The translations under genes were made by a program, and so were the position numbers. The notes beneath the pieces were generated by a model, which saw nothing but the letters and a program-made list of their open reading frames with translations, was not told the origin of the DNA and did no database searches. From IMG/VR virus record IMGVR_UViG_3300025159_000005, positions 1 through 50,155 of that record: a DNA stretch of 50,155 nt. One strand, given 5' to 3'. This document shows positions 1-50,155 of this stretch, piece after piece. Position 1 is the stretch's first letter. Each line of letters opens with the position of its first letter. This DNA is from a virus.

Positions 1-99
1 GGGCGTAGCAGGCATTCCACTTCCTGGTGAAGAGGGAGAGCCTGGTCTCTTCGGAGTACCGGGTCGCCGAGGACCTACTGGCACTACCGGGGCGCAGGG
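1..99. repeat. Contig-end overlap, left copy
   Basis: The first 99 bases are identical to the last 99 bases (50057-50155). Both copies lie inside the same collagen-like fibre gene and the frame continues across the join, so this is best read as an assembler overlap of a circular molecule of about 50,056 bp. It may reflect a physically circular or circularly permuted genome, and the sequence alone does not decide which. Confidence 0.93.
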
Positions 100-1096
100 A
101 GATACCGGCGCGCAGGGAAACCAAGGCCCGTCGGGACGGCAGGGTATACCTGGCGTGCCGCAGCCGACCACGGATGTGTCAGATTACAGTATGTGGGTTC
201 CGCCCATTACAGTTCCTCAAGTTGATGTACAGGTCTTTAGTACCGCCGGGTCGTTTACTTGGAATAAACCAGCGGGACGAGCGCTTCGTCGTACGAAAAT
301 TCTTTGCATCGGCGGGGGTGGTGGCGGTGGTGGGGGCTCTAGACAAGCAACCGGCAACAGCCATACCGGCGGCAACGGAGGTAACGGCGGGGGTTCCGGA
401 TTCAAGGAATACCGGCTAAGTGACTTGCCCTCCTCCTTAGACGTTGTGGTAGGCGCGGCAGGTACGGGAGGTGATGGTTCGATAACGGCGAACACCAGTG
501 GAAGTGATGGTGTAGCGGGAGGAACTTCTAGCGTGAGCGGTGGAGGTACAACCTACTGCACCGGTAGGGGCGGTAGTCTAGGTTCTAAGGGCTTGATTAA
601 TACTACCGTGAATGCAGACCAAAGCGTTGTTTTTTCCAACTCATTCCAAGGTGGCGCAGGAGGACCGGGAGGGGAAAGTCTAGCGTTGGCTACTTCAGCA
701 GAAGGAAGTGAGAGCCCGACAGGCCAAATAGCCGGCGGGGCAGGCGGAGGAGGGGGTGGGGGTTACTCCAACACTGATGTTCCCCAAAACGGCGGCGGCG
801 GGGGACGGGCGTATGATAACGGCGCGGCGGCGAGCGGCGGGGCCGCGGCTTCAGGCGGGGGTCCGGCAACTGCGGGAGGAACAGGCGGTTCGACCCCAGC
901 AGGTCAGGCTCCCGGCGCTGGGGGTGGAGGGGGTGGAGCAGGCCACGACTCCGCAGGCAATAGAGCTGGTGCTGTTGGAGGTAGCGCAGGAACTTATGGT
1001 GGAGGCGGTGGAGGCGGCGGAGCTGGAGTTGTGGGTGGCAACGGAGGTAACGGCGGAGCTGGAACCGCCGGTGTCGTTGTTATAATCACGGACTAG
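2..1096 (+). CDS. Tail fibre, C-terminal part (collagen-like and poly-Gly)
   Basis: This is the downstream part of the fibre gene that starts at 49479. Joined through the circle it encodes about 557 aa. The first ~50 residues here continue the Gly-X-Y collagen-like repeats (for example GAQGDTGAQG). A short beta-type linker follows with the motif FSTAGSFTW near the segment typical of phage glycine-rich domains. The rest is an extreme glycine-rich domain with runs of 5 to 9 Gly, ending GVVVIITD. Such domains in phage adhesins can fold as polyglycine-II bundles and display receptor-binding loops; that is known for other phages and inferred here. The next gene begins 21 bases downstream after a GAGGAGAGAG SD. 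It is partial only because the contig was opened here. Confidence 0.9.
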   Translation, partial: GVAGIPLPGEEGEPGLFGVPGRRGPTGTTGAQGDTGAQGNQGPSGRQGIPGVPQPTTDVSDYSMWVPPITVPQVDVQVFSTAGSFTWNKPAGRALRRTKILCIGGGGGGGGGSRQATGNSHTGGNGGNGGGSGFKEYRLSDLPSSLDVVVGAAGTGGDGSITANTSGSDGVAGGTSSVSGGGTTYCTGRGGSLGSKGLINTTVNADQSVVFSNSFQGGAGGPGGESLALATSAEGSESPTGQIAGGAGGGGGGGYSNTDVPQNGGGGGRAYDNGAAASGGAAASGGGPATAGGTGGSTPAGQAPGAGGGGGGAGHDSAGNRAGAVGGSAGTYGGGGGGGGAGVVGGNGGNGGAGTAGVVVIITD

Positions 1097-1117
1097 TTAG
1101 GGTAAGAGGAGAGAGAC

Positions 1118-1456
1118 ATGGCAGGACAGCCTTTCAAGGACGGCCCGGCGTTCGTCGCCAACTCGGTGGCGGACCTCTACAACAATTCCTCGGCGGCGGT
1201 CTATACGCTCATCAGGCACATCCACCTGGTGAACAAGGACGCGTCGGCGCGGACACTCGTCCTGTACATCGGCGCGACTGGTGGCAGCGCGTCGGGTACG
1301 GAGATACTGGACGACTACAGCATCGCGGCGGGGGACTTCGTGGACCTCTACTTCCCGTCAGGCTTGAAGCTCGTTTCGACGGACTTCCTGTCGGGTGTGG
1401 CGTCGGCGGCGTCGGCTATTGTCTGCACCATCGCGGGCGAACTCTACGCGGCATAA
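1118..1456 (+). CDS. Small virion-associated protein
   Basis: Product of 112 aa with an SD (GAGGAGAGAGA) six bases before the ATG. It is Ala/Gly/Ser-rich, predicted mostly beta, with no signal peptide or membrane helix. The central segment HIHLVNKDASARTLVLYIG resembles small jelly-roll-like proteins that phages place beside tail fibres and capsids. It sits between the fibre and the nozzle-like gene, which suggests a structural role such as a decoration or fibre-attachment protein. No specific function can be assigned. It may be distantly related to the small proteins at 39188-41449, but identity is too low to assert by eye. Confidence 0.75.
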   Translation: MAGQPFKDGPAFVANSVADLYNNSSAAVYTLIRHIHLVNKDASARTLVLYIGATGGSASGTEILDDYSIAAGDFVDLYFPSGLKLVSTDFLSGVASAASAIVCTIAGELYAA

Positions 1457-1465
1457 GGAAACAGT

Positions 1466-3493
1466 ATGCCAGTAGAGGTTGCACCAAACCGAATAGAACT
1501 AGCTCAGCTCCTTGGCGGGTTCGCACCCGACCCCGAGGAAGCCTCACTTCCGCTCGACCAGTCTCCGGATATGCTGAACCTTCTACCCGACCTTGGGTCT
1601 GGGGCGCTGGAGCTACGGAAGGGCTTCAAGAGGCCGAATACGAATGCACGCATCGAGACCCTGGAAGGCTGGTGGATACGCCACTGCAACTACTACGAGG
1701 TCATCGACAGCGGCGCGCGAGAACGATTCCTAGTCTGTATTCTAACCAACGGCACCAACGCAGACCCGGACAACATACAGGTCTGGGTCTACGACCTCGT
1801 CGCCGACACGTTCGCAAGGGTAGACACCGCCGGCAGGTCCTGGGCGAACGCCAAGACCGAGCACTGGTACGCCATCGTCGAGGGCACCTATTACGGCGGA
1901 ACGCGTGGAGAGGTCATCTACTCCTGGCACCCGACTAACGGGTGGAAGGCAGACCCGACGACTCCGAACGTGAAGACCTGGGTCAACGATGTTGACGGCG
2001 CCGTCGACCCAGGGACCGAATTCGCCAAAGACTACGCCTTCCGTAAGGGCGAGAAGGTCACCACCGGAAGTAAGTTCTACTCCTCAACTCGCAACATTCG
2101 CTTCAAAGACTGGGAGTCGGGGCAGCGGTACGACCGCGGAGAAAGAGTCAGTCGTAAGGCGACCATCGGGGGCTCTACGTACTGGCGGTCGTTCCAGTGC
2201 ATAGATAAGCACACAGCCGACGCCACTAATCGGCCGGGGGACGGCTCTGGTACCCCGACCGACTACTGGAAGAAGGTTAAGCTTGAGAGTCCGCGCAACG
2301 AAGACGACGATGTAAGCGACGACTGGATTATCATGCCGTTACCCGGCAAGGGTGTTGTTGGTGCCTATCACGGCTTTCGCCTCTTTGTACGACACGATGA
2401 CGCTGACAACTGGACGCGTCTTCAGTACAGCGCGCCGGCACATCCCGAACGCAATACTGAGATAGCCGACCTAGATTTTGACCCGAAGGACTGGGCCCCT
2501 ATTGACGACATAAGCGGAGACGGCGGCGGCTGGCAGACCGTGCCGTTCGTCAAGGGTGACGCCATACGAGCCCTACAGAGTTATGGTAGCTACCTTATCG
2601 TCGCCGGCCGCTGGGAAACGTTTGTTCTAGCTGGAACAAACGAGAGTACTTGGAATCTTCGGCGTTTGGGGGCCTTCGGCGCTATCGGCCCGCAGAGCAT
2701 AACTGAGCTCGATGGGTTGGTGTACCTTCTTGGGCCGTGGGGCGGCTTAGCCGTTACTGACGGTACGTCAATTAGGGCGGTTGAGGGCATAGACAAAATA
2801 CGTGAGTTCCTAAAGGACCGCATCGACAAGCTCATGGTCGGACAGGACACATACAACTGGCATCCTGCGCTTGTCGCATACGCTGGGATGCTGTGGATTA
2901 CCCTACCAAACGACAGCGGAGCCGACATCACCATCGTCTACGAGCCTAAAACGGCGTCATGGTACCAGCTTGATATCCCAATGCTGGACATGGCAGTCGG
3001 CGAGAAGGGACGCGCACAACGAGCTTGGTTCTCGACCGCCATCACCGGAGCAGCCGACCAGTATCCATGCATCTTCAACTACAGGGATGACCCCGGTAAC
3101 GAACTCTATACCGACGACGACTATACGGCCGAAGTCACGGGCGTCGGCTCCACACTGAATCTCTCGTGGCGCCACCGAACCGGCTGGTTCCAGTTTGGCA
3201 CTACACGAAACGAACGGCGGCTCAGACGGCTGTGGGCGCTGGTGACGGGCGAGGTGGCGCAGACAGTGACGGTTGATGTCTACGAGGACTTTGAGGAGGG
3301 AAGCGTCCTAACTACGGCTGCACGTACACTCGACGGAACCGCCCAGGCGGAGTTTGTCGAGGGCCAAGTTGGTCAAAAGGGCGATGTCTACGCCATCGCA
3401 ACCAAGCTGTCAGGAACTGCCAATGCTCAACTAGCCGTACACGGCTACGGCATCGATACCGAACCGCGACGCACACGCTTCCACAGGAACTAG
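1466..3493 (+). CDS. Tail nozzle-like structural protein
   Basis: Product of 675 aa, SD AAGGAAA. The N-terminus carries QSPDMLNLLPD followed by an Arg/Lys-rich RKGFKRP. This layout is typical of short-tail nozzle or tail-tubular-B-type proteins, which start by declaring a list of monomer contacts and then form a beta-propeller barrel. The middle has many Trp/Tyr-rich strands (GSYLIVAGRWETFVLAG, GLVYLLGPWGGLAVTDG), consistent with propeller blades. It follows the fibre genes and precedes the internal virion proteins, as in podoviruses. The family call is by motif and context; an alternative is a packaged-DNA stabilisation protein. No catalytic motif is seen. Confidence 0.65.
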   Translation: MPVEVAPNRIELAQLLGGFAPDPEEASLPLDQSPDMLNLLPDLGSGALELRKGFKRPNTNARIETLEGWWIRHCNYYEVIDSGARERFLVCILTNGTNADPDNIQVWVYDLVADTFARVDTAGRSWANAKTEHWYAIVEGTYYGGTRGEVIYSWHPTNGWKADPTTPNVKTWVNDVDGAVDPGTEFAKDYAFRKGEKVTTGSKFYSSTRNIRFKDWESGQRYDRGERVSRKATIGGSTYWRSFQCIDKHTADATNRPGDGSGTPTDYWKKVKLESPRNEDDDVSDDWIIMPLPGKGVVGAYHGFRLFVRHDDADNWTRLQYSAPAHPERNTEIADLDFDPKDWAPIDDISGDGGGWQTVPFVKGDAIRALQSYGSYLIVAGRWETFVLAGTNESTWNLRRLGAFGAIGPQSITELDGLVYLLGPWGGLAVTDGTSIRAVEGIDKIREFLKDRIDKLMVGQDTYNWHPALVAYAGMLWITLPNDSGADITIVYEPKTASWYQLDIPMLDMAVGEKGRAQRAWFSTAITGAADQYPCIFNYRDDPGNELYTDDDYTAEVTGVGSTLNLSWRHRTGWFQFGTTRNERRLRRLWALVTGEVAQTVTVDVYEDFEEGSVLTTAARTLDGTAQAEFVEGQVGQKGDVYAIATKLSGTANAQLAVHGYGIDTEPRRTRFHRN

Positions 3494-3501
3494 GAGAAAT
3501 C

Positions 3502-4368
3502 ATGCCCATAGGCACGAATGGTGGACAGGTTGGACCTTCCGCCGGTAGCCGTAAGCGCAACACGTTTGCTAACCTCCTGTCGAAAACGAACTTTGCGCCC
3601 GGGGGCTCGAACCTCTTTGGGTCATCGGGCGGAGGAACCGGCGGGGCCCAGTCTGAGGGCGCACTACCGGCGCTTTCTCCTGAGTCGACCGCCAACTACT
3701 ACGCACAGCTCTCGGCGCTACAGGCCCAGTACTCGCAGACCATAGCAGACCTGCGGCGCCAGCGGGTTGGCATCCGTGCTGGTTTCCAGGAGTCGAGAGC
3801 AGGGTTGAAGGCTCAAACGATGACCGGCGTACGAGACGTGCAGCAGTCCGCCGTCGAACGCGGAGTTCTCGGCGGCTCGGGCGAGCTCGCGCAGCGGGCA
3901 GAGGTCCGGGGCGCTGGAACCGCCGCCATCGCTGCCGAGCGGCGCGGAATGCTTGAGGGACTGGCCGACACGCGTAGCGCGCAGCAGCGCGCGGCGCTGG
4001 GGCTGTTCCAAGGCCAGACCGCTCTTGAGTCACAAGCGTTGGCTGAGCGCCAGAACCTACTCGCGCAGCAGCTGCAGCAGAATCTCATCGTGTCCGGGCA
4101 GGAAGCTCAGATGAACGCGATGAAGCAGATATACGGAGGACTTACTTCCGGACTGGCGGGCATCGGCGCGCAGCTTCAGGCCGGGTATGCGGGCGTTGAG
4201 GACCTGTACAAGCAGCTCGCAACGTCCTACTCGTACTCCGGAGCCGTCCCTTCTGCTGGGGGCAGTGCCGGTGGGTTCTCCGGTGGCTACATCATCGGTC
4301 CGGATGGGAAGATGAAGAAGGTACATGGGACTCCTCGTCCCAGTGCTGGATACATCGTGAAGTTGTAG
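3502..4368 (+). CDS. Internal virion protein, Gln/Ala-rich coiled coil
   Basis: Product of 288 aa, SD AGGAGA. It has a Gly/Ser-rich N-terminus, then about 150 residues of Ala/Gln/Arg-rich helix (for example SALQAQYSQTIADLRRQRVG), and a Gly/Ser/Tyr-rich C-terminus. The composition and the position before two larger helical proteins match the small member of a three-gene DNA-ejection set in short-tailed phages (analogous to T7 gp14 to gp16, by position only). Such proteins sit in the capsid core and leave with the DNA. No signal peptide or enzymatic motif is seen. Confidence 0.6.
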   Translation: MPIGTNGGQVGPSAGSRKRNTFANLLSKTNFAPGGSNLFGSSGGGTGGAQSEGALPALSPESTANYYAQLSALQAQYSQTIADLRRQRVGIRAGFQESRAGLKAQTMTGVRDVQQSAVERGVLGGSGELAQRAEVRGAGTAAIAAERRGMLEGLADTRSAQQRAALGLFQGQTALESQALAERQNLLAQQLQQNLIVSGQEAQMNAMKQIYGGLTSGLAGIGAQLQAGYAGVEDLYKQLATSYSYSGAVPSAGGSAGGFSGGYIIGPDGKMKKVHGTPRPSAGYIVKL

Positions 4369-4377
4369 GAGGAGCCT

Positions 4378-5538
4378 GTGGCTAAGAAGAAGGGTCCCAT
4401 AGGAACACTACGTCAGCAGCTCCAAAAAGAGCGAATGGCGGATTACCGTGTTACCCTGTCCGCGCTGGCCGCGGGCCAGGCGAACTACGTCAAGCAGCTC
4501 AGTCGATACCAAAAATCTCTAACGGGTACTACCGAGCGCCAAACTCAAGCTCTTCTTCGGCTGAAAGACCGAGCGCAGCAAGCCGCCGTGCGAACAGAGG
4601 CACAGCAGCAGAAGGTTACCGTAAGCTATGGCGCCGCGCTAGGTGGTGCCGTAGCCCAGGCATTCGAGCCGGCGAGGACCTCTGCAGAGGCGGCAGTGAA
4701 GACGTCCAAGGCGGCTGTTCGAGTGGGGCGCGAGGGTGAGGCCCTGGCAGGTGACATCGTCACTACGGCCAAGCTCGCCGCGCAGGCACAGCAGAGTGCT
4801 GCCGAGTATAAGCTGAACGAAGCGCTCCAACAGAGAACCATCATGGACAACCAGTCGCTAGTTGACTTGATGCAGACCTCCATGCAGGTTCGTGCACAGC
4901 TTGCGTCGGCACGCATAAGCGCACAGGCGTCCGTCGCCCAGGCACGCATCGCCGCCCAAGCTGATATCGCCGCTGCTCGCGTGCAGCAGGCTGACGCTAT
5001 GGAATTGGCTCAGCTCAACGCAGACCTTCAGCTAAGAAACTGGCAGGAGCAGCAGGACTATGCGACAGCGCAGGTCTCTACCCAAGCTCAAAGCCAGGTT
5101 CAGGGCATTATGACCATAGCGCCCGACATCGCCGTCGCGGCCGCTGACGTGGCCCGAACGTACCGCGACGACAACGATGGGTCCTATGAGGCTATGCCCA
5201 TCACCGACCTCTCTACAGCCTGGGCCGCTTCACAGGGCTATGACCCCGCAAGCCCCGAGTACGCGCTCTTCGTCGCAACACTACGTAAGATACCGACAAC
5301 ACCTAACACCGCAGTAGCGCTTAACGGCGCCATGTCTCAGCTGTGGGGCGGTCTTCCTGGCTTTAGCGAGTGGGGACCATCGGTCTACCAGGCCAACTCC
5401 GCGGGTATTGTGAGCGCCCTTTCACAGAGCTATCAGACGTACCTTGCGAGCGTAACCAGCGCCACAGGTACAAGTCAGCCCGCTGCTGCAGGCTTTCAGC
5501 CCTTCTACCGCGGACCTACCAGCTACTACGGAGGATAA
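4378..5538 (+). CDS. Internal virion protein, long Ala/Gln coiled coil
   Basis: Product of 386 aa from a GTG with a strong SD (AGGAGG, nine bases after the previous stop). Residues ~10-240 are almost uninterrupted amphipathic helix rich in Ala, Gln and Arg (for example ASARISAQASVAQARIAA), then a compact C-terminal region with Trp, Pro and Tyr. There is no transmembrane helix. It lies between the 288-aa and 1809-aa proteins in one transcript, so a role in the ejected core complex is likely. This is inferred from composition and gene order. Confidence 0.6.
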   Translation: MAKKKGPIGTLRQQLQKERMADYRVTLSALAAGQANYVKQLSRYQKSLTGTTERQTQALLRLKDRAQQAAVRTEAQQQKVTVSYGAALGGAVAQAFEPARTSAEAAVKTSKAAVRVGREGEALAGDIVTTAKLAAQAQQSAAEYKLNEALQQRTIMDNQSLVDLMQTSMQVRAQLASARISAQASVAQARIAAQADIAAARVQQADAMELAQLNADLQLRNWQEQQDYATAQVSTQAQSQVQGIMTIAPDIAVAAADVARTYRDDNDGSYEAMPITDLSTAWAASQGYDPASPEYALFVATLRKIPTTPNTAVALNGAMSQLWGGLPGFSEWGPSVYQANSAGIVSALSQSYQTYLASVTSATGTSQPAAAGFQPFYRGPTSYYGG

Positions 5539-5541
5539 CCA

Positions 5542-8500
5542 GTGCAACTTCCTAGCGTCGGCGGACTGCCACCGGTAGCGTCTATTCCAGCACCGTCTTT
5601 CAGTCCGTTATTCGGCATGACCGACGAAGAACAGGGCATGTTAGACATGCTGCCGCAGCTAAGTGGAACTCCCATGACCTTTGGAGAGTCACCGATGACT
5701 TCAGGGCAGCTTACACTGATGCAGTACACAGCTGCCCGAACGGGAGCAGCGGTGGGGCCCAACAACGACCCGCGGGAGTGGACTCCCGAGGAGGCTGTGG
5801 CGCAGACGGACCGGGCTCTAGCACGCATCTCGGCCGTCAACCCCGAACTGGCTCAGAAGCTTGCATCTGAGCGAGGCAGGGCTGAAGACCCCGATGGGTT
5901 TCTTTCGAGCATCTGGGACGGCATCAAGGAGGGATTTGCCGGGGTGGTCGACATCATCAGCCGACCGTTCCACATCCTGCCCGAGGTCATTATGGATTGG
6001 GGCAAAGAGTCAGTTTGGAAGAATGTCGGCGACGCGCTAAGCGGCCGGTCGAGTGCCGACTTCGAGGACGTTCTAACTGAGAAGCTGGGCATGGAGAAGG
6101 GTATTCTTGCCAGTGCTCTTGGTTTCGGTATGGACCTGGTCCTAGACCCACTGAACCTCGTTACCCTCGGTGCGGGCGGGATGGCGAAGCGAGCTCTTGG
6201 CACTACAGCAGCAAAGACCGGCATTAAGCAAGCCATAGAAACTGGTAGTGTGCTAAGTGCCGGCGCGTTTGCGCGTAACGTGGCAGACCGCATCGGCGTC
6301 GACTTAGCCGAAAAGGGCGGGCTCGACCAAGTTGTGGGCGCCATCTTTGGAGCTACCGACGTTGGAAAGACACTAGCCGAGAAGGCGGGAAGTGGCGTAG
6401 TGGGCCGCATCAAGGCCGTCTTGGGTCGCGTCCATCCCGATGTACAAGCCGGGGTCGCCTTTGAGGTTGTGGGCAAGGCAGAACGTGAGGCCCTTCTGGG
6501 GCTGACACGACTCTCTGACGACATCTTTCGTGCCGCCACCGTGCAGGGCTGGTCTCGCGTGTCCGCCGAGGCCGCCGCGCAGTTCGGCGTAGACAAGAAG
6601 CTCTTTGACGGCGCGCTGCGCCAGATGGTGAAAGACGGTAGCGGCTTCATACCCAAGATAGGTGGGCCGGTTTCCAAGGCCATATACCACGAGGGGCGAC
6701 GCGCCGCTGGCGTACTCGGTGGTATCCGACTACGTCTTCCTTTCCCGATGTTTGGCGTGAGGCTTCAGACGAACGCGCTAGCCTTCTGGCCGAAGTGGCT
6801 CGACTTCCAGCCGGCACGACGCTTCTTTGCCGGCCTGTCTGGGCATACTCGCGCCATGCGGATGGTCAGCAAGGGGGCTATGTCCGTAGATGAGCTGCGG
6901 GTTCTTTGGGAGGGCGGTTTCAGCAAGCTGAAGGAGTTTGCTCCTGCCACAGCCAAGGAACTGGCAGGCGGGCCATTCCTGCATCTAGGGTCCGCGCTCT
7001 ACCCCCTATCTGAGATGGTAGGTGGCATCACCGCACACCTAGCTCCGAGCGCAAAGGTCGTTCGAGGGGGAGGCGTCGGGTCGCTGCGTTCCTCGGATGC
7101 GCGACGCATTGCCATGCACGTTGAGACGCAGCTCGTTGACGAGATGAGCACCGTGTTGCGGCCTGACGGCTCGCGTATTCCGACTGAGGCGGTTAACCGC
7201 ATGTTCGTTACCTCCTTTGGCTTGGGACGTAGGGTCTCAAAGGAAGAGATAGAAGAGGTTGGCCGGCTAGTAGCAGACTACGCCTCAGTTGTTCCTGACC
7301 GCGGCGTTCTTTCTGCCGCCGACTACTGGGACTCGGTCATCGCCGACCACATCAAGCGGTTCCCCAAAGACCTTGACACGCTTGCGGCCTACCGCAACGC
7401 TCGTGGGCGCGCGGTACAGCTCGAAGGACAGCTAACCACGCGAGGCGTGGACGCGCTTGAAGCCGCTCGCGTCTGGCGCCAGATTTCCTACCAGATAAAG
7501 GACACTAGCCTTCGGTATGGACAGCTGCCGGACGCCCTAGACGACCCCGCCGCTCTCGCCGACGAACTTCGACCCGATGACGCTGCTAGGCTATCAGCCC
7601 AGTCGCACCCAGCTCTGCGAAACCGCGCCTTTCTCCCCGTTGATGCGGAAGATTTCGCAGATGGTATTGGAGTTTGGGCCGTGCGCGACGCAACTGAGAC
7701 GTACTCGGCACGGGGCCTACACTATACTCTTGGAGAAGATGTGGCGACCAGCCCTGCGCGGCTGGCCGAGACCAAGATAGAGGGTGGCGTTGCGGTAGTT
7801 GAAAATGCTCAGCGACTGGTAGGACAGGAGCATGCCGGGCGAGTCCTTAATCCGTACATTCGTGACCTTACGCAGAAAACCGCAGGAGCTGCTGGGGAGG
7901 CTACCGAAATCGTCGACCGAGTTCAGATACTCAAGGATGAGTGGACCGAGCTTCTTCGGGACTATGAGACTACGAGCGGTCGAAGCGTTGAAACACTCCT
8001 CGATACAGTCGAGGACCCCATCGTGCGCGAAATCGTCAAGAACGAGATGAACTTCGAGGGCAAACTTGGCGAGATAGTAACGCGTGAGCTGCAATTGGCG
8101 GGGTTTGACGGGCTACTAGAGAAGACCACAGCCGGCGATTTTCTGACGGTCTTCATGCCGACTAACGGCAGCGTGCCGGTGTCGCGCATTAACCCGTTCG
8201 CGCCGCACGTTGCACAGACCCTGGGTTGGTCGCCACGCGAGCTGACCGAAGAGGTGCGGCAGGCCGTGCGTCGTGCCGCACAGCCGCGCAAACCCGGTGC
8301 AACGGAGAACGTACTACGTAAGCTGGTACGCGATACTCACGGTATGGGCCACGTCCAAGCGGAGCTTCATGTTCGCAACACTCTTGCCCATGAGTACGGC
8401 GTTACGCTCGCCGAAGGTCAGCGTGCCCTAGTTGCCGACCCCCTAAAGATTCTCCAGGGTGAGTTGAACCGTACCGCGAAGCGCATCAAACAGAAGCTTC

Positions 8501-10971
8501 TTGGCGAGGCCGCAGGGTCGCTCGACTCGCTTGGGCTGGCGAAGGGGGCATTTCAAGGGCCTGGCGTCGGACTTGCCAAATACCGCTACTTCATCGACCC
8601 AGTAGCGCGCCGGGCAGTCGAGGGGCTCGGACCGGAGTACGCTACGGCACAAGGCCGCGTCATGGACGCGCAGCTACACATCTTGCCTGAGTTAAGACGA
8701 CAGGCCATCGATGCCGCTGATGCGCTGGAGCGCCTTGAGGCCACCATCGATGACGAGCTTGAGACGACCTTGAACCTCATCGCAGGGCATACGACTTCGC
8801 AGCAAGGCGAGGCAATGGCCGAGCTTGCGTCGGTTCTGGACAACCCCAACAACAGCTGGCAGGGACTTTACAACAGCCTACGACTTAGCATGGCTGACCC
8901 CGCCATCGCGGCGAGGATGGCTACACGAGGTAGCGAAGAACGTCTGATTGACCTAGGCGATGTTGTTCTGCGTGGCGGAGAAAGAGGACGTCTCGTACGG
9001 ATTAACAAGCTCACCGCACAGGGAAAACGTTCGACGGTCTATCTTGGGCTCGACGCCGAGCAGAGGGTCCAGTCAGTCCGGTCGATATTCGATACCGCGA
9101 ATCAGGGTGTTGGCGCCATCACGGCCCCGTCCGCACAAGGCTTAGGTTGGGGACTAGAGCTGTTGAAGGCCCACTGGTACGATGAGGGGGTCGATTCGTT
9201 CGAGAAGGCGATGGCGCTCATAACCAAGCAGAACTTCACCCCTGACGGTGCGAAGCTGAACGTACGAGGCGCAAAGTGGTTGAAGGACGACCTCCTTCGT
9301 CTCGGCAGCGCGGCCAAGGAAAGCGCACAGCGCCAACTCGAAAAGACCACGCTACTTGAACGGCAGGCACTGGGCGAAATGAACAAGATAGTAACTCGTA
9401 TTCGTACCGAGTCGGCAAATCTAATGCCGGCCCTCGTTCCCGCAGAGAACGCGCTGAACATGACAGGAATGGAAAGGCTCGGCGTACCGGGCTTTGAAAA
9501 CTTTGCCATGCCCGCGTTCATGGCGCAGGAATTCAAGCAGGCGCTTGGGGGCTTCCCGCGCCTCAGCGAACCTCATCGCGCGTTCCGACGCTTCCACTCC
9601 TGGTGGAAGGAAATGGCTACGTGGCTGTGGCCAGGCTTCCACGTTCGCAACACAATGGGTGCCTGGTTCAACAACTGGCTCGGCGGAGTTGACTTCGACG
9701 ATTACGTCGCTACCGGTCGAGTGCGGCGCGCCGTACGCGAGATGATTCACCAGCCGGAAACCGAGTGGCGGTGGGCTAACACCAAGGTAGCCCTGAAGGA
9801 CCCGGAACTCGTCGGTCGGCTTCGCATGCATGGGACGGCGCGTCTTTACGGCGTGCCCATCGACGAGCTAACCTACGGGGACCTTGCCGCGCTAACGGAC
9901 GGGCTAGGCATGACAGCGAACAACGGGCGTGCATTTGCCGAGGCCCGTCTTAGCACAGAGGCCATTGAAGCCAGAGGCACCGGCCGGTTCGAGAACTTCA
10001 CGCCAACGGGGCTGTACATCAAGAGCATGCGTGGTGCCGGGACCGGCGTTGAAAACGTATTTCGCACCGCCAGCTTCATCCGAGGGCTAAAGGACTACGG
10101 CGACATCTTCGAGGCGCGCTCGTTCACGATGATGCGGCACGGCGACTACCACGACCTAACCGATACCGAGTACAAGTTTGTGCGTGACGTCATCCCCTTC
10201 TACAAGTGGATGCGCACCAACCTTCCCTTCCAGGTCCACCAGCTGTTGGAGAACCCCGGCAAGCTGCTAGCAACGGTCAAGGCGCAGCAGGCGTTGTTCA
10301 ACGCTCGCGGAGACGACTACGAGACGATGCTCTCCCGCATGCCTGAGTGGATGCGCCGGCAGTTCATCATCCCGGTCGGTGAGGATGACGCCTTCAAGGT
10401 CATCATGTTGGACCTGCCGATGGCCGACCTCTATATGGATTTCGGAGAGTTTGCCTCCAGCACCCTACCACTGGTCCGACCGTTCCTGGAGAGCTATATC
10501 TTCGAGAAGTCTGCCTTCTCGGGTGCTCCTATCGAAGGGCGTAAGATTCAGCTGGGCGGTGCCTTCTTGCCGGTTCAGAAGTTGATGAGCGCGGTTGGGA
10601 TGGCAGAGAAGGGCGCGGACGGCAAATACTACATCAGCGACAAGACGCAGAACATGCTGAGCATGTTCCCCACATTCTCACGCTTCCGCAACTGGATTTA
10701 CGAGGACCCGGACCGGGCTAAGCTAAGAGCTGGGTCCATCATGTCGGCCGGGCTAGGCCTGAGTCTGCGACCCATCGACCAAGACACGATGGCCGATGCC
10801 GAGCTCAACTTCTACTACGACCAGGTTCTGCCAGCGGTGACTTCGTTACGAGACATGGGCTACAAACTACCCACTATCGAGGATGTTCGAGACCTATACG
10901 GTACCACGAGCACCGTACTTGAGAGCGTAGGTATTAAACAAAGTCCACTCACAACGGTACCAACCCCCTAA
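5542..10971 (+). CDS. Giant internal virion / DNA-ejection protein (1809 aa)
   Basis: The largest gene of the genome, GTG start, SD GGAGG. The N-terminus has a disordered Pro/Ser segment, then hydrophobic amphipathic stretches (SIWDGIKEGFAGVVDIISRP, residues ~115-135) that could interact with membrane. The middle is helical with repeated Arg/Glu. Near residue 1360-1400 is FHVRNTMGAWFNNWLGGVD, and near residue 1540 is FVRDVIPFYKWMRTNLPFQ, motifs I associate with the largest core proteins of other short-tailed actinophages and marine podophages. No lytic transglycosylase or polymerase motif was recognised. It follows two smaller coiled-coil proteins, which supports a role as the main ejected protein that forms the channel through the envelope. 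Confidence 0.65.
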   Translation: MQLPSVGGLPPVASIPAPSFSPLFGMTDEEQGMLDMLPQLSGTPMTFGESPMTSGQLTLMQYTAARTGAAVGPNNDPREWTPEEAVAQTDRALARISAVNPELAQKLASERGRAEDPDGFLSSIWDGIKEGFAGVVDIISRPFHILPEVIMDWGKESVWKNVGDALSGRSSADFEDVLTEKLGMEKGILASALGFGMDLVLDPLNLVTLGAGGMAKRALGTTAAKTGIKQAIETGSVLSAGAFARNVADRIGVDLAEKGGLDQVVGAIFGATDVGKTLAEKAGSGVVGRIKAVLGRVHPDVQAGVAFEVVGKAEREALLGLTRLSDDIFRAATVQGWSRVSAEAAAQFGVDKKLFDGALRQMVKDGSGFIPKIGGPVSKAIYHEGRRAAGVLGGIRLRLPFPMFGVRLQTNALAFWPKWLDFQPARRFFAGLSGHTRAMRMVSKGAMSVDELRVLWEGGFSKLKEFAPATAKELAGGPFLHLGSALYPLSEMVGGITAHLAPSAKVVRGGGVGSLRSSDARRIAMHVETQLVDEMSTVLRPDGSRIPTEAVNRMFVTSFGLGRRVSKEEIEEVGRLVADYASVVPDRGVLSAADYWDSVIADHIKRFPKDLDTLAAYRNARGRAVQLEGQLTTRGVDALEAARVWRQISYQIKDTSLRYGQLPDALDDPAALADELRPDDAARLSAQSHPALRNRAFLPVDAEDFADGIGVWAVRDATETYSARGLHYTLGEDVATSPARLAETKIEGGVAVVENAQRLVGQEHAGRVLNPYIRDLTQKTAGAAGEATEIVDRVQILKDEWTELLRDYETTSGRSVETLLDTVEDPIVREIVKNEMNFEGKLGEIVTRELQLAGFDGLLEKTTAGDFLTVFMPTNGSVPVSRINPFAPHVAQTLGWSPRELTEEVRQAVRRAAQPRKPGATENVLRKLVRDTHGMGHVQAELHVRNTLAHEYGVTLAEGQRALVADPLKILQGELNRTAKRIKQKLLGEAAGSLDSLGLAKGAFQGPGVGLAKYRYFIDPVARRAVEGLGPEYATAQGRVMDAQLHILPELRRQAIDAADALERLEATIDDELETTLNLIAGHTTSQQGEAMAELASVLDNPNNSWQGLYNSLRLSMADPAIAARMATRGSEERLIDLGDVVLRGGERGRLVRINKLTAQGKRSTVYLGLDAEQRVQSVRSIFDTANQGVGAITAPSAQGLGWGLELLKAHWYDEGVDSFEKAMALITKQNFTPDGAKLNVRGAKWLKDDLLRLGSAAKESAQRQLEKTTLLERQALGEMNKIVTRIRTESANLMPALVPAENALNMTGMERLGVPGFENFAMPAFMAQEFKQALGGFPRLSEPHRAFRRFHSWWKEMATWLWPGFHVRNTMGAWFNNWLGGVDFDDYVATGRVRRAVREMIHQPETEWRWANTKVALKDPELVGRLRMHGTARLYGVPIDELTYGDLAALTDGLGMTANNGRAFAEARLSTEAIEARGTGRFENFTPTGLYIKSMRGAGTGVENVFRTASFIRGLKDYGDIFEARSFTMMRHGDYHDLTDTEYKFVRDVIPFYKWMRTNLPFQVHQLLENPGKLLATVKAQQALFNARGDDYETMLSRMPEWMRRQFIIPVGEDDAFKVIMLDLPMADLYMDFGEFASSTLPLVRPFLESYIFEKSAFSGAPIEGRKIQLGGAFLPVQKLMSAVGMAEKGADGKYYISDKTQNMLSMFPTFSRFRNWIYEDPDRAKLRAGSIMSAGLGLSLRPIDQDTMADAELNFYYDQVLPAVTSLRDMGYKLPTIEDVRDLYGTTSTVLESVGIKQSPLTTVPTP

Positions 10972-10981
10972 GGGAGGAGAT

Positions 10982-11551
10982 ATGAGACTGTTCGAGGTTA
11001 GCAAAAAGTATGGAATCACCTGCGGCAACCACACGGTAAGGCCGGCATCCGCCGCCACCTGCGGTGTCCTGCATCAAACCGGTGGGTCCACTGCGGAAGG
11101 GGCCGCCAGCTACCTTAGCACGCGCCCAGACGGTAGCGTTCACTGCATCGTCGACAACACGAAGGCATTCATGACCGCGCCCATTCGCAAAGCCGCTTGC
11201 GGCGTTCGAGATGTCAACTACTGGACTTGGCATGTCGAGCAGGCTGGTCCATTCAGCTGGAATATCAAGGACTGGAAGAAGAACGTTGCTACCATCCGCC
11301 GGGCTGCTTGGCACATGGCTAGGTTCCTAGTTCGCCAGGACCTGCCGCGACGGTTCCTCTCGACGACCGACCTTAACCAAGGGGCACGTCGCGGATGGAC
11401 AGTTCACTCCGCGCTGAGCTACTCGACCGTCTCGAGCTCGACTCACGTTGACCCTGTTCACTACCCGCTCCCACTGTTTAAGTTCTACCTGCGTCGATTC
11501 TACCGCCGATTCGAGCGTAATGGAGTGCCGCATCTTAAGGTGGTGAGCTAG
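10982..11551 (+). CDS. Endolysin: N-acetylmuramoyl-L-alanine amidase (Amidase_2 fold)
   Basis: Product of 189 aa, SD GGGAGGAG. It cleaves the amide between muramic acid and L-Ala in peptidoglycan. Visible family features are the first zinc ligand H31 in LHQTGG, the HVEQAG signature at 84-89 (the usual HIEQAG), H142 in the region equivalent to the family 'gHrd' ligand, and a D157-containing THVDPVHYP at the position of the C-terminal 'kxDPGxxfP' motif. The final ~30 residues are basic and aromatic and may bind the wall. There is no signal peptide, so export depends on a holin; two small membrane-protein genes follow with overlapping starts. Confidence 0.87.
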   Translation: MRLFEVSKKYGITCGNHTVRPASAATCGVLHQTGGSTAEGAASYLSTRPDGSVHCIVDNTKAFMTAPIRKAACGVRDVNYWTWHVEQAGPFSWNIKDWKKNVATIRRAAWHMARFLVRQDLPRRFLSTTDLNQGARRGWTVHSALSYSTVSSSTHVDPVHYPLPLFKFYLRRFYRRFERNGVPHLKVVS

Positions 11552-11754
11552 TGAACGGCCAAGAGCGAGACCGCTTGGATGTCATAGAAGGAAAGCTAGA
11601 CCTCCTCATCGTCAAGCTTGAATATGCCGAGAAGGTTAGTCAAGACCACGAGAGTCGTCTAAGAAGCGTCGAGAAGTGGAAGCTATCAATCCCCATCTCG
11701 ATGCTGCTAGTAGCTGCCACAGTTATTGGCGGCATCCTCAAGGGAGTAGTGTAA
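11551..11754 (+). CDS. XhlA-like holin-associated protein
   Basis: Product of 67 aa from a GTG that overlaps the endolysin stop by one base. Residues 1-45 form a charged coiled coil (RLDVIEGKLDLLIVKLEYAE) and residues ~47-66 are one membrane helix (IPISMLLVAATVIGGIL). This coil-then-helix design and length match the XhlA/haemolysin-like family that works with a holin and amidase in lysis. The family call rests on architecture and position beside the endolysin. Confidence 0.7.
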   Translation: MNGQERDRLDVIEGKLDLLIVKLEYAEKVSQDHESRLRSVEKWKLSIPISMLLVAATVIGGILKGVV

Positions 11755-11894
11755 TGGACTCAGGAAGTAGGAAGGTAGCGCTAGCGTCGCTGCTCGTAGG
11801 TGGCGCCGTCAGCTCAGGAGAGTTTGGCTGGGCCTTCGCAGCCTTCGCCGTGTACGTTGCGGCGAACGTCGTGATGAAGGTGCTCAGCCGCTAA
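11754..11894 (+). CDS. Small holin-like membrane protein (46 aa)
   Basis: An ORF of 46 aa starting at an ATG that shares its A with the preceding TAA. It is Ala/Val-rich with one or two short hydrophobic segments (VALASLLVGGAVSSG, then WAFAAFAVYVAANVVM), and ends in basic residues. As the last gene of the lysis cassette before a strong terminator, it is a likely holin or antiholin. Its small size makes function uncertain. Confidence 0.65.
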   Translation: MDSGSRKVALASLLVGGAVSSGEFGWAFAAFAVYVAANVVMKVLSR

Positions 11895-11921
11895 GCGTCG
11901 TCCGTTCCTCCCCGGACGGCA

Positions 11922-11961
11922 GAGAACCCCCGTCTCATAAGGACGGGGGTTCTCGCATTTT
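11922..11961 (+). terminator. Rho-independent terminator of the late unit
   Basis: A perfect 13-bp stem (GAGAACCCCCGTC at 11922-11934 with its complement at 11942-11954), a 7-nt loop and then GCATTTT. It ends the long rightward structural and lysis transcript. The leftward unit ends just beyond it at 11969, so the hairpin separates convergent transcripts. A weaker 6-bp hairpin lies just upstream at 11899-11918. Confidence 0.9.
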
Positions 11962-11968
11962 GGGGGTG

Positions 11969-12388
11969 TTACTGTTTAAACCACTCGCTGAAAACATGCA
12001 TCGTGACGGTGACCGCAGCTAGCTCGTTGCGCGGGTCGTTCCACCAGCGTGACCGGCCGCTAGGGTGAGGAAAGATGTACCACCAGTCGGTGAACGCGCG
12101 GTCGAGCGACAGGAACTCTTTATCGCCCTTTCCAAAAGCTGTTGCTACACGACGTCCAAGTAAAACGAAGAGGGTAGGAGCCATCTCAGAGTCTACGAGC
12201 AATACGCTCGAAGCCTCCTCGCGCGCTCGCGCTGCGGACCAGCGTTCGGGCCTCTCCTCGAAGAGGTTGACCCACGGGTACTCGACGTTACCGAGAAGCG
12301 TCCGAAGACGCTTCCCGGCTTTCGTCTCGTACGCCGCCTTACCGCGGACGTTGGGCGACTCACCGACGATAAGAACCGCACGGGTCAC
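11969..12388 (-). CDS. Uracil-DNA-glycosylase-superfamily-like protein
   Basis: Product of 139 aa, GTG start, overlapping the upstream stop by four bases (GTGA). Near the N-terminus is LIVGESPN (residues 6-13), which matches the UDG-superfamily motif A pattern of a hydrophobic strand then GE/Q-x-P. Near the C-terminus is HPSGRSRWWN (108-117), like the UDG motif B HPS loop that enters the minor groove. The spacing fits small phage UDG-like proteins. The usual catalytic Asp or Asn is not obvious beyond N13, so it may be a glycosylase, a DNA-binding relative or a UDG-inhibiting decoy. It is the last gene of the leftward unit. Confidence 0.6.
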   Translation of the reverse strand: MTRAVLIVGESPNVRGKAAYETKAGKRLRTLLGNVEYPWVNLFEERPERWSAARAREEASSVLLVDSEMAPTLFVLLGRRVATAFGKGDKEFLSLDRAFTDWWYIFPHPSGRSRWWNDPRNELAAVTVTMHVFSEWFKQ

Positions 12389-12765
12389 TTGAACGCCACC
12401 ACCTCACAGCCAACAAAGGTGTCGTGTGGGTCACCTGTACAGCGGTCGAAGCCAGCACCACCCTTAAGCAGCCCTGGCGCTGCGCCACTGCCCCAGTTGT
12501 TTAGGCGGTCATCGCCAGAGCCGCCGTAGACCTCATCACCAGGACCACCCTTGCCGGTCCAGATGGTGTCGTCGCCGCCGAGCCCAAAGACCACATCAGG
12601 TCCGCGGCCTCCGCGCAGCACATCGTCACCTTCCGTACCGAAGATAACGGATGGGCCGTTGCCATCCGGTGGCTGCAGGCCGACCGCCCGGTCAACCAAA
12701 CAGCCCACGCTAATGACGGCGATGCCGACTATCAGCGCTCGGGTTGCGATTCGTCTAATGTCCAT
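12385..12765 (-). CDS. Secreted RTX-type calcium-binding repeat protein
   Basis: Product of 126 aa with SD GAGGAGG. Residues 5-30 form a basic n-region and a hydrophobic segment (ALIVGIAVISVGC), a signal peptide or anchor; C22 could be a lipoprotein cysteine though the preceding Ser at -3 is atypical. Residues ~40-90 hold RTX nonapeptide-like repeats (GTEGDDVLRG, GGRGPDVVF, GLGGDDTIW, GGPGDEVYG, GGSGDDRLN), which bind calcium in a parallel beta-roll. The end (GGAGFDRC...VGC) is like actinobacterial RTX proteins with a C-terminal disulfide. A secreted Ca-binding protein is unusual in a phage leftward operon. Its role could be superinfection exclusion or envelope modification, which is speculation. 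Confidence 0.75.
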   Translation of the reverse strand: MDIRRIATRALIVGIAVISVGCLVDRAVGLQPPDGNGPSVIFGTEGDDVLRGGRGPDVVFGLGGDDTIWTGKGGPGDEVYGGSGDDRLNNWGSGAAPGLLKGGAGFDRCTGDPHDTFVGCEVVAFK

Positions 12766-13055
12766 GCGACCTCCTCTTTCGGTAGTTCAATTCCCTCGAA
12801 CCACCGCTTTTCAGACTTCCTCAGTTCCTTGAGGATAGTCCGCCTCATCTGTCGATTAGGCACGAACCCCGTCGGTTCGCGCTTTGGCATCATCAAAAGT
12901 TCCTTCGCCACCAGGTCCGCGACCCGGCGCCGAACCTGCCGTTCTGGCAGACCCATCAGTAATAGCCATTGAGGTTGCTGCAATAGCCACCGTTCCAGCT
13001 TATCGAGCAGCTCCTCAACTGCTAACTCAACCTCGGCATAAGTGTTAACCGGCAT
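12732..13055 (-). CDS. Hypothetical helical protein, possible winged-helix DNA-binding
   Basis: Product of 107 aa from the ATG at 13055; a longer ORF in this frame reaches 13262 but lies over the next gene. It overlaps its upstream neighbour by 11 bases and its downstream neighbour by 34. The middle has a helical, leucine-rich segment followed by LPERQVRRRVADLVAKELLM (residues ~38-58), which looks like a recognition helix of a small winged-helix domain. The tail is Lys/Glu-rich. No family is recognised. Confidence 0.65.
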   Translation of the reverse strand: MPVNTYAEVELAVEELLDKLERWLLQQPQWLLLMGLPERQVRRRVADLVAKELLMMPKREPTGFVPNRQMRRTILKELRKSEKRWFEGIELPKEEVAWTLDESQPER

Positions 13056-13560
13056 TTTCTGCCTCACAGCTCGCTGCCAGAATGAACCACTCAACAGGGC
13101 TCGGGTGACCCTTGATGCCGGCTTCCTTGAGCTTCCGGACAACAACGCCGGCGACTGGGACATCGTGCGGAGCAGTCGCCGTTGCCTCCTCGAGCTTAAA
13201 ATCAATAACAGCTCCCGCAGACCTCGGCGATAGGGCTGTCCCGTACGCGAGATAGAACTCACAACGCGGGTATCGAGCTCTATACGCAGCGTGTAACGCG
13301 TTACCTGCTTTTACACCATCGGTTTTAATGGCGTCTATTTCCAAAGTGACTTCCTCCCGCAGCTCTCTTGCGCTCGGAAATTTGTCAGAGCCGCGGGGCT
13401 CTGGAGCGGAAGCTAACGGTGGCGAGGGCTGATGACTCGTCGAGTCTCGCGCAAGCTGGACGCCGCCCCAGATGGTCGCAGCGAAGAGCAAGATGCCGAT
13501 GATGAAAGCAGCTATTCGTCTCGTGTGCGGGTTCCAAGCACTGTCATAGGTGCCACTCAC
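13045..13560 (-). CDS. Single-pass membrane protein of unknown function
   Basis: Product of 171 aa from a GTG with an AGGGAGAG SD. Residues 16-36 are a membrane helix (IAAFIIGILLFAATIWGGVQ) after a short cytoplasmic N-terminus with two Arg. A Pro/Ser-rich linker follows, then a ~110-residue extracytoplasmic domain that ends in a cluster of Ala and Cys. No catalytic motif is recognised. It heads the two-gene overlap with the 107-aa protein. Confidence 0.7.
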   Translation of the reverse strand: MSGTYDSAWNPHTRRIAAFIIGILLFAATIWGGVQLARDSTSHQPSPPLASAPEPRGSDKFPSARELREEVTLEIDAIKTDGVKAGNALHAAYRARYPRCEFYLAYGTALSPRSAGAVIDFKLEEATATAPHDVPVAGVVVRKLKEAGIKGHPSPVEWFILAASCEAENAG

Positions 13561-13584
13561 TCTTACTCTCCCTACTCTTCTGGG

Positions 13585-13836
13585 TTAGTAGACATCGCCA
13601 TTCTCCTCAGCCTTCCGGTCTTCGTACGGCGCAATTCGCCTACGATACAGCTCATAGCCGACCGCCGACAGGACGCCAAGAACTTCGTTATACGCGTCAT
13701 AGCTTTCGGCGAAGCTATCAGCCTGGTTTACGTAGTCGATAACCACCTTCGTCAATACGTAGTTGAGCTGCCCTGGCGTGTGGGGTTTGTGGCCCGCGGC
13801 GATATCAGCCCGTTGCTCTGAATGAATGTACGGCAC
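13585..13836 (-). CDS. DUF6899-like conserved phage protein
   Basis: Product of 83 aa from the GTG at 13836, chosen because GAGGAGGGG lies eight bases upstream and the stop of the preceding tiny gene overlaps it by one base. It has the layout VPYIxxExR..., GQLNYVLTKVVIDYV, an N-x-x-x-GVL segment, and the ending YRRRIAPYEDRKAEENGDVY. I recognise this as a common phage protein with the NGDVY C-terminus; its function is unknown. Confidence 0.85.
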   Translation of the reverse strand: MPYIHSEQRADIAAGHKPHTPGQLNYVLTKVVIDYVNQADSFAESYDAYNEVLGVLSAVGYELYRRRIAPYEDRKAEENGDVY

Positions 13837-13943
13837 TAGTCGCCCCTCCTCTCGTCCCATCTCTCAAATAGCCTGCCGACGGTGAAGCCGACCTGAAACG
13901 CGCCCATCATCAAGGCGATTGCGACAATGAGCGGAATGTTCAC
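13836..13943 (-). CDS. 35-aa membrane peptide
   Basis: A 35-aa ORF with a GTG start and an excellent SD (GAGGAGAG, seven bases upstream). The N-terminal two-thirds is a membrane helix (PLIVAIALMMGAFQVGF) and the C-terminus is charged (RLFERWDERRGD). Its ends overlap the genes on both sides by 1 and 4 bases, which supports its being translated. Function unknown. Confidence 0.65.
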   Translation of the reverse strand: MNIPLIVAIALMMGAFQVGFTVGRLFERWDERRGD

Positions 13944-14200
13944 TTTCTCTCCTCCTCTTGGGTGATTGCTTCGCGCCGATGCCATGTACGGTGTATGTCA
14001 TCATGGAGCCGCCCACATTCAGCCTCGTTCCGACACTCAGGCTGTCCCTCGTCTTGGGCCTCTCTAAAGGCCCCCTCTAGCTTCTCTAGGCGTTGGAGGA
14101 GGGCGTCCAGGGCTAGGTCGAAGTCCTGTCCTGCTCTCTCGCCATAGCGCGTGACTATTGCTCCTCGCCATCGACGTAGGCTTCTGACCTCCGCACTCAT
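13940..14200 (-). CDS. Hypothetical His/Cys-containing helical protein
   Basis: Product of 86 aa from the ATG at 14200 (MSAEVRSL), preceded by GGAGAGG. It is helical with high Arg and Glu. Near the C-terminus is a possible metal site with CRNEAECGRLHDDIH and then HRR. It overlaps the downstream 35-aa gene by four bases. No family recognised. Confidence 0.65.
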   Translation of the reverse strand: MSAEVRSLRRWRGAIVTRYGERAGQDFDLALDALLQRLEKLEGAFREAQDEGQPECRNEAECGRLHDDIHRTWHRREAITQEEERK

Positions 14201-14397
14201 TTCCTCTCCTCCCACGACAAGCAATCTCTAGTCATCTTCGCCATCTCTTTATCTTGCTCCTGGTAACGCCGCGGTAGTCTCCACTCGCGTAGGTCAAAAA
14301 CTTCCGAGACTGGCCGTCTCCTGCGCCGCCGCCGCTTGGGCCGTACGCTCTTAGTCTCTGATAGGCAGTAACCAAAGCCAACTTCGGGGTCATTCAA
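14197..14397 (-). CDS. Small Arg-rich protein
   Basis: Product of 66 aa. Residues 19-28 include a run of Arg (PKRRRRRRRR), which may bind nucleic acid, followed by a mixed charged C-terminal helix. It overlaps the dNMP-kinase-like gene by eight bases and the next gene by four. No family recognised. Confidence 0.55.
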   Translation of the reverse strand: MNDPEVGFGYCLSETKSVRPKRRRRRRRPVSEVFDLREWRLPRRYQEQDKEMAKMTRDCLSWEERK

Positions 14398-14989
14398 CGT
14401 GTTTTCCCTTCATCTTATCATCGACCGCGGCATGAAGTTCGTCGACGTTGCGAGCCATCAAGATTTCGGCAACCGGTAGGTCCTTTAGGTAGCGCTCACT
14501 CGGATGGTCAGTGCCGATACCGTTGTCGTAGAAGGTCCAATCCTCGTTGTAGCGCTCGACTGCCCACACCTCGCCATGAGACCGCAAGACATATTCAGCT
14601 TCGTTTGGAAACCTTACGTCAGTGATGACAACATTCTCACCACGTAACCAACTACTACGGTAGTCGTCGTCAAGAGCACGCACCCAGCTATCTTCACCAA
14701 GAATATTTCGGACAGCTTCGGTGCCTAGTACTTGGAGAAAGCGACGCACTTCGTTGTGCGTCTTTGCGCCCTCCCACCCTTCTAACTCAACAAGGTCCGA
14801 TAACCGAAGAGAGACCCGCTGAAGAGAGACCCGGTCCGGGTCATTGAACAATATATATGGGTCGAGCACGAACGCCATTTCCTTCAACGCATCCGCGAAT
14901 GCTAGTCTCACAAAGTCATACTTTTCCACGAGGTAGTTTCCTGCCGTGTCCTTCCCATGCTGCGCGTAACCAGTCAGCCCGATAAGCAT
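14390..14989 (-). CDS. Deoxynucleoside monophosphate kinase
   Basis: Product of 199 aa. The P-loop GYAQHGKDT (residues 7-15) follows a hydrophobic strand, as in phage dNMP kinases related to T4 gp1. Other family features are the AFADALKEMAF segment at ~31-41, VLGTEAVRNILGEDSWVRAL at ~89-108, and VVITDVRFPNEAEYV at ~121-135, where the DVRFPNE motif is diagnostic. It phosphorylates dNMPs to dNDPs to feed replication. Its operon also holds a deoxyribosyltransferase-like gene and the helicase. Confidence 0.9.
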   Translation of the reverse strand: MLIGLTGYAQHGKDTAGNYLVEKYDFVRLAFADALKEMAFVLDPYILFNDPDRVSLQRVSLRLSDLVELEGWEGAKTHNEVRRFLQVLGTEAVRNILGEDSWVRALDDDYRSSWLRGENVVITDVRFPNEAEYVLRSHGEVWAVERYNEDWTFYDNGIGTDHPSERYLKDLPVAEILMARNVDELHAAVDDKMKGKHVE

Positions 14990-15390
14990 TAGTCTCTAAC
15001 CCCCGTTAATCCGCGTATCTGCGCGTACTCTAACAGTTCATCATAGCTATACTCGTAGAAGACTGGAATACCCAACTCAGTGGCTTTAGCAACTTCAAGG
15101 TCAGCACCTTTAGACTCGCCGGTGAGCCGGAACACGGCCTCGCTGGCTGCGACCCACTCAAGGTCCCACTCCAAGTATCCATTCCAACTGATAGCTTCTG
15201 TATTATTACCAGTACCATCATCCCACGCAAACATATAGCCGTCAAAATGTGGAATGTAGGGCGCGAAGCCGTCATGTACCAGTCTTCGTCCCCACTTAAT
15301 AGCACGAACAATATTGTCGAATACATCGCCCTTAGAAATCGGGCCGGCGACGTAGACCCTAAGTCTGCGTCGCTCGAACAACTCGTTCAT
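14989..15390 (-). CDS. Nucleoside 2-deoxyribosyltransferase-like protein
   Basis: Product of 133 aa, with its stop codon overlapping the kinase start. VYVAGPISKGD (residues 12-22) is the family nucleotide-binding motif and PYIPHFDGYMF supplies the His/Asp-rich central loop. Residues ~76-110 (DLEWVAASEAVFRLTGESKGADLEVAKATELGIPVF) match the D-x-v-x-R-L-xGxSxGAdxE signature, where the Glu is the catalytic nucleophile in related enzymes. It probably acts in nucleotide salvage or modification alongside the dNMP kinase. The substrate cannot be inferred. Confidence 0.8.
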   Translation of the reverse strand: MNELFERRRLRVYVAGPISKGDVFDNIVRAIKWGRRLVHDGFAPYIPHFDGYMFAWDDGTGNNTEAISWNGYLEWDLEWVAASEAVFRLTGESKGADLEVAKATELGIPVFYEYSYDELLEYAQIRGLTGVRD

Positions 15391-16375
15391 TCTCTTCCTC
15401 CTGGTCGGGCGCGGCTTCCTTCTCCATCATTAAGATGCTGTCGCCAACCGACAACAACTCTACGCCGCGCTCCTCCGTCCCTCTTGTTGAGGGTCGGTTC
15501 TTCAGCAGCTGCAGAAAAGTCGAACCCTCATATCGCTTGACTAGCGCTCGCAGTTCCCAGTACTCGTCTTCGTCAAACCGGTCACCTAATGTCTGCTTCG
15601 CCATCTCGAACGTCATGTTCCCGACTGGGTTGAGCGCCGGTCGGTACGTGGAGAAGACGATGTCGGCCTGTTCTTCGCCGCCGTACTTGAGCTGTGCGAG
15701 CGTGACCGGGATGTGCCCCGCGTTACGGGAGTTGGTACCACCAAATTCATCGTTGCGGGAAAGTTGGTGAAGTGCGACAACGCCCACCCCTGCTGCATTC
15801 GACCAGACCTGGAGCGCTTCGGCCAATCTCGGTATGCGCGACTGCTCGTTGAATCCAAACTCCCCGGCTCGGGTGAGGAGGGAGAGGTAGTCGATGAAAA
15901 CGACTCGGGGTTGCTCCTCAGCTCGGAGAGCAGAAAGCCGAAGAGTCGCGTCAAGGTGTTCGGGATGGGGGCGGGTTCCCGCGAGAACGTGAACCTTACC
16001 CCGCGCAAACTCTCGCCACGACTGTCGAAGTTGGTCTCCTCGCTCACCACGTAACTCCTCCTCAAGCTGGTCAGGTGACCGGCCGGTCCTGACCGACATC
16101 ATCTTCACCACATACTGCCAGGGTGCCTCGTCTAGTCCTACGATAGCTACTGGCGTTCCTGCCTCGGCCATCGTGACCGCCATGTTCAGCATCGTAGTCG
16201 TCTTGCGTGTCCCTGTCCTACCGCCCAGCAGCGCGAAGTTGCCGGGCAGAATGCCACCTCTGCGGAGCAACAGGTCTACGCCCATCACGCCGGTCGAACT
16301 CGCCGGCCGCTCGTCGTTAACCGACTCGTCGACCAACTTCAGCTGCTGCGACTGGTCGTAGACCCTCAATCCCAT
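15359..16375 (-). CDS. Replicative DnaB-like helicase
   Basis: Product of 338 aa, SD AGGAGG. The RecA-type ATPase core has Walker A GGRTGTRKTT (51-60), Walker B VVFIDYLSLL (~155-165) and the motif ALHQLSRN (~200-208) of DnaB/RadA-family ATPases. The domain preceding DnaB's N-terminal scaffold is missing, so this is the short C-terminal-domain form seen in many phages. It should unwind DNA ahead of the fork together with the primase and polymerase of the adjacent unit. The C-terminus is acidic. It overlaps the next gene by 32 bases. Confidence 0.87.
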   Translation of the reverse strand: MGLRVYDQSQQLKLVDESVNDERPASSTGVMGVDLLLRRGGILPGNFALLGGRTGTRKTTTMLNMAVTMAEAGTPVAIVGLDEAPWQYVVKMMSVRTGRSPDQLEEELRGERGDQLRQSWREFARGKVHVLAGTRPHPEHLDATLRLSALRAEEQPRVVFIDYLSLLTRAGEFGFNEQSRIPRLAEALQVWSNAAGVGVVALHQLSRNDEFGGTNSRNAGHIPVTLAQLKYGGEEQADIVFSTYRPALNPVGNMTFEMAKQTLGDRFDEDEYWELRALVKRYEGSTFLQLLKNRPSTRGTEERGVELLSVGDSILMMEKEAAPDQEEENERVVRATQT

Positions 16376-16383
16376 CTTACCTC

Positions 16384-16452
16384 CTAGTTGGTGTAGACCT
16401 TATCCCTTCCCATCAGGCCTACGCAGGAGACCCCATCTTGCTGGCCTCCCAT
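16384..16452 (-). CDS. Possible 22-aa peptide upstream of the helicase
   Basis: A 22-aa ORF (MGGQQDGVSC...) lies in the gap between the SSB-like gene and the helicase, with a weak GGGCAGGG just before the ATG. It may be a leader peptide, or the gap may simply be untranslated. Nothing else supports it. Confidence 0.25.
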   Translation of the reverse strand: MGGQQDGVSCVGLMGRDKVYTN

Positions 16453-16492
16453 CCCTGCCCGACTTACGCGCGTAACGCTTACGGGCTACGTC

Positions 16493-16999
16493 TTACTCTG
16501 GCTCGATGCCGGCATCTTCGGCAACGAGCACTGCACGCCGCTTGACGTAGTCGTTCTCGTACGACCCGTACGCAAGCCACGCGATATAATCGCGGCCATC
16601 ACGCTCGCCGTCACCATAGCCGTGGTCGGCGTCTGCCCGGTCGGCATCTATCTCAATGAGGTCACCGAGGCTAACTCCATCGAACGCGCCGCCCTTCAGC
16701 TCCATCTTCAGCGCATCTTCAAGAGTAACCTTGCCCCCACCACCCTTCTTGCCACCGGTCTTTCGACCCTTGCCACTACTCGAACGTGTGTTCGACGGCT
16801 CACGTTCGTCAGACGCTACCTCATCGGCCTTGATGCTGGCCTCAATGGCAACGAAGACAAAATCCCGAAGCTCCTCAAACGATTGTTCGAGACCTTCGAG
16901 GTCCGTGGCGTCGAGCTGCCCCGCTCGAACAGCCGAGGCGACAATGGCTGCGGCTGCGTTCGTCGCAGTCTGCAGCCCTGGTGTCCGCCAAAGTGCCAT
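16493..16999 (-). CDS. Hypothetical protein, possible DNA-binding (first gene of leftward unit)
   Basis: Product of 168 aa; the ATG at 16999 is chosen because GAGAGGAG lies seven bases upstream, whereas a longer frame would begin at 17026. Three parts are visible: an Ala-rich helical N-terminus to about residue 65, a Ser/Lys/Gly-rich flexible linker (GKGRKTGGKKGGGG), and an acidic C-terminal region containing GVSLGDLIEID and DYIAWLAYGSYENDYVKRRA. The last segment resembles the small YLxWL-type domain found beside exonucleases and in phage recombination proteins. It is likely involved in early DNA metabolism. This is a weak family call. Confidence 0.6.
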   Translation of the reverse strand: MALWRTPGLQTATNAAAAIVASAVRAGQLDATDLEGLEQSFEELRDFVFVAIEASIKADEVASDEREPSNTRSSSGKGRKTGGKKGGGGKVTLEDALKMELKGGAFDGVSLGDLIEIDADRADADHGYGDGERDGRDYIAWLAYGSYENDYVKRRAVLVAEDAGIEPE

Positions 17000-17040
17000 A
17001 GTGCTCCTCTCTTCCTGGGACGACATCTCGTTGTTTTCGC

Positions 17041-17122
17041 CCCTGTGAACAAGGCGGTTTCGTGCGGGGTTAGTTTATCTTTCGTTGCGGTGCAAGGAAA
17101 ACGCGTTTGACTGGCCGGTCAG
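17041..17122 (-). promoter_or_regulatory. Conserved head-of-unit module, copy A (leftward)
   Basis: Read leftwards, this segment starts with a partial palindrome CTGACCGGCCAGTCAA, then 6 bases, then TTTCCTTGCA, then about 21 bases, then CCCCGCACGAAACCGCCTT and CACAGGGG. The same elements occur with the same spacing at 31069-31150, and the downstream half at 17260-17287. It lies just upstream of the first leftward gene. It may be an operator with promoter, or a structured leader. No standard -10/-35 pair is clear inside it. Confidence 0.65.
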
Positions 17123-17147
17123 CTTTTTGCCCCTAGCGCGTGTAACG

Positions 17148-17176
17148 TTGGCGTATACTCTACAACATGCTATGCT
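17148..17176 (+). promoter_or_regulatory. Sigma70-type extended -10 promoter for the replication unit
   Basis: TTGGCG at 17148-17153, a 17-base spacer and TATGCT at 17171-17176, with TG one base before the -10 (extended -10, TGC then TATGCT). It reads rightwards toward the gene at 17297. The copy-C element (17260-17287) would be inside its 5' leader. Confidence 0.7.
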
Positions 17177-17259
17177 GTAGCTACTACCCGGCAGATTAAG
17201 TATAGCCACGCGTGCGCTCCTCTAGTGTAGTGCATTGATGAGTCGAACGTATGTTCCCA

Positions 17260-17290
17260 CCCCGCATGATACCGCCTTAGTTACAGGGAG
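17260..17290 (+). promoter_or_regulatory. Conserved head-of-unit element, copy C, with SD
   Basis: CCCCGCATGATACCGCCTTA followed by GTTACAGGGAGG. It matches the downstream half of copies A and B. It ends in the SD of the gene starting at 17297, so if transcribed from the promoter at 17148 it would be a leader element. The palindrome and TTTCCTTGCA of copies A and B are not conserved here. Confidence 0.55.
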
Positions 17291-17296
17291 GTAATC

Positions 17297-17674
17297 GTGA
17301 CGAATAAGCCGAAGCGTAAAGGTACTGACGGAGAACGAGAGGTCCTTTCTCGACTTCGTACCGCTGGCCGTACAGTTGGCACTATGTGGCATCGTACAGC
17401 GGCTGGAACACCGTGGGACATTGACAACGGCGTACCGTTCGAAACTAACTGGAACCCAGGATTCTTTTTGCTGGCAACGCGCGATGACCGCGGTACCTGG
17501 CTGGTAACTCTCGAACTTGAGGAGCTTCTTGAGCTCATAGATTATGAGGTGGTAGCTGAGTCTCCGGTTCAGGTTGAGGTAAAGAGACGTAAGAAGTTTG
17601 CGCTACATAGCCTATATCGCCAAGAAAAGGGGACAGTTGATGCGTACAACGAAGCCGACCCTAGCTCAGCTTAG
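17297..17674 (+). CDS. Nuclease-like protein (possible Holliday-junction resolvase type)
   Basis: Product of 125 aa from a GTG after AGGGAGG. It begins KGTDGEREVLSRLR, like the N-terminal Glu-bearing helix of Hjc/VRR-type PD-(D/E)XK resolvases, and has PFETNWNPGFFLLA and the basic strand VQVEVKRRKKFALH that could be the E-x-K element. The catalytic pattern is not complete by eye, so it may be a non-catalytic relative. First gene of the replication unit. Its 3' end overlaps the primase start region. Confidence 0.55.
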   Translation: MTNKPKRKGTDGEREVLSRLRTAGRTVGTMWHRTAAGTPWDIDNGVPFETNWNPGFFLLATRDDRGTWLVTLELEELLELIDYEVVAESPVQVEVKRRKKFALHSLYRQEKGTVDAYNEADPSSA

Positions 17675-18731
17675 GTCGCTCATCGGGAACCCCGAGGTTT
17701 ATGCTGTTCAGCGAGCCGACGGCGGGTGGTTTCCCGTTAAAGAAAAGCTGGGTGTTGGAATTTTAGCCCAACACCTCGCGGGCGAACTTACGGCGGGTAC
17801 CTACATAGTGCGGCCGCCCGACCAGGCCCGAACACTGGTTTTCGACGTGGACCACAAAGATAAGGATGAGGCTGAGAAGATACTGAACAGCGTTACGCAG
17901 GTTATTGATAAGGTCGGTCTTGAGTACGGTGTGGAATTTTCGGGGCGTAAGGGCTATCATGTTTGGGTCATTGCCAAAGAGTACCTCTCGGCGGCCGTTT
18001 TGTACCGGCTCGGACGCGGCATCCGCGACGAGGCCGGCATTTCAGCCTTGGAGGTTTTTCCGAAGCAGGTTGAAGTGCGGGACTTAGGCAACCTAGTAAA
18101 GCTGCCCGGAGGGATACATCAGGTTACACAAAAGCACAACGACTTCATTGACAATTTTCCGGTACGCAACTCGGTAGAGAAGCTGTTTGCTGCGGCTGAA
18201 CTATACCCAGAGATTGTGGTTCGGTCCCGCCGTCGAGGAGACCCGGCTGGCATCGAGTACCCCTGTGTTTATGCGCTGCAAGAGGGGGCACCCGAAGGCG
18301 GACGGAACGTTCACATGTTCCACCTGGCAACCATGCTTCGGAAGTTCAGCCTAAACGACGAGCACGTCGAGGCCATTATGCGGGCGACCAACGAGAGGTC
18401 GGACCCGCCGTTGCCCGATGAGGAGCTCGACGGCATCATCGAGAACAGCCGGTGGGCCGGTCCGGTGTGTGACCAGCTGAACCCAGAGGTTCACTGTGGT
18501 GAACAGTGCATTAAGGCAAAGCATCCAGGACTCTACACCCGAGACGGCGCTGCTCGATGGGCAGCTGACGGCGAAGAGTTCGTGGTCACGGTACGTGAGC
18601 GAGCGGACGACGGCCGCGTCCTAGAGCTAGAACACCCGGACTTCGTACAGGCTCGAGCGGTGTTGGTTGAGCCAAAGGGTAAGTCGAAGCGTTGGTGGGA
18701 GCGAGAGAAGGATGATGGAACCGAAGGATAA
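17640..18731 (+). CDS. AEP-type primase (archaeo-eukaryotic primase fold)
   Basis: Product of 363 aa; the ATG at 17640 follows a purine-rich SD and removes an unlikely extension from 17598. LVFDVDHKD (residues ~66-74) gives the metal-binding D-x-D, EFSGRKGYHVW (~99-109) is the family nucleotide-binding loop, and LEVFPKQ plus GNLVKLPGGIHQ match the later AEP motifs. Residues ~275-300 have HCGEQC that may bind zinc. It should make primers for the family A polymerase encoded 3 kb downstream. Some relatives are primase-polymerases. Confidence 0.82.
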   Translation: MRTTKPTLAQLRSLIGNPEVYAVQRADGGWFPVKEKLGVGILAQHLAGELTAGTYIVRPPDQARTLVFDVDHKDKDEAEKILNSVTQVIDKVGLEYGVEFSGRKGYHVWVIAKEYLSAAVLYRLGRGIRDEAGISALEVFPKQVEVRDLGNLVKLPGGIHQVTQKHNDFIDNFPVRNSVEKLFAAAELYPEIVVRSRRRGDPAGIEYPCVYALQEGAPEGGRNVHMFHLATMLRKFSLNDEHVEAIMRATNERSDPPLPDEELDGIIENSRWAGPVCDQLNPEVHCGEQCIKAKHPGLYTRDGAARWAADGEEFVVTVRERADDGRVLELEHPDFVQARAVLVEPKGKSKRWWEREKDDGTEG

Positions 18732-18930
18732 CGCTAGCTGGAAGGTGAACGCCTACTGTCCGCACGGTCTCGTGCGTTCCGTAGAGTTAGACATCGACGG
18801 CCGCTTCGTGTTCCCCGACCCTTGCTGCGAGGTCGTTTCCCGGGCACCTTCGAAGTTTGCAGTATGGCGAGAGACTCGGCGATTCCGCCGACAGATGAGG
18901 AGACTAAGGGAGTGGGTCGATGGCAGCTGA
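18715..18930 (+). CDS. Small zinc-ribbon-like protein
   Basis: Product of 71 aa; overlaps the primase end by 17 bases. Residues ~12-40 contain YCPHG and PCCEVV, so Cys and His could bind a metal. The C-terminus is a highly basic helix (RRFRRQMRRLREW). Two in-frame ATGs (18712 and 18715) follow GAGAGAAGG; the second is used here. Function unknown, possibly nucleic-acid binding. Confidence 0.6.
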   Translation: MEPKDNASWKVNAYCPHGLVRSVELDIDGRFVFPDPCCEVVSRAPSKFAVWRETRRFRRQMRRLREWVDGS

Positions 18931-19072
18931 ATATGTGGTGCGACTGCGAGTGGATTACGCGACGGACCGGCCGTATCCCGATGCAGATGAGCTTGAGTGG
19001 ATATTAGAGTCGGCAATGGAAGACCGGCAGGGTTACTGGACAGCTACGGTTCTTGAGGTGGATGAAGTATGA
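18920..19072 (+). CDS. 50-aa acidic protein
   Basis: A 50-aa ORF (AAEYVVRLRVDYATDRPYP...) that starts 11 bases inside the preceding gene and ends within the next gene's ATGATG. It looks like a beta-alpha-beta peptide (VVRLRVDY, LEWILESAME, WTATVLEVDEV), which is protein-like rather than random. No family recognised. Confidence 0.55.
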   Translation: MAAEYVVRLRVDYATDRPYPDADELEWILESAMEDRQGYWTATVLEVDEV

Positions 19073-19383
19073 TGTTTGGCGCGCACTTTAGTCCGCCACT
19101 TGGCGGAAAGCCTGGGCCTCCAAAAGAAGATTGGGAAATTGCTCGAGACTGTCTTTATAACTCGCACACAAAGAAACTTCAAGGCCTTCGCATTGAGCCG
19201 TCAGCAGTTGTTGGGTCTGCTCGAAAGTGGTTTATCAGCAGTGTTGTACGCTGGCAGTTTTATGACGAAGTTGGCGTACGGACTGCTTCTCATTTTGACA
19301 GCGAGGAGTTCGTACGAATTAACGCGGTACAGGCGAACTACGCTAGCTTTATCGACTACCTAGATAGTTTGCGGGAGGAGTAA
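19069..19383 (+). CDS. Hypothetical protein in replication unit
   Basis: Product of 104 aa starting MMFGAHFSPP with GAGGTGG seven bases upstream. It has a Pro/Gly-rich N-terminus and a globular rest with several Trp and Phe residues (ARKWFISSVVRWQFYDEVGV). No motif is recognised. It precedes the Cas4-like nuclease by four bases. Confidence 0.6.
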   Translation: MMFGAHFSPPLGGKPGPPKEDWEIARDCLYNSHTKKLQGLRIEPSAVVGSARKWFISSVVRWQFYDEVGVRTASHFDSEEFVRINAVQANYASFIDYLDSLREE

Positions 19384-19387
19384 CAAA

Positions 19388-20344
19388 ATGCCGATAATCG
19401 GATTTGTGGACCCCTCACACTATGAGAGGTCGCATGCAAAGGCTGGGCGCCTACCGAACTGGTATTCGGTAGACGACCTAATTGAGCGTTCGCTCGACCC
19501 CAACCCAAAATGGTCGCCGTGGACCTACGAGCTAGTCAAGGCGGTGCTGGAAGAAACGCAGGACATCAAGGGACGCGGCGACCGCATCAGCGCTACGACG
19601 TTGACAGCACCATGTCCGCGCGCTGAGATACTGAAGCGCAAGGTGGACTTTATCGCCAGCCTTGACGACCTGTATCGAGCACTACGCGGTACGATGATTC
19701 ACCGTACGCTCGAACGGTATACTCGAGCGACGGGCATCGCCGAGGCAACCCTAGTGACGACAGTTGATGGTATCCGGCTGAGCGGCAGTCCGGACCTGCT
19801 AACCCCGGACGTTGTATATGATTACAAGACGACCGACAATCCTCCGCCGTTCGGCTACCCGTACCGACACCACACCGAACAGGTGCAGCTGTACGCCTTC
19901 ATCGCAAGGCATGTCGAAGAGTGGTCAACTTGGGACACGGGGGAGAAAGTGCCGAACGGGAAGCTGCCCTTTGACCCCCGAACTTCGCCGGTTAAGCGCG
20001 CGGTTGTTGCCTACCTTGGGCCGAAAGGACCAAAACTCATTGAGGTCCAACGCAAGGAAGAGATGGTGACCCCAACCGGTGCTGTTCGAGAAGCTAAGCG
20101 GCCGTATATCTGGGACGATGAGCGGATACTAGAAGAGTTTCGTCCGAAGCTCTACATGGTGAAGCAAGCGCTTGAGGTCTACCCGGACTGGCCGGCGGGA
20201 GCGGAAGAGCTGTGGGGTGGACCACCCGGCTGGAAATGTCCCGGCCCGCCGCTCTGTAACTTGCCCGACTGTCTCGCTCGTCGAGACCCTAGCATGTATG
20301 CGTGGGAGAAACCCGAACCGCCGAAGCGAGGGAGGAAACGATGA
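19388..20344 (+). CDS. Cas4/RecB-like PD-(D/E)XK exonuclease with Fe-S cysteines
   Basis: Product of 318 aa. The nuclease elements are RGTMIHRTLE (100-109, with the conserved His), GSPDLLT (133-139, the metal-binding Asp), DYKTT (145-149, D-x-K), and the helix HTEQVQLYAF (~162-171) with the Gln motif. One Cys lies early in TAPCPR (C76) and three late in KCPGPPLCNLPDC (~280-293), the arrangement of AddB/Cas4-type 4Fe-4S nucleases. It probably processes DNA ends in phage replication or recombination. It is followed directly by the HExxH gene. Confidence 0.87.
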   Translation: MPIIGFVDPSHYERSHAKAGRLPNWYSVDDLIERSLDPNPKWSPWTYELVKAVLEETQDIKGRGDRISATTLTAPCPRAEILKRKVDFIASLDDLYRALRGTMIHRTLERYTRATGIAEATLVTTVDGIRLSGSPDLLTPDVVYDYKTTDNPPPFGYPYRHHTEQVQLYAFIARHVEEWSTWDTGEKVPNGKLPFDPRTSPVKRAVVAYLGPKGPKLIEVQRKEEMVTPTGAVREAKRPYIWDDERILEEFRPKLYMVKQALEVYPDWPAGAEELWGGPPGWKCPGPPLCNLPDCLARRDPSMYAWEKPEPPKRGRKR

Positions 20345-20688
20345 GGCTGCACGACAAGAGGCTGCGTGTTGGTCCTATGACCTATCGCGTATGGTCTGAT
20401 AAGAACGCAACGGAAGCACTACAGGTGGGTAATGCCGTTGGTGCGTGCCAGGAAGATAGTCTTATCATGCTCGTTGACCCCTCAACTGCCTATGACCGGC
20501 AGGCAGAAACGATTCTTCACGAGGCCCTACACGCCGTCTGGACGCAGACTTACATGGACATTGTCTACCCTGATGGAGATGCGGACAGCGAGGGAGAAAA
20601 GATGATATCTGAGCTGGCACCGCGAGTACTGTCGCTGCTTCGGGATAACTCGTGGTTGGTGCGATTCCTACTAGAGGAAAAGAAATGA
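20341..20688 (+). CDS. HExxH zinc metallopeptidase-like protein
   Basis: Product of 115 aa from the ATG at 20341 (GAGGAAACG upstream; overlap of four bases with the nuclease). ILHEALHAVW (58-67) gives the HExxH zinc motif, and E83 or E85 in DSEGEKMISELA could be the third ligand. It ends in a helix LLRDNSWLVRFL, which I recall from a small phage family of unknown target. It may cleave a host repressor or ImmA/IrrE-type substrate, which is speculation. Confidence 0.7.
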   Translation: MRLHDKRLRVGPMTYRVWSDKNATEALQVGNAVGACQEDSLIMLVDPSTAYDRQAETILHEALHAVWTQTYMDIVYPDGDADSEGEKMISELAPRVLSLLRDNSWLVRFLLEEKK

Positions 20689-20777
20689 CGGTATTTCGAT
20701 GGGTAGCGATGGCATGTATCGTCACGGGCACGGTGCAGGCGGTTATCGCCGTATTCGAGAGGGTGTGGCCTAGGTGA
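20685..20777 (+). CDS. 30-aa membrane peptide
   Basis: An ORF of 30 aa overlapping both neighbours by four bases. It has one hydrophobic stretch (WVAMACIVTGTVQAVIAVF) and an Arg/Pro end. The double overlap and SD GAGGAAAAG support translation. Function unknown. Confidence 0.55.
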   Translation: MTVFRWVAMACIVTGTVQAVIAVFERVWPR

Positions 20778-22693
20778 CGACGCTCTTCATGGACATCGAG
20801 ACCGTTGGCGAGCCGTGGGACGGCAAGTTACTGCTCTTTGGCTGGGCCCGCGACGATGATAATGCTTGGTCGTGGCGCGGCCCCATACTTGACCACGACC
20901 ACGAGCGGATGCTTGAAGACCCCAACATTACTAAGGTCGCACATACTACATTTGACTGGCGTTGGCTACGTCTTACCGGCTACGACATAGCTGGTCCACT
21001 TCACGACACGCGAGTCATGGCGCACTTGCTGAATGAGAATACTCCGCTCGACCTGGATTGGTTAACTCACCGGTACGCCGGCGTTACGAAGGATAAACGA
21101 ATTCATAAGAGCGGTGGAGTGCTCTACTTCTCCTGTGACTACGGGACACGTCATCGACTCGACGAGTTTCCCGAGGGGTCGTGGACGCCAAAGGCTGTTC
21201 AAGAGCTTGAGGCCTACTGTCGCAACGACGTCGTTTCGTTGCGCTCGTTGTACGACGAGTTGAAGCAGCGGCTGCAGGAGAGTGAGTGGTGGGACTACTT
21301 CGAAGAGGAGTCGGTGCCGTACACGTCAGTTCTCGTGGACATGGAATGTGCTGGCATGCCCGTCGACCTCGACATGACCGCTGTTCTAGCAACTGAGGTC
21401 CATGAGGAGAAGGTACGCCTCGGTCAGGAGTTGATGGACGAGGCCAAGTTGCCGGGGTCGTTCAACCTGAACAGCGGGGACCAGCTGGCGACCTACCTGT
21501 TCAGTCGTAGCTTTCGGTTACGAGACCGGCTGCCGATGGACCTGGACCCATTACCCCCTGACCGAGACTTTGAGGTGACTAAGGTCGGACGGCTTTACAT
21601 CGAGGGCGAGTGGATACTTAAGGGTCGAGGGCTGGCGGCGACTCCGCCACCGAAGGACAAGGTCACGGGCAAGGAAGGCAAGCGGCCGTCCACTTCGACA
21701 CCGGAGCTACTGTATATGCACGCCGGCGACGAGTGGGTACGTAAGCTATGTCTTGAATATCGAAAGCGAGAGAAGTTGCTAACGACGTATCTCGAGAAGT
21801 TTCCCCGCATCGTGCACAAGGGTCGCGTGTACGGACGGTACAACCAGGCGGGCACTGTAACCGGCCGGCTCTCTTCGTCTGAGCCCAACATGCAAAACAT
21901 GCCGGCGCGGGGAGAGCTCGGTAAGAAGACGCGCGCTCTATTCCGCGGGAACTTAGTTATCGGGGACTACGACCAGCTTGAGATGCGGTTGATGGCGCAC
22001 TTCTCGCTTGACCCCCGGCTGGTTAAGGTGTTTCAACTCGGCCGAGACCCGCATCTCATTACGGCACAGGCCATCTTCGGGGAGAACGTGGACCCAGACG
22101 GAGAGGAGAGAGGAATCGGGAAGACCCTGAACTTTGCCATCGGTTACGGCGCAGGGCCAAGGAAGGTGGCGCAGGTGCTCAGCCTAAGTGGTTACCCGAC
22201 CACAAGGGACGTAGCTGAGGGCTACCTAGCAGAGCTGCACGGGTTCTACCGGGGCTACTACCGCTGGAAGGACCAGGTCATTGCTAAGGCGAAGCGGTCC
22301 GGTAACGTGCGCACTATCGGCGGTCGTCGTCGCCGCTTACGTGGCGCGTTTCAGGACGTAGCAAACTGGCGGGCGATGGGATACGGCGAACGACAGGCGG
22401 TCAACGCCGTCATTCAGGGCAGCGCTGCCGACATACTGCAGCGAGTGATGGTGACCGGCCGGTGGCAGGACGAGATGCTACTGCTCGCGCAGGTACACGA
22501 CGAACTGGTGTGGGAGTGGGTCGCTGACTATCTGCCGTCCGACGAGCAGCTCGCATACGTGGGGAAGGTAGCGCAGACGGCACATAACTTTGTTCTTAGC
22601 GTACCGCTAGTCTTCGAGCCGCACCACGTTCACTCGTGGGCGGAGAAGGATGGACCTGAGATAGAGTGGGAGGATGATGATGATGAGGTATAG
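20774..22693 (+). CDS. polA: Family A DNA polymerase with 3'-5' exonuclease
   Basis: Product of 639 aa from a GTG overlapping the previous stop. The exonuclease domain comes first, with FMDIETVGEPW (Exo I D-x-E, residues 5-15), THFDW-like AHTTFDW (Exo II) and YCRNDV (Exo III, near 150). The polymerase domain has motif A GDYDQLEMRL (~398-407), motif B KTLNFAIGYG (~455-464) and motif C QVHDELVW (~577-584). There is no 5'-3' exonuclease domain, as in many phages. It replicates the genome with the AEP primase and DnaB-like helicase. Confidence 0.95.
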   Translation: MTTLFMDIETVGEPWDGKLLLFGWARDDDNAWSWRGPILDHDHERMLEDPNITKVAHTTFDWRWLRLTGYDIAGPLHDTRVMAHLLNENTPLDLDWLTHRYAGVTKDKRIHKSGGVLYFSCDYGTRHRLDEFPEGSWTPKAVQELEAYCRNDVVSLRSLYDELKQRLQESEWWDYFEEESVPYTSVLVDMECAGMPVDLDMTAVLATEVHEEKVRLGQELMDEAKLPGSFNLNSGDQLATYLFSRSFRLRDRLPMDLDPLPPDRDFEVTKVGRLYIEGEWILKGRGLAATPPPKDKVTGKEGKRPSTSTPELLYMHAGDEWVRKLCLEYRKREKLLTTYLEKFPRIVHKGRVYGRYNQAGTVTGRLSSSEPNMQNMPARGELGKKTRALFRGNLVIGDYDQLEMRLMAHFSLDPRLVKVFQLGRDPHLITAQAIFGENVDPDGEERGIGKTLNFAIGYGAGPRKVAQVLSLSGYPTTRDVAEGYLAELHGFYRGYYRWKDQVIAKAKRSGNVRTIGGRRRRLRGAFQDVANWRAMGYGERQAVNAVIQGSAADILQRVMVTGRWQDEMLLLAQVHDELVWEWVADYLPSDEQLAYVGKVAQTAHNFVLSVPLVFEPHHVHSWAEKDGPEIEWEDDDDEV

Positions 22694-23111
22694 TAAGTAC
22701 GGACTTCAGGACCTTCGAGACGAGGTCTGTCGGCTTGAACAACAGCTTGAAGACCGCGTAGGAGAAACGCATCAGGCGCAACGAACCCACCACGAACTTC
22801 TTGAAGGGCGGATGATGCGGCTAGCTACACGACTTGAGGCACTGGTTGACACGGCGTCTGAGTCGCATCAGAGTATCGATTGGCTGTCGAAGCGCGTCAC
22901 AGAGCTAGAGCAGCGGCTGCTCGACCATCATGAGGTCGTGCTGGTAAACGACGGCGGTAGTCCCCGAAGTACAAGTGCTTGGCCGAAGTACACCATTTAC
23001 CGCGGACGCACGCCCCAAGGAAAGCGCATTCACGAGATTCGTCGGCCTGGGATGAGCGAGGTAGAGTACCACGTTGAGGGCGTGGCGATGAAGGACGAGG
23101 AGCTGCAATGA
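22680..23111 (+). CDS. Coiled-coil protein with beta C-terminus
   Basis: Product of ~143 aa. Four ATGs in a row (22674-22685) follow GGGAGG; the one at 22680 has the best spacing, but the start is uncertain. Residues ~5-85 are coiled coil (LRDEVCRLEQQLEDRVGE and later heptads), and the C-terminal 50 residues are beta-type (YTIYRGRTPQGKRIHEIRRP). It overlaps the polymerase and the next gene. Possible role in polymerase processivity or assembly is only a guess from position. Confidence 0.6.
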   Translation: MMRYSKYGLQDLRDEVCRLEQQLEDRVGETHQAQRTHHELLEGRMMRLATRLEALVDTASESHQSIDWLSKRVTELEQRLLDHHEVVLVNDGGSPRSTSAWPKYTIYRGRTPQGKRIHEIRRPGMSEVEYHVEGVAMKDEELQ

Positions 23112-23488
23112 ACGACCCGCTTCGAACCTGTCCAACCTGCGGTACCGATGTTACTGGGTTGGACTTGGGATTACGCGACTACCGCTGGATAGCGCCAGCT
23201 TTGCCAGGACGCATGGCACCGACTGACCTGGACTGCGTGCTTGAGCGACATGGCCATGTACTCATCATGGAGTTCAAGCCGCGTGGTGCGAAGCTGCCGT
23301 TGGGTCAGCGTCTTACGCTAAAGACGTTTGTGCGCTTGGGCTGTGACGTGTGGGTCGTGTGGGATACAGAGAAGGGAGATTACGTAGAGGCGGGAATAAT
23401 GGACCGAAGAGGGGAGATTCCTTTTGTTGCGCGAATGACAAAGAAAAAACTAGAACGGCGAGTTGTGAAATGGCTCGCTGAGGCATAG
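23108..23488 (+). CDS. Zinc-ribbon plus nuclease-like protein
   Basis: Product of 126 aa. It begins with a zinc-ribbon half-site (TCPTCGTDV) and continues with a domain having DLDCVLERHGHVLIMEFKP, the D and E-x-K of a PD-(D/E)XK-type nuclease, then LPLGQRLTLK. I have seen this pattern in small phage nuclease-like proteins. Catalysis is not certain. It overlaps the coiled-coil gene by four bases. Confidence 0.65.
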   Translation: MNDPLRTCPTCGTDVTGLDLGLRDYRWIAPALPGRMAPTDLDCVLERHGHVLIMEFKPRGAKLPLGQRLTLKTFVRLGCDVWVVWDTEKGDYVEAGIMDRRGEIPFVARMTKKKLERRVVKWLAEA

Positions 23489-23498
23489 GGAGGAAGAG

Positions 23499-23618
23499 AT
23501 GAACCTAGAAGAGACCATCCTGTCCATGTCCAACGAGGAGGCTGAGTGGTTGCTGTACCTCACGAGGGGCGACCTCTTCTACGACGCACTTGACCGGCGG
23601 GGGAGGGAGGAACAGTGA
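23499..23618 (+). CDS. 39-aa acidic peptide
   Basis: A 39-aa ORF (NLEETILSMSNEEAEWLLYL...) with SD AGGGAGGAAGAG. It forms two short amphipathic helices. Overlap of four bases with the next gene supports translation. Function unknown. Confidence 0.6.
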   Translation: MNLEETILSMSNEEAEWLLYLTRGDLFYDALDRRGREEQ

Positions 23619-23767
23619 GCTGGGACGGACAAGAATTGCGCATTAAGCTCGATGTGTTGGCGAAGAGCTACGGTATTCTGTTTCTCGAGCTTGCTGAGAT
23701 AGAGGAGCACGTCGCGGGCGGACCGACGCTCGTCTTGTACTTCCGGAAACCAGCTGATGGGCGTTGA
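23615..23767 (+). CDS. 50-aa hypothetical protein
   Basis: A 50-aa ORF from a GTG after GGGAGGGAGG, beginning SWDGQELRIKLDVLAK. It is alpha/beta with a hydrophobic strand (PTLVLYF) near the end. No family recognised. Its stop lies inside the next gene's start region. Confidence 0.55.
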   Translation: MSWDGQELRIKLDVLAKSYGILFLELAEIEEHVAGGPTLVLYFRKPADGR

Positions 23768-23993
23768 AACGCGTATCTACGACTTTCTCTACAAGGACCT
23801 CGTCCACAATGACGAGTTACTTCAGCACATTCAAACGTGTATGCAAACAAAGTCCTGGCGACTGCTATTCGCCGGCACCCCAGCCGCCGTGCAGAAAGAT
23901 GAGGAAGTTGTTCGCATAATGTGGGTCTTCGAGGCAAAGGAAGAGCTTCTTCGTTTCTACCTGCAGGTGCAGACACCGCAGCTTAGTTCTTAG
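23757..23993 (+). CDS. Hypothetical protein, last gene of the replication unit
   Basis: Product of 78 aa (MGVETRIYDFLYKDLV...). It is alpha/beta with regular hydrophobic spacing, but the start has no strong SD, so translation is probably coupled. It ends two bases before the convergent tRNA-like gene at 23995. No function. Confidence 0.55.
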   Translation: MGVETRIYDFLYKDLVHNDELLQHIQTCMQTKSWRLLFAGTPAAVQKDEEVVRIMWVFEAKEELLRFYLQVQTPQLSS

Positions 23994-23994
23994 C

Positions 23995-24066
23995 TCCCGA
24001 GCCCCGGATTCGAACCGGGCCCTAGCGGACCACAACCGCTCGTGCTACCAACTACACCAGCCGGGC
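23995..24066 (-). tRNA. tRNA-His-like (anticodon GTG)
   Basis: Reading leftwards there is a canonical D-arm with T8, A14 and G18G19 (GTGTAGTTGGTAGCAC), an anticodon arm AGCGG/CCGCT with loop TTGTGGT (anticodon GTG, His), and a T-arm CCCGG-TTCGAAT-CCGGG. The acceptor stem (5' GCCCGGC, 3' GCTCGGG) has mismatches at 1-72 and 4-69, and no G-1/C73 His identity pair is obvious. There is no encoded CCA. It directly follows, with no spacer, the CCA of the RNA at 24067. It could be a degenerate or conditionally folding tRNA. Confidence 0.7.
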
Positions 24067-24151
24067 TGGTGGACGTGCTCGGAGTCGAACCGAGGTGCCC
24101 GCCGGTCCGGTCGTACCGGTCTTCCGCGCGGGTCGAAACCCTTCCACGCCC
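24067..24151 (-). ncRNA. tmRNA-like mini tRNA-like RNA with encoded CCA
   Basis: An 85-nt RNA. The 7-bp acceptor stem (GGGCGTG with CACGTCC) has a G-U pair at 3-70, discriminator A73 and an encoded CCA. There is no canonical D-stem; instead GGGTTTCGAC, the D-loop form of tmRNAs, leads straight into a long hairpin (CCCGC/GCGGG, CGG/CCG, CCGGT-ACG-ACCGG) in place of the anticodon arm. A normal T-arm CTCGG-TTCGACT-CCGAG follows. This is the shape of a tmRNA tRNA-like domain with the mRNA domain absent. The alternative is an aberrant tRNA-Arg(ACG). It lies 7 nt after the sigma-like gene. Confidence 0.7.
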
Positions 24152-24158
24152 CTAGGGG

Positions 24159-24722
24159 TCAGAAGAAACTGACCCCAAACCTACGCTGCCAGTACCGGTC
24201 TAGTACCCGATGCGCCGCAGCTACTTCGCCGTCGAAATCTCGACGGTTTCCTCGCCCACCGCCTGGTGCCGGGCAGTTGGGGTCATCTTCTGCTACCAGC
24301 CGAATAAGCCGCCGTAGTGCTCGTTCCACGCGCTCTTGGGCTGAGCTATGGTGCCCACCTAGCTCGCCATACGTGCGGCGCTCGCCCATATACTGACGCA
24401 GCACGTTACCCTGTGTTCGTGGCAGTAACGAGAGATACGGCTCGAAAAAGTCATCGAGAACCTCTACTGTATCTTCATCTGCGTCTCCTCGTTCGGGCCA
24501 AAGGTGTAGGCTTACGTGTCCACCACCTCTACGAAGGGCGAGTTCTGCTGCTTGAAGCTCATCTGCGCCGCTTAACGAATACGTCTTTTCGTCTCGCCGA
24601 GACGGAAGATACGGGTCGTTCTCAAGTCCCTCTCCTGTTTCTGGGTCTCGCTGACCCCAGTCTTCTGGAATGAACTCAATCCCGTTCGCTTTACACCACT
24701 CTTTTATCTCACTGCGGGTCAT
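24159..24722 (-). CDS. Sigma-70 region-4-like DNA-binding protein
   Basis: Product of 187 aa, ATG start, overlapping the preceding 31-aa gene by four bases. The N-terminal ~90 residues are acidic and unrecognised. Residues ~95-145 contain LLPRTQGNVLRQYM and GELGGHHSSAQERVERALRRL, which match the pattern of sigma region 4: 'LP..e..VL...y' then a helix-turn-helix and an R/A-rich helix. It lacks regions 2 and 3, so it may be an anti-sigma or sigma-appropriation factor, or an unrelated HTH. It could act on the phage's own module promoters. Confidence 0.55.
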   Translation of the reverse strand: MTRSEIKEWCKANGIEFIPEDWGQRDPETGEGLENDPYLPSRRDEKTYSLSGADELQAAELALRRGGGHVSLHLWPERGDADEDTVEVLDDFFEPYLSLLPRTQGNVLRQYMGERRTYGELGGHHSSAQERVERALRRLIRLVAEDDPNCPAPGGGRGNRRDFDGEVAAAHRVLDRYWQRRFGVSFF

Positions 24723-24814
24723 CGTCTCCCCCTAACTACGGTGTGGATAGATGAGACACCCACCATCCAGAACAGTGCCTGTACAAACACGTACAGCATT
24801 GTATCAGTTTGCAT
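24719..24814 (-). CDS. 31-aa membrane peptide
   Basis: A 31-aa ORF (MQTDTMLYVFVQALFWMVGVS...) with one membrane helix and a basic end. Its start is inside the next-upstream gene and its end overlaps the sigma-like gene by four bases (ATGA). The SD is AGGAAG. Too short for a family call. Confidence 0.5.
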   Translation of the reverse strand: MQTDTMLYVFVQALFWMVGVSSIHTVVRGRR

Positions 24815-24956
24815 CGTCTTCCTTCCCGTCGTCCCAAACCATCTCCATTAGCCAACGGTACTTTCGCAGACGCTCGTGTTCTCTAATCTCTGCTTGAAAC
24901 AACTCGGAAAGCAACGCAGGCAAGCTATGCCAAACGTTCGGTTGAAGCTCGCGCAT
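24804..24956 (-). CDS. 50-aa hypothetical protein
   Basis: A 50-aa ORF starting MRELQPNVWHSLP after GGGAGG. It is a charged amphipathic helix (FQAEIREHERLRKYRWLMEM) with an acidic tail. It overlaps its upstream gene by 32 bases and the downstream gene by 11. Confidence 0.55.
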   Translation of the reverse strand: MRELQPNVWHSLPALLSELFQAEIREHERLRKYRWLMEMVWDDGKEDDAN

Positions 24957-25095
24957 GCGATACCTCCCTTCGACAAACGGTACAATGCATTAGGTCCTTA
25001 ACTGTAGCAACGTTGAAGACCCGTATTCCTCGACCGTAGGTCCGGTCTTGGTACTCAGCCCGGCAGCTACATAGCGCTAGCTGAGTTTCACTCAT
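24925..25095 (-). CDS. 56-aa zinc-ribbon protein
   Basis: A 56-aa ORF with CSC near residue 10 and CTVC near residue 39, a possible zinc ribbon. It starts with ATGA overlapping the previous stop. Its start and stop both overlap neighbours, typical of this leftward cluster. Function unknown. Confidence 0.55.
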   Translation of the reverse strand: MSETQLALCSCRAEYQDRTYGRGIRVFNVATVKDLMHCTVCRREVSHARASTERLA

Positions 25096-25229
25096 TGTTT
25101 TTCACCCCCCGGACACTTCGGACACGGCTGCTTAATGGGATGTACGAAGGCATAGGCACCTTCTGGACTGCGATGGTAAACCCAACGACTACCATCTTTG
25201 CGCAGTTCAATCTTGGTTACGCTACCCAT
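25092..25229 (-). CDS. 45-aa zinc-knuckle-like protein
   Basis: A 45-aa ORF starting MGSVTKIELRKDGSRWVYHR and ending with CPKCPGGEKQ, so a single CxxC is present. Beta-type N-terminus. Its first base overlaps the upstream stop. It may pair with a second protein for metal binding. Function unknown. Confidence 0.55.
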   Translation of the reverse strand: MGSVTKIELRKDGSRWVYHRSPEGAYAFVHPIKQPCPKCPGGEKQ

Positions 25230-25555
25230 TAGAGGTAACCTCCGTTGCCGATAACATCGTCACCCTTTGGTTTGGCGCCGTCTTCTATTATCTCGGTCCA
25301 TGTTTTAGCGTCTAGCATTATCGCCACAGGAAGGTACTTGCACATATGTTCCTCAGGTGCCAACCTGTTTGCTTCTTTGGCGTCGTCAACCGCTGCTTTG
25401 GCGGATGGTACAATGAATCCACCATGACTAGACTGACCGGCGTCGTTAGTGCAGATTACGGCGTAAAGGGTAGCCTCCTGCTTAGACAAGGCTATCGTCA
25501 GCGAGTTGGTAAGATTGTCCCACGCCAACTCTTCGTCAAACTCAAATTTGGTCAT
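25229..25555 (-). CDS. Hypothetical acidic protein
   Basis: Product of 108 aa from the ATG at 25555 (GAGAGGTGAG upstream), rather than the longer frame to 25627. MTKFEFDEELAWDNLTNSL is followed by alternating strands and helices including FIVPSAKAAVDDAKEANRLAPE. No motif recognised. Confidence 0.6.
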   Translation of the reverse strand: MTKFEFDEELAWDNLTNSLTIALSKQEATLYAVICTNDAGQSSHGGFIVPSAKAAVDDAKEANRLAPEEHMCKYLPVAIMLDAKTWTEIIEDGAKPKGDDVIGNGGYL

Positions 25556-25569
25556 GTACTCACCTCTCT

Positions 25570-25770
25570 TTACGGTATGCGTGGGTCGTGCGGACACCAC
25601 GGCCCGTGACCGTGGGTCTCGCACCACTCATCTTCGGCCGCAGCTGCGGCCTCTCGCTGTAGCTGAGCTAGCTGCTCGGGAGTCCATGCAGTACAGCTTT
25701 CACCGCGCTGATGGTCAGGCGAGTACCACTCTATGTCATGCGTATAGCAGAAGCGCGTCTTCATCATCAT
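25570..25770 (-). CDS. Small Cys/His-rich protein
   Basis: Product of 66 aa starting MMMKTRFCYTHDIEWYSPDHQRGESC. The pattern CYTHD...C, then CETHGHGPWCPHD, suggests two zinc sites. Three ATGs lie together; the first follows GGGAGGTGAGGG. It overlaps nothing and precedes the 108-aa gene by 14 bases. Function unknown. Confidence 0.6.
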   Translation of the reverse strand: MMMKTRFCYTHDIEWYSPDHQRGESCTAWTPEQLAQLQREAAAAAEDEWCETHGHGPWCPHDPRIP

Positions 25771-25775
25771 TACCC

Positions 25776-26624
25776 TCACCTCCCTAACCATCCAGAATCA
25801 AAGTCACTGCGCTGCTGCAGCTTCCACTCATTCATTAGTTCGACCACTTCTGGCGAGGCCCACCTTCGCAGACCTTGGTAGTCGTTCTGCATCTGTGTCT
25901 CTAGCACTTTCGTTAGGCCGTCAACTTCGTATACCTTATCGAACACGGCTCCAAAATTATGCTCAAGCGTGAAGCATCGGTCTACGAAAGATGTATCAGT
26001 ACCTCGCCCTATCAGTCGCAACTTGTACACGCTTGCGACTGCGGCCCAGCGGGGTCCGCCGACTTCGCCGCTAGACCAGCGGTCGCCGTCTCCGAAGAGG
26101 CGCTGAGCCCAGTCAACCCACTTGACGAGAGTCTCTCGGGGCTGTTCACGTCGCAGCCGCGTCCACTCACGCCACGCGAGGCTTCGGTCGCCGTTAGTAG
26201 CCCGGACTGACTGCCAGTAGCTCGCTAGACTGGCCGGGAGTTCACCCCTAAAGACGTGGACGGCGTGCCGTAGCTCGCCGCCCACCGCCATATCGAGGTA
26301 CGTCTCAAACTCGACCGCCAGCTCGCGCGTCAACTGGTCGAACCGCCTTCGCGCTGGGTCGTATTGTTGCGCCTGCGCCAACCATTCCAACAAGTACCAG
26401 TCGGCGCAGTCCTGCCGCAAGTCTCGGTCGGGCTTCATACCAAGGCTGCGGAAGAAGTTAACGTCGTCCTTTCCGGTACCCGAATCTATGGTGTCGTCCG
26501 ACCCCGGGTGCTCGAGGAGCCGGGCGTTGTGGACCGCCGGGTGCTTGACGTGGCGCCATCTGTCTTGCGTTTCGTCTAGGTAGATGGTGCCGCCACAGTC
26601 GAGGCACCTAACGTCGTCGTTCAC
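25776..26624 (-). CDS. Paralogue 1 of a two-member unknown family
   Basis: Product of 282 aa. It starts with a zinc ribbon (CLDCGGTIYL), then a helical N-domain (DLRQDCADWYLLEWLAQAQQ, GELRHAV) and a C-domain with SFVDRCFTLEHNFGAVFDKV and WASPEVVELMNEW. Those elements recur in order in the gene at 28458-29390. I recognise the FVDxxxxLxHNxGxxxDK segment from uncharacterised actinophage proteins; its function is unknown. It lacks the acidic Cys-rich insertion that its paralogue carries. Confidence 0.75.
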   Translation of the reverse strand: MNDDVRCLDCGGTIYLDETQDRWRHVKHPAVHNARLLEHPGSDDTIDSGTGKDDVNFFRSLGMKPDRDLRQDCADWYLLEWLAQAQQYDPARRRFDQLTRELAVEFETYLDMAVGGELRHAVHVFRGELPASLASYWQSVRATNGDRSLAWREWTRLRREQPRETLVKWVDWAQRLFGDGDRWSSGEVGGPRWAAVASVYKLRLIGRGTDTSFVDRCFTLEHNFGAVFDKVYEVDGLTKVLETQMQNDYQGLRRWASPEVVELMNEWKLQQRSDFDSGWLGR

Positions 26625-26733
26625 GGAAGTCCACCCCCAAGATTAAGCCTGGTATGCAACCAAGCACGTCGTGCATCGGCTTCGGCTCACGTGCCCCACA
26701 TTTCGGGCACTCGTAGTCTGCAACCACTACCAT
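26608..26733 (-). CDS. 41-aa zinc-ribbon protein
   Basis: A 41-aa ORF starting MVVVADYECPKCGAREPK with one CPKC and one later Cys (VLGC). It overlaps both neighbours. A longer frame to 26841 exists but has no better start. Confidence 0.5.
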   Translation of the reverse strand: MVVVADYECPKCGAREPKPMHDVLGCIPGLILGVDFRERRR

Positions 26734-26927
26734 TACGGCTTCCCCATTACGAACCCCGCCGCATACTCGAACCGGCCGCGGTCGAAGTTGCCGTTTCGCG
26801 CGTAGCAGAACGTACCAAGCTCGCTCACAAGGTGCGCCCACAACGAGAACTCCTTGGTACCGGGCTCAGGGCGCAACCGGCTAAGTATTTCCGCTAGGTC
26901 GGTGAAATCGCGCTTATACATTGCCAT
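26733..26927 (-). CDS. Hypothetical helical protein
   Basis: Product of 64 aa from the ATG at 26927; SD AAGGTGG. It has two amphipathic helices (YKRDFTDLAEILSRL and FSLWAHLVSELGTF) and ends RGRFEYAAGFVMGKP. It shares one base with the phosphatase stop. Unknown function. Confidence 0.6.
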   Translation of the reverse strand: MAMYKRDFTDLAEILSRLRPEPGTKEFSLWAHLVSELGTFCYARNGNFDRGRFEYAAGFVMGKP

Positions 26928-27922
26928 TAGCAGCACCACCTTCCTTCCTCGTACATATACTCCTGTGCGCTGTTCGCTTCCCATGTCTCCATGATGCGGT
27001 CCCACGGGTCTTGCGTCGCTGTGCCGTTGACGGTTGCCTTAAAGCAGTCACCCTCAATGGGGTTGCACTCGTTCGGCATCGAGCAGGGCGGGTCGCCGCA
27101 CGCCTGGTTCACGTCGTCGGCCTGGTTCCGCAGGTTACCGATGTAGTTCAACTTCAGCCATTCCTCGTATTCTTCCTCGCTGTCGGCGGTGCGCTTGGCT
27201 AGCACCTTTTCGCTTGCAGCGGTAACGAGGTCGGGCTGAGGCAACGCGGTATTGTAATACGGCGTGCCGTAACTAGCCGGCAGCCGACGTGGCGTTGTCT
27301 CCGGTAGGTTGGCTGTCTGCTCGTGGCCCGTTGCGTCGGTCCATATGTCATACAAGAACCGCTCCTGCATCGAGGTTTCGATGGCCCAACTACAGTAGGT
27401 TTTCCGAACTCGGTCTATAGCTGTCCACGGCTCAACACCCTGCAGTATGAGCAGCGAGGCGAGCAGCGTCCCAGTGCGACCATGCGCGCCAAGACAACCA
27501 GTCTCCACAACCTTGCCGCGCTTTAGCTGCTTGAGCAGCCATCGTGCAGCAGGCAAGAACTTTCGCGTGCTGGCAGGCGTCATGCCGTCGGACCATGGGT
27601 ATATGGCCCATTTCGTACGCCCGCCGTCTTGAACCCACGCAGGCTTCCAACCCGGAGTAGTGACGGTGTGGTCTTTTGCCCACGCCGAATCCAGGTAAAA
27701 GCCGATATCGGGTTCAACAGTCATAGCCGCCCGCTCCCGGTCCGCCTCCGTATTAATCCAGTAACCAGGTCGGTCCATAAAAGCGGACACTAGCACTTCA
27801 AGCCCATTTTCGAGCTTGAAGATATCCTGCCAGTGCGTACAACTTCGCGCATTAGAAGAAGTTGTTGTCGCTGTCGTAGCTGGTACAAATCGCTTCTTCT
27901 TTCGTCGTCGACTCAATCGCAT
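26927..27922 (-). CDS. Protein tyrosine/dual-specificity phosphatase
   Basis: Product of 331 aa. The C-x5-R-T signature is VVETGCLGAHGRTGT (C143 to R149), and an acidic WSDGMTP loop near 110-116 could be the general acid loop. The N-terminus is basic (RRRKKKR). The start is uncertain: the ATG at 27922 lies three bases from GGGAGG, and a TTG six bases downstream has better spacing. Extra C-terminal residues contain two Cys clusters (CGDPPC, CNPIEGDC). Such phosphatases occur in other actinophages; the substrate may be a host signalling protein. tRNA-Asn lies just upstream. Confidence 0.8.
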   Translation of the reverse strand: MRLSRRRKKKRFVPATTATTTSSNARSCTHWQDIFKLENGLEVLVSAFMDRPGYWINTEADRERAAMTVEPDIGFYLDSAWAKDHTVTTPGWKPAWVQDGGRTKWAIYPWSDGMTPASTRKFLPAARWLLKQLKRGKVVETGCLGAHGRTGTLLASLLILQGVEPWTAIDRVRKTYCSWAIETSMQERFLYDIWTDATGHEQTANLPETTPRRLPASYGTPYYNTALPQPDLVTAASEKVLAKRTADSEEEYEEWLKLNYIGNLRNQADDVNQACGDPPCSMPNECNPIEGDCFKATVNGTATQDPWDRIMETWEANSAQEYMYEEGRWCC

Positions 27923-27949
27923 CACCTCCCTTCGGTGTCTGAGTCTAAG

Positions 27950-28022
27950 CTGAGGTGGCAGGATTCGAACCTGCAACCACCGGATTAACAGTCCGGCGCT
28001 CTACCAGTTGAGCTACACCTCA
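27950..28022 (-). tRNA. tRNA-Asn (anticodon GTT)
   Basis: Complete cloverleaf read leftwards: acceptor TGAGGTG/CACCTCA, D-arm TAGCTCAACTGGTAGAGC, anticodon stem CCGGA/TCCGG with loop CTGTTAA (anticodon GTT), T-arm GCAGG-TTCGAAT-CCTGC, discriminator G. No CCA is encoded. Confidence 0.95.
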
Positions 28023-28083
28023 AGGGTGACGGCCCGGCACTACGTGACGCGCTAGCTAGTCGCGTTCACCCGCTCAGCGGCCG

Positions 28084-28461
28084 TCACACCGTCGGCATCG
28101 GCGGTAATTCGCCGAGCCGCTCTTTCGGTCTCCGTCGGTCGGGAGAGTAGAACTCCGAGGCATGCGTTCGGTTCCACGTCCGCCGGTCAAGCTTGTCTAG
28201 GTATTCTTCCAACCACCATTCATAGCTACCATCCGGTAGTTCTACGTGGTACGCAGCTACCTTGTGGTTACTTGAACGACAAACTGTCCGTCCCGTCAGT
28301 CGTACAGAGTGCCACGTATCTAGGCTATCCAACCACCTGAAAGCCCGTCGCCCCACGTATCGGAGCTTGGGGTAGAGTGGACTCGCATGAGCCATTGTCC
28401 ATTTTCCCGTATGAGGCCAGTTGTCGTGCTTATCTGCTTTCCAGCGTAGCGTCTTAATCAC
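28084..28461 (-). CDS. Hypothetical protein downstream of paralogue 2
   Basis: Product of 125 aa from the GTG at 28461, which has AGGAG upstream and overlaps the previous stop by GTGA; a longer start at 28482 is less likely. It has a Trp-rich N-terminus and a beta-type core with GRTVCRSSNHKVAAYHVELP, then a basic Pro-rich end. Trp-rich segments (YEWWLEEYL) suggest a small nucleic-acid- or ligand-binding domain. No family recognised. Confidence 0.6.
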   Translation of the reverse strand: MIKTLRWKADKHDNWPHTGKWTMAHASPLYPKLRYVGRRAFRWLDSLDTWHSVRLTGRTVCRSSNHKVAAYHVELPDGSYEWWLEEYLDKLDRRTWNRTHASEFYSPDRRRPKERLGELPPMPTV

Positions 28462-29390
28462 GTCGGTTGTACTCCTATCCACTCAATACTACGGCCCATC
28501 CCTAACGCACGGCCTACGGGCCGCATAGCAGCGTTCCACAACGCTTGCACTTCTGGACTGGCGTAACCTACCAGTTTCCAGTACAAATCATCAGCCTGCC
28601 AAACTAGCAGCTTTGCCAGTCGGTTACAGTCTTCGTCGTCGTACATCTTATCGAAAATGCACCCGTTGTTATGCTCTAAGGACCAGCACATGTCTACAAA
28701 GGTCCGGGCCTTTAGCTGGCCCGTCAGGTAATCATGGGCCAGTTCAGCCGCGGTTGCCCATCCATCGCCGCCGTATCCGCCGTTAACAAGTATGTTACGG
28801 AACACATACTCTGCGTCCTTCAAGATGCTAGGACCCTCTTGTTTCAGTACCTTATTCCAAGCCGCCCACGCTTCGCCGCGATAGACAGCCTCGCCGCGTG
28901 CCCAACCGCACCGTTCCAGCATGTCACGAATGGACGCTGGAACCTGTTCGTCAAGCATGCGTCCCTGGGCGCTTTCACAGTCCCAGGTCTCGTACTCGCC
29001 GCACCCTGACTCGGACGACGCATCGCACTTGTACGTGACGTGGTGGCAGTTCGTCCACCCTACGTCACCACAATTGTCGGCATCGTAGTCCGGACTATCT
29101 TCCTCCGGACACTCTGCCACGTCGTTTTCACAAGGGTCGTCGTCGTCGTGCGATGGAATCCAACAGTCGTCGCATCCATAGCATTCGTAATCGTCGTCGC
29201 CCGTACCTGTAACGTAACGGGCTTCGCCGCCTACGACGACGGAGAGGTACTCAGAGAACTCGCGGGCCAGCTCGCCTTCAAGCTGCTCCAACATGCTCCC
29301 GGCGTGTTCGTGGCCGTTAGCCTCTAGCCTCTCCAACAAGTGAAAGTCCGAGCAAGCGCGGCTTAGGTCGCGCTCGCCTAGGTTGTCCAT
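28458..29390 (-). CDS. Paralogue 2 with acidic Cys-rich insertion
   Basis: Product of 310 aa. The start (MDNLGERDLSRACSDFHLL), the EGELAREFSEYLSVVVGGEA segment and the C-terminal FVDMCWSLEHNNGCIFDKM/GYASPEVQALWN match the gene at 25776-26624. Between these, residues ~70-145 hold an Asp/Glu-rich, Cys-rich insertion (ECYGCDDC, CENDVAECPEED, CGDVGWTNCHH, KCDASSESGCG), with more than ten Cys, likely binding several metal ions. Function unknown. Confidence 0.75.
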   Translation of the reverse strand: MDNLGERDLSRACSDFHLLERLEANGHEHAGSMLEQLEGELAREFSEYLSVVVGGEARYVTGTGDDDYECYGCDDCWIPSHDDDDPCENDVAECPEEDSPDYDADNCGDVGWTNCHHVTYKCDASSESGCGEYETWDCESAQGRMLDEQVPASIRDMLERCGWARGEAVYRGEAWAAWNKVLKQEGPSILKDAEYVFRNILVNGGYGGDGWATAAELAHDYLTGQLKARTFVDMCWSLEHNNGCIFDKMYDDEDCNRLAKLLVWQADDLYWKLVGYASPEVQALWNAAMRPVGRALGMGRSIEWIGVQPT

Positions 29391-29427
29391 AGCTTACGTT
29401 CTCACCCCCCGTCCACCTTCCGTAGGG

Positions 29428-29509
29428 TGGGTGGCCCAGGATTCGAACCTGGTCAGCCAACGCCTCGCCGGGGTTGCGGCCCGGTCGCGCTTCCAAACGC
29501 ACACCACCC
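29428..29509 (-). tRNA. Atypical class-II-like tRNA, anticodon GCA (Cys)
   Basis: 82 nt: acceptor GGGTGGT/GCCACCC, a short D-stem GCG/CGC, anticodon stem CCGGG/CCCGG with loop CCGCAAC (positions 34-36 GCA, Cys), a 15-nt variable region and T-arm CCAGG-TTCGAAT-CCTGG. Position 33 is C instead of the near-universal T, and a long variable region is typical of Leu, Ser and Tyr tRNAs, not Cys. The identity is therefore uncertain. Confidence 0.7.
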
Positions 29510-29545
29510 GTGCTCATGAAAATAGGGCTAGCCTACGCCCTGCGC

Positions 29546-29574
29546 CCCTGCCTACTCCTGACCGTTAGGCAGGG
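29546..29574 (-). terminator. Hairpin downstream of the 29588 gene
   Basis: A 9-bp perfect stem (CCCTGCCTA with TAGGCAGGG) and an 11-nt loop between the 62-aa gene and the tRNA. No T-run follows, so it may be a processing or weak terminator hairpin. A second small hairpin lies at 29524-29541. Confidence 0.45.
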
Positions 29575-29587
29575 ACGCGCGGCCCAG

Positions 29588-29776
29588 TTAGTCGAGCAGC
29601 GTTAGGTAGGACGCCTCACTACCCGTCAGCATCGTTAGCCGTCGCAGGTGCGACAACCACTGTTCGGCCGCTGAAACCTGCGCGGCAGTGTCCAGCGGGC
29701 GGTCAATCACGGTCAACCACCCGCAGGTACAACGCCACTGTTCGGGTAGGCGCGTCCGGTCCACCTGGTGAACCAT
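29588..29776 (-). CDS. Small CxC/zinc-like protein
   Basis: Product of 62 aa with a good SD (GGAGGG). It contains WRCTCGWLTV near residue 14 and then an all-helical C-terminus (AAQVSAAEQWLSHLRRL). Preceded by a promoter-like element at 29793-29811. Function unknown. Confidence 0.6.
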   Translation of the reverse strand: MVHQVDRTRLPEQWRCTCGWLTVIDRPLDTAAQVSAAEQWLSHLRRLTMLTGSEASYLTLLD

Positions 29777-29792
29777 TCGCCCTCCTACTCTA

Positions 29793-29811
29793 AGCGTACC
29801 ACGCCCGTCAA
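29793..29811 (-). promoter_or_regulatory. Extended -10 promoter-like motif
   Basis: TTGACGGGCGTGGTACGCT, immediately upstream of the 29588-29776 gene. It carries TG one base before TACGCT (extended -10). The same 19-mer with two changes is at 30237-30255, and a related TTGACC and TATACT pair is at 30772-30799. The TTGAC box is only 7 bases from the -10, so it is not a standard -35. Confidence 0.55.
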
Positions 29812-29847
29812 TAGGCTGTTTGCCCTACTCCCTTCTACGTCCATCGC

Positions 29848-29867
29848 CCTACGTAGAACTACGTAGG
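29848..29867 (-). terminator. Palindromic hairpin in repeat module 1
   Basis: CCTACGTAG and CTACGTAGG separated by AA, 10 bases after the stop of the 62-aa gene at 29877. Flanked by CCATCGCCCTAC and GTAGGACGAAAG, which are shared with a second module at 30096-30148. No T-run, so it may be a weak terminator or a regulatory site. Confidence 0.4.
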
Positions 29868-29876
29868 ACGAAAGGC

Positions 29877-30065
29877 TTAGAACGGGTAGCCCTCCTCCTC
29901 GAGCACGGCTCGCGCTACGTCAACCGGGCGGTCGCCTGACTCGAACGCATCGCGGTAGGCGTAGTCCGCCAGGTCGCGGTTCGTGAGCCCGCCGGTCCAA
30001 CGGCCTAGGCTAGCGTCAACCCTAGCCATCCACCGCTCGAACGCATCTTCAGTTGTGGTCGACAA
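29877..30065 (-). CDS. DUF5419-like small protein
   Basis: Product of 62 aa, TTG start. It is helical with the pattern FERWMARVDASL... GLTNRDLADYAYRDAFESGDRPVDVARAVLEEEG, which I recognise as a small helical phage family of unknown function (DUF5419-type). The start is uncertain because no clear SD precedes the TTG. Confidence 0.65.
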   Translation of the reverse strand: MSTTTEDAFERWMARVDASLGRWTGGLTNRDLADYAYRDAFESGDRPVDVARAVLEEEGYPF

Positions 30066-30095
30066 AGGATGTAGTCACCCCCCTTCGTCCTAGTG

Positions 30096-30148
30096 CCATC
30101 GCCCTACACCGTCCGACGTCGCCTCCCACAAAGGGTGTAGGACGAAAG
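30096..30148 (-). repeat. Repeat module 2 with hairpin
   Basis: Shares CCATCGCCCTAC (30096-30107) and GTAGGACGAAAG (30137-30148) with the module at 29841-29874. Between them is an 8-bp stem CCTACACC/GGTGTAGG (30103-30141). The stem base is the same but the centre is longer and different. Confidence 0.5.
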
Positions 30149-30236
30149 AACTAGGCGGGTCTCCGCTACACGAGCGCGAGGCCAGCTACCTTAGTCCCGT
30201 TCAGGCAGGCCGCAGTGTCACTCCTGCCCTACCTTC

Positions 30237-30255
30237 AGCATACCACGCTCGTCAA
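30237..30255 (-). promoter_or_regulatory. Extended -10 promoter-like motif, second copy
   Basis: TTGACGAGCGTGGTATGCT, with TG before TATGCT. It differs from the copy at 29793 by two bases. It lies about 170 bases upstream of the 30065 gene and just downstream of the hairpin at 30264-30308, so a terminator-then-promoter layout repeats along this leftward region. Confidence 0.55.
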
Positions 30256-30263
30256 CCACTCAA

Positions 30264-30308
30264 AGACCTAGGACCACCGGCCTCCCAGCAGCCGGCGGCC
30301 CTAGGTCT
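30264..30308 (-). terminator. Hairpin downstream of the 30329 gene
   Basis: A 9-bp perfect stem AGACCTAGG/CCTAGGTCT (30264-30272 with 30300-30308) plus an inner CCGGC/GCCGG stem. On the leftward strand it is followed by TTTG only. A weak rho-independent terminator or a regulatory structure. Both arms carry the CCTAGG element of the local array. Confidence 0.5.
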
Positions 30309-30328
30309 CACGTACTAGGTCCCTCGGC

Positions 30329-30742
30329 CTAGTCGAACTCGCCCATTCGGATGATGCCCGCCGAACGACGTAGGACATCCCAGTCGACGACCGCGACGCC
30401 GGGGGACACGAGCGTGACTTCGGGCTTAGGTCGCACGACCTTGACCCTAGGCTTACGCCCTAGGCATTTCGGCTCGTCCACTCGGACGAACGTCCTAGTC
30501 CCATCGGCCTCGAGGTGGTACACTGAGACCGGGGCCACGGCGCTCTTTGCCCTAGGCCGAATGGTGCCAGCAGCCGCCAGAACGTCGTAGGACGCTCCCA
30601 AGCCCGCCACCATCGAAGGACCTAGGTCGTCCGGCCGCATGAGGTCGCGTAGGTCCATGCGGTCGCACGGTAGCGGGTGACGCGCGTTGGCCCAACGGCC
30701 TAGGTCGTGCGCCGACCGCCACCCTTGCGTGTCGTAGGTCAT
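30329..30742 (-). CDS. Hypothetical protein, first gene of accessory leftward unit
   Basis: Product of 137 aa from the ATG at 30742 (GAGGTGAG upstream). It is mixed alpha/beta, basic (RKPRVKVVRPKPEV), with no family recognised. It is transcribed from the promoter at 30772-30799. The gene body contains several CCTAGG and TAGGTC elements of the local repeat array, so array and coding sequence overlap. Confidence 0.6.
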   Translation of the reverse strand: MTYDTQGWRSAHDLGRWANARHPLPCDRMDLRDLMRPDDLGPSMVAGLGASYDVLAAAGTIRPRAKSAVAPVSVYHLEADGTRTFVRVDEPKCLGRKPRVKVVRPKPEVTLVSPGVAVVDWDVLRRSAGIIRMGEFD

Positions 30743-30771
30743 TAGTCTCACCTCCTCTCCTCACTGGGACC

Positions 30772-30799
30772 AGTATAGCACGGCGAACGCAGGGGTCAA
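30772..30799 (-). promoter_or_regulatory. Sigma70-type promoter for the accessory leftward unit
   Basis: Read leftwards: TTGACC, a 16-base spacer, TATACT, with TG one base before the -10 (extended -10). The expected start is about 20 bases upstream of the ATG at 30742. It is the best standard promoter seen in the window. Confidence 0.8.
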
Positions 30800-31068
30800 T
30801 AGGTCCTTAGTAGTAGGCCGGCAGGTCAGGCGACGAGCTGGAGGCCCTAGGTCAATGGTACTACTGTCTGGTTGGGGGCGCCCTACGCCTTAAGCACTAG
30901 ACGCGCCTCGGCCGGCCTACGCTACGTACGACCAAGGGCCTAGGCGGGACGGCAACCAACCCCCTTCCTAAGACCTAGGTCCTTTGGCTGGGTAGTCCGC
31001 GTTGCGTTATTTTCGTGCAACGTTCGTGCAACAAACTCGCCTACGTAGTTGGAGAATGTTGAGATTTC
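30800..31068. other. Noncoding region between divergent units
   Basis: No gene is supported in this stretch. It holds three TAGGTC sites (30800, 30848, 30976), CCTAGG sites at 30846, 30939 and 30974, and two copies of TTCGTGCAAC (31013 and 31024, 11 bases apart). It separates the accessory leftward unit from the late rightward unit and could include a replication origin or a switch region. Confidence 0.5.
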
Positions 31069-31150
31069 TTGAATGGCCGTTCAAAGTGCTTTTCCTTGCA
31101 GCCCAAGGGAAACAAAACTACCCCCGCATCATACCGCCTAGTGTAGAGGG
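31069..31150 (+). promoter_or_regulatory. Conserved head-of-unit module, copy B (late unit)
   Basis: Partial palindrome TTGAATGGCCGTTCAA (31069-31084), then TTTCCTTGCA (31091-31100), then CCCCGCATCATACCGCCT (31122-31139) and GTGTAGAGGG. The order and spacing match copy A on the opposite strand at 17041-17122. It precedes the structured late leader. The downstream half also matches copy C at 17260-17287. Confidence 0.7.
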
Positions 31151-31202
31151 CTAGTACGGGGAACCTACGAGGCTACGCCAGTAGCCGAGTGGAGGGGCCA
31201 AA

Positions 31203-31343
31203 CACCGGACCGGCGGTGAGGTTCCTGCTGGGAACCAAGCGGCCTTAGTCGTAGGGTTGACCGGCCGCTTAAGCGACAAGCTGCAGCTTTTGAACGTAAC
31301 CCCTGAACGTCCTTAAGCATAGCCCAGACGTATGTCTGAACGT
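31203..31343 (+). ncRNA. Structured 5' leader of the late transcript
   Basis: Hairpins in series: CACCG/CGGTG (31203-31218), a perfect 6-bp GGTTCC/GGAACC with a 5-nt loop (31220-31236), and 8-bp AAGCGGCC/GGCCGCTT (31237-31270) with an inner GTC/GAC pair. Next is the palindrome AAGCTGCAGCTT followed by TTTT (31278-31291), then CAGAC/GTCTG. TGAACGT is repeated at 31291, 31304 and 31337. The TTTT-ended palindrome could be an attenuator. No reading frame is supported. Confidence 0.55.
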
Positions 31344-31354
31344 GGGAGGAACGT

Positions 31355-31558
31355 GTGCAAAACGAATGTTCGGTAGAGGACCGGCCAGTTAGGCGTCAGG
31401 TTCATCGATTTTCTGAAACCGCTCTTGACGACCCCGATTCTGTCTTTTGCGCTTGTGGGGGCTGGACCCTGAAGCTGTGGGACCCGCGCGTAAAGGGCCG
31501 TGACTGGGGCTGGGTTGTAGAGGGTGCGGCAGAGGGTAGAGTCTACGATGCCGTTTAA
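31355..31558 (+). CDS. First late gene, small protein with Cys pair
   Basis: Product of 67 aa, GTG start with GGGAGGA upstream. It contains SVFCACGGWTLKLWDP, a single CxC, and ends in acidic residues. No family recognised. It is the first gene of the late transcript and overlaps the next by 11 bases. Confidence 0.6.
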   Translation: MQNECSVEDRPVRRQVHRFSETALDDPDSVFCACGGWTLKLWDPRVKGRDWGWVVEGAAEGRVYDAV

Positions 31559-31868
31559 CCCGGAGACCGGAACGGCGGCCGGGGAGGCCAGCGGTAGGGC
31601 CAGACGTCGCAAGGCTCTGGCTCCAGAGGACCGCGCTCTTGAGGCCATAGCCAACAGACTGCCAGCTCTCGCTGACGAGCTGCTCGATGCCGCCTTCGGG
31701 AAGGGGGCCTTTGAGGCCCTGAAACCCGAGACGCGGTTGCAGGCCGTAGTACGGGCGCTTGAGTGGCGGCTAGGGAAGCCGAGCTCACGTCTGAAGGAGG
31801 TTGACACGAACGAACAGCCGTTGCCAACCCCTGATGAGCTGTTTAGAACTTCTGACACGCAGGGCTAG
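31548..31868 (+). CDS. Candidate terminase small subunit
   Basis: Product of 106 aa from the ATG at 31548. It begins PFNPETGTAAGEASGRARRRK, an N-terminus I associate with small proteins lying before terminase large subunits in phages, then an Ala/Leu-rich helical core and a Pro-rich acidic tail. It is about 1.1 kb upstream of TerL, with only tiny genes between. HTH is not certain. A role as DNA recognition subunit is inferred from position and composition. Confidence 0.5.
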   Translation: MPFNPETGTAAGEASGRARRRKALAPEDRALEAIANRLPALADELLDAAFGKGAFEALKPETRLQAVVRALEWRLGKPSSRLKEVDTNEQPLPTPDELFRTSDTQG

Positions 31869-31966
31869 CCCGCGCACCTCGAGGCTCCGCGCGCCGTGCC
31901 CTGTCCCTCTGGGAGGAGGGTTCGGCCCGTTGAGGCGTAGGCCGTTTGACCGAGGTGTCGGAGACC

Positions 31967-31980
31967 GCCTCTAGAGAGGC
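31967..31980 (+). promoter_or_regulatory. Hairpin covering the Pup SD
   Basis: GCCTCT-AG-AGAGGC is an inverted repeat whose right arm contains the AGAGAGG SD of the Pup-like gene (start 31986). Folded, it would hide the SD. The ~117-base gap before Pup is also unusually long for this operon. Confidence 0.45.
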
Positions 31981-31985
31981 AACCC

Positions 31986-32177
31986 GTGAAACGCGAGCGG
32001 GCACAGAAGGAAAAGGCCAAGACGACTCGTAAGGTCGCTGTGGACGAGAAGCTGGAGAGGGTGGACACCACGGCGGTCAAGAACGAGCTGGACGAGCTGC
32101 TGGAGGCGATAGACTCCGTCCTGGAGAAGAACGCCGCCGAGTTCGTGCAGGACTACGTTCAGCTGGGTGGAGAATAG
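31986..32177 (+). CDS. pup: Pup homologue (prokaryotic ubiquitin-like protein)
   Basis: Product of 63 aa, GTG start. The C-terminal half reads ELDELLEAIDSVLEKNAA then EFVQDYVQLGGE. This is the Pup signature: an amphipathic helix with DxxLxExIDxVLExNA, then F-V-x-x-Y-V-Q-x-GG-E. It already ends in Gly-Gly-Glu, the form ligated by PafA without deamidation by Dop. The N-terminal half is Lys/Arg-rich (KRERAQKEKAKTTRK), whereas host Pup is mainly acidic. No Dop, PafA, Mpa or proteasome subunit is encoded, so it would use host enzymes. It lies between the TerS-like gene and a run of tiny genes. The fold call is strong, the role is inference. Confidence 0.88.
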   Translation: MKRERAQKEKAKTTRKVAVDEKLERVDTTAVKNELDELLEAIDSVLEKNAAEFVQDYVQLGGE

Positions 32178-32305
32178 TGGCCGACCACGGCAAGGGTAAG
32201 TGTGCCGTTGACCCCTGTCCAAAGCATGGTCCCGTTAAGAAGGGCAAGGGCATGGGTAAGGGCGGCAGCGGCGGGGGCCACGCCGGTCTCGGACAGGGGG
32301 CGTAG
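32177..32305 (+). CDS. 42-aa Lys/Gly-rich Cys/His protein
   Basis: A 42-aa ORF from a GTG overlapping the Pup stop by one base. KCAVDPCPKHG could bind a metal, and the rest is Lys/Gly-rich (KKGKGMGKGGSGGG). High Lys content in a gene coupled to Pup is notable but does not show that it is a substrate. Confidence 0.55.
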   Translation: MADHGKGKCAVDPCPKHGPVKKGKGMGKGGSGGGHAGLGQGA

Positions 32306-32306
32306 C

Positions 32307-32462
32307 GTGACACCCGAGAAGTTTAGAGCGGCCATGTTGGTTTCTGGCTCTATGGCCGGCGCCATGGCGACGGTTGGTTTCTTCGTGGGGCAGCCCATCT
32401 TGATGCTACTGGGTATCGTGCTGTCCTGGTGGTCGTTCTGGCGCTACGAGGTCCACCGGTGA
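32307..32462 (+). CDS. 51-aa membrane protein
   Basis: A 51-aa ORF, GTG start one base after the preceding stop. It has two hydrophobic stretches (AAMLVSGSMAGAMATVGFFV and PILMLLGIVLSWW) and a basic end. Overlaps the next start by four bases. Confidence 0.6.
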   Translation: MTPEKFRAAMLVSGSMAGAMATVGFFVGQPILMLLGIVLSWWSFWRYEVHR

Positions 32463-32569
32463 AGACTGGGGTCCTGTACGTGACGTGCCCGAAGTGCCGT
32501 AGGCCAACGCCTGCGGTGCCACTAGGGCGCGACCTGGAGTGTGAGCACTGTGCCGATTCGAAAGGTTAA
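32459..32569 (+). CDS. 36-aa zinc ribbon
   Basis: A 36-aa ORF with CPKC and CEHC separated by about 15 residues, a complete zinc-ribbon pattern. GTGA overlap with the previous gene. Function unknown. Confidence 0.6.
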   Translation: MKTGVLYVTCPKCRRPTPAVPLGRDLECEHCADSKG

Positions 32570-32690
32570 GGGCGGCTATAAGTGGGGCAGCCAGGGCAAG
32601 GTGTACAAGACTCGTAAGGGCGCTGCCAAGCAGGCGCGAGCCGCATATGCCCACGGTTACCGCGGCGCCGGCAAAAAGCGAGGAACGTGA
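32550..32690 (+). CDS. 46-aa basic conserved phage peptide
   Basis: A 46-aa ORF (VPIRKVKGGYKWGSQGKVYK...). The pattern GGYxWGxxGKVY...A...QxRAAYAxGYR is one I recognise from small phage proteins of unknown function. It overlaps the zinc-ribbon ORF by 20 bases and the next gene by four. Confidence 0.7.
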   Translation: MPIRKVKGGYKWGSQGKVYKTRKGAAKQARAAYAHGYRGAGKKRGT

Positions 32691-32956
32691 CGAAACGCTG
32701 GTCACCGGAGACGTGTCCTAGGTGCGGTAGGCTGTTGCCTGGTGCGCGCTGGGAGACGTGCTTCTGCTGGCGCACGAGAGGAAGCGGTCTTGATGACTTT
32801 ACTCGACAAGAGCTGGCGACTCTTCGTCTACGCCTTGAGGGACCTGGAAGAGGTCGTAAGACTCGCCGTATGCCACGTCCGGGGACATCAGGAACCTCAG
32901 CTGTTAGTCGAGGAGAATACGTACCTGAGACTAGTGTGTCCGCGGTGCGGGCGTGA
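32687..32956 (+). CDS. Zinc-ribbon ORF, overlapping frame
   Basis: Product of 89 aa whose GTG overlaps the preceding stop by four bases and whose TGA overlaps the TerL GTG by four. The first ~35 residues (ETCPRCGRLL, ETCFCWRTRG) look real. The remainder is Arg/Pro/Gly-rich and overlaps another ORF (32793) in a different frame that looks more protein-like. A frameshift joining the two is possible. Confidence 0.5.
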   Translation: MTKRWSPETCPRCGRLLPGARWETCFCWRTRGSGLDDFTRQELATLRLRLEGPGRGRKTRRMPRPGTSGTSAVSRGEYVPETSVSAVRA

Positions 32957-32963
32957 GCTCTAG
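32793..32963 (+). CDS. Alternative-frame protein with C-terminal zinc pair
   Basis: A 56-aa ORF (MTLLDKSWRLFVYALRDLEE...) with CHVRGH and a terminal LVCPRCGREL, which resembles small phage proteins that end in a CxxCG pair. It is entirely out of frame with the 32687 ORF across 164 bases and overlaps the TerL start by 11. SD GAGAGG is 11 bases upstream. Confidence 0.5.
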   Translation: MTLLDKSWRLFVYALRDLEEVVRLAVCHVRGHQEPQLLVEENTYLRLVCPRCGREL

Positions 32964-34437
32964 GGCCTATGGGCAGCTCGAGCTCAACCCTGGTGCTCAG
33001 GAGGCGTTCGTTCACAACGAACACCTCTACTCCGCGTACATCGGTGGTGTGGGAAGTGGTAAGACCTATGCCGGCTTCGCTCGCGCCCTTAAGTACGCGA
33101 TGCAGACTAAGCCAGAAGGTCAGTTTCACGGCCCACGAGTTACGGTGGCGGCTGCAACGTATCCGCTTCTCATGGACGCAGTGGTACCGCCGGCACAGGA
33201 AATCCTGGCGCTAACAGGCGTCGCAGACTGGGACAAGTCCTTTAAGAAGCAGAAGAAGGAGCTGCACCTCCCCAACGGCGGCACCATCCTCTTCCGCTCT
33301 CTAGACGACCCTGACACCGTGATGCGTGGTCCTGAACTTGCCGGGGTGTTCATCGACGAGGGCCGTAATGTCTCGCTGTACCACTGGAAGCTGGTCACCG
33401 GCCGGCTTCGTCAGAAGGGCTACAAGCGCGCGGCTTGGGTTTGCTCGACGCCTAACGGCCACGACTGGATGTGGTCGGTCTTTCACCCAGATTCTGTGGA
33501 CGTGTGGGACGACACTGACTGGTTTGGTGCGCCAACACACGAGAACAAGCACCTTCCGCCTGAGTACGTTAAGGCGCTGGAGGACTCCTGGGAGGGACGC
33601 TTCTACGAGCAGGAGGTCCTCGGCCGCTTCGTTGGAGTGGTTGAAGGCGGTGTGTTCCCGTACTGGGACCCAGAGACGTTCGTCTCGCCCAACCTAAAGT
33701 ACAGGACTGACCTACCCCTGTACACGTTCTGGGATTTCGGCTACGGAGACCTAGGTGTGTGCGTGTTCGCGCAGGTCGAGTGGAAGGAAAGGTCAGATGC
33801 CTCACAGAAACGGGGAGGAGCCAAGGTCAAGGTTCCTTGGCTCTACGTGCTCGACGTCATCGCTGCAAAAGAGTGGGCGGCTGTGGACTGGGCTCGAGCC
33901 TGGAAGTCCAAGCTCGCAGAGTCCTTTGACGGAGCTCGTCCCCTGGGCAACTTCGGGGACCCGGCTGGTCACCAACGTAACCCGTCGACTGGAACGTCAG
34001 TCATAAGTGACTTGAATTCTGCAGGTGTGCCGGTTACGGCGGCGCCTAAGCGGCCGCAGGACTACGCCATCCGCATCCTGAATAACATGATGGCGGGAGA
34101 AAGAGTCTGGGTTCGAACTCCAAACGCAGACCAGGTTGCACAGGCATTCGCGTCTCATAAGTGGAACGTCGACCGAAACGGCATTCGCATCGGCAACACG
34201 GCCGTTCATGACTGGACCTCACACTTCGTTGATGCCGTGCGTTATGGAACTGCCGTTGTGCTAGGATTGTATGCACGCGAGGACGAATCTGAGACGCCGA
34301 GCGAGCTGCTGACACCAGATACTTACGGTCATGTCTTTGACCAGCTGTTGAACCCGCCGGCCAAGAAGTGGCTCGGGCCAAAGCGCAAGGCTGTTCGACC
34401 TACGTTCGAGGCCCCACCAATCGTACCTAGGAGCTAG
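32953..34437 (+). CDS. terL: Terminase large subunit
   Basis: Product of 494 aa. The ATPase domain has Walker A GGVGSGKT (31-38) and Walker B GVFIDEG (~131-137). The nuclease domain has WDFGYGD (~258-264, first metal Asp), GNFGDPAG (~333-340) and HDWTSHFVDAVRYG (~418-431). It cleaves and packages concatemers into the procapsid. It is GTG-started, coupled to the preceding ORF, and followed two bases later by the portal. Confidence 0.95.
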   Translation: MSSRAYGQLELNPGAQEAFVHNEHLYSAYIGGVGSGKTYAGFARALKYAMQTKPEGQFHGPRVTVAAATYPLLMDAVVPPAQEILALTGVADWDKSFKKQKKELHLPNGGTILFRSLDDPDTVMRGPELAGVFIDEGRNVSLYHWKLVTGRLRQKGYKRAAWVCSTPNGHDWMWSVFHPDSVDVWDDTDWFGAPTHENKHLPPEYVKALEDSWEGRFYEQEVLGRFVGVVEGGVFPYWDPETFVSPNLKYRTDLPLYTFWDFGYGDLGVCVFAQVEWKERSDASQKRGGAKVKVPWLYVLDVIAAKEWAAVDWARAWKSKLAESFDGARPLGNFGDPAGHQRNPSTGTSVISDLNSAGVPVTAAPKRPQDYAIRILNNMMAGERVWVRTPNADQVAQAFASHKWNVDRNGIRIGNTAVHDWTSHFVDAVRYGTAVVLGLYAREDESETPSELLTPDTYGHVFDQLLNPPAKKWLGPKRKAVRPTFEAPPIVPRS

Positions 34438-34438
34438 T

Positions 34439-36301
34439 ATGCCTATAGATACGTTTCGCGTCTACTCCGATGAGGAGTCGATGCTCAAAGTCTATAGTCG
34501 GCGATTGACGTCGGCGGACCAGCTCTTTGCGAAGACGAAAGCCGAGCGTGAGGCGTTTGTTGCTCGCTACGCCAACGAGGTAGAGGAAGACCAGGTAACC
34601 GAAGAGGGTCACCGGGTCAACGTTACTAACGGCATCGGCATCATCGATACGATGTTTGCTTCGATGACTGCAGTTGATGTAGAGTTCATCGCTAAGGCGG
34701 TTGGCAACGGTACGCCCGAGCAAGCGGTAGCTGCCACGAGTGCGCTAAACCAAAGCTGGCACGACACGAAGGGCGCGCGTAGGGCTAAGAAGGCCGTCAA
34801 GGACGCGCTCCTCGTCGACCTCGGAGTCGTGAAGGTTTATTACGACTACGTGACCGACGTGGAGGTTCGAGACCGCCCCGACGCAGCCGTCAAGGCCGAA
34901 CTTACCGAGGTGGTCAAGAACGGCGACCAACGGACAATCGATGACATTCTCGCCTCGGGCGAAATAGCGTTGGTCGAGGATGTTGAGGTCGTGCTACGCG
35001 ACCGCGTATGCGTTGATTATGTTCCCTGGAACATGGTCCGTTATGACCCCAGCGCCAATCAGGCTGAAGATGTTCGATGGGTGGCACAGTACACGCGGCA
35101 CCCGACGCCCGAGGTTACCCTGAATCCGACTTTTCGCGCCTTCGTCCAAGACCGCTATGGCAAGGTCGTCGGTGACCGGCTGCTAAACGGCTTGGAGGGC
35201 GACTCCACCATCGACGCGGTAGGAATCGCAGGAGACTACAGCGACGTTGAGGGCCTCTCGAAAGACGAGAAGGAGGATTCCGTTCGCGTAACCCTCGTCG
35301 AGATGTGGGACTTTGAGACCGGCCTGGTGACCGTCTTTCCCCGCAATCGTACCGACCTGGTGCTGCATCAGCGGGTCAACCCCCTGATGCTAAACCTAGA
35401 CCTCGAAGACCGCTCCCCGTTCAAGTTCCTAGGCGTGCGCTGGCTGCCGGGCCGCTTTGAGGGTGTCGGCGACATGCGCGTTATCCGGCCGTCCCTAGAC
35501 GAACTGGACGAGTATCGTAGCAACCTAGCGACGCACATTGCACGTACTATCCCGAAGCTCATCGGACCGGCTAGGGCGCTCTCACCGGCCGGCAAGAAGG
35601 CTCTGGAGTCGACCACCTGGGGCGAGTATGTCCCGCTGGAGGAGGAGCACGTTGCCAGCGAGGTGCAGCCGCTAGTGCCCCCACCGCTGCCGCAGGAGAC
35701 CTTCGAGGTTCCTGAGAAGATTCAGGCCGAGATGAAGGAGGCTACTGGTGCTAACGAAGTCCTTCGTGGTGTCTTCCCATCCCGTCGTACGACCGCGACC
35801 GAAACGCAGCTCGTCACGTCGGCCGGTCAGAACCGTCAGGCTGAAAGACGGGCGGCTCTAGAGGAGTGGTACACCGACGTCGCTCGTACCATGCTGCAGC
35901 TAATGCAGGTGTACTACGACCGTGACCGCATACTTCGCTACACGAACGACCTTGGTGAGGAGTTTGTATGGGAGTGGAACCGCGAGGATATAGCGATGGA
36001 TGCGGACATTCGCATCTCGCTGACTCCGCGCGAGAACCTAACCCGCGAGGAGACGTTCCAGAGGTGGCTGCAGGTAATGAACCTAGCGGTGGCGATGCCC
36101 GAAACTGACCGAAACGAGCTAATGAGGCAGGTCTATCGCGCCATCGGCCTACGCGAGGACGAGATTCGGGGACTCATCAAGACTCCCGAAGAGGTTGAAG
36201 CTGAAAGACAGCGTGAAATGGTCTCGACGCAGCTTGCTGCTGCGCCGCAGCCCGCGTCCAGCTCCCCACCGGGTCTTAGTATTTCGCCTGCCAGAAGCTA
36301 G
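34439..36301 (+). CDS. Portal protein
   Basis: Product of 620 aa. Helix-rich N-terminal wing (VYSDEESMLKVYSRRLTSAD), a beta core with RVCVDYVPWNMVRYDP, and the C-terminal clip/stem region LATHIARTIPKLIGP and RTTATETQLVTSAGQNRQAE typical of podovirus-type portals. It forms the ring for DNA entry and tail attachment. Position directly after TerL supports the call. Confidence 0.85.
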   Translation: MPIDTFRVYSDEESMLKVYSRRLTSADQLFAKTKAEREAFVARYANEVEEDQVTEEGHRVNVTNGIGIIDTMFASMTAVDVEFIAKAVGNGTPEQAVAATSALNQSWHDTKGARRAKKAVKDALLVDLGVVKVYYDYVTDVEVRDRPDAAVKAELTEVVKNGDQRTIDDILASGEIALVEDVEVVLRDRVCVDYVPWNMVRYDPSANQAEDVRWVAQYTRHPTPEVTLNPTFRAFVQDRYGKVVGDRLLNGLEGDSTIDAVGIAGDYSDVEGLSKDEKEDSVRVTLVEMWDFETGLVTVFPRNRTDLVLHQRVNPLMLNLDLEDRSPFKFLGVRWLPGRFEGVGDMRVIRPSLDELDEYRSNLATHIARTIPKLIGPARALSPAGKKALESTTWGEYVPLEEEHVASEVQPLVPPPLPQETFEVPEKIQAEMKEATGANEVLRGVFPSRRTTATETQLVTSAGQNRQAERRAALEEWYTDVARTMLQLMQVYYDRDRILRYTNDLGEEFVWEWNREDIAMDADIRISLTPRENLTREETFQRWLQVMNLAVAMPETDRNELMRQVYRAIGLREDEIRGLIKTPEEVEAERQREMVSTQLAAAPQPASSSPPGLSISPARS

Positions 36302-36310
36302 GAGAAGCGT

Positions 36311-36538
36311 ATGACCATCTTGGAAGCTGGTCTACTTGCCGCTCTAACTGCCGCAGTAAGTTCCTTTGTGACCTATGTAGTTATTATGGCGCGCGTTGGT
36401 AAGATGCTAGCTCGAGCGTACGGCAGCATACATGACGAGGGAAAGAAAGACACCTATCATCTCAGTATGGATGATGCCAGAAAGCTCTTTAATCCCACGG
36501 ATACGACTACACCGCCTACTACTGGACAGTACCTGTAA
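36311..36538 (+). CDS. Small membrane-anchored protein
   Basis: Product of 75 aa. Residues ~6-30 are a membrane helix (AGLLAALTAAVSSFVTYVV) and the rest is polar with a Thr/Pro-rich end. It lies between the portal and the tRNA-Gly. Unknown role; could be a virion protein or a small lysis or exclusion factor. Confidence 0.6.
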   Translation: MTILEAGLLAALTAAVSSFVTYVVIMARVGKMLARAYGSIHDEGKKDTYHLSMDDARKLFNPTDTTTPPTTGQYL

Positions 36539-36543
36539 ACCAC

Positions 36544-36614
36544 GCACCGCTAGCGTAGAGGAAACGCACCTGGCTTCCACCCAGGAGTCGTCGGTCCGAG
36601 TCCGACGCGGTGCT
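36544..36614 (+). tRNA. tRNA-Gly (anticodon TCC)
   Basis: Full cloverleaf: acceptor GCACCGC/GCGGTGC, D-stem GCG/CGC, anticodon stem CCTGG/CCAGG with loop CTTCCAC (TCC, Gly), T-arm GTCGG-TCCGAGT-CCGAC, discriminator T. It is embedded in the late operon, five bases after the previous stop. It would decode GGA/GGG, which are frequent in the Gly-rich fibre. Confidence 0.93.
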
Positions 36615-36680
36615 CTGTCGAGGCCCTAGCCACAGCGCAACGGCGCCGAGGGCGAGGGGTACAACGAAGGGAGGCTTGCC

Positions 36681-37652
36681 ATGGCACAGAGCCGTGACGA
36701 GCTTAAGGCTCAGCAGCAAGTTGAGCTGAGGACCGCCCTAGCGGAGGCGGTTGAGAAGTATCCGTTGACAGCCGAAGCAGAAGACGAGGAAGACTGGAAC
36801 AGGTGGGAGGCCGAAGGAGGCCAGCCGCCCGAGACCGTTCCCGACCCCGAAACTTCGACGCCCGATAAGCCTGCTCCGGGCGAGGCTCCGCCTAGTACAG
36901 TCGAGGCTACCAGCAAGGAAGAAGTTTCATCCGAGGGTGAAACCACAGATGAATCTCCTACCGAGTACTGGGGCGTAGATTTGAACGGCCTTCCGAGCGA
37001 GAAGCGAGCGGAAGTTATCGCTCATTTTGAGCAGCAGGATAGTACCATCCGGAAGCTCCAGGAACGACTGGCGAAGAAGCCAGAAGAGCAGCCGGCACCG
37101 GAACCTGAGACGCAGGGGCCGGTCAGCGATGAGGACATCATGCGTGCCCTCGGCTTGGACCCCGAATCTCTCGAGTACGAGCAGCTGGCGCCGGTGGTTC
37201 TACCGCTCGCCAAGACCGTGATGAAGCTGGAGGAAACCGTCGATGAGATGTCTCAGCGCGAGACGACCCGTGCGGTTGAAAGCGCCTGGAACACGACACT
37301 CGACGACCTAGAATCGACGTACGGCAAGCTGCCGTTCGAGCGGGTTCAGGTCCTTCAGTACGCGATTGAGGAGGGCATTCCGTCTCCCGAGGCCGTCTAC
37401 TTCCGTCTTACCGCCCCTGCAAAGCGCGAGGTGGAGGAGGCAGTAGCCAAGGCCCGTCTCGAAGCGTCGAAGAGGGAAGCTTCGGCAGGTCCGAAGCCGA
37501 GCTCCTCGTCCGGGACCTCTGTCGGCGTAAAGGCCGGCATGAGTCTACGAGACGCGGTCGCGGTCGCAGCGAAGGAAGCGGAAAAAGAGACCAAGCTCCG
37601 CTGGCGCGATGCCATTAAGGGTCGTCGCATAGCTGTTCCGGAGAACGAGTAA
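36681..37652 (+). CDS. Scaffolding protein
   Basis: Product of 323 aa, SD AAGGGAGG. Very acidic and Pro-rich N-half (TEYWGVDLNGLPSEKRAE follows), central helical region with coiled coil, and a C-terminal basic helix (KLRWRDAIKGRR) typical of scaffolds that contact the capsid protein. Position between portal and major capsid protein supports the call. Confidence 0.8.
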   Translation: MAQSRDELKAQQQVELRTALAEAVEKYPLTAEAEDEEDWNRWEAEGGQPPETVPDPETSTPDKPAPGEAPPSTVEATSKEEVSSEGETTDESPTEYWGVDLNGLPSEKRAEVIAHFEQQDSTIRKLQERLAKKPEEQPAPEPETQGPVSDEDIMRALGLDPESLEYEQLAPVVLPLAKTVMKLEETVDEMSQRETTRAVESAWNTTLDDLESTYGKLPFERVQVLQYAIEEGIPSPEAVYFRLTAPAKREVEEAVAKARLEASKREASAGPKPSSSSGTSVGVKAGMSLRDAVAVAAKEAEKETKLRWRDAIKGRRIAVPENE

Positions 37653-37673
37653 ACTCGCTAGGAGAAACAAGAT

Positions 37674-38723
37674 ATGTCCATTTACGCCGACCAGTTTGAT
37701 GTTCTGGTCACGACTACGCTGGACAAGGTCCGGCCGGTTCTGACTGACCAGATATCAAACGAAAATGTGTTGCTTGCGTGGCTCAATATGAAGGCACGCA
37801 TCAACGTTGACGGCGGGACAGTCATCCGGCGACCTCTCATGTTCGCGTTCAACGACACGGTGGGTTCGTACTCTGGTTACGACCTCCTTGACGTGACGCC
37901 GCAGGAAGGTCTTGGCTGGGTTGAGTACGAGTGGCGCCAGCACGCTGGCTCTGTGACCATTTCGGGAGAAGAGGTCAAGAAGAACAGCGGTTCGGCTCAG
38001 CTTGTCAACCTGCTTCAGGCCAAGATGGACCAGCTCAAGCTGTCCATCGCGGACGACTTTAACGCCATGCTCTACGGTTCCGGCAACGGAAACGGCGCTA
38101 AGGACTTCATCGGTTTGATGGGGATTGTCTCAGACGGAAAGCAGTATGGGTCCTCGGACACCGGCGCTGCCCTCCCGACGGGCGCCTCGACGACCGATAC
38201 TCACCTCGGTGGCATTAGTGCCACAACGTACACCTGGTGGAGGTCGAACCTAGTCACGTCCCCCGTGGACCTGACCACGTTTGACGGAGTCGATAGCCTG
38301 AACAACCTCTATAACAGCATTCGCGTTGACCGCTCCAAGGTTGACCTGGAGCTGACCACGCAGGCGAACTTCGAAGCGTACGAGGCCCTCGCGGTCCCGA
38401 ATATCCGCTTCCAGTCGCTGCGCGCGGCCGACCTGGGGTTCGAGACCATCGCGCACAAGACGGCTGAGGTCGTCTTCGACCCCGACGTTCCCACGTCGGG
38501 TGCGTGGCACGATGGTCTGAACACCGTGGCCGGTGGAGGGGCTTGGTTCATGTTGAATGCCGACCGCCTGGAGTTCGTGCAGCACGCGGATTCCTGGCTC
38601 TCGCCGACCGAGTTCGTTCGGCCGTATAACCAGGACGCCAAGACGGCCCTGGTGTTGTCGATGGGTAACCTGATTACGGACTCGCGCCGTAGCCACGGGC
38701 TCATCCTCAATACCGTCGTCTAG
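37674..38723 (+). CDS. Major capsid protein
   Basis: Product of 349 aa. SIYADQFDVLVTTTLDKVRP at the start and GGTVIRRPLMFAFNDTVG, with later helices and beta elements (YSGYDLLDVTP, EVEWRQ-like WVEYEWRQ). Length and position after the scaffold match HK97-fold capsid proteins of podoviruses. An unusually stable hairpin lies just after the stop. Confidence 0.88.
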   Translation: MSIYADQFDVLVTTTLDKVRPVLTDQISNENVLLAWLNMKARINVDGGTVIRRPLMFAFNDTVGSYSGYDLLDVTPQEGLGWVEYEWRQHAGSVTISGEEVKKNSGSAQLVNLLQAKMDQLKLSIADDFNAMLYGSGNGNGAKDFIGLMGIVSDGKQYGSSDTGAALPTGASTTDTHLGGISATTYTWWRSNLVTSPVDLTTFDGVDSLNNLYNSIRVDRSKVDLELTTQANFEAYEALAVPNIRFQSLRAADLGFETIAHKTAEVVFDPDVPTSGAWHDGLNTVAGGGAWFMLNADRLEFVQHADSWLSPTEFVRPYNQDAKTALVLSMGNLITDSRRSHGLILNTVV

Positions 38724-38733
38724 GTAACCGACT

Positions 38734-38776
38734 CGTAGGGGGCCGGATTGTGGCCCTCGTGCCCCGGCCCCTTACG
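38734..38776 (+). other. Stable hairpin after the capsid gene
   Basis: A 13-bp stem with one G-U pair (CGTAGGGGGCCGG at 38734-38746 and CCGGCCCCTTACG at 38764-38776) and a 17-nt loop. No T-run follows. It may protect or process the abundant capsid mRNA rather than terminate it. Confidence 0.6.
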
Positions 38777-38791
38777 ACAACGGGAGGAATG

Positions 38792-39184
38792 ATGGCTCTT
38801 AAGAACATGACAGGAAACGTTGGAACTGCTCCAGTCTATACCAGCCGGTGGGCTGAACGAGACGCGCGACGCAGGGAGAATATGCGGCTAGCCCGGAAGG
38901 CAGCCGCTGCTCGTTCTGGTCGCAGCGTTAAATCGGTCAAGGACCGGGTGGAGAAAGCTAAAGCAGTGCTAGCAAACAAGAATGTTACTGGAGCCATTGC
39001 GACGATACAGGGAGTAGCGCCGACGGATGTCGACGTCTATATCCTAGCCGAGCGACATGGGCAGGCCCGCAGGGGCGTGCTCAGGGCGTTCGGTCCCCCG
39101 CGCGGTAGCGTGGAACGGCAGTACCTTGCCGAAGCGGGCCTGGGGAGCCCCGAAGATACCCCGGATGAAGGGGCAGAGGAGTAG
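38792..39184 (+). CDS. Capsid-proximal basic protein
   Basis: Product of 130 aa from the ATG at 38792, SD GGGAGG. A basic, Ala/Arg-rich N-half (RRENMRLARKAAAARSGRSV) followed by an acidic tail. It follows the capsid gene and could be a head-completion or decoration protein. Function not recognised. Confidence 0.6.
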   Translation: MALKNMTGNVGTAPVYTSRWAERDARRRENMRLARKAAAARSGRSVKSVKDRVEKAKAVLANKNVTGAIATIQGVAPTDVDVYILAERHGQARRGVLRAFGPPRGSVERQYLAEAGLGSPEDTPDEGAEE

Positions 39185-39187
39185 GAC

Positions 39188-39664
39188 ATGACCGTAAAGA
39201 AGAGGTACGCCGACCTCCTGACCGGCACCAGCCACGTTGGCGGGGGTGCGGTCTCGGGCGAGGCACGTGCAAATATCGGGCTCGGGTCCGCTTATGCTAG
39301 GGTTCTTGGGTTCGAGTTCAAGGGCGACGACGCCGACGTGGACACGAACAACACGCTGGAGTTGACGGATGCGGACGGGCGACTTTTGCTCGTCGCAACG
39401 GCGTTCGACGCGGGTGGGACCACATCCGACGAGTACACTGAGCAGGAAGCCGCCATCGGTACGACTGTTTCAGCCGCCTCCACGGTTGGGGTATTCCGCA
39501 TAGTTGGATATCCCGAGGCGCTGTACGTAGATGCCGCAGGGGACGCCTCCGCCGACACCGAGGGCATGGTTGCCGGCGTGTTCGCCAAGTCGCCAGTGAC
39601 CGCGACCATCGCGGCCGGTACGGACGGCGACTGGCAAAGGGTCACCCTCTGGGTGGAGGTGTAA
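39188..39664 (+). CDS. Decoration-like virion protein 1
   Basis: Product of 158 aa, GAGGAG SD. All-beta with Gly/Ala/Asp/Thr repeats. It shares the ending pattern VTATIAAGTDGDWQRVTLWVEV with the protein at 40639 (LTATPSGVG...TLTIWAEV) and a RVLGFEF segment with the protein at 40982. Probably a capsid-surface or tail-surface protein. Confidence 0.65.
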   Translation: MTVKKRYADLLTGTSHVGGGAVSGEARANIGLGSAYARVLGFEFKGDDADVDTNNTLELTDADGRLLLVATAFDAGGTTSDEYTEQEAAIGTTVSAASTVGVFRIVGYPEALYVDAAGDASADTEGMVAGVFAKSPVTATIAAGTDGDWQRVTLWVEV

Positions 39665-39665
39665 C

Positions 39666-40553
39666 ATGCCAAACGTTGACAAGGAACTCCACAACCCCGA
39701 GGTCACCAACGCCAACCTAATCAAGGAGCGCACGACTTCCAAGCCGAAGCGCGCCCTGAGGGGGGCGGCCGGTGGCACGTACGTCGGGCCGGTCCTTTCA
39801 ACGGCTGCCATCGGTGACTCGTCCATAACCCACGCCACCGGCATCGCTGCCGGCGGGGTGGAGGACAGCACCGGGTTCCGTGAGTCCGACACCTATCGCA
39901 TGGGTACCGCCGAGGACGCCGCTACGGCGACCGGGAGGCCGAACCCGGGGGCGGGCCCTGCCCGCACCGTGTACCGGTCGAACGGTATCTTCGGTGGGTC
40001 GGTTCCCGGCTACCCGGCGCAGCGGGCGGGGCAGCGTGACGCTGCCGCGGGCGCTGGTTTGACGGCAGAAGGTGCCGCACCTGCCTTCATGGACAAGCGG
40101 TCCAACATCTACGGCGACGGGGGCGAGGCCCTCGGCTCCGCGGGTCGCGGGACGCGCGTCCTAGCAGGCGCTGTGGTCAAGGGCGACTTGGGGCAGGTCT
40201 CTGGACAGCCCCGCATCCCAGCACCGACCACGCAGGGCACGGCAAACCCGGCAGCGGGCGTCGTGTCCATCATCGCGGCAGCCGGGCAGGTCGAGTCCGA
40301 CCTTCACGCGGACGACATCACTGGCGGGGCCAACGGCCGAACGGGCTGTGTCGTCTACGTCTTTGCGCGTGACACCGACACCGACGAGGACCTGGCACTG
40401 GTCCGCAAGGGAGACTTCGACACTACGACCGCTGGGGCCGTTACCGGCTGCACGTCAATGACCGCGGCTACGTACTCTGTGTACACCGCATTCAAGGATG
40501 CCGCTGGTAACATCGGGCCCTGGTCGGCTCGTACGACCGTTGTCGTCTCGTAA
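39666..40553 (+). CDS. Virion protein with C-terminal Ig/FN3-like domain
   Basis: Product of 295 aa. The N-half is low-complexity Gly/Ala/Pro-rich, probably extended, and the C-terminal ~95 residues are a beta-sandwich-like domain (SMTAATYSVYTAFKDAAGNIGPW). Such domains decorate phage capsids and bind surface glycans. It ends the first part of the structural block, with a hairpin immediately after. Confidence 0.65.
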   Translation: MPNVDKELHNPEVTNANLIKERTTSKPKRALRGAAGGTYVGPVLSTAAIGDSSITHATGIAAGGVEDSTGFRESDTYRMGTAEDAATATGRPNPGAGPARTVYRSNGIFGGSVPGYPAQRAGQRDAAAGAGLTAEGAAPAFMDKRSNIYGDGGEALGSAGRGTRVLAGAVVKGDLGQVSGQPRIPAPTTQGTANPAAGVVSIIAAAGQVESDLHADDITGGANGRTGCVVYVFARDTDTDEDLALVRKGDFDTTTAGAVTGCTSMTAATYSVYTAFKDAAGNIGPWSARTTVVVS

Positions 40554-40570
40554 TAAAGAAACCCCGAGGT

Positions 40571-40601
40571 CCCAGCCCGTGCCCGTCTCTGGCGGGCTGG
40601 G
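40571..40601 (+). other. Hairpin after the 40553 stop
   Basis: A 9-bp stem CCCAGCCCG/CGGGCTGGG with a 13-nt loop, extendable by neighbouring G-C and G-U pairs. No T-run. Similar in position and design to the hairpin after the capsid gene, so it may mark an mRNA processing point. Confidence 0.5.
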
Positions 40602-40638
40602 GCCCCCAAGAAGGCGCGTAGCGCCCAAGGAGTAAGAC

Positions 40639-40980
40639 ATGGCCTTCAAGGAGAGAAGCACAGGAGCAATCGATACGGTAGCCACCGACCTAGATTTCGG
40701 GGCACCGTACGTACGGCCCGTCCGTATCCGCTACGTCGCGTCAACCGACACTACGACTTCGTGGGTCGTTGTTGATGCCGATGGATACAACGTGTTCACC
40801 GTCGCCTCGGGCGACTTCACGACCGCCGTTGACCAGGGCCTCGTCTATGACGCGGCCGAGGGCTCGGACGGTGCCGCCATTATCAACGAGGGAAGCAAGG
40901 TCTTCAAGAATCCGCTGACGGCGACGCCCTCGGGTGTGGGCGCCGGCACCGCCACCCTGACCATTTGGGCGGAGGTGTAA
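40639..40980 (+). CDS. Decoration-like virion protein 2
   Basis: Product of 113 aa. Beta-rich; the C-terminus (FKNPLTATPSGVGAGTATLT and IWAEV) parallels the 39188 protein. Its first residues (MAFKERSTGAIDTVATD) are distinctive. Likely a paralogue that decorates the capsid or tail. Confidence 0.65.
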   Translation: MAFKERSTGAIDTVATDLDFGAPYVRPVRIRYVASTDTTTSWVVVDADGYNVFTVASGDFTTAVDQGLVYDAAEGSDGAAIINEGSKVFKNPLTATPSGVGAGTATLTIWAEV

Positions 40981-40981
40981 T

Positions 40982-41449
40982 ATGGCCCTTCGTAAGCAGG
41001 ATTTCGAGGTCACAACCTCCCTGCCTACGGCGGCGCCGACCAAGTTCGCGGGACAGTCGCGCGAGAGCGTAATCCGCTACTCCAACCGGCCGGCATGGCT
41101 GCTGGGCTTCGAACTCAGCGACGACCTGTTGACCGGAACGTTCGCGGGCTTCTGCGTGCGCGAGGTCGATGTCATCGATGACCCGACAGGGAACGGAACG
41201 GATGCAGATGCATCCGGGCGTGTCCTCTTTAACTACGTCCCGCACGCACTGGACGCGAGCGGCAACCAGGGACCCGTATTTTTGTTCGCCGCCGAGTCCG
41301 TTGCCGTTGACGGAACTACAGTCGGAGAAGGACCGCCGGTCCTCTTCAACAGCAAAAAGCTGGAGGTCGAGGTCTTCGGCGGGGGTGCGGCAACTGATAC
41401 TGTCACCGTTACCCTCTACTACGAGAGCGCCGGCGACTACAGGTTCTAG
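40982..41449 (+). CDS. Decoration-like virion protein 3
   Basis: Product of 155 aa beginning MALRKQDFEVTTSLPTAAPTK, one base after the previous stop. A WLLGFELSDDLLTG segment and a beta-rich C-terminus (VTVTLYYESAGDYRF) suggest relation to the two neighbours. Structural role inferred from gene order. Confidence 0.65.
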   Translation: MALRKQDFEVTTSLPTAAPTKFAGQSRESVIRYSNRPAWLLGFELSDDLLTGTFAGFCVREVDVIDDPTGNGTDADASGRVLFNYVPHALDASGNQGPVFLFAAESVAVDGTTVGEGPPVLFNSKKLEVEVFGGGAATDTVTVTLYYESAGDYRF

Positions 41450-41458
41450 GAGGCTAAC

Positions 41459-41911
41459 ATGGCACACGGAGAGACACAGGCCGTGCTCGGCCTCGGCCGG
41501 CCGGCTACTAACGTCCCCTCGCCGCACACGGCAGAGGATAATGACATCACAGGCATCCTTCAGGATGCTGATTTCGACGGCATTGTGGATGCTGACATGC
41601 TAGCGACGAATGCTGTAGGCACGGATGAAATTGCCGCGGATGCAGTGACCAAGGCCGAGCTAGCTGGTGGATTCATGAAAGCAACCGTTGCTTCGGGTGT
41701 AGATGAAACCGGCCCCAACAACATCCCCGCAACTGGAATGGCCGTGGGTGATGAGGTCGTGGCGGTCCTCGTGTTCACAACCGAGGCATCTCTCGCTACG
41801 ATGATATCTCACGCCGGAACGTTCACCGCAGCCGCTGACGGTTGTACAGCCGGTACGCCGGTAGACAATACCAGCAACCAGTACATAGTCATCTGGCTCG
41901 ACCTAACGTAA
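41459..41911 (+). CDS. Structural protein with repeated Asp motifs
   Basis: Product of 150 aa. Ala/Thr/Asp-rich, beta-type, with several DAD/DEI-type patterns (GILQDADFDGIVDADML, NAVGTDEIAADAVTKAEL) that look like beta-helix rungs. Likely a tail or capsid accessory protein. Confidence 0.6.
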   Translation: MAHGETQAVLGLGRPATNVPSPHTAEDNDITGILQDADFDGIVDADMLATNAVGTDEIAADAVTKAELAGGFMKATVASGVDETGPNNIPATGMAVGDEVVAVLVFTTEASLATMISHAGTFTAAADGCTAGTPVDNTSNQYIVIWLDLT

Positions 41912-41921
41912 GGGAGGAACT

Positions 41922-42245
41922 ATGGCAGTCTTCTGCTACCGTTGCAGGAGCTGCGGTGTTCGCTGGCAGGGCGACTTTGCCGGCGAGCATTGCAGCACGC
42001 CCGACGTCATACGCGATTATCGCTCAGAGGCCGCTGGCTTTGCCGTTGGCAGCCTGAAGCGAGAGCGCGAGGCCGGCGGGTCGAAGGCTGTCCGCGACAA
42101 GTTCCTTCCAACCATAGACGATTTCAAAGGCCCCTCTGACCCTGATGGGTCGGAGGGCCTTCGTCAATGGGCTGACGAGCACGACCCCAAACCCGGCAAC
42201 AAGAGGCCGATGTACCCCGACGGCATACCGCGCAGGAGCTGGTAA
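41922..42245 (+). CDS. Zinc-ribbon-like structural-region protein
   Basis: Product of 107 aa beginning AVFCYRCRSCGVRWQG with CYRC and CRSC. The rest is basic and Pro-rich (DPKPGNKRPMYPDGIPRRSW). Proteins with this start lie near tail genes in many phages, with unknown function. A small hairpin GACCCTGATGGGTC occurs inside. Confidence 0.65.
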   Translation: MAVFCYRCRSCGVRWQGDFAGEHCSTPDVIRDYRSEAAGFAVGSLKREREAGGSKAVRDKFLPTIDDFKGPSDPDGSEGLRQWADEHDPKPGNKRPMYPDGIPRRSW

Positions 42246-42439
42246 TGCAGGCGTACATACAGAACGATGAGGGTAAGATTATCGCAACCTATTCTGGCTC
42301 GCAGCTCTTCGTATTTCCTGGAGTCGACCGCGCAGCTGTCGCCTTCTTTCTCTTCCAGCTCCTAATGGAAGCGATGCCGACTAAGACTCCACAGGTAACA
42401 TGGGGAACGGCTTGGAGCCCTAGGAATGTGGGTACATAG
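42245..42439 (+). CDS. Small hydrophobic-core protein
   Basis: Product of 64 aa, start overlapping the previous stop by one base. Has FPGVDRAAVAFFLFQLLMEAMP as a central hydrophobic helix. Structural operon context. No family. Confidence 0.55.
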   Translation: MQAYIQNDEGKIIATYSGSQLFVFPGVDRAAVAFFLFQLLMEAMPTKTPQVTWGTAWSPRNVGT

Positions 42440-42441
42440 CT

Positions 42442-42666
42442 ATGACAACTGTTACTATCCGGCATCCCGTAACTACGCGTCTTGACGACGTGGGAGCCGG
42501 CGTGTCATACGTTGGGGAAGCCTCGCCGGGCGAGGACACTGATGTCGCGCGCTGGCGCATCAAGCGAATTACCGAGACCGGTGCAGATATCGTTGTTGAC
42601 TGGGCCGATGGTAACAACTCTTTTGATAACGTCTGGGACAACCGACTTTCGCTGGACTACAGCTAG
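42442..42666 (+). CDS. Small beta-rich protein
   Basis: Product of 74 aa, three bases after the previous stop. Alternating hydrophobic and polar residues (TTVTIRHPVTTRLDDVGAGV). Structural operon context; function unknown. Confidence 0.55.
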   Translation: MTTVTIRHPVTTRLDDVGAGVSYVGEASPGEDTDVARWRIKRITETGADIVVDWADGNNSFDNVWDNRLSLDYS

Positions 42667-42677
42667 AGGAGTAGACG

Positions 42678-44573
42678 ATGGCGATAGGTGATGACTTTGA
42701 AATTCAGGGTGACGGCGACATCCGGGCAGTTGCAGGGACAGCGAACTATACTGTCCTAGAACTGCACAGGTGGCTCCAGGGCTTGGCCGACGACGCCCAG
42801 GCTGCCAGCGACGACTTCATGGACATCACCGCCGCCACGCCTTCAGAGCGCTCGACGGACAACATCGTCACGCTGAACGCGCCCTTCAACATCAACGACG
42901 CGACCTCGCAGCGACTCTACGATGGGTCCATCACGCAGGCCGGCGGCGACACGGTCTACGCCGGTATCGTCGTCGTGGGCGCGGTGGAATCTGGAACCCA
43001 GATTCAGCTCTGGCAAGACGAGGCCGTCTACTCCTCGTTCTGGAGCACGGGCATCAACGCCAACGCAGCCGCCAGTATCCTGACCCGGATGCTCGTCAAG
43101 GTCCGGCAGAACGGTGCGGATATCGACCAGAAGAAACTCATCTTCTGGGCGCGTGAGCTATCGGATACCTACGCAGAGTTCTCCCTCACCGCTGCCCTGG
43201 GTAACAACGTCGCGGCCCTCTTCACGGCCAACGACCTCAACAACCAGACTGACTCCGCCACGATTGACACCTGGGACGACATTGTGAACACCGAGGGTTA
43301 CCAGCTTTTCGACATCTCGGGCAACGCGGTCAACGAGCCGTACTACTCGCAGTGGGACAAGGCGTCGCGCACCGCCAACCAACTGTACGAGCGAACGAAG
43401 TGGATTGCTCGTCGCGGCTCAACAGAGGCCATCCACTCGACGACCGGTCCGCTTTTCCGCGGCATCACCCACCAGTTCGACTACGACGGCGAGTTGCAGA
43501 CTTTCGCCGAAGACGCCATCATCGCGTGGGGTACGTCCTTCGCCTACGACGGCGGCACGGGCACCGTCCCAGCCGCCGGCCAGTACTGGGAGAACCTGAC
43601 CACGGGCGGCGTCGGGAAGGTCGTCCACGTCAGCTCGGGCGCGGGCGCAACCGGTTCGGTCGTCCTTCAGCGCGAGGACCCGACTAGCCCGACGTGGGTG
43701 GACCCCGGCAACTTCTCGCTCCTCGGTGGGACAGGCAGCATCGACATCAACGGCGCCGTCACGGGAAATACGAATACGGGTGGTTCCGGCCGAATCCTCG
43801 CCCTCGACGACAACGGTGCAGATGGAGTCATCTGGCTCCAGCTCCTCAGCGGGGGTATCGGCGGCAACAACTACGTCATCTTCCAGCGGGGGACGACCGG
43901 TGCGTTCGCCGACCAGAACGGGGCCGCGACTGCCCGGACGGTTAAGCCCGAGTTCATCGGGACATTCACCGGAACGGCGTTCATCGGAGCATTCGGCATC
44001 GGCATGAAGCCGTCCGAGACAGCCGCCGCTGACCTGTTCACTGACCTTGTGGGCTCGACCTGGAACCCGCCCAACCTCCAGGATTTCACGGTCTTCGGAC
44101 TCATCTCAGGCGACCGGGTACTGGTAGTGAACAACCAGGCCGGCGCGCCCGACTTTGACCAGCTTATTTTGAACACGACTCTATCTGGAGGAGCCGAGAC
44201 GCAGCTGGTCGTTACGGCTGCCATCCCGGCCGACACGCCAACGGCAGGGTCCCTTCGGGTCCAGCTCGACACCGGCGTCTACCGCTACGTGGAGTACGAC
44301 TCCTGGTCGGGCAGCACGTTCCAGCTCGACGCCGCGTACCAGAACTGGGCAGACCCGCTCGACGCGACGGCGCCTAAGAACGTCTTCATCGGCTACATCG
44401 ACAAGGCTACGGCAACGACCGAGGAGACGGTCACGCTGGTCTTCAGCGGCGCTCGGACGATGTTCGTTCGCGTGCGCGACGGCGGAGTGACCCCCATCAA
44501 GACCTTCGAGACAACTGCTTCGTTTGGTACGGGCGGAGGTTCGGCAACGGCCATTCGTACGTCTGACGCGTAA
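42678..44573 (+). CDS. Large tail-associated structural protein
   Basis: Product of 631 aa, SD AGAGGAG. Acidic, beta-rich, with LELHRWLQGLADDAQAASDD near the start and later GHVH-free repeated strands. The N-terminal helix followed by a broad beta region is like large phage structural proteins seen in other metagenomic podophages. It may be a neck or tail-fibre component. No enzymatic motif. Confidence 0.6.
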   Translation: MAIGDDFEIQGDGDIRAVAGTANYTVLELHRWLQGLADDAQAASDDFMDITAATPSERSTDNIVTLNAPFNINDATSQRLYDGSITQAGGDTVYAGIVVVGAVESGTQIQLWQDEAVYSSFWSTGINANAAASILTRMLVKVRQNGADIDQKKLIFWARELSDTYAEFSLTAALGNNVAALFTANDLNNQTDSATIDTWDDIVNTEGYQLFDISGNAVNEPYYSQWDKASRTANQLYERTKWIARRGSTEAIHSTTGPLFRGITHQFDYDGELQTFAEDAIIAWGTSFAYDGGTGTVPAAGQYWENLTTGGVGKVVHVSSGAGATGSVVLQREDPTSPTWVDPGNFSLLGGTGSIDINGAVTGNTNTGGSGRILALDDNGADGVIWLQLLSGGIGGNNYVIFQRGTTGAFADQNGAATARTVKPEFIGTFTGTAFIGAFGIGMKPSETAAADLFTDLVGSTWNPPNLQDFTVFGLISGDRVLVVNNQAGAPDFDQLILNTTLSGGAETQLVVTAAIPADTPTAGSLRVQLDTGVYRYVEYDSWSGSTFQLDAAYQNWADPLDATAPKNVFIGYIDKATATTEETVTLVFSGARTMFVRVRDGGVTPIKTFETTASFGTGGGSATAIRTSDA

Positions 44574-44582
44574 GGGGCCTAG

Positions 44583-46418
44583 ATGACAGTTGCGGACTAC
44601 TCCATACCCGAGTTGGCGACGCTGACTACCTGCGAAGTCACCACCGGCTTCGCGGAACCCGGAACGTGGACTTACGGGGGAGCGCCGGCGGACGAGACCG
44701 ACTACTACATTCAGGGAACACACTGCGTCTCTAAGACGTTTGGTGGCGCGTCCCCCGGCCTTGGTGGTTTGATGTACGACTCGGGCTCGGACCAGGCGCT
44801 CGCCGCGGATGAGGTCTTCCTATGCTGGGTGTGGCACGCCGCCCCTCCCGCGATGGACACGTATTCTGCTGGTGGGATGCGCTTGATGGTCGGGAGCGCG
44901 AACACGGCATTCAAATCGTGGTTCATCGGCGGGAGCGACATCACACCGTACAGCGGGTGGAAGTGCGTCCCGGTGGACCCGGCCATCACCTCCGAGGAGA
45001 CCGTCGGGTCCCCGACAGCGGGCGTCCACCGGTTCTTCGGAATGGCCGCCAAGAGCATCAATGCTATCGCCAAGGGTAACCCGCTCGCCGTTGATGTCCT
45101 TCGCCAGGGTCGCGGAACACTGCTCGTCAAGAACGGAGAGGCAGGAGCATACGGAACCTTCTCCGGTGCGGCGGCGGAAGACCAGAACCCCACGAACCGG
45201 TGGGGCCTCATGCAGCTCATCGACGGTACCTACGTGTGGCAGGGCCACTTCAAGATGGGTGTCGCGGGCACCGTCGTCGACTTCCGCGACAGCAACAAGA
45301 ACCTCGTCGTGGCAAACACCCTCAAGGTGCAGGTTGGATTCAACAAGCTGGAAATCGTGAATGCTTCGTCACGGGTGGACTGGACGAACATCAGCATAAC
45401 GGCGCTGGGCACGGTGTCGCGCGGCGACTTCGTGGTGACGGACAACGCAGACGTAAACCTGCTCTCCTGCACGTTCGACAACATGGGAACGTTCTCGTTC
45501 CTCGCCGCAACGGACGCCCTCTCCTGCATCTTCCGGAGCTGCGGGGCCATAACCGCGCCGGGCAGCAACCTGAGCGGCTCCTCCGTGCTGACGAGCCGGG
45601 CGGCGACCAACACGTCCGCGGTCATCTGGGACGCGAACGTGAACCCCTCCACCAAGCTAGCGAACATGACGTTCTCGAAGGGGACGAACGCCCACCACGC
45701 CATCGAGTTCGGGACCACATCGCCGCTGACGATGGAGCTGGTCGGGGTGGCGTTCGGTACCGGCTTCAACGCCTCGAACGAGCAGAACGACTCGACCCTC
45801 CACATCCTGCGGAGCAGCGGCACCGTCAACATCACGCTCACGGACTGCACGGGCAACATCTCGTACAAGTCCGCCGGGGCGACCGTTAACCTCATCTCCG
45901 GGACCGTCCCGCTCTCGGTCCACGTGCAGGACGTGAACACGGGTAACGCCATCGTGGGCGCCCAGGTCCTCGTCGAGGTCGCCAGCGGCGTGAGCGGCTG
46001 GCCCTATCAGGAGTCCGTGACCATCACGCGGACAGGCGGGACAGCGACCGTCGAGCACGTCGGTCACGGGCTGGTGACGAACGACTGGGTCTCCATCAAG
46101 GGGGCGAACCAGGCGGAGTACAACGGGACGGCCCAGATAACGAGAACCGACAACGACCACTATACCTACGCCGTGTCGGGCACGCCTGCCACCCCGGCCA
46201 CCGGCAGCATCACCTCGACGTTCAACCCCATCAGCGGTGTGACGGACGGCAGCGGGAACATCAGCAACTCGTCCTACACCTTCTCCTCCGACCAGCTCGT
46301 GACCGGGCGGGTACGGAAGGCCACGGCGGGCACGTTGTACAAGACGTCGCCCATCTCGGGCACAATCGATACCGACACAGGCTTTTCGGCGACAATCCTG
46401 ATGATTCCAGACTCGTAG
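44583..46418 (+). CDS. Tail/adhesin protein with beta-helix and Ig-like regions
   Basis: Product of 611 aa. The middle has repeating short strands (LLSCTFDNMG, LSCIFRSCGA, AVIWDANVNPS) suggestive of a right-handed beta-helix, and the C-terminus reads as a transthyretin/Ig-like domain (VHVQDVNTGNAIVGAQVLVE) plus an appended domain. This architecture fits an adhesin or fibre base. No catalytic triad seen. Confidence 0.6.
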   Translation: MTVADYSIPELATLTTCEVTTGFAEPGTWTYGGAPADETDYYIQGTHCVSKTFGGASPGLGGLMYDSGSDQALAADEVFLCWVWHAAPPAMDTYSAGGMRLMVGSANTAFKSWFIGGSDITPYSGWKCVPVDPAITSEETVGSPTAGVHRFFGMAAKSINAIAKGNPLAVDVLRQGRGTLLVKNGEAGAYGTFSGAAAEDQNPTNRWGLMQLIDGTYVWQGHFKMGVAGTVVDFRDSNKNLVVANTLKVQVGFNKLEIVNASSRVDWTNISITALGTVSRGDFVVTDNADVNLLSCTFDNMGTFSFLAATDALSCIFRSCGAITAPGSNLSGSSVLTSRAATNTSAVIWDANVNPSTKLANMTFSKGTNAHHAIEFGTTSPLTMELVGVAFGTGFNASNEQNDSTLHILRSSGTVNITLTDCTGNISYKSAGATVNLISGTVPLSVHVQDVNTGNAIVGAQVLVEVASGVSGWPYQESVTITRTGGTATVEHVGHGLVTNDWVSIKGANQAEYNGTAQITRTDNDHYTYAVSGTPATPATGSITSTFNPISGVTDGSGNISNSSYTFSSDQLVTGRVRKATAGTLYKTSPISGTIDTDTGFSATILMIPDS

Positions 46419-46429
46419 GGGAGGACGTG

Positions 46430-46633
46430 ATGGCAGAGATGAATCCAACGGAACTGCGAAACGCTCAGGCGCTGGCAAACAACCTCGCGGAGCTGCGCGT
46501 ACACTTCGAGACGCGACTTCAGATACTGGAGAACGACGTAGCTACTATACGTTCGCTCATCGACCGACAGACGCAAGTTCTCGGAAACGTCATGCAGCGG
46601 ATGATGGGGTCAGGGTCGACCGAGCAGGAGTAG
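46430..46633 (+). CDS. Short coiled-coil protein
   Basis: Product of 67 aa from the ATG at 46430, SD GGGGAGG (a GTG three bases earlier is also possible). Residues ~15-50 are coiled coil (LRVHFETRLQILENDVATI) ending in a Gly/Ser tail. May be a linker or trimerisation peptide of the tail. Confidence 0.6.
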   Translation: MAEMNPTELRNAQALANNLAELRVHFETRLQILENDVATIRSLIDRQTQVLGNVMQRMMGSGSTEQE

Positions 46634-46636
46634 ACC

Positions 46637-47140
46637 ATGGCTATCAGCGTAGACTGGCCGACCAAAGTCATCACCATCCCGCAGGACTACTTAATCCCAA
46701 TCATCGGAACGCTCTACGAGCTGGACACCGACCAGTTCCGGCTGGACCTCAAGAACCTTGAGGACGACTCAGCCGAGGGTATGGTGTGGCCCGACACCCA
46801 TCGTCATAGCACAGCGGTCACGGTGGCGGGCGTGACGTACGCGCGGGTCATCGAAATCATCAACGGCTACCAGATTGAGTTCGTGGACGGCCAGTACACC
46901 GTACGCCTGGCGGGGTCGAACAATAACTTCTTCGACGTGGAGAACGGCATTCTAGTGCAGAATCAGGTTCAGGTCATCTCAACGAACTCGGCGGGGCTCA
47001 TCATCGGGGCCGGCGCGGACCCAGGCGATGTGGCAGATGCGGTCTGGGATGAGGCTAGGTCAGGACATACGACTTCTGGCACGTTCGGCGAGTGGCTGCA
47101 GAAGCTTCTTACCGTTGCGAAGTTCCTAGGATTGAAGTAG
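46637..47140 (+). CDS. Conserved short-tailed phage structural protein
   Basis: Product of 167 aa. AISVDWPTKVITIPQDYL, VAGVTYARVIEIINGYQIEF and VRLAGSNNNFFDVENGIL are segments I recognise from uncultured podophages, where a near-identical arrangement is found next to head-tail genes. Function unknown but the conservation is good evidence of a virion role. Confidence 0.75.
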   Translation: MAISVDWPTKVITIPQDYLIPIIGTLYELDTDQFRLDLKNLEDDSAEGMVWPDTHRHSTAVTVAGVTYARVIEIINGYQIEFVDGQYTVRLAGSNNNFFDVENGILVQNQVQVISTNSAGLIIGAGADPGDVADAVWDEARSGHTTSGTFGEWLQKLLTVAKFLGLK

Positions 47141-47149
47141 GAGATACAG

Positions 47150-47896
47150 GTGGACCTCGAAGAGATGCGTACTGAGGTACGTGAGCGGGTCGGCGAGCTT
47201 ACAGCAGACTTCTTTACCGATGCCGAGGTGGACCGAGCCATCAACGAGGGTCTGCGTCGATTCAGCGCCGAGGAGCCTTGGCCCTGGCTCTACACCGAGT
47301 GGTCCTCGGCCGTTATCGCGGACGCCGACACGCTGGAGCTGCCGGCGAACGTCTCACTGGGACGTGTCTTTAACCTCTCCATCTCCGGAGGCAACCTACT
47401 CCGCCCCCGGCTACTTGAGCGCCTCGAGCCACAAGCGGGTTTCCAGTCCCGCTTCCTATATTCAGCCTCAACCGGCATACCACTCTTCTACTACATCTCC
47501 TCCACCAACCTCGGGCTAGACGAGGCTCCACCCATCGTGTACACCGCTCGACTGGTACCCGTGGCTGACGCAGACTACGATGTTGAGGCTCTTTACCACG
47601 CTGTACCGGCCTTGCTTTCAGGCGCATCGGACGAACCGATGGCGCCGATTGAGTATCAAGAGGCTATAGTCGCTTGGGCTACCGGTAAGCTATTCCTCAA
47701 GGAGATGGCTATATCGCAGAAGGCTAATGAGCAGTTTGCGGTCTACCAAAAGGTCCTAGAGCAGGCTCGCAATGATGTACAGAGCATCCATCAGGATGAA
47801 GTTGTGGCCTGGGGACGGGAGCAGCCGCTGCCCTTCCGCCAGCGAACTAGGCGTGACTACGTCTACGAGCGTATTCCACCGACGCTAGGACCGTAG
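47150..47896 (+). CDS. Head-tail adaptor-like protein
   Basis: Product of 248 aa from a GTG. MDLEEMRTEVRERVGEL, FFTDAEVDRAINEGLRRFSAE and a beta region (IPLFYYISSTNLGLDEAPPI) match the helical head-tail connector type (P22 gp4 / T7 gp11-like by composition and position). It lies before the fibre region. Called as adaptor from layout. Confidence 0.65.
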   Translation: MDLEEMRTEVRERVGELTADFFTDAEVDRAINEGLRRFSAEEPWPWLYTEWSSAVIADADTLELPANVSLGRVFNLSISGGNLLRPRLLERLEPQAGFQSRFLYSASTGIPLFYYISSTNLGLDEAPPIVYTARLVPVADADYDVEALYHAVPALLSGASDEPMAPIEYQEAIVAWATGKLFLKEMAISQKANEQFAVYQKVLEQARNDVQSIHQDEVVAWGREQPLPFRQRTRRDYVYERIPPTLGP

Positions 47897-47897
47897 C

Positions 47898-48722
47898 ATG
47901 CCGGCGCTAATCACGAGCGTCGGTAGCGGCGCTAGCGCGGAGAACGCAGCGAGCGTTACGGCGACGTTCCCGGCAGGGTCGTTCGGGACGGACGACCTGT
48001 TCGTTGTGGTCGTTCAGAAGGATGGGACCATCACCACGCCATCGGGATGGACGGCGTTGGGTACAGCCTTGTCGACGGTGACCGACCAGTGGGTGATTCG
48101 GGGTTTTTACCGCTTCGCCACCCCGGGAGATGTGGGGGGAGGAGACAAGACGGTGACGTTCACAGGGTCATCATCGGACTTCTTTGTGCCGTTCAATATG
48201 GTCGTCACGAACTTGGAGTCAACTCTGCCTTCATCGGTACATGGCATCGGGTCGAACACCACGGATAACCAAGCCTCCGCCAGCGGCGCGACCCCCAGAA
48301 CGGCAGCGGTAGAAGCGCACGACAACGGGGCGGGCGATGGTTTCACCAGGCTGGCGCTGTACTACGGGGAGTTCGAAACGCCGGCGGCAGATTCGGCGCA
48401 GAGCATAACCTGCGACCGGGGCACGCTGCTCGACACCTTCAATGTGGACGGCTGGGCGTACAATGCCGACAACCTGGCGGTCGTGTACTATGAGCGCCTC
48501 GGGGCTGCTGACGGCGACGAGGCGACCTTCACCATGACGGCGACGTGGACGGGCGGGGGAAACCGGGACTTCACGGCCGGCCGCTTCGTCATCCCCTATA
48601 CGGGCATCCCGTTCGACGTAGACGAAGGTGGGCTAGATTACGATGCGCTCACCGTTCGCATACCAAGCTTACCCTACTACCTAGACACAGGAGTACTTGG
48701 TGACCCTGCCGCTCTTTCGTGA
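47898..48722 (+). CDS. Beta-rich tail protein 1
   Basis: Product of 274 aa. Alternating beta strands (FGTDDLFVVVVQKDGTITTP, DKTVTFTGSSSDFFVPF) and Gly-rich loops suggest one or two jelly-roll or Ig-like domains. It resembles the following protein in plan (TGWxAL/GTPP motifs of GW-type surface proteins). Probably a fibre or baseplate component. Confidence 0.6.
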   Translation: MPALITSVGSGASAENAASVTATFPAGSFGTDDLFVVVVQKDGTITTPSGWTALGTALSTVTDQWVIRGFYRFATPGDVGGGDKTVTFTGSSSDFFVPFNMVVTNLESTLPSSVHGIGSNTTDNQASASGATPRTAAVEAHDNGAGDGFTRLALYYGEFETPAADSAQSITCDRGTLLDTFNVDGWAYNADNLAVVYYERLGAADGDEATFTMTATWTGGGNRDFTAGRFVIPYTGIPFDVDEGGLDYDALTVRIPSLPYYLDTGVLGDPAALS

Positions 48723-49509
48723 CTCGGAGCTTGTAAAGGAAGAGGTTGCTGTTCCCTCCATAACTGGCGGGGGCGCACTCACAAGGGTGGATGGAGACCT
48801 GCTAGTCGCCCTATTGTTCTGGCGTAATGTTGGAGCAGCGGACGTAACGCCGCCGACGGGTTGGATGGGCAGTAACAAGTTGACAACCGGTATCTTCCAT
48901 AACCGCGGGCAGCTCTTTTGGAAAATAGCGGCCAGCGAGCCCGCGACTTGGACGTGGACGCTTAACGCCACGTCGACCTGTGTCTTGGTACTTCACGCGT
49001 ATGACCCGTCAGGATATGATTACGATGAGAGCAACGAGCATATTAATACGGCAACAGACGGCTCAGTTGAGGTACCAGCCCTTGAACAGGGTCTACCGCT
49101 AGGGGGCTCAGGCCTGCGGTTATTCATAGCGGCGTCGAACCGAACGGACCCGCCGGCGTCTACGGTCGACATCGCGGCGAGCGAGGCCCCTCCATTGACG
49201 CAGCGGGAATCTACCCTGTTCAGCACAGGAACACAGCGGATACAGTACCGTACCTACGATGAGCTTTTTGCCTGGCCTAATCAACAGCCACGAAACTTCG
49301 TAGACCCAGATGGGGCAGGACTACAGGTTGTCATACACGCAACGTTCGCCGACTTGGATATACTTCCGTTCGATGAACTTCTGTACGTGATTTATGATTA
49401 CCTAGCGCTGATAACGCGGCTAATGGCGTTACCGTTCAGCTTGAACGCACAGATACTAGAAGGACTAGAGGGACCCGAGTGGCTAAACGACGAATCCGAA
49501 CTGTCCTAG
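48700..49509 (+). CDS. Beta-rich tail protein 2
   Basis: Product of 269 aa from the GTG at 48700 (AGGAG seven bases upstream); overlaps the previous gene by 23 bases and the fibre start by 31. It has the same jelly-roll-like pattern (VTPPTGWMGSNKLT, PATWTWTLNATSTCVLVLHA) and a helical C-terminus. Likely a partner of the preceding protein and of the fibre. Confidence 0.6.
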   Translation: MTLPLFRDSELVKEEVAVPSITGGGALTRVDGDLLVALLFWRNVGAADVTPPTGWMGSNKLTTGIFHNRGQLFWKIAASEPATWTWTLNATSTCVLVLHAYDPSGYDYDESNEHINTATDGSVEVPALEQGLPLGGSGLRLFIAASNRTDPPASTVDIAASEAPPLTQRESTLFSTGTQRIQYRTYDELFAWPNQQPRNFVDPDGAGLQVVIHATFADLDILPFDELLYVIYDYLALITRLMALPFSLNAQILEGLEGPEWLNDESELS

Positions 49510-50155
49510 AAGACATCATCCGAGCCAGTCAGGCAAACGATGACGCTCTTCAGGGCAACCTTCGCCAGATAGCGGCTAAGTTCAACCAGCTTGCACGAGA
49601 TGTCGCCGCTATCTACGAGATTCTTGGCGTACCGCAACCGAACCGCGGACTGGGCGCGCCGGACGTAGCGCCGACCGCGAAGAACGTCCACGACCAGACC
49701 CATGACGTGGTCGACACCGACGACCACGACTTTCCCGACGACCGCGGTAGGTTCCTCCGTAGCGACGGAAGCTGGCGCCACGTCCCCGTTCCCCTGCTCT
49801 TCTCGGAGGGCGAGGAGGGGGCCCCAGGTGCACCAGGTCCTAAGGGGCAGGCTGGTACCACGGGCGCTACAGGCGCCACAGGTGACCCAGGCGCTCCGGG
49901 AGCCGATGGTGCTGATGGTAGGCCGGGGATGCCAGGGTTTCCCGGCGAAGACGGCGAAAGCGTTGTCGGACCCGTCGGTAGGCGGGGTGCTACGGGCACT
50001 ACCGGCGCTCAGGGCGACCCCGGAGCACAAGGCGACCCTGGTGCGCAGGGCCCACAGGGCGTAGCAGGCATTCCACTTCCTGGTGAAGAGGGAGAGCCTG
50101 GTCTCTTCGGAGTACCGGGTCGCCGAGGACCTACTGGCACTACCGGGGCGCAGGG
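49479..50155 (+). CDS. Tail fibre, N-terminal part (attachment domain and collagen-like)
   Basis: GTG start inside the preceding gene; the frame runs off the contig end and continues at base 2. Residues 1-60 are helical and coiled coil (VLEDIIRASQANDDALQGNL), then HDQTHDVVDTDDHDFPDD, and from residue ~108 Gly-X-Y repeats (GAPGAPGPKG, GATGATGDPG, GAQGDPGAQG) continue through the join. Collagen-like triple helices give stiff fibres; the C-terminal Gly-rich part is at 2-1096. Confidence 0.9.
   Translation, partial: MAKRRIRTVLEDIIRASQANDDALQGNLRQIAAKFNQLARDVAAIYEILGVPQPNRGLGAPDVAPTAKNVHDQTHDVVDTDDHDFPDDRGRFLRSDGSWRHVPVPLLFSEGEEGAPGAPGPKGQAGTTGATGATGDPGAPGADGADGRPGMPGFPGEDGESVVGPVGRRGATGTTGAQGDPGAQGDPGAQGPQGVAGIPLPGEEGEPGLFGVPGRRGPTGTTGAQ
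50057..50155. repeat. Contig-end overlap, right copy
   Basis: Identical to bases 1-99. The right copy carries the collagen-like frame in the same phase as the left copy. Removing one copy gives a circle of 50,056 bp. Confidence 0.93.

Follow-up and report, generated by a model that had tools for sequence, protein, structure and literature searches.

Baculoviruses encode a ubiquitin of their own, v-ubi, yet no machinery for its conjugation. The Bil system of bacteria is a ubiquitin-like conjugation pathway directed against phage tails. The phage gene described here resembles v-ubi in that the virus has a modifier without conjugation machinery, and it resembles Bil in that protein tagging is placed at the phage–bacterium interface. 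Baculoviruses are eukaryotic viruses and v-ubi is a beta-grasp ubiquitin, with which Pup shares neither sequence nor fold nor enzymes. The Bil modifier, also of the beta-grasp fold, is encoded by the host together with enzymes of its own, whereas here it is the phage that carries the modifier, namely Pup.

In the pupylation pathway PafA ligates Pup ending in glutamate (Pup-Glu) to lysines, whereas Pup-Gln requires Dop first (PMC8223512). Both PafA and Dop bind the two C-terminal Pup helices (PMC8599861). At Mpa the disordered N-terminus of the Mycobacterium tuberculosis (Mtb) protein threads into the pore, with residues 21-51 helical on Mpa (PMC8755798), and E42 is among the residues that show NMR signal broadening upon Mpa binding (PMC3769308). 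K61 is the acceptor for di-Pup and IdeR chains, and K7 and K31 serve PafA chains (PMC4783102). Free Pup is unstable and seldom seen, and in M. tuberculosis Pup-Glu without Dop recycling fails to restore the pupylome (PMC5358908); in starvation depupylation is required to maintain Pup levels (PMC12288473). Members of the family have 50-90 residues and end in a G[EQ] motif (Iyer et al., PMC2588565). Free Pup is disordered and becomes helical on Mpa, PafA or Dop, and PafA ligates it by way of the side chain of the terminal Glu.

A phage gene encodes Pup

The DNA analysed (the window) comprises the 50,155 bases of a virus record and has a GC content of 59.3%. Its pup gene lies on the plus strand at 31986-32177 and encodes a 63-residue protein, MKRERAQKEKAKTTRKVAVDEKLERVDTTAVKNELDELLEAIDSVLEKNAAEFVQDYVQLGGE, that has a GTG start and the C-terminus ...YVQLGGE followed by a TAG stop (32175-32177), exactly as the original prediction had placed it. 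A Shine-Dalgarno-like AGAGAGG (31973-31979, plus strand) stands 6 nt ahead of the GTG, no alternative start lies upstream within the open frame, and the coding score of the gene is high for its length within the window. The proposed homology to Pup was borne out by the Pfam model PF05639, which matched with 50.9 bits (E 2.9e-13) against a curated cut-off of 27 bits; residues 5-63 align with model positions 11-69 of 69, thus reaching the final position. An independent search of the whole record also recovered this match, and the only related solved structures found by phmmer in the PDB were Pup chains and a PafA–Pup fusion. Length and GGE terminus agree with the family definition, and the core residues I43, D44, V46, L47, E48, N50, A51, F54, V55, Q60, G62 and G63 (Mtb numbering) are all present. 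AlphaFold2 predicted two helices (residues 2-25 and 29-59, mean pLDDT 88), although a model made from a single sequence is weak evidence. Judged by its sequence, the ORF at 31986-32177 is a genuine Pup.

With actinobacterial Pup (M. tuberculosis Rv2111c; PDB 3M91, 3M9D and 7PX9) the window protein shares the PF05639 family, the length, the PafA/Dop-binding core and the GG[E/Q] end and, as far as the prediction goes, the Mpa helix. Unlike it, the window protein is phage-encoded without PafA, Dop or proteasome and has a basic N-terminus. PHROGs contains no family matching the window Pup, so phage annotation based on PHROGs would miss such genes.

The pup gene lies among head genes without its pathway partners

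Direct terminal repeats of 99 bp at the two ends mark the window as a complete circularised phage genome. It encodes a terminase, an SU10/P22-type portal, a major capsid protein, an endolysin, a family A DNA polymerase, a DnaB-like helicase, an AEP-type primase, a dNMP kinase and a deoxyribosyltransferase. The primase (17640-18731) belongs to the AEP-TOTE type (PF22548) and contains a PriCT-1 domain, and a PD-(D/E)XK nuclease gene (19388-20344) lies near it. Two further genes, 25776-26624 and 28458-29390 (minus strand), are apparent paralogues, both assigned to phrog_20946, a family of unknown function. Four phage tRNAs (His, Asn, Cys and Gly; 23995-24065, 27949-28022, 29426-29509 and 36544-36615) are also present, one of them within the head-gene operon.

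All neighbours of pup considered here are on the plus strand. Upstream is a 106-aa ORF (31548-31868) that lacks a family match and by its position is probably the small terminase; homologues 42% identical to it precede Pup in two relatives, L128 and L138. Downstream are a 42-aa Gly/Lys-rich ORF (32177-32305) and a 49-aa basic ORF (32541-32690; phrog_31267), which L148 and L155 have conserved in this location as well. Next come, in keeping with the packaging operon of the original prediction, the terminase large subunit, TerL (32953-34437; PF03237, phrog_2), and the SU10/P22-type portal protein (34439-36301; PF23899, PF16510, phrog_156), followed by a 323-aa ORF (36681-37652) that lacks a family match and is by position before the capsid gene a probable scaffold, and by the major capsid protein (37674-38723; phrog_9953, E 2.3e-58). 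The description of a tightly packed operon held on one side only: pup shares one base of its stop with the GTG that follows, whereas a gap of 117 nt separates it from the terminase-small-like ORF upstream. Gene position suggests that pup would be expressed late; neither a promoter of the sigma-70-type consensus nor an intrinsic-terminator consensus was found near it.

As the original prediction had stated, the window contains neither a PafA/Dop-type ligase or depupylase (PF03136) nor a proteasome subunit (PF00227), and the phage protein would thus depend on host enzymes. The same holds more widely, as PF03136 was found in none of 47 Pup-bearing virus records (window included) and proteasome subunits in none of the 23 tested. 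Bacterial loci differ, with Dop and/or PafA beside Pup in 79 of 80. In a complete Pup-proteasome system pup is linked to pafA/dop and usually to mpa and proteasome genes, an arrangement that the window lacks. The host is probably a bacterium with PafA. Portal relatives of the window were absent from 28 Pup-bearing genomes and were found, as remote matches only, in one of 396 genomes of the sampled phylum; terminase, polymerase, portal and capsid relatives among isolates were likewise only remote and came from mixed hosts.

A proposed consumable for the host pathway

Carriage of Pup without any other pathway gene is what would be expected if a phage gained from the consumable alone. Host PafA, Dop, Mpa and the 20S proteasome would act catalytically and persist, whereas Pup would be consumed with the tagged proteins. 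A phage that stops host expression would therefore exhaust the pathway unless it brings its own Pup. Host PafA would ligate the phage protein to lysines, and Pup made together with the packaging genes would keep or raise pupylation late in infection. The proteins degraded could be those of the host, whether as a source of amino acids or as obstacles to the phage, or phage proteins that have served their purpose. We give roughly even weight, on sequence grounds, to the reading that phage Pup is the consumable of the pathway, supplied to sustain or redirect proteasomal degradation through host PafA. Ligation by host PafA is itself quite probable, whereas the direction of the effect, a supply or boost of pupylation, is about evenly poised. 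A Pup that stands alone, is under selection and keeps a ligatable end fits the supply of a consumable to host enzymes. The instability of free Pup, the failure of Pup-Glu to restore the pupylome without Dop recycling (PMC5358908) and the need for depupylation in starvation (PMC12288473) also speak for this reading.

That end was compared between 24 phage lineage representatives and 80 bacterial Pups. Of the 24, 23 retain a terminal Gly-Gly-[Glu/Gln], among them the most diverged member of the window's clade (L155, ...KYRQHGGE); this end matters for ligation. The exact terminal residue is another matter. The original prediction had seen the C-terminal Glu as a means of bypassing Dop, but GGE is equally common in hosts (40/80 versus 14/24 phage lineages, p 0.5). 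Moreover, the Pup proteins of L128 (5866-6060, GGQ) and of L137 (2092-2286) and L138 (4786-4980; both GGE) differ only at the last residue. On the host comparison and this polymorphism together, GGE was rejected as a special phage adaptation. The L128 versus L137/L138 difference is a natural switch, within one phage population, between a Pup that depends on Dop and one that does not.

Several phage Pups depart from host Pups at nearly invariant positions

Plain replenishment would not predict the changes at positions 42, 56 and 61 that are seen in the window and in several other phage Pups. At position 56, 12/24 phage lineages have neither K nor R (1/80 hosts); position 61 lacks K in 7/24 (hosts 2/80) and position 42 lacks E in 7/23 (hosts 1/80), where the 80 bacterial Pups are those closest to the query, the patterns used to retrieve them partly constrain positions 42 and 56, the phage Pups were retrieved with other patterns, and the phage lineages are phylogenetically non-independent. 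The window Pup does not keep E42, R/K56 or K61, which are nearly invariant in hosts. Its phage-type residues are A42, K49, A52, Q56 and L61; the host residues at these positions are E, E in most cases, E, R/K and K, respectively. These lie in the part of the protein that comprises the two-helix PafA/Dop-binding core and the GGE end (codons 36-63, 32091-32174, plus strand), with the binding mode taken from PMC8599861.

The N-terminal segment (codons 1-29, 31986-32072, plus strand) is basic, as had been predicted, with a net charge of +4 versus -7 to +3 in the 80 host Pups. Six Pups of the window's clade range from 0 to +9 (host median -4, p 6e-5), and three clade members found later have +7 (L174), 0 (L162) and -1 (L170).

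The combination of a basic threader, which is clade-specific, with the A42 and the lost R56 and K61 of the window Pup means that the fate of the tag may be altered. A phage Pup that is ligated, or that occupies PafA, Dop or Mpa, but is a poor substrate would blunt host pupylation; the variants of this idea are Dop-resistant tags, tags with no extension at position 61 and a clogged Mpa, with phage proteins being protected. In its favour are the loss of host-invariant residues in phage lineages at the three positions counted above, of which K61 is a chain acceptor (PMC4783102) and E42 shows NMR broadening upon Mpa binding (PMC3769308), and the basic charge, in most of the window's clade, of the N-terminus that enters the Mpa pore. 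Some phage Pups, such as those of L015, L018 and L024, are however host-like at 42, 56 and 61, so an altered tag cannot be the general role of phage Pups. A pure decoy would have no need of the ligatable GG[E/Q] end that nearly all phage Pups keep, and most of them also retain the N-terminal threader. We regard this explanation as rather unlikely.

Spread of pup and its position near the terminase

Scans of IMG/VR and of a phage collection, each checked against the Pfam cut-off, gave 45 IMG/VR records besides the window and Streptomyces phage Dagobah with Pup above the PF05639 cut-off (47 in all). When only groups whose contig or record also bears a phage hallmark gene are counted, Pup occurs in at least 10 unrelated phage groups, which suggests repeated borrowing by phages of the host's tag for protein destruction. 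One group (L015, L017, L018, L023 and L025) has a TerL about 36% like that of Rhodococcus phages. The T4-like phages (L012 and L129-L136) have Pup between tail tube and helicase, Dagobah and L013 form another group, and further contexts include L019/L020, L021 (with small terminase, TerL and major capsid protein), L024, L126/L127, L022, L119, L120 and others. Few non-Pup matches cross groups among the matches listed for the first 17 loci, for instance one in TerL (27%) and one in a dCMP deaminase. The Pup relative at L125 59-154 ends in KQQSGQ rather than QKGG[E/Q] and, from its sequence, may have lost ligation. A candidate-phyla-radiation genome, L053 (Candidatus Azambacteria GW2011_GWA2_42_9), has Pup beside Dop/PafA-type genes.

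The Dagobah Pup (HUN42_00036, QMP84414.1; 'ubiquitin-like protein Pup' in GenBank) is like that of the window in its GGE end, in standing alone, in A42 and in having a residue other than Lys at 61 (V in Dagobah). It differs in being of 78 aa with an acidic N-terminal part, in belonging to an unrelated phage, and in lying between endolysin and primase/polymerase genes rather than before the terminase. Dagobah (L005) also encodes an SsgA-family sporulation regulator (21664-22128), another host-like regulator near Pup.

In the window, the L015 group, L019/L020, L021, L024, L126/L127 and L139, Pup lies within about 2.2 kb (0.4-2.2 kb) upstream of TerL on the same strand; with L139 counted under the window's clade, this makes six independent groups. 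Among contigs of at least 15 kb, a TerL-proximal Pup was seen in 5 of 16 lineages (P about 8e-5 from a rough chance of about 0.03 each, a calculation that ignores contig-selection bias).

Relatives of the window were collected by portal and by TerL similarity. Pup is present in ten lineages whose TerL shows at least about 52% identity (window; L128/L137/L138; L115; L139; L148; L152/L153; L155; L162/L163; L170; L174), whereas about 11 lack it (L142, L143/L161, L144, L164, L165, L166, L171, L172, L178, L182 and L183), some of these judged from only about 0.9-1.6 kb of upstream sequence. None was found in about 30 members of the outgroup (TerL 41-48%), some with little upstream sequence. An unrelated short ORF occupies the site of pup in L142, L143 and L144. 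Within the clade Pup is old yet accessory, and its absence from about half of the clade means that it is not essential there. The order small terminase-like ORF, Pup, small ORFs, TerL, portal is common to the window and L128/L138. The capsid proteins of L115 and the window are 89% identical, but in L115 Pup lies between portal and putative scaffold instead. Highly diverged or insertion-bearing clade Pups are those of L155 (1243-1446), L170 (ending near 1926) and L174 (ending near 3353); the features among them are the ...KYRQHGGE end and extra residues between the PafA-binding helices, with the GG[E/Q] end still kept.

These arrangements bear on a possible role in the virion or in packaging, where the basic Pup of the window's clade would act as an assembly factor binding DNA, terminase or scaffold, or would tag the scaffold for removal after assembly. 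Proximity to the large terminase in several lineages, the portal–scaffold location in L115 and N-terminal charges of mostly +4 to +9 in the window's clade would fit such a role. About half of that clade nevertheless packages without Pup, other phages carry Pup near helicase, endolysin or primase genes, and conservation of the PafA-binding end would be needless. The region before the terminase is, moreover, a common site for accessory genes, so that the position of Pup alone does not show a packaging role. We consider this role improbable.

Selection and origin

Pup is under purifying selection in the phage groups that could be tested (dN/dS 0.05-0.33). The L015 group (pairs with estimable dS) gave values of 0.11-0.19, the T4-like group 0.05-0.33 and the Dagobah/L013 pair 0.33; they come from other phage groups, as the close relatives of the window are identical in Pup and the rest are too diverged. 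An L128 pair gave 0.07, a value that rests on five changes. The comparison with host Pups by phylogeny, which the original prediction had proposed, could be made but told little: a tree of 107 Pups over 69 columns had few resolved branches. A single phage origin was found in 0% of bootstrap trees, which show 9-13 label changes, yet just one such change is required by the supported branches, so that phage Pups may still share one origin.

Selection speaks against Pup being a passenger, that is, a host gene recently acquired and of no benefit. The accessory distribution in the window's clade and the host-like sequence of some phage Pups are compatible with a passenger, but dN/dS is well below 1 across large divergence in other phage groups, Pup was kept in about ten clade lineages despite TerL divergence to about 52-57% identity, and the Pup-specific C-terminus was retained; we judge this explanation very improbable. 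The chance that the gene is a contaminating bacterial Pup-proteasome locus or a chance ORF is negligible: although such a mislabelled locus does occur in the phage collection (MT835496.1), the terminal repeats, four other IMG/VR contigs with an identical Pup protein among phage genes (1-4 mismatches over 5-20 kb, none in pup), the E value of 2.9e-13 and a family member in an isolate phage, Dagobah, together refute it. The record MT835496.1 (L006; 'Bacteriophage sp.' from human faeces), with a bacterial Mpa-Dop-Pup-PafA operon at 6850-11543 under a phage label, is probably a mislabelled bacterial contig and was rejected as a source of phage Pup.

Implications

The original prediction knew of no described phage Pup. 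This stood for the literature but not for the databases, as the Dagobah Pup is annotated in GenBank (QMP84414.1) whereas the Dagobah paper (PMC7650747) is silent on it. That annotation is the only earlier notice of a phage-encoded Pup that we found. No text on phage Pup was found in open-access papers, though a subscription paper or preprint may exist, and the word 'phage' is absent from the pupylation reviews PMC8223512 and PMC12288473. It is possible, with somewhat less than even confidence, that phage Pups are widespread, unrecognised modifiers that take over the pupylation–proteasome pathway and that at least one clade, that of the window, has evolved a Pup whose N-terminus is basic and whose contact residues for PafA, Dop and Mpa are changed, so that tagged proteins meet another fate than with host Pup.

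What bacterial pupylation does physiologically is a matter of continuing debate. Should Pup be carried by many phages, then pupylation matters in infection and phages are a natural probe of it, with the proteins that bear phage Pup in infected cells being directly measurable. As Dagobah grows on Streptomyces coelicolor, the role of a phage Pup is testable now. The natural phage variants at positions 42, 56 and 61, in N-terminal charge and in the Glu/Gln end are tools for dissecting recognition by PafA, Dop and Mpa. If true, phage Pup would be the bacterial counterpart of virus-encoded ubiquitin.
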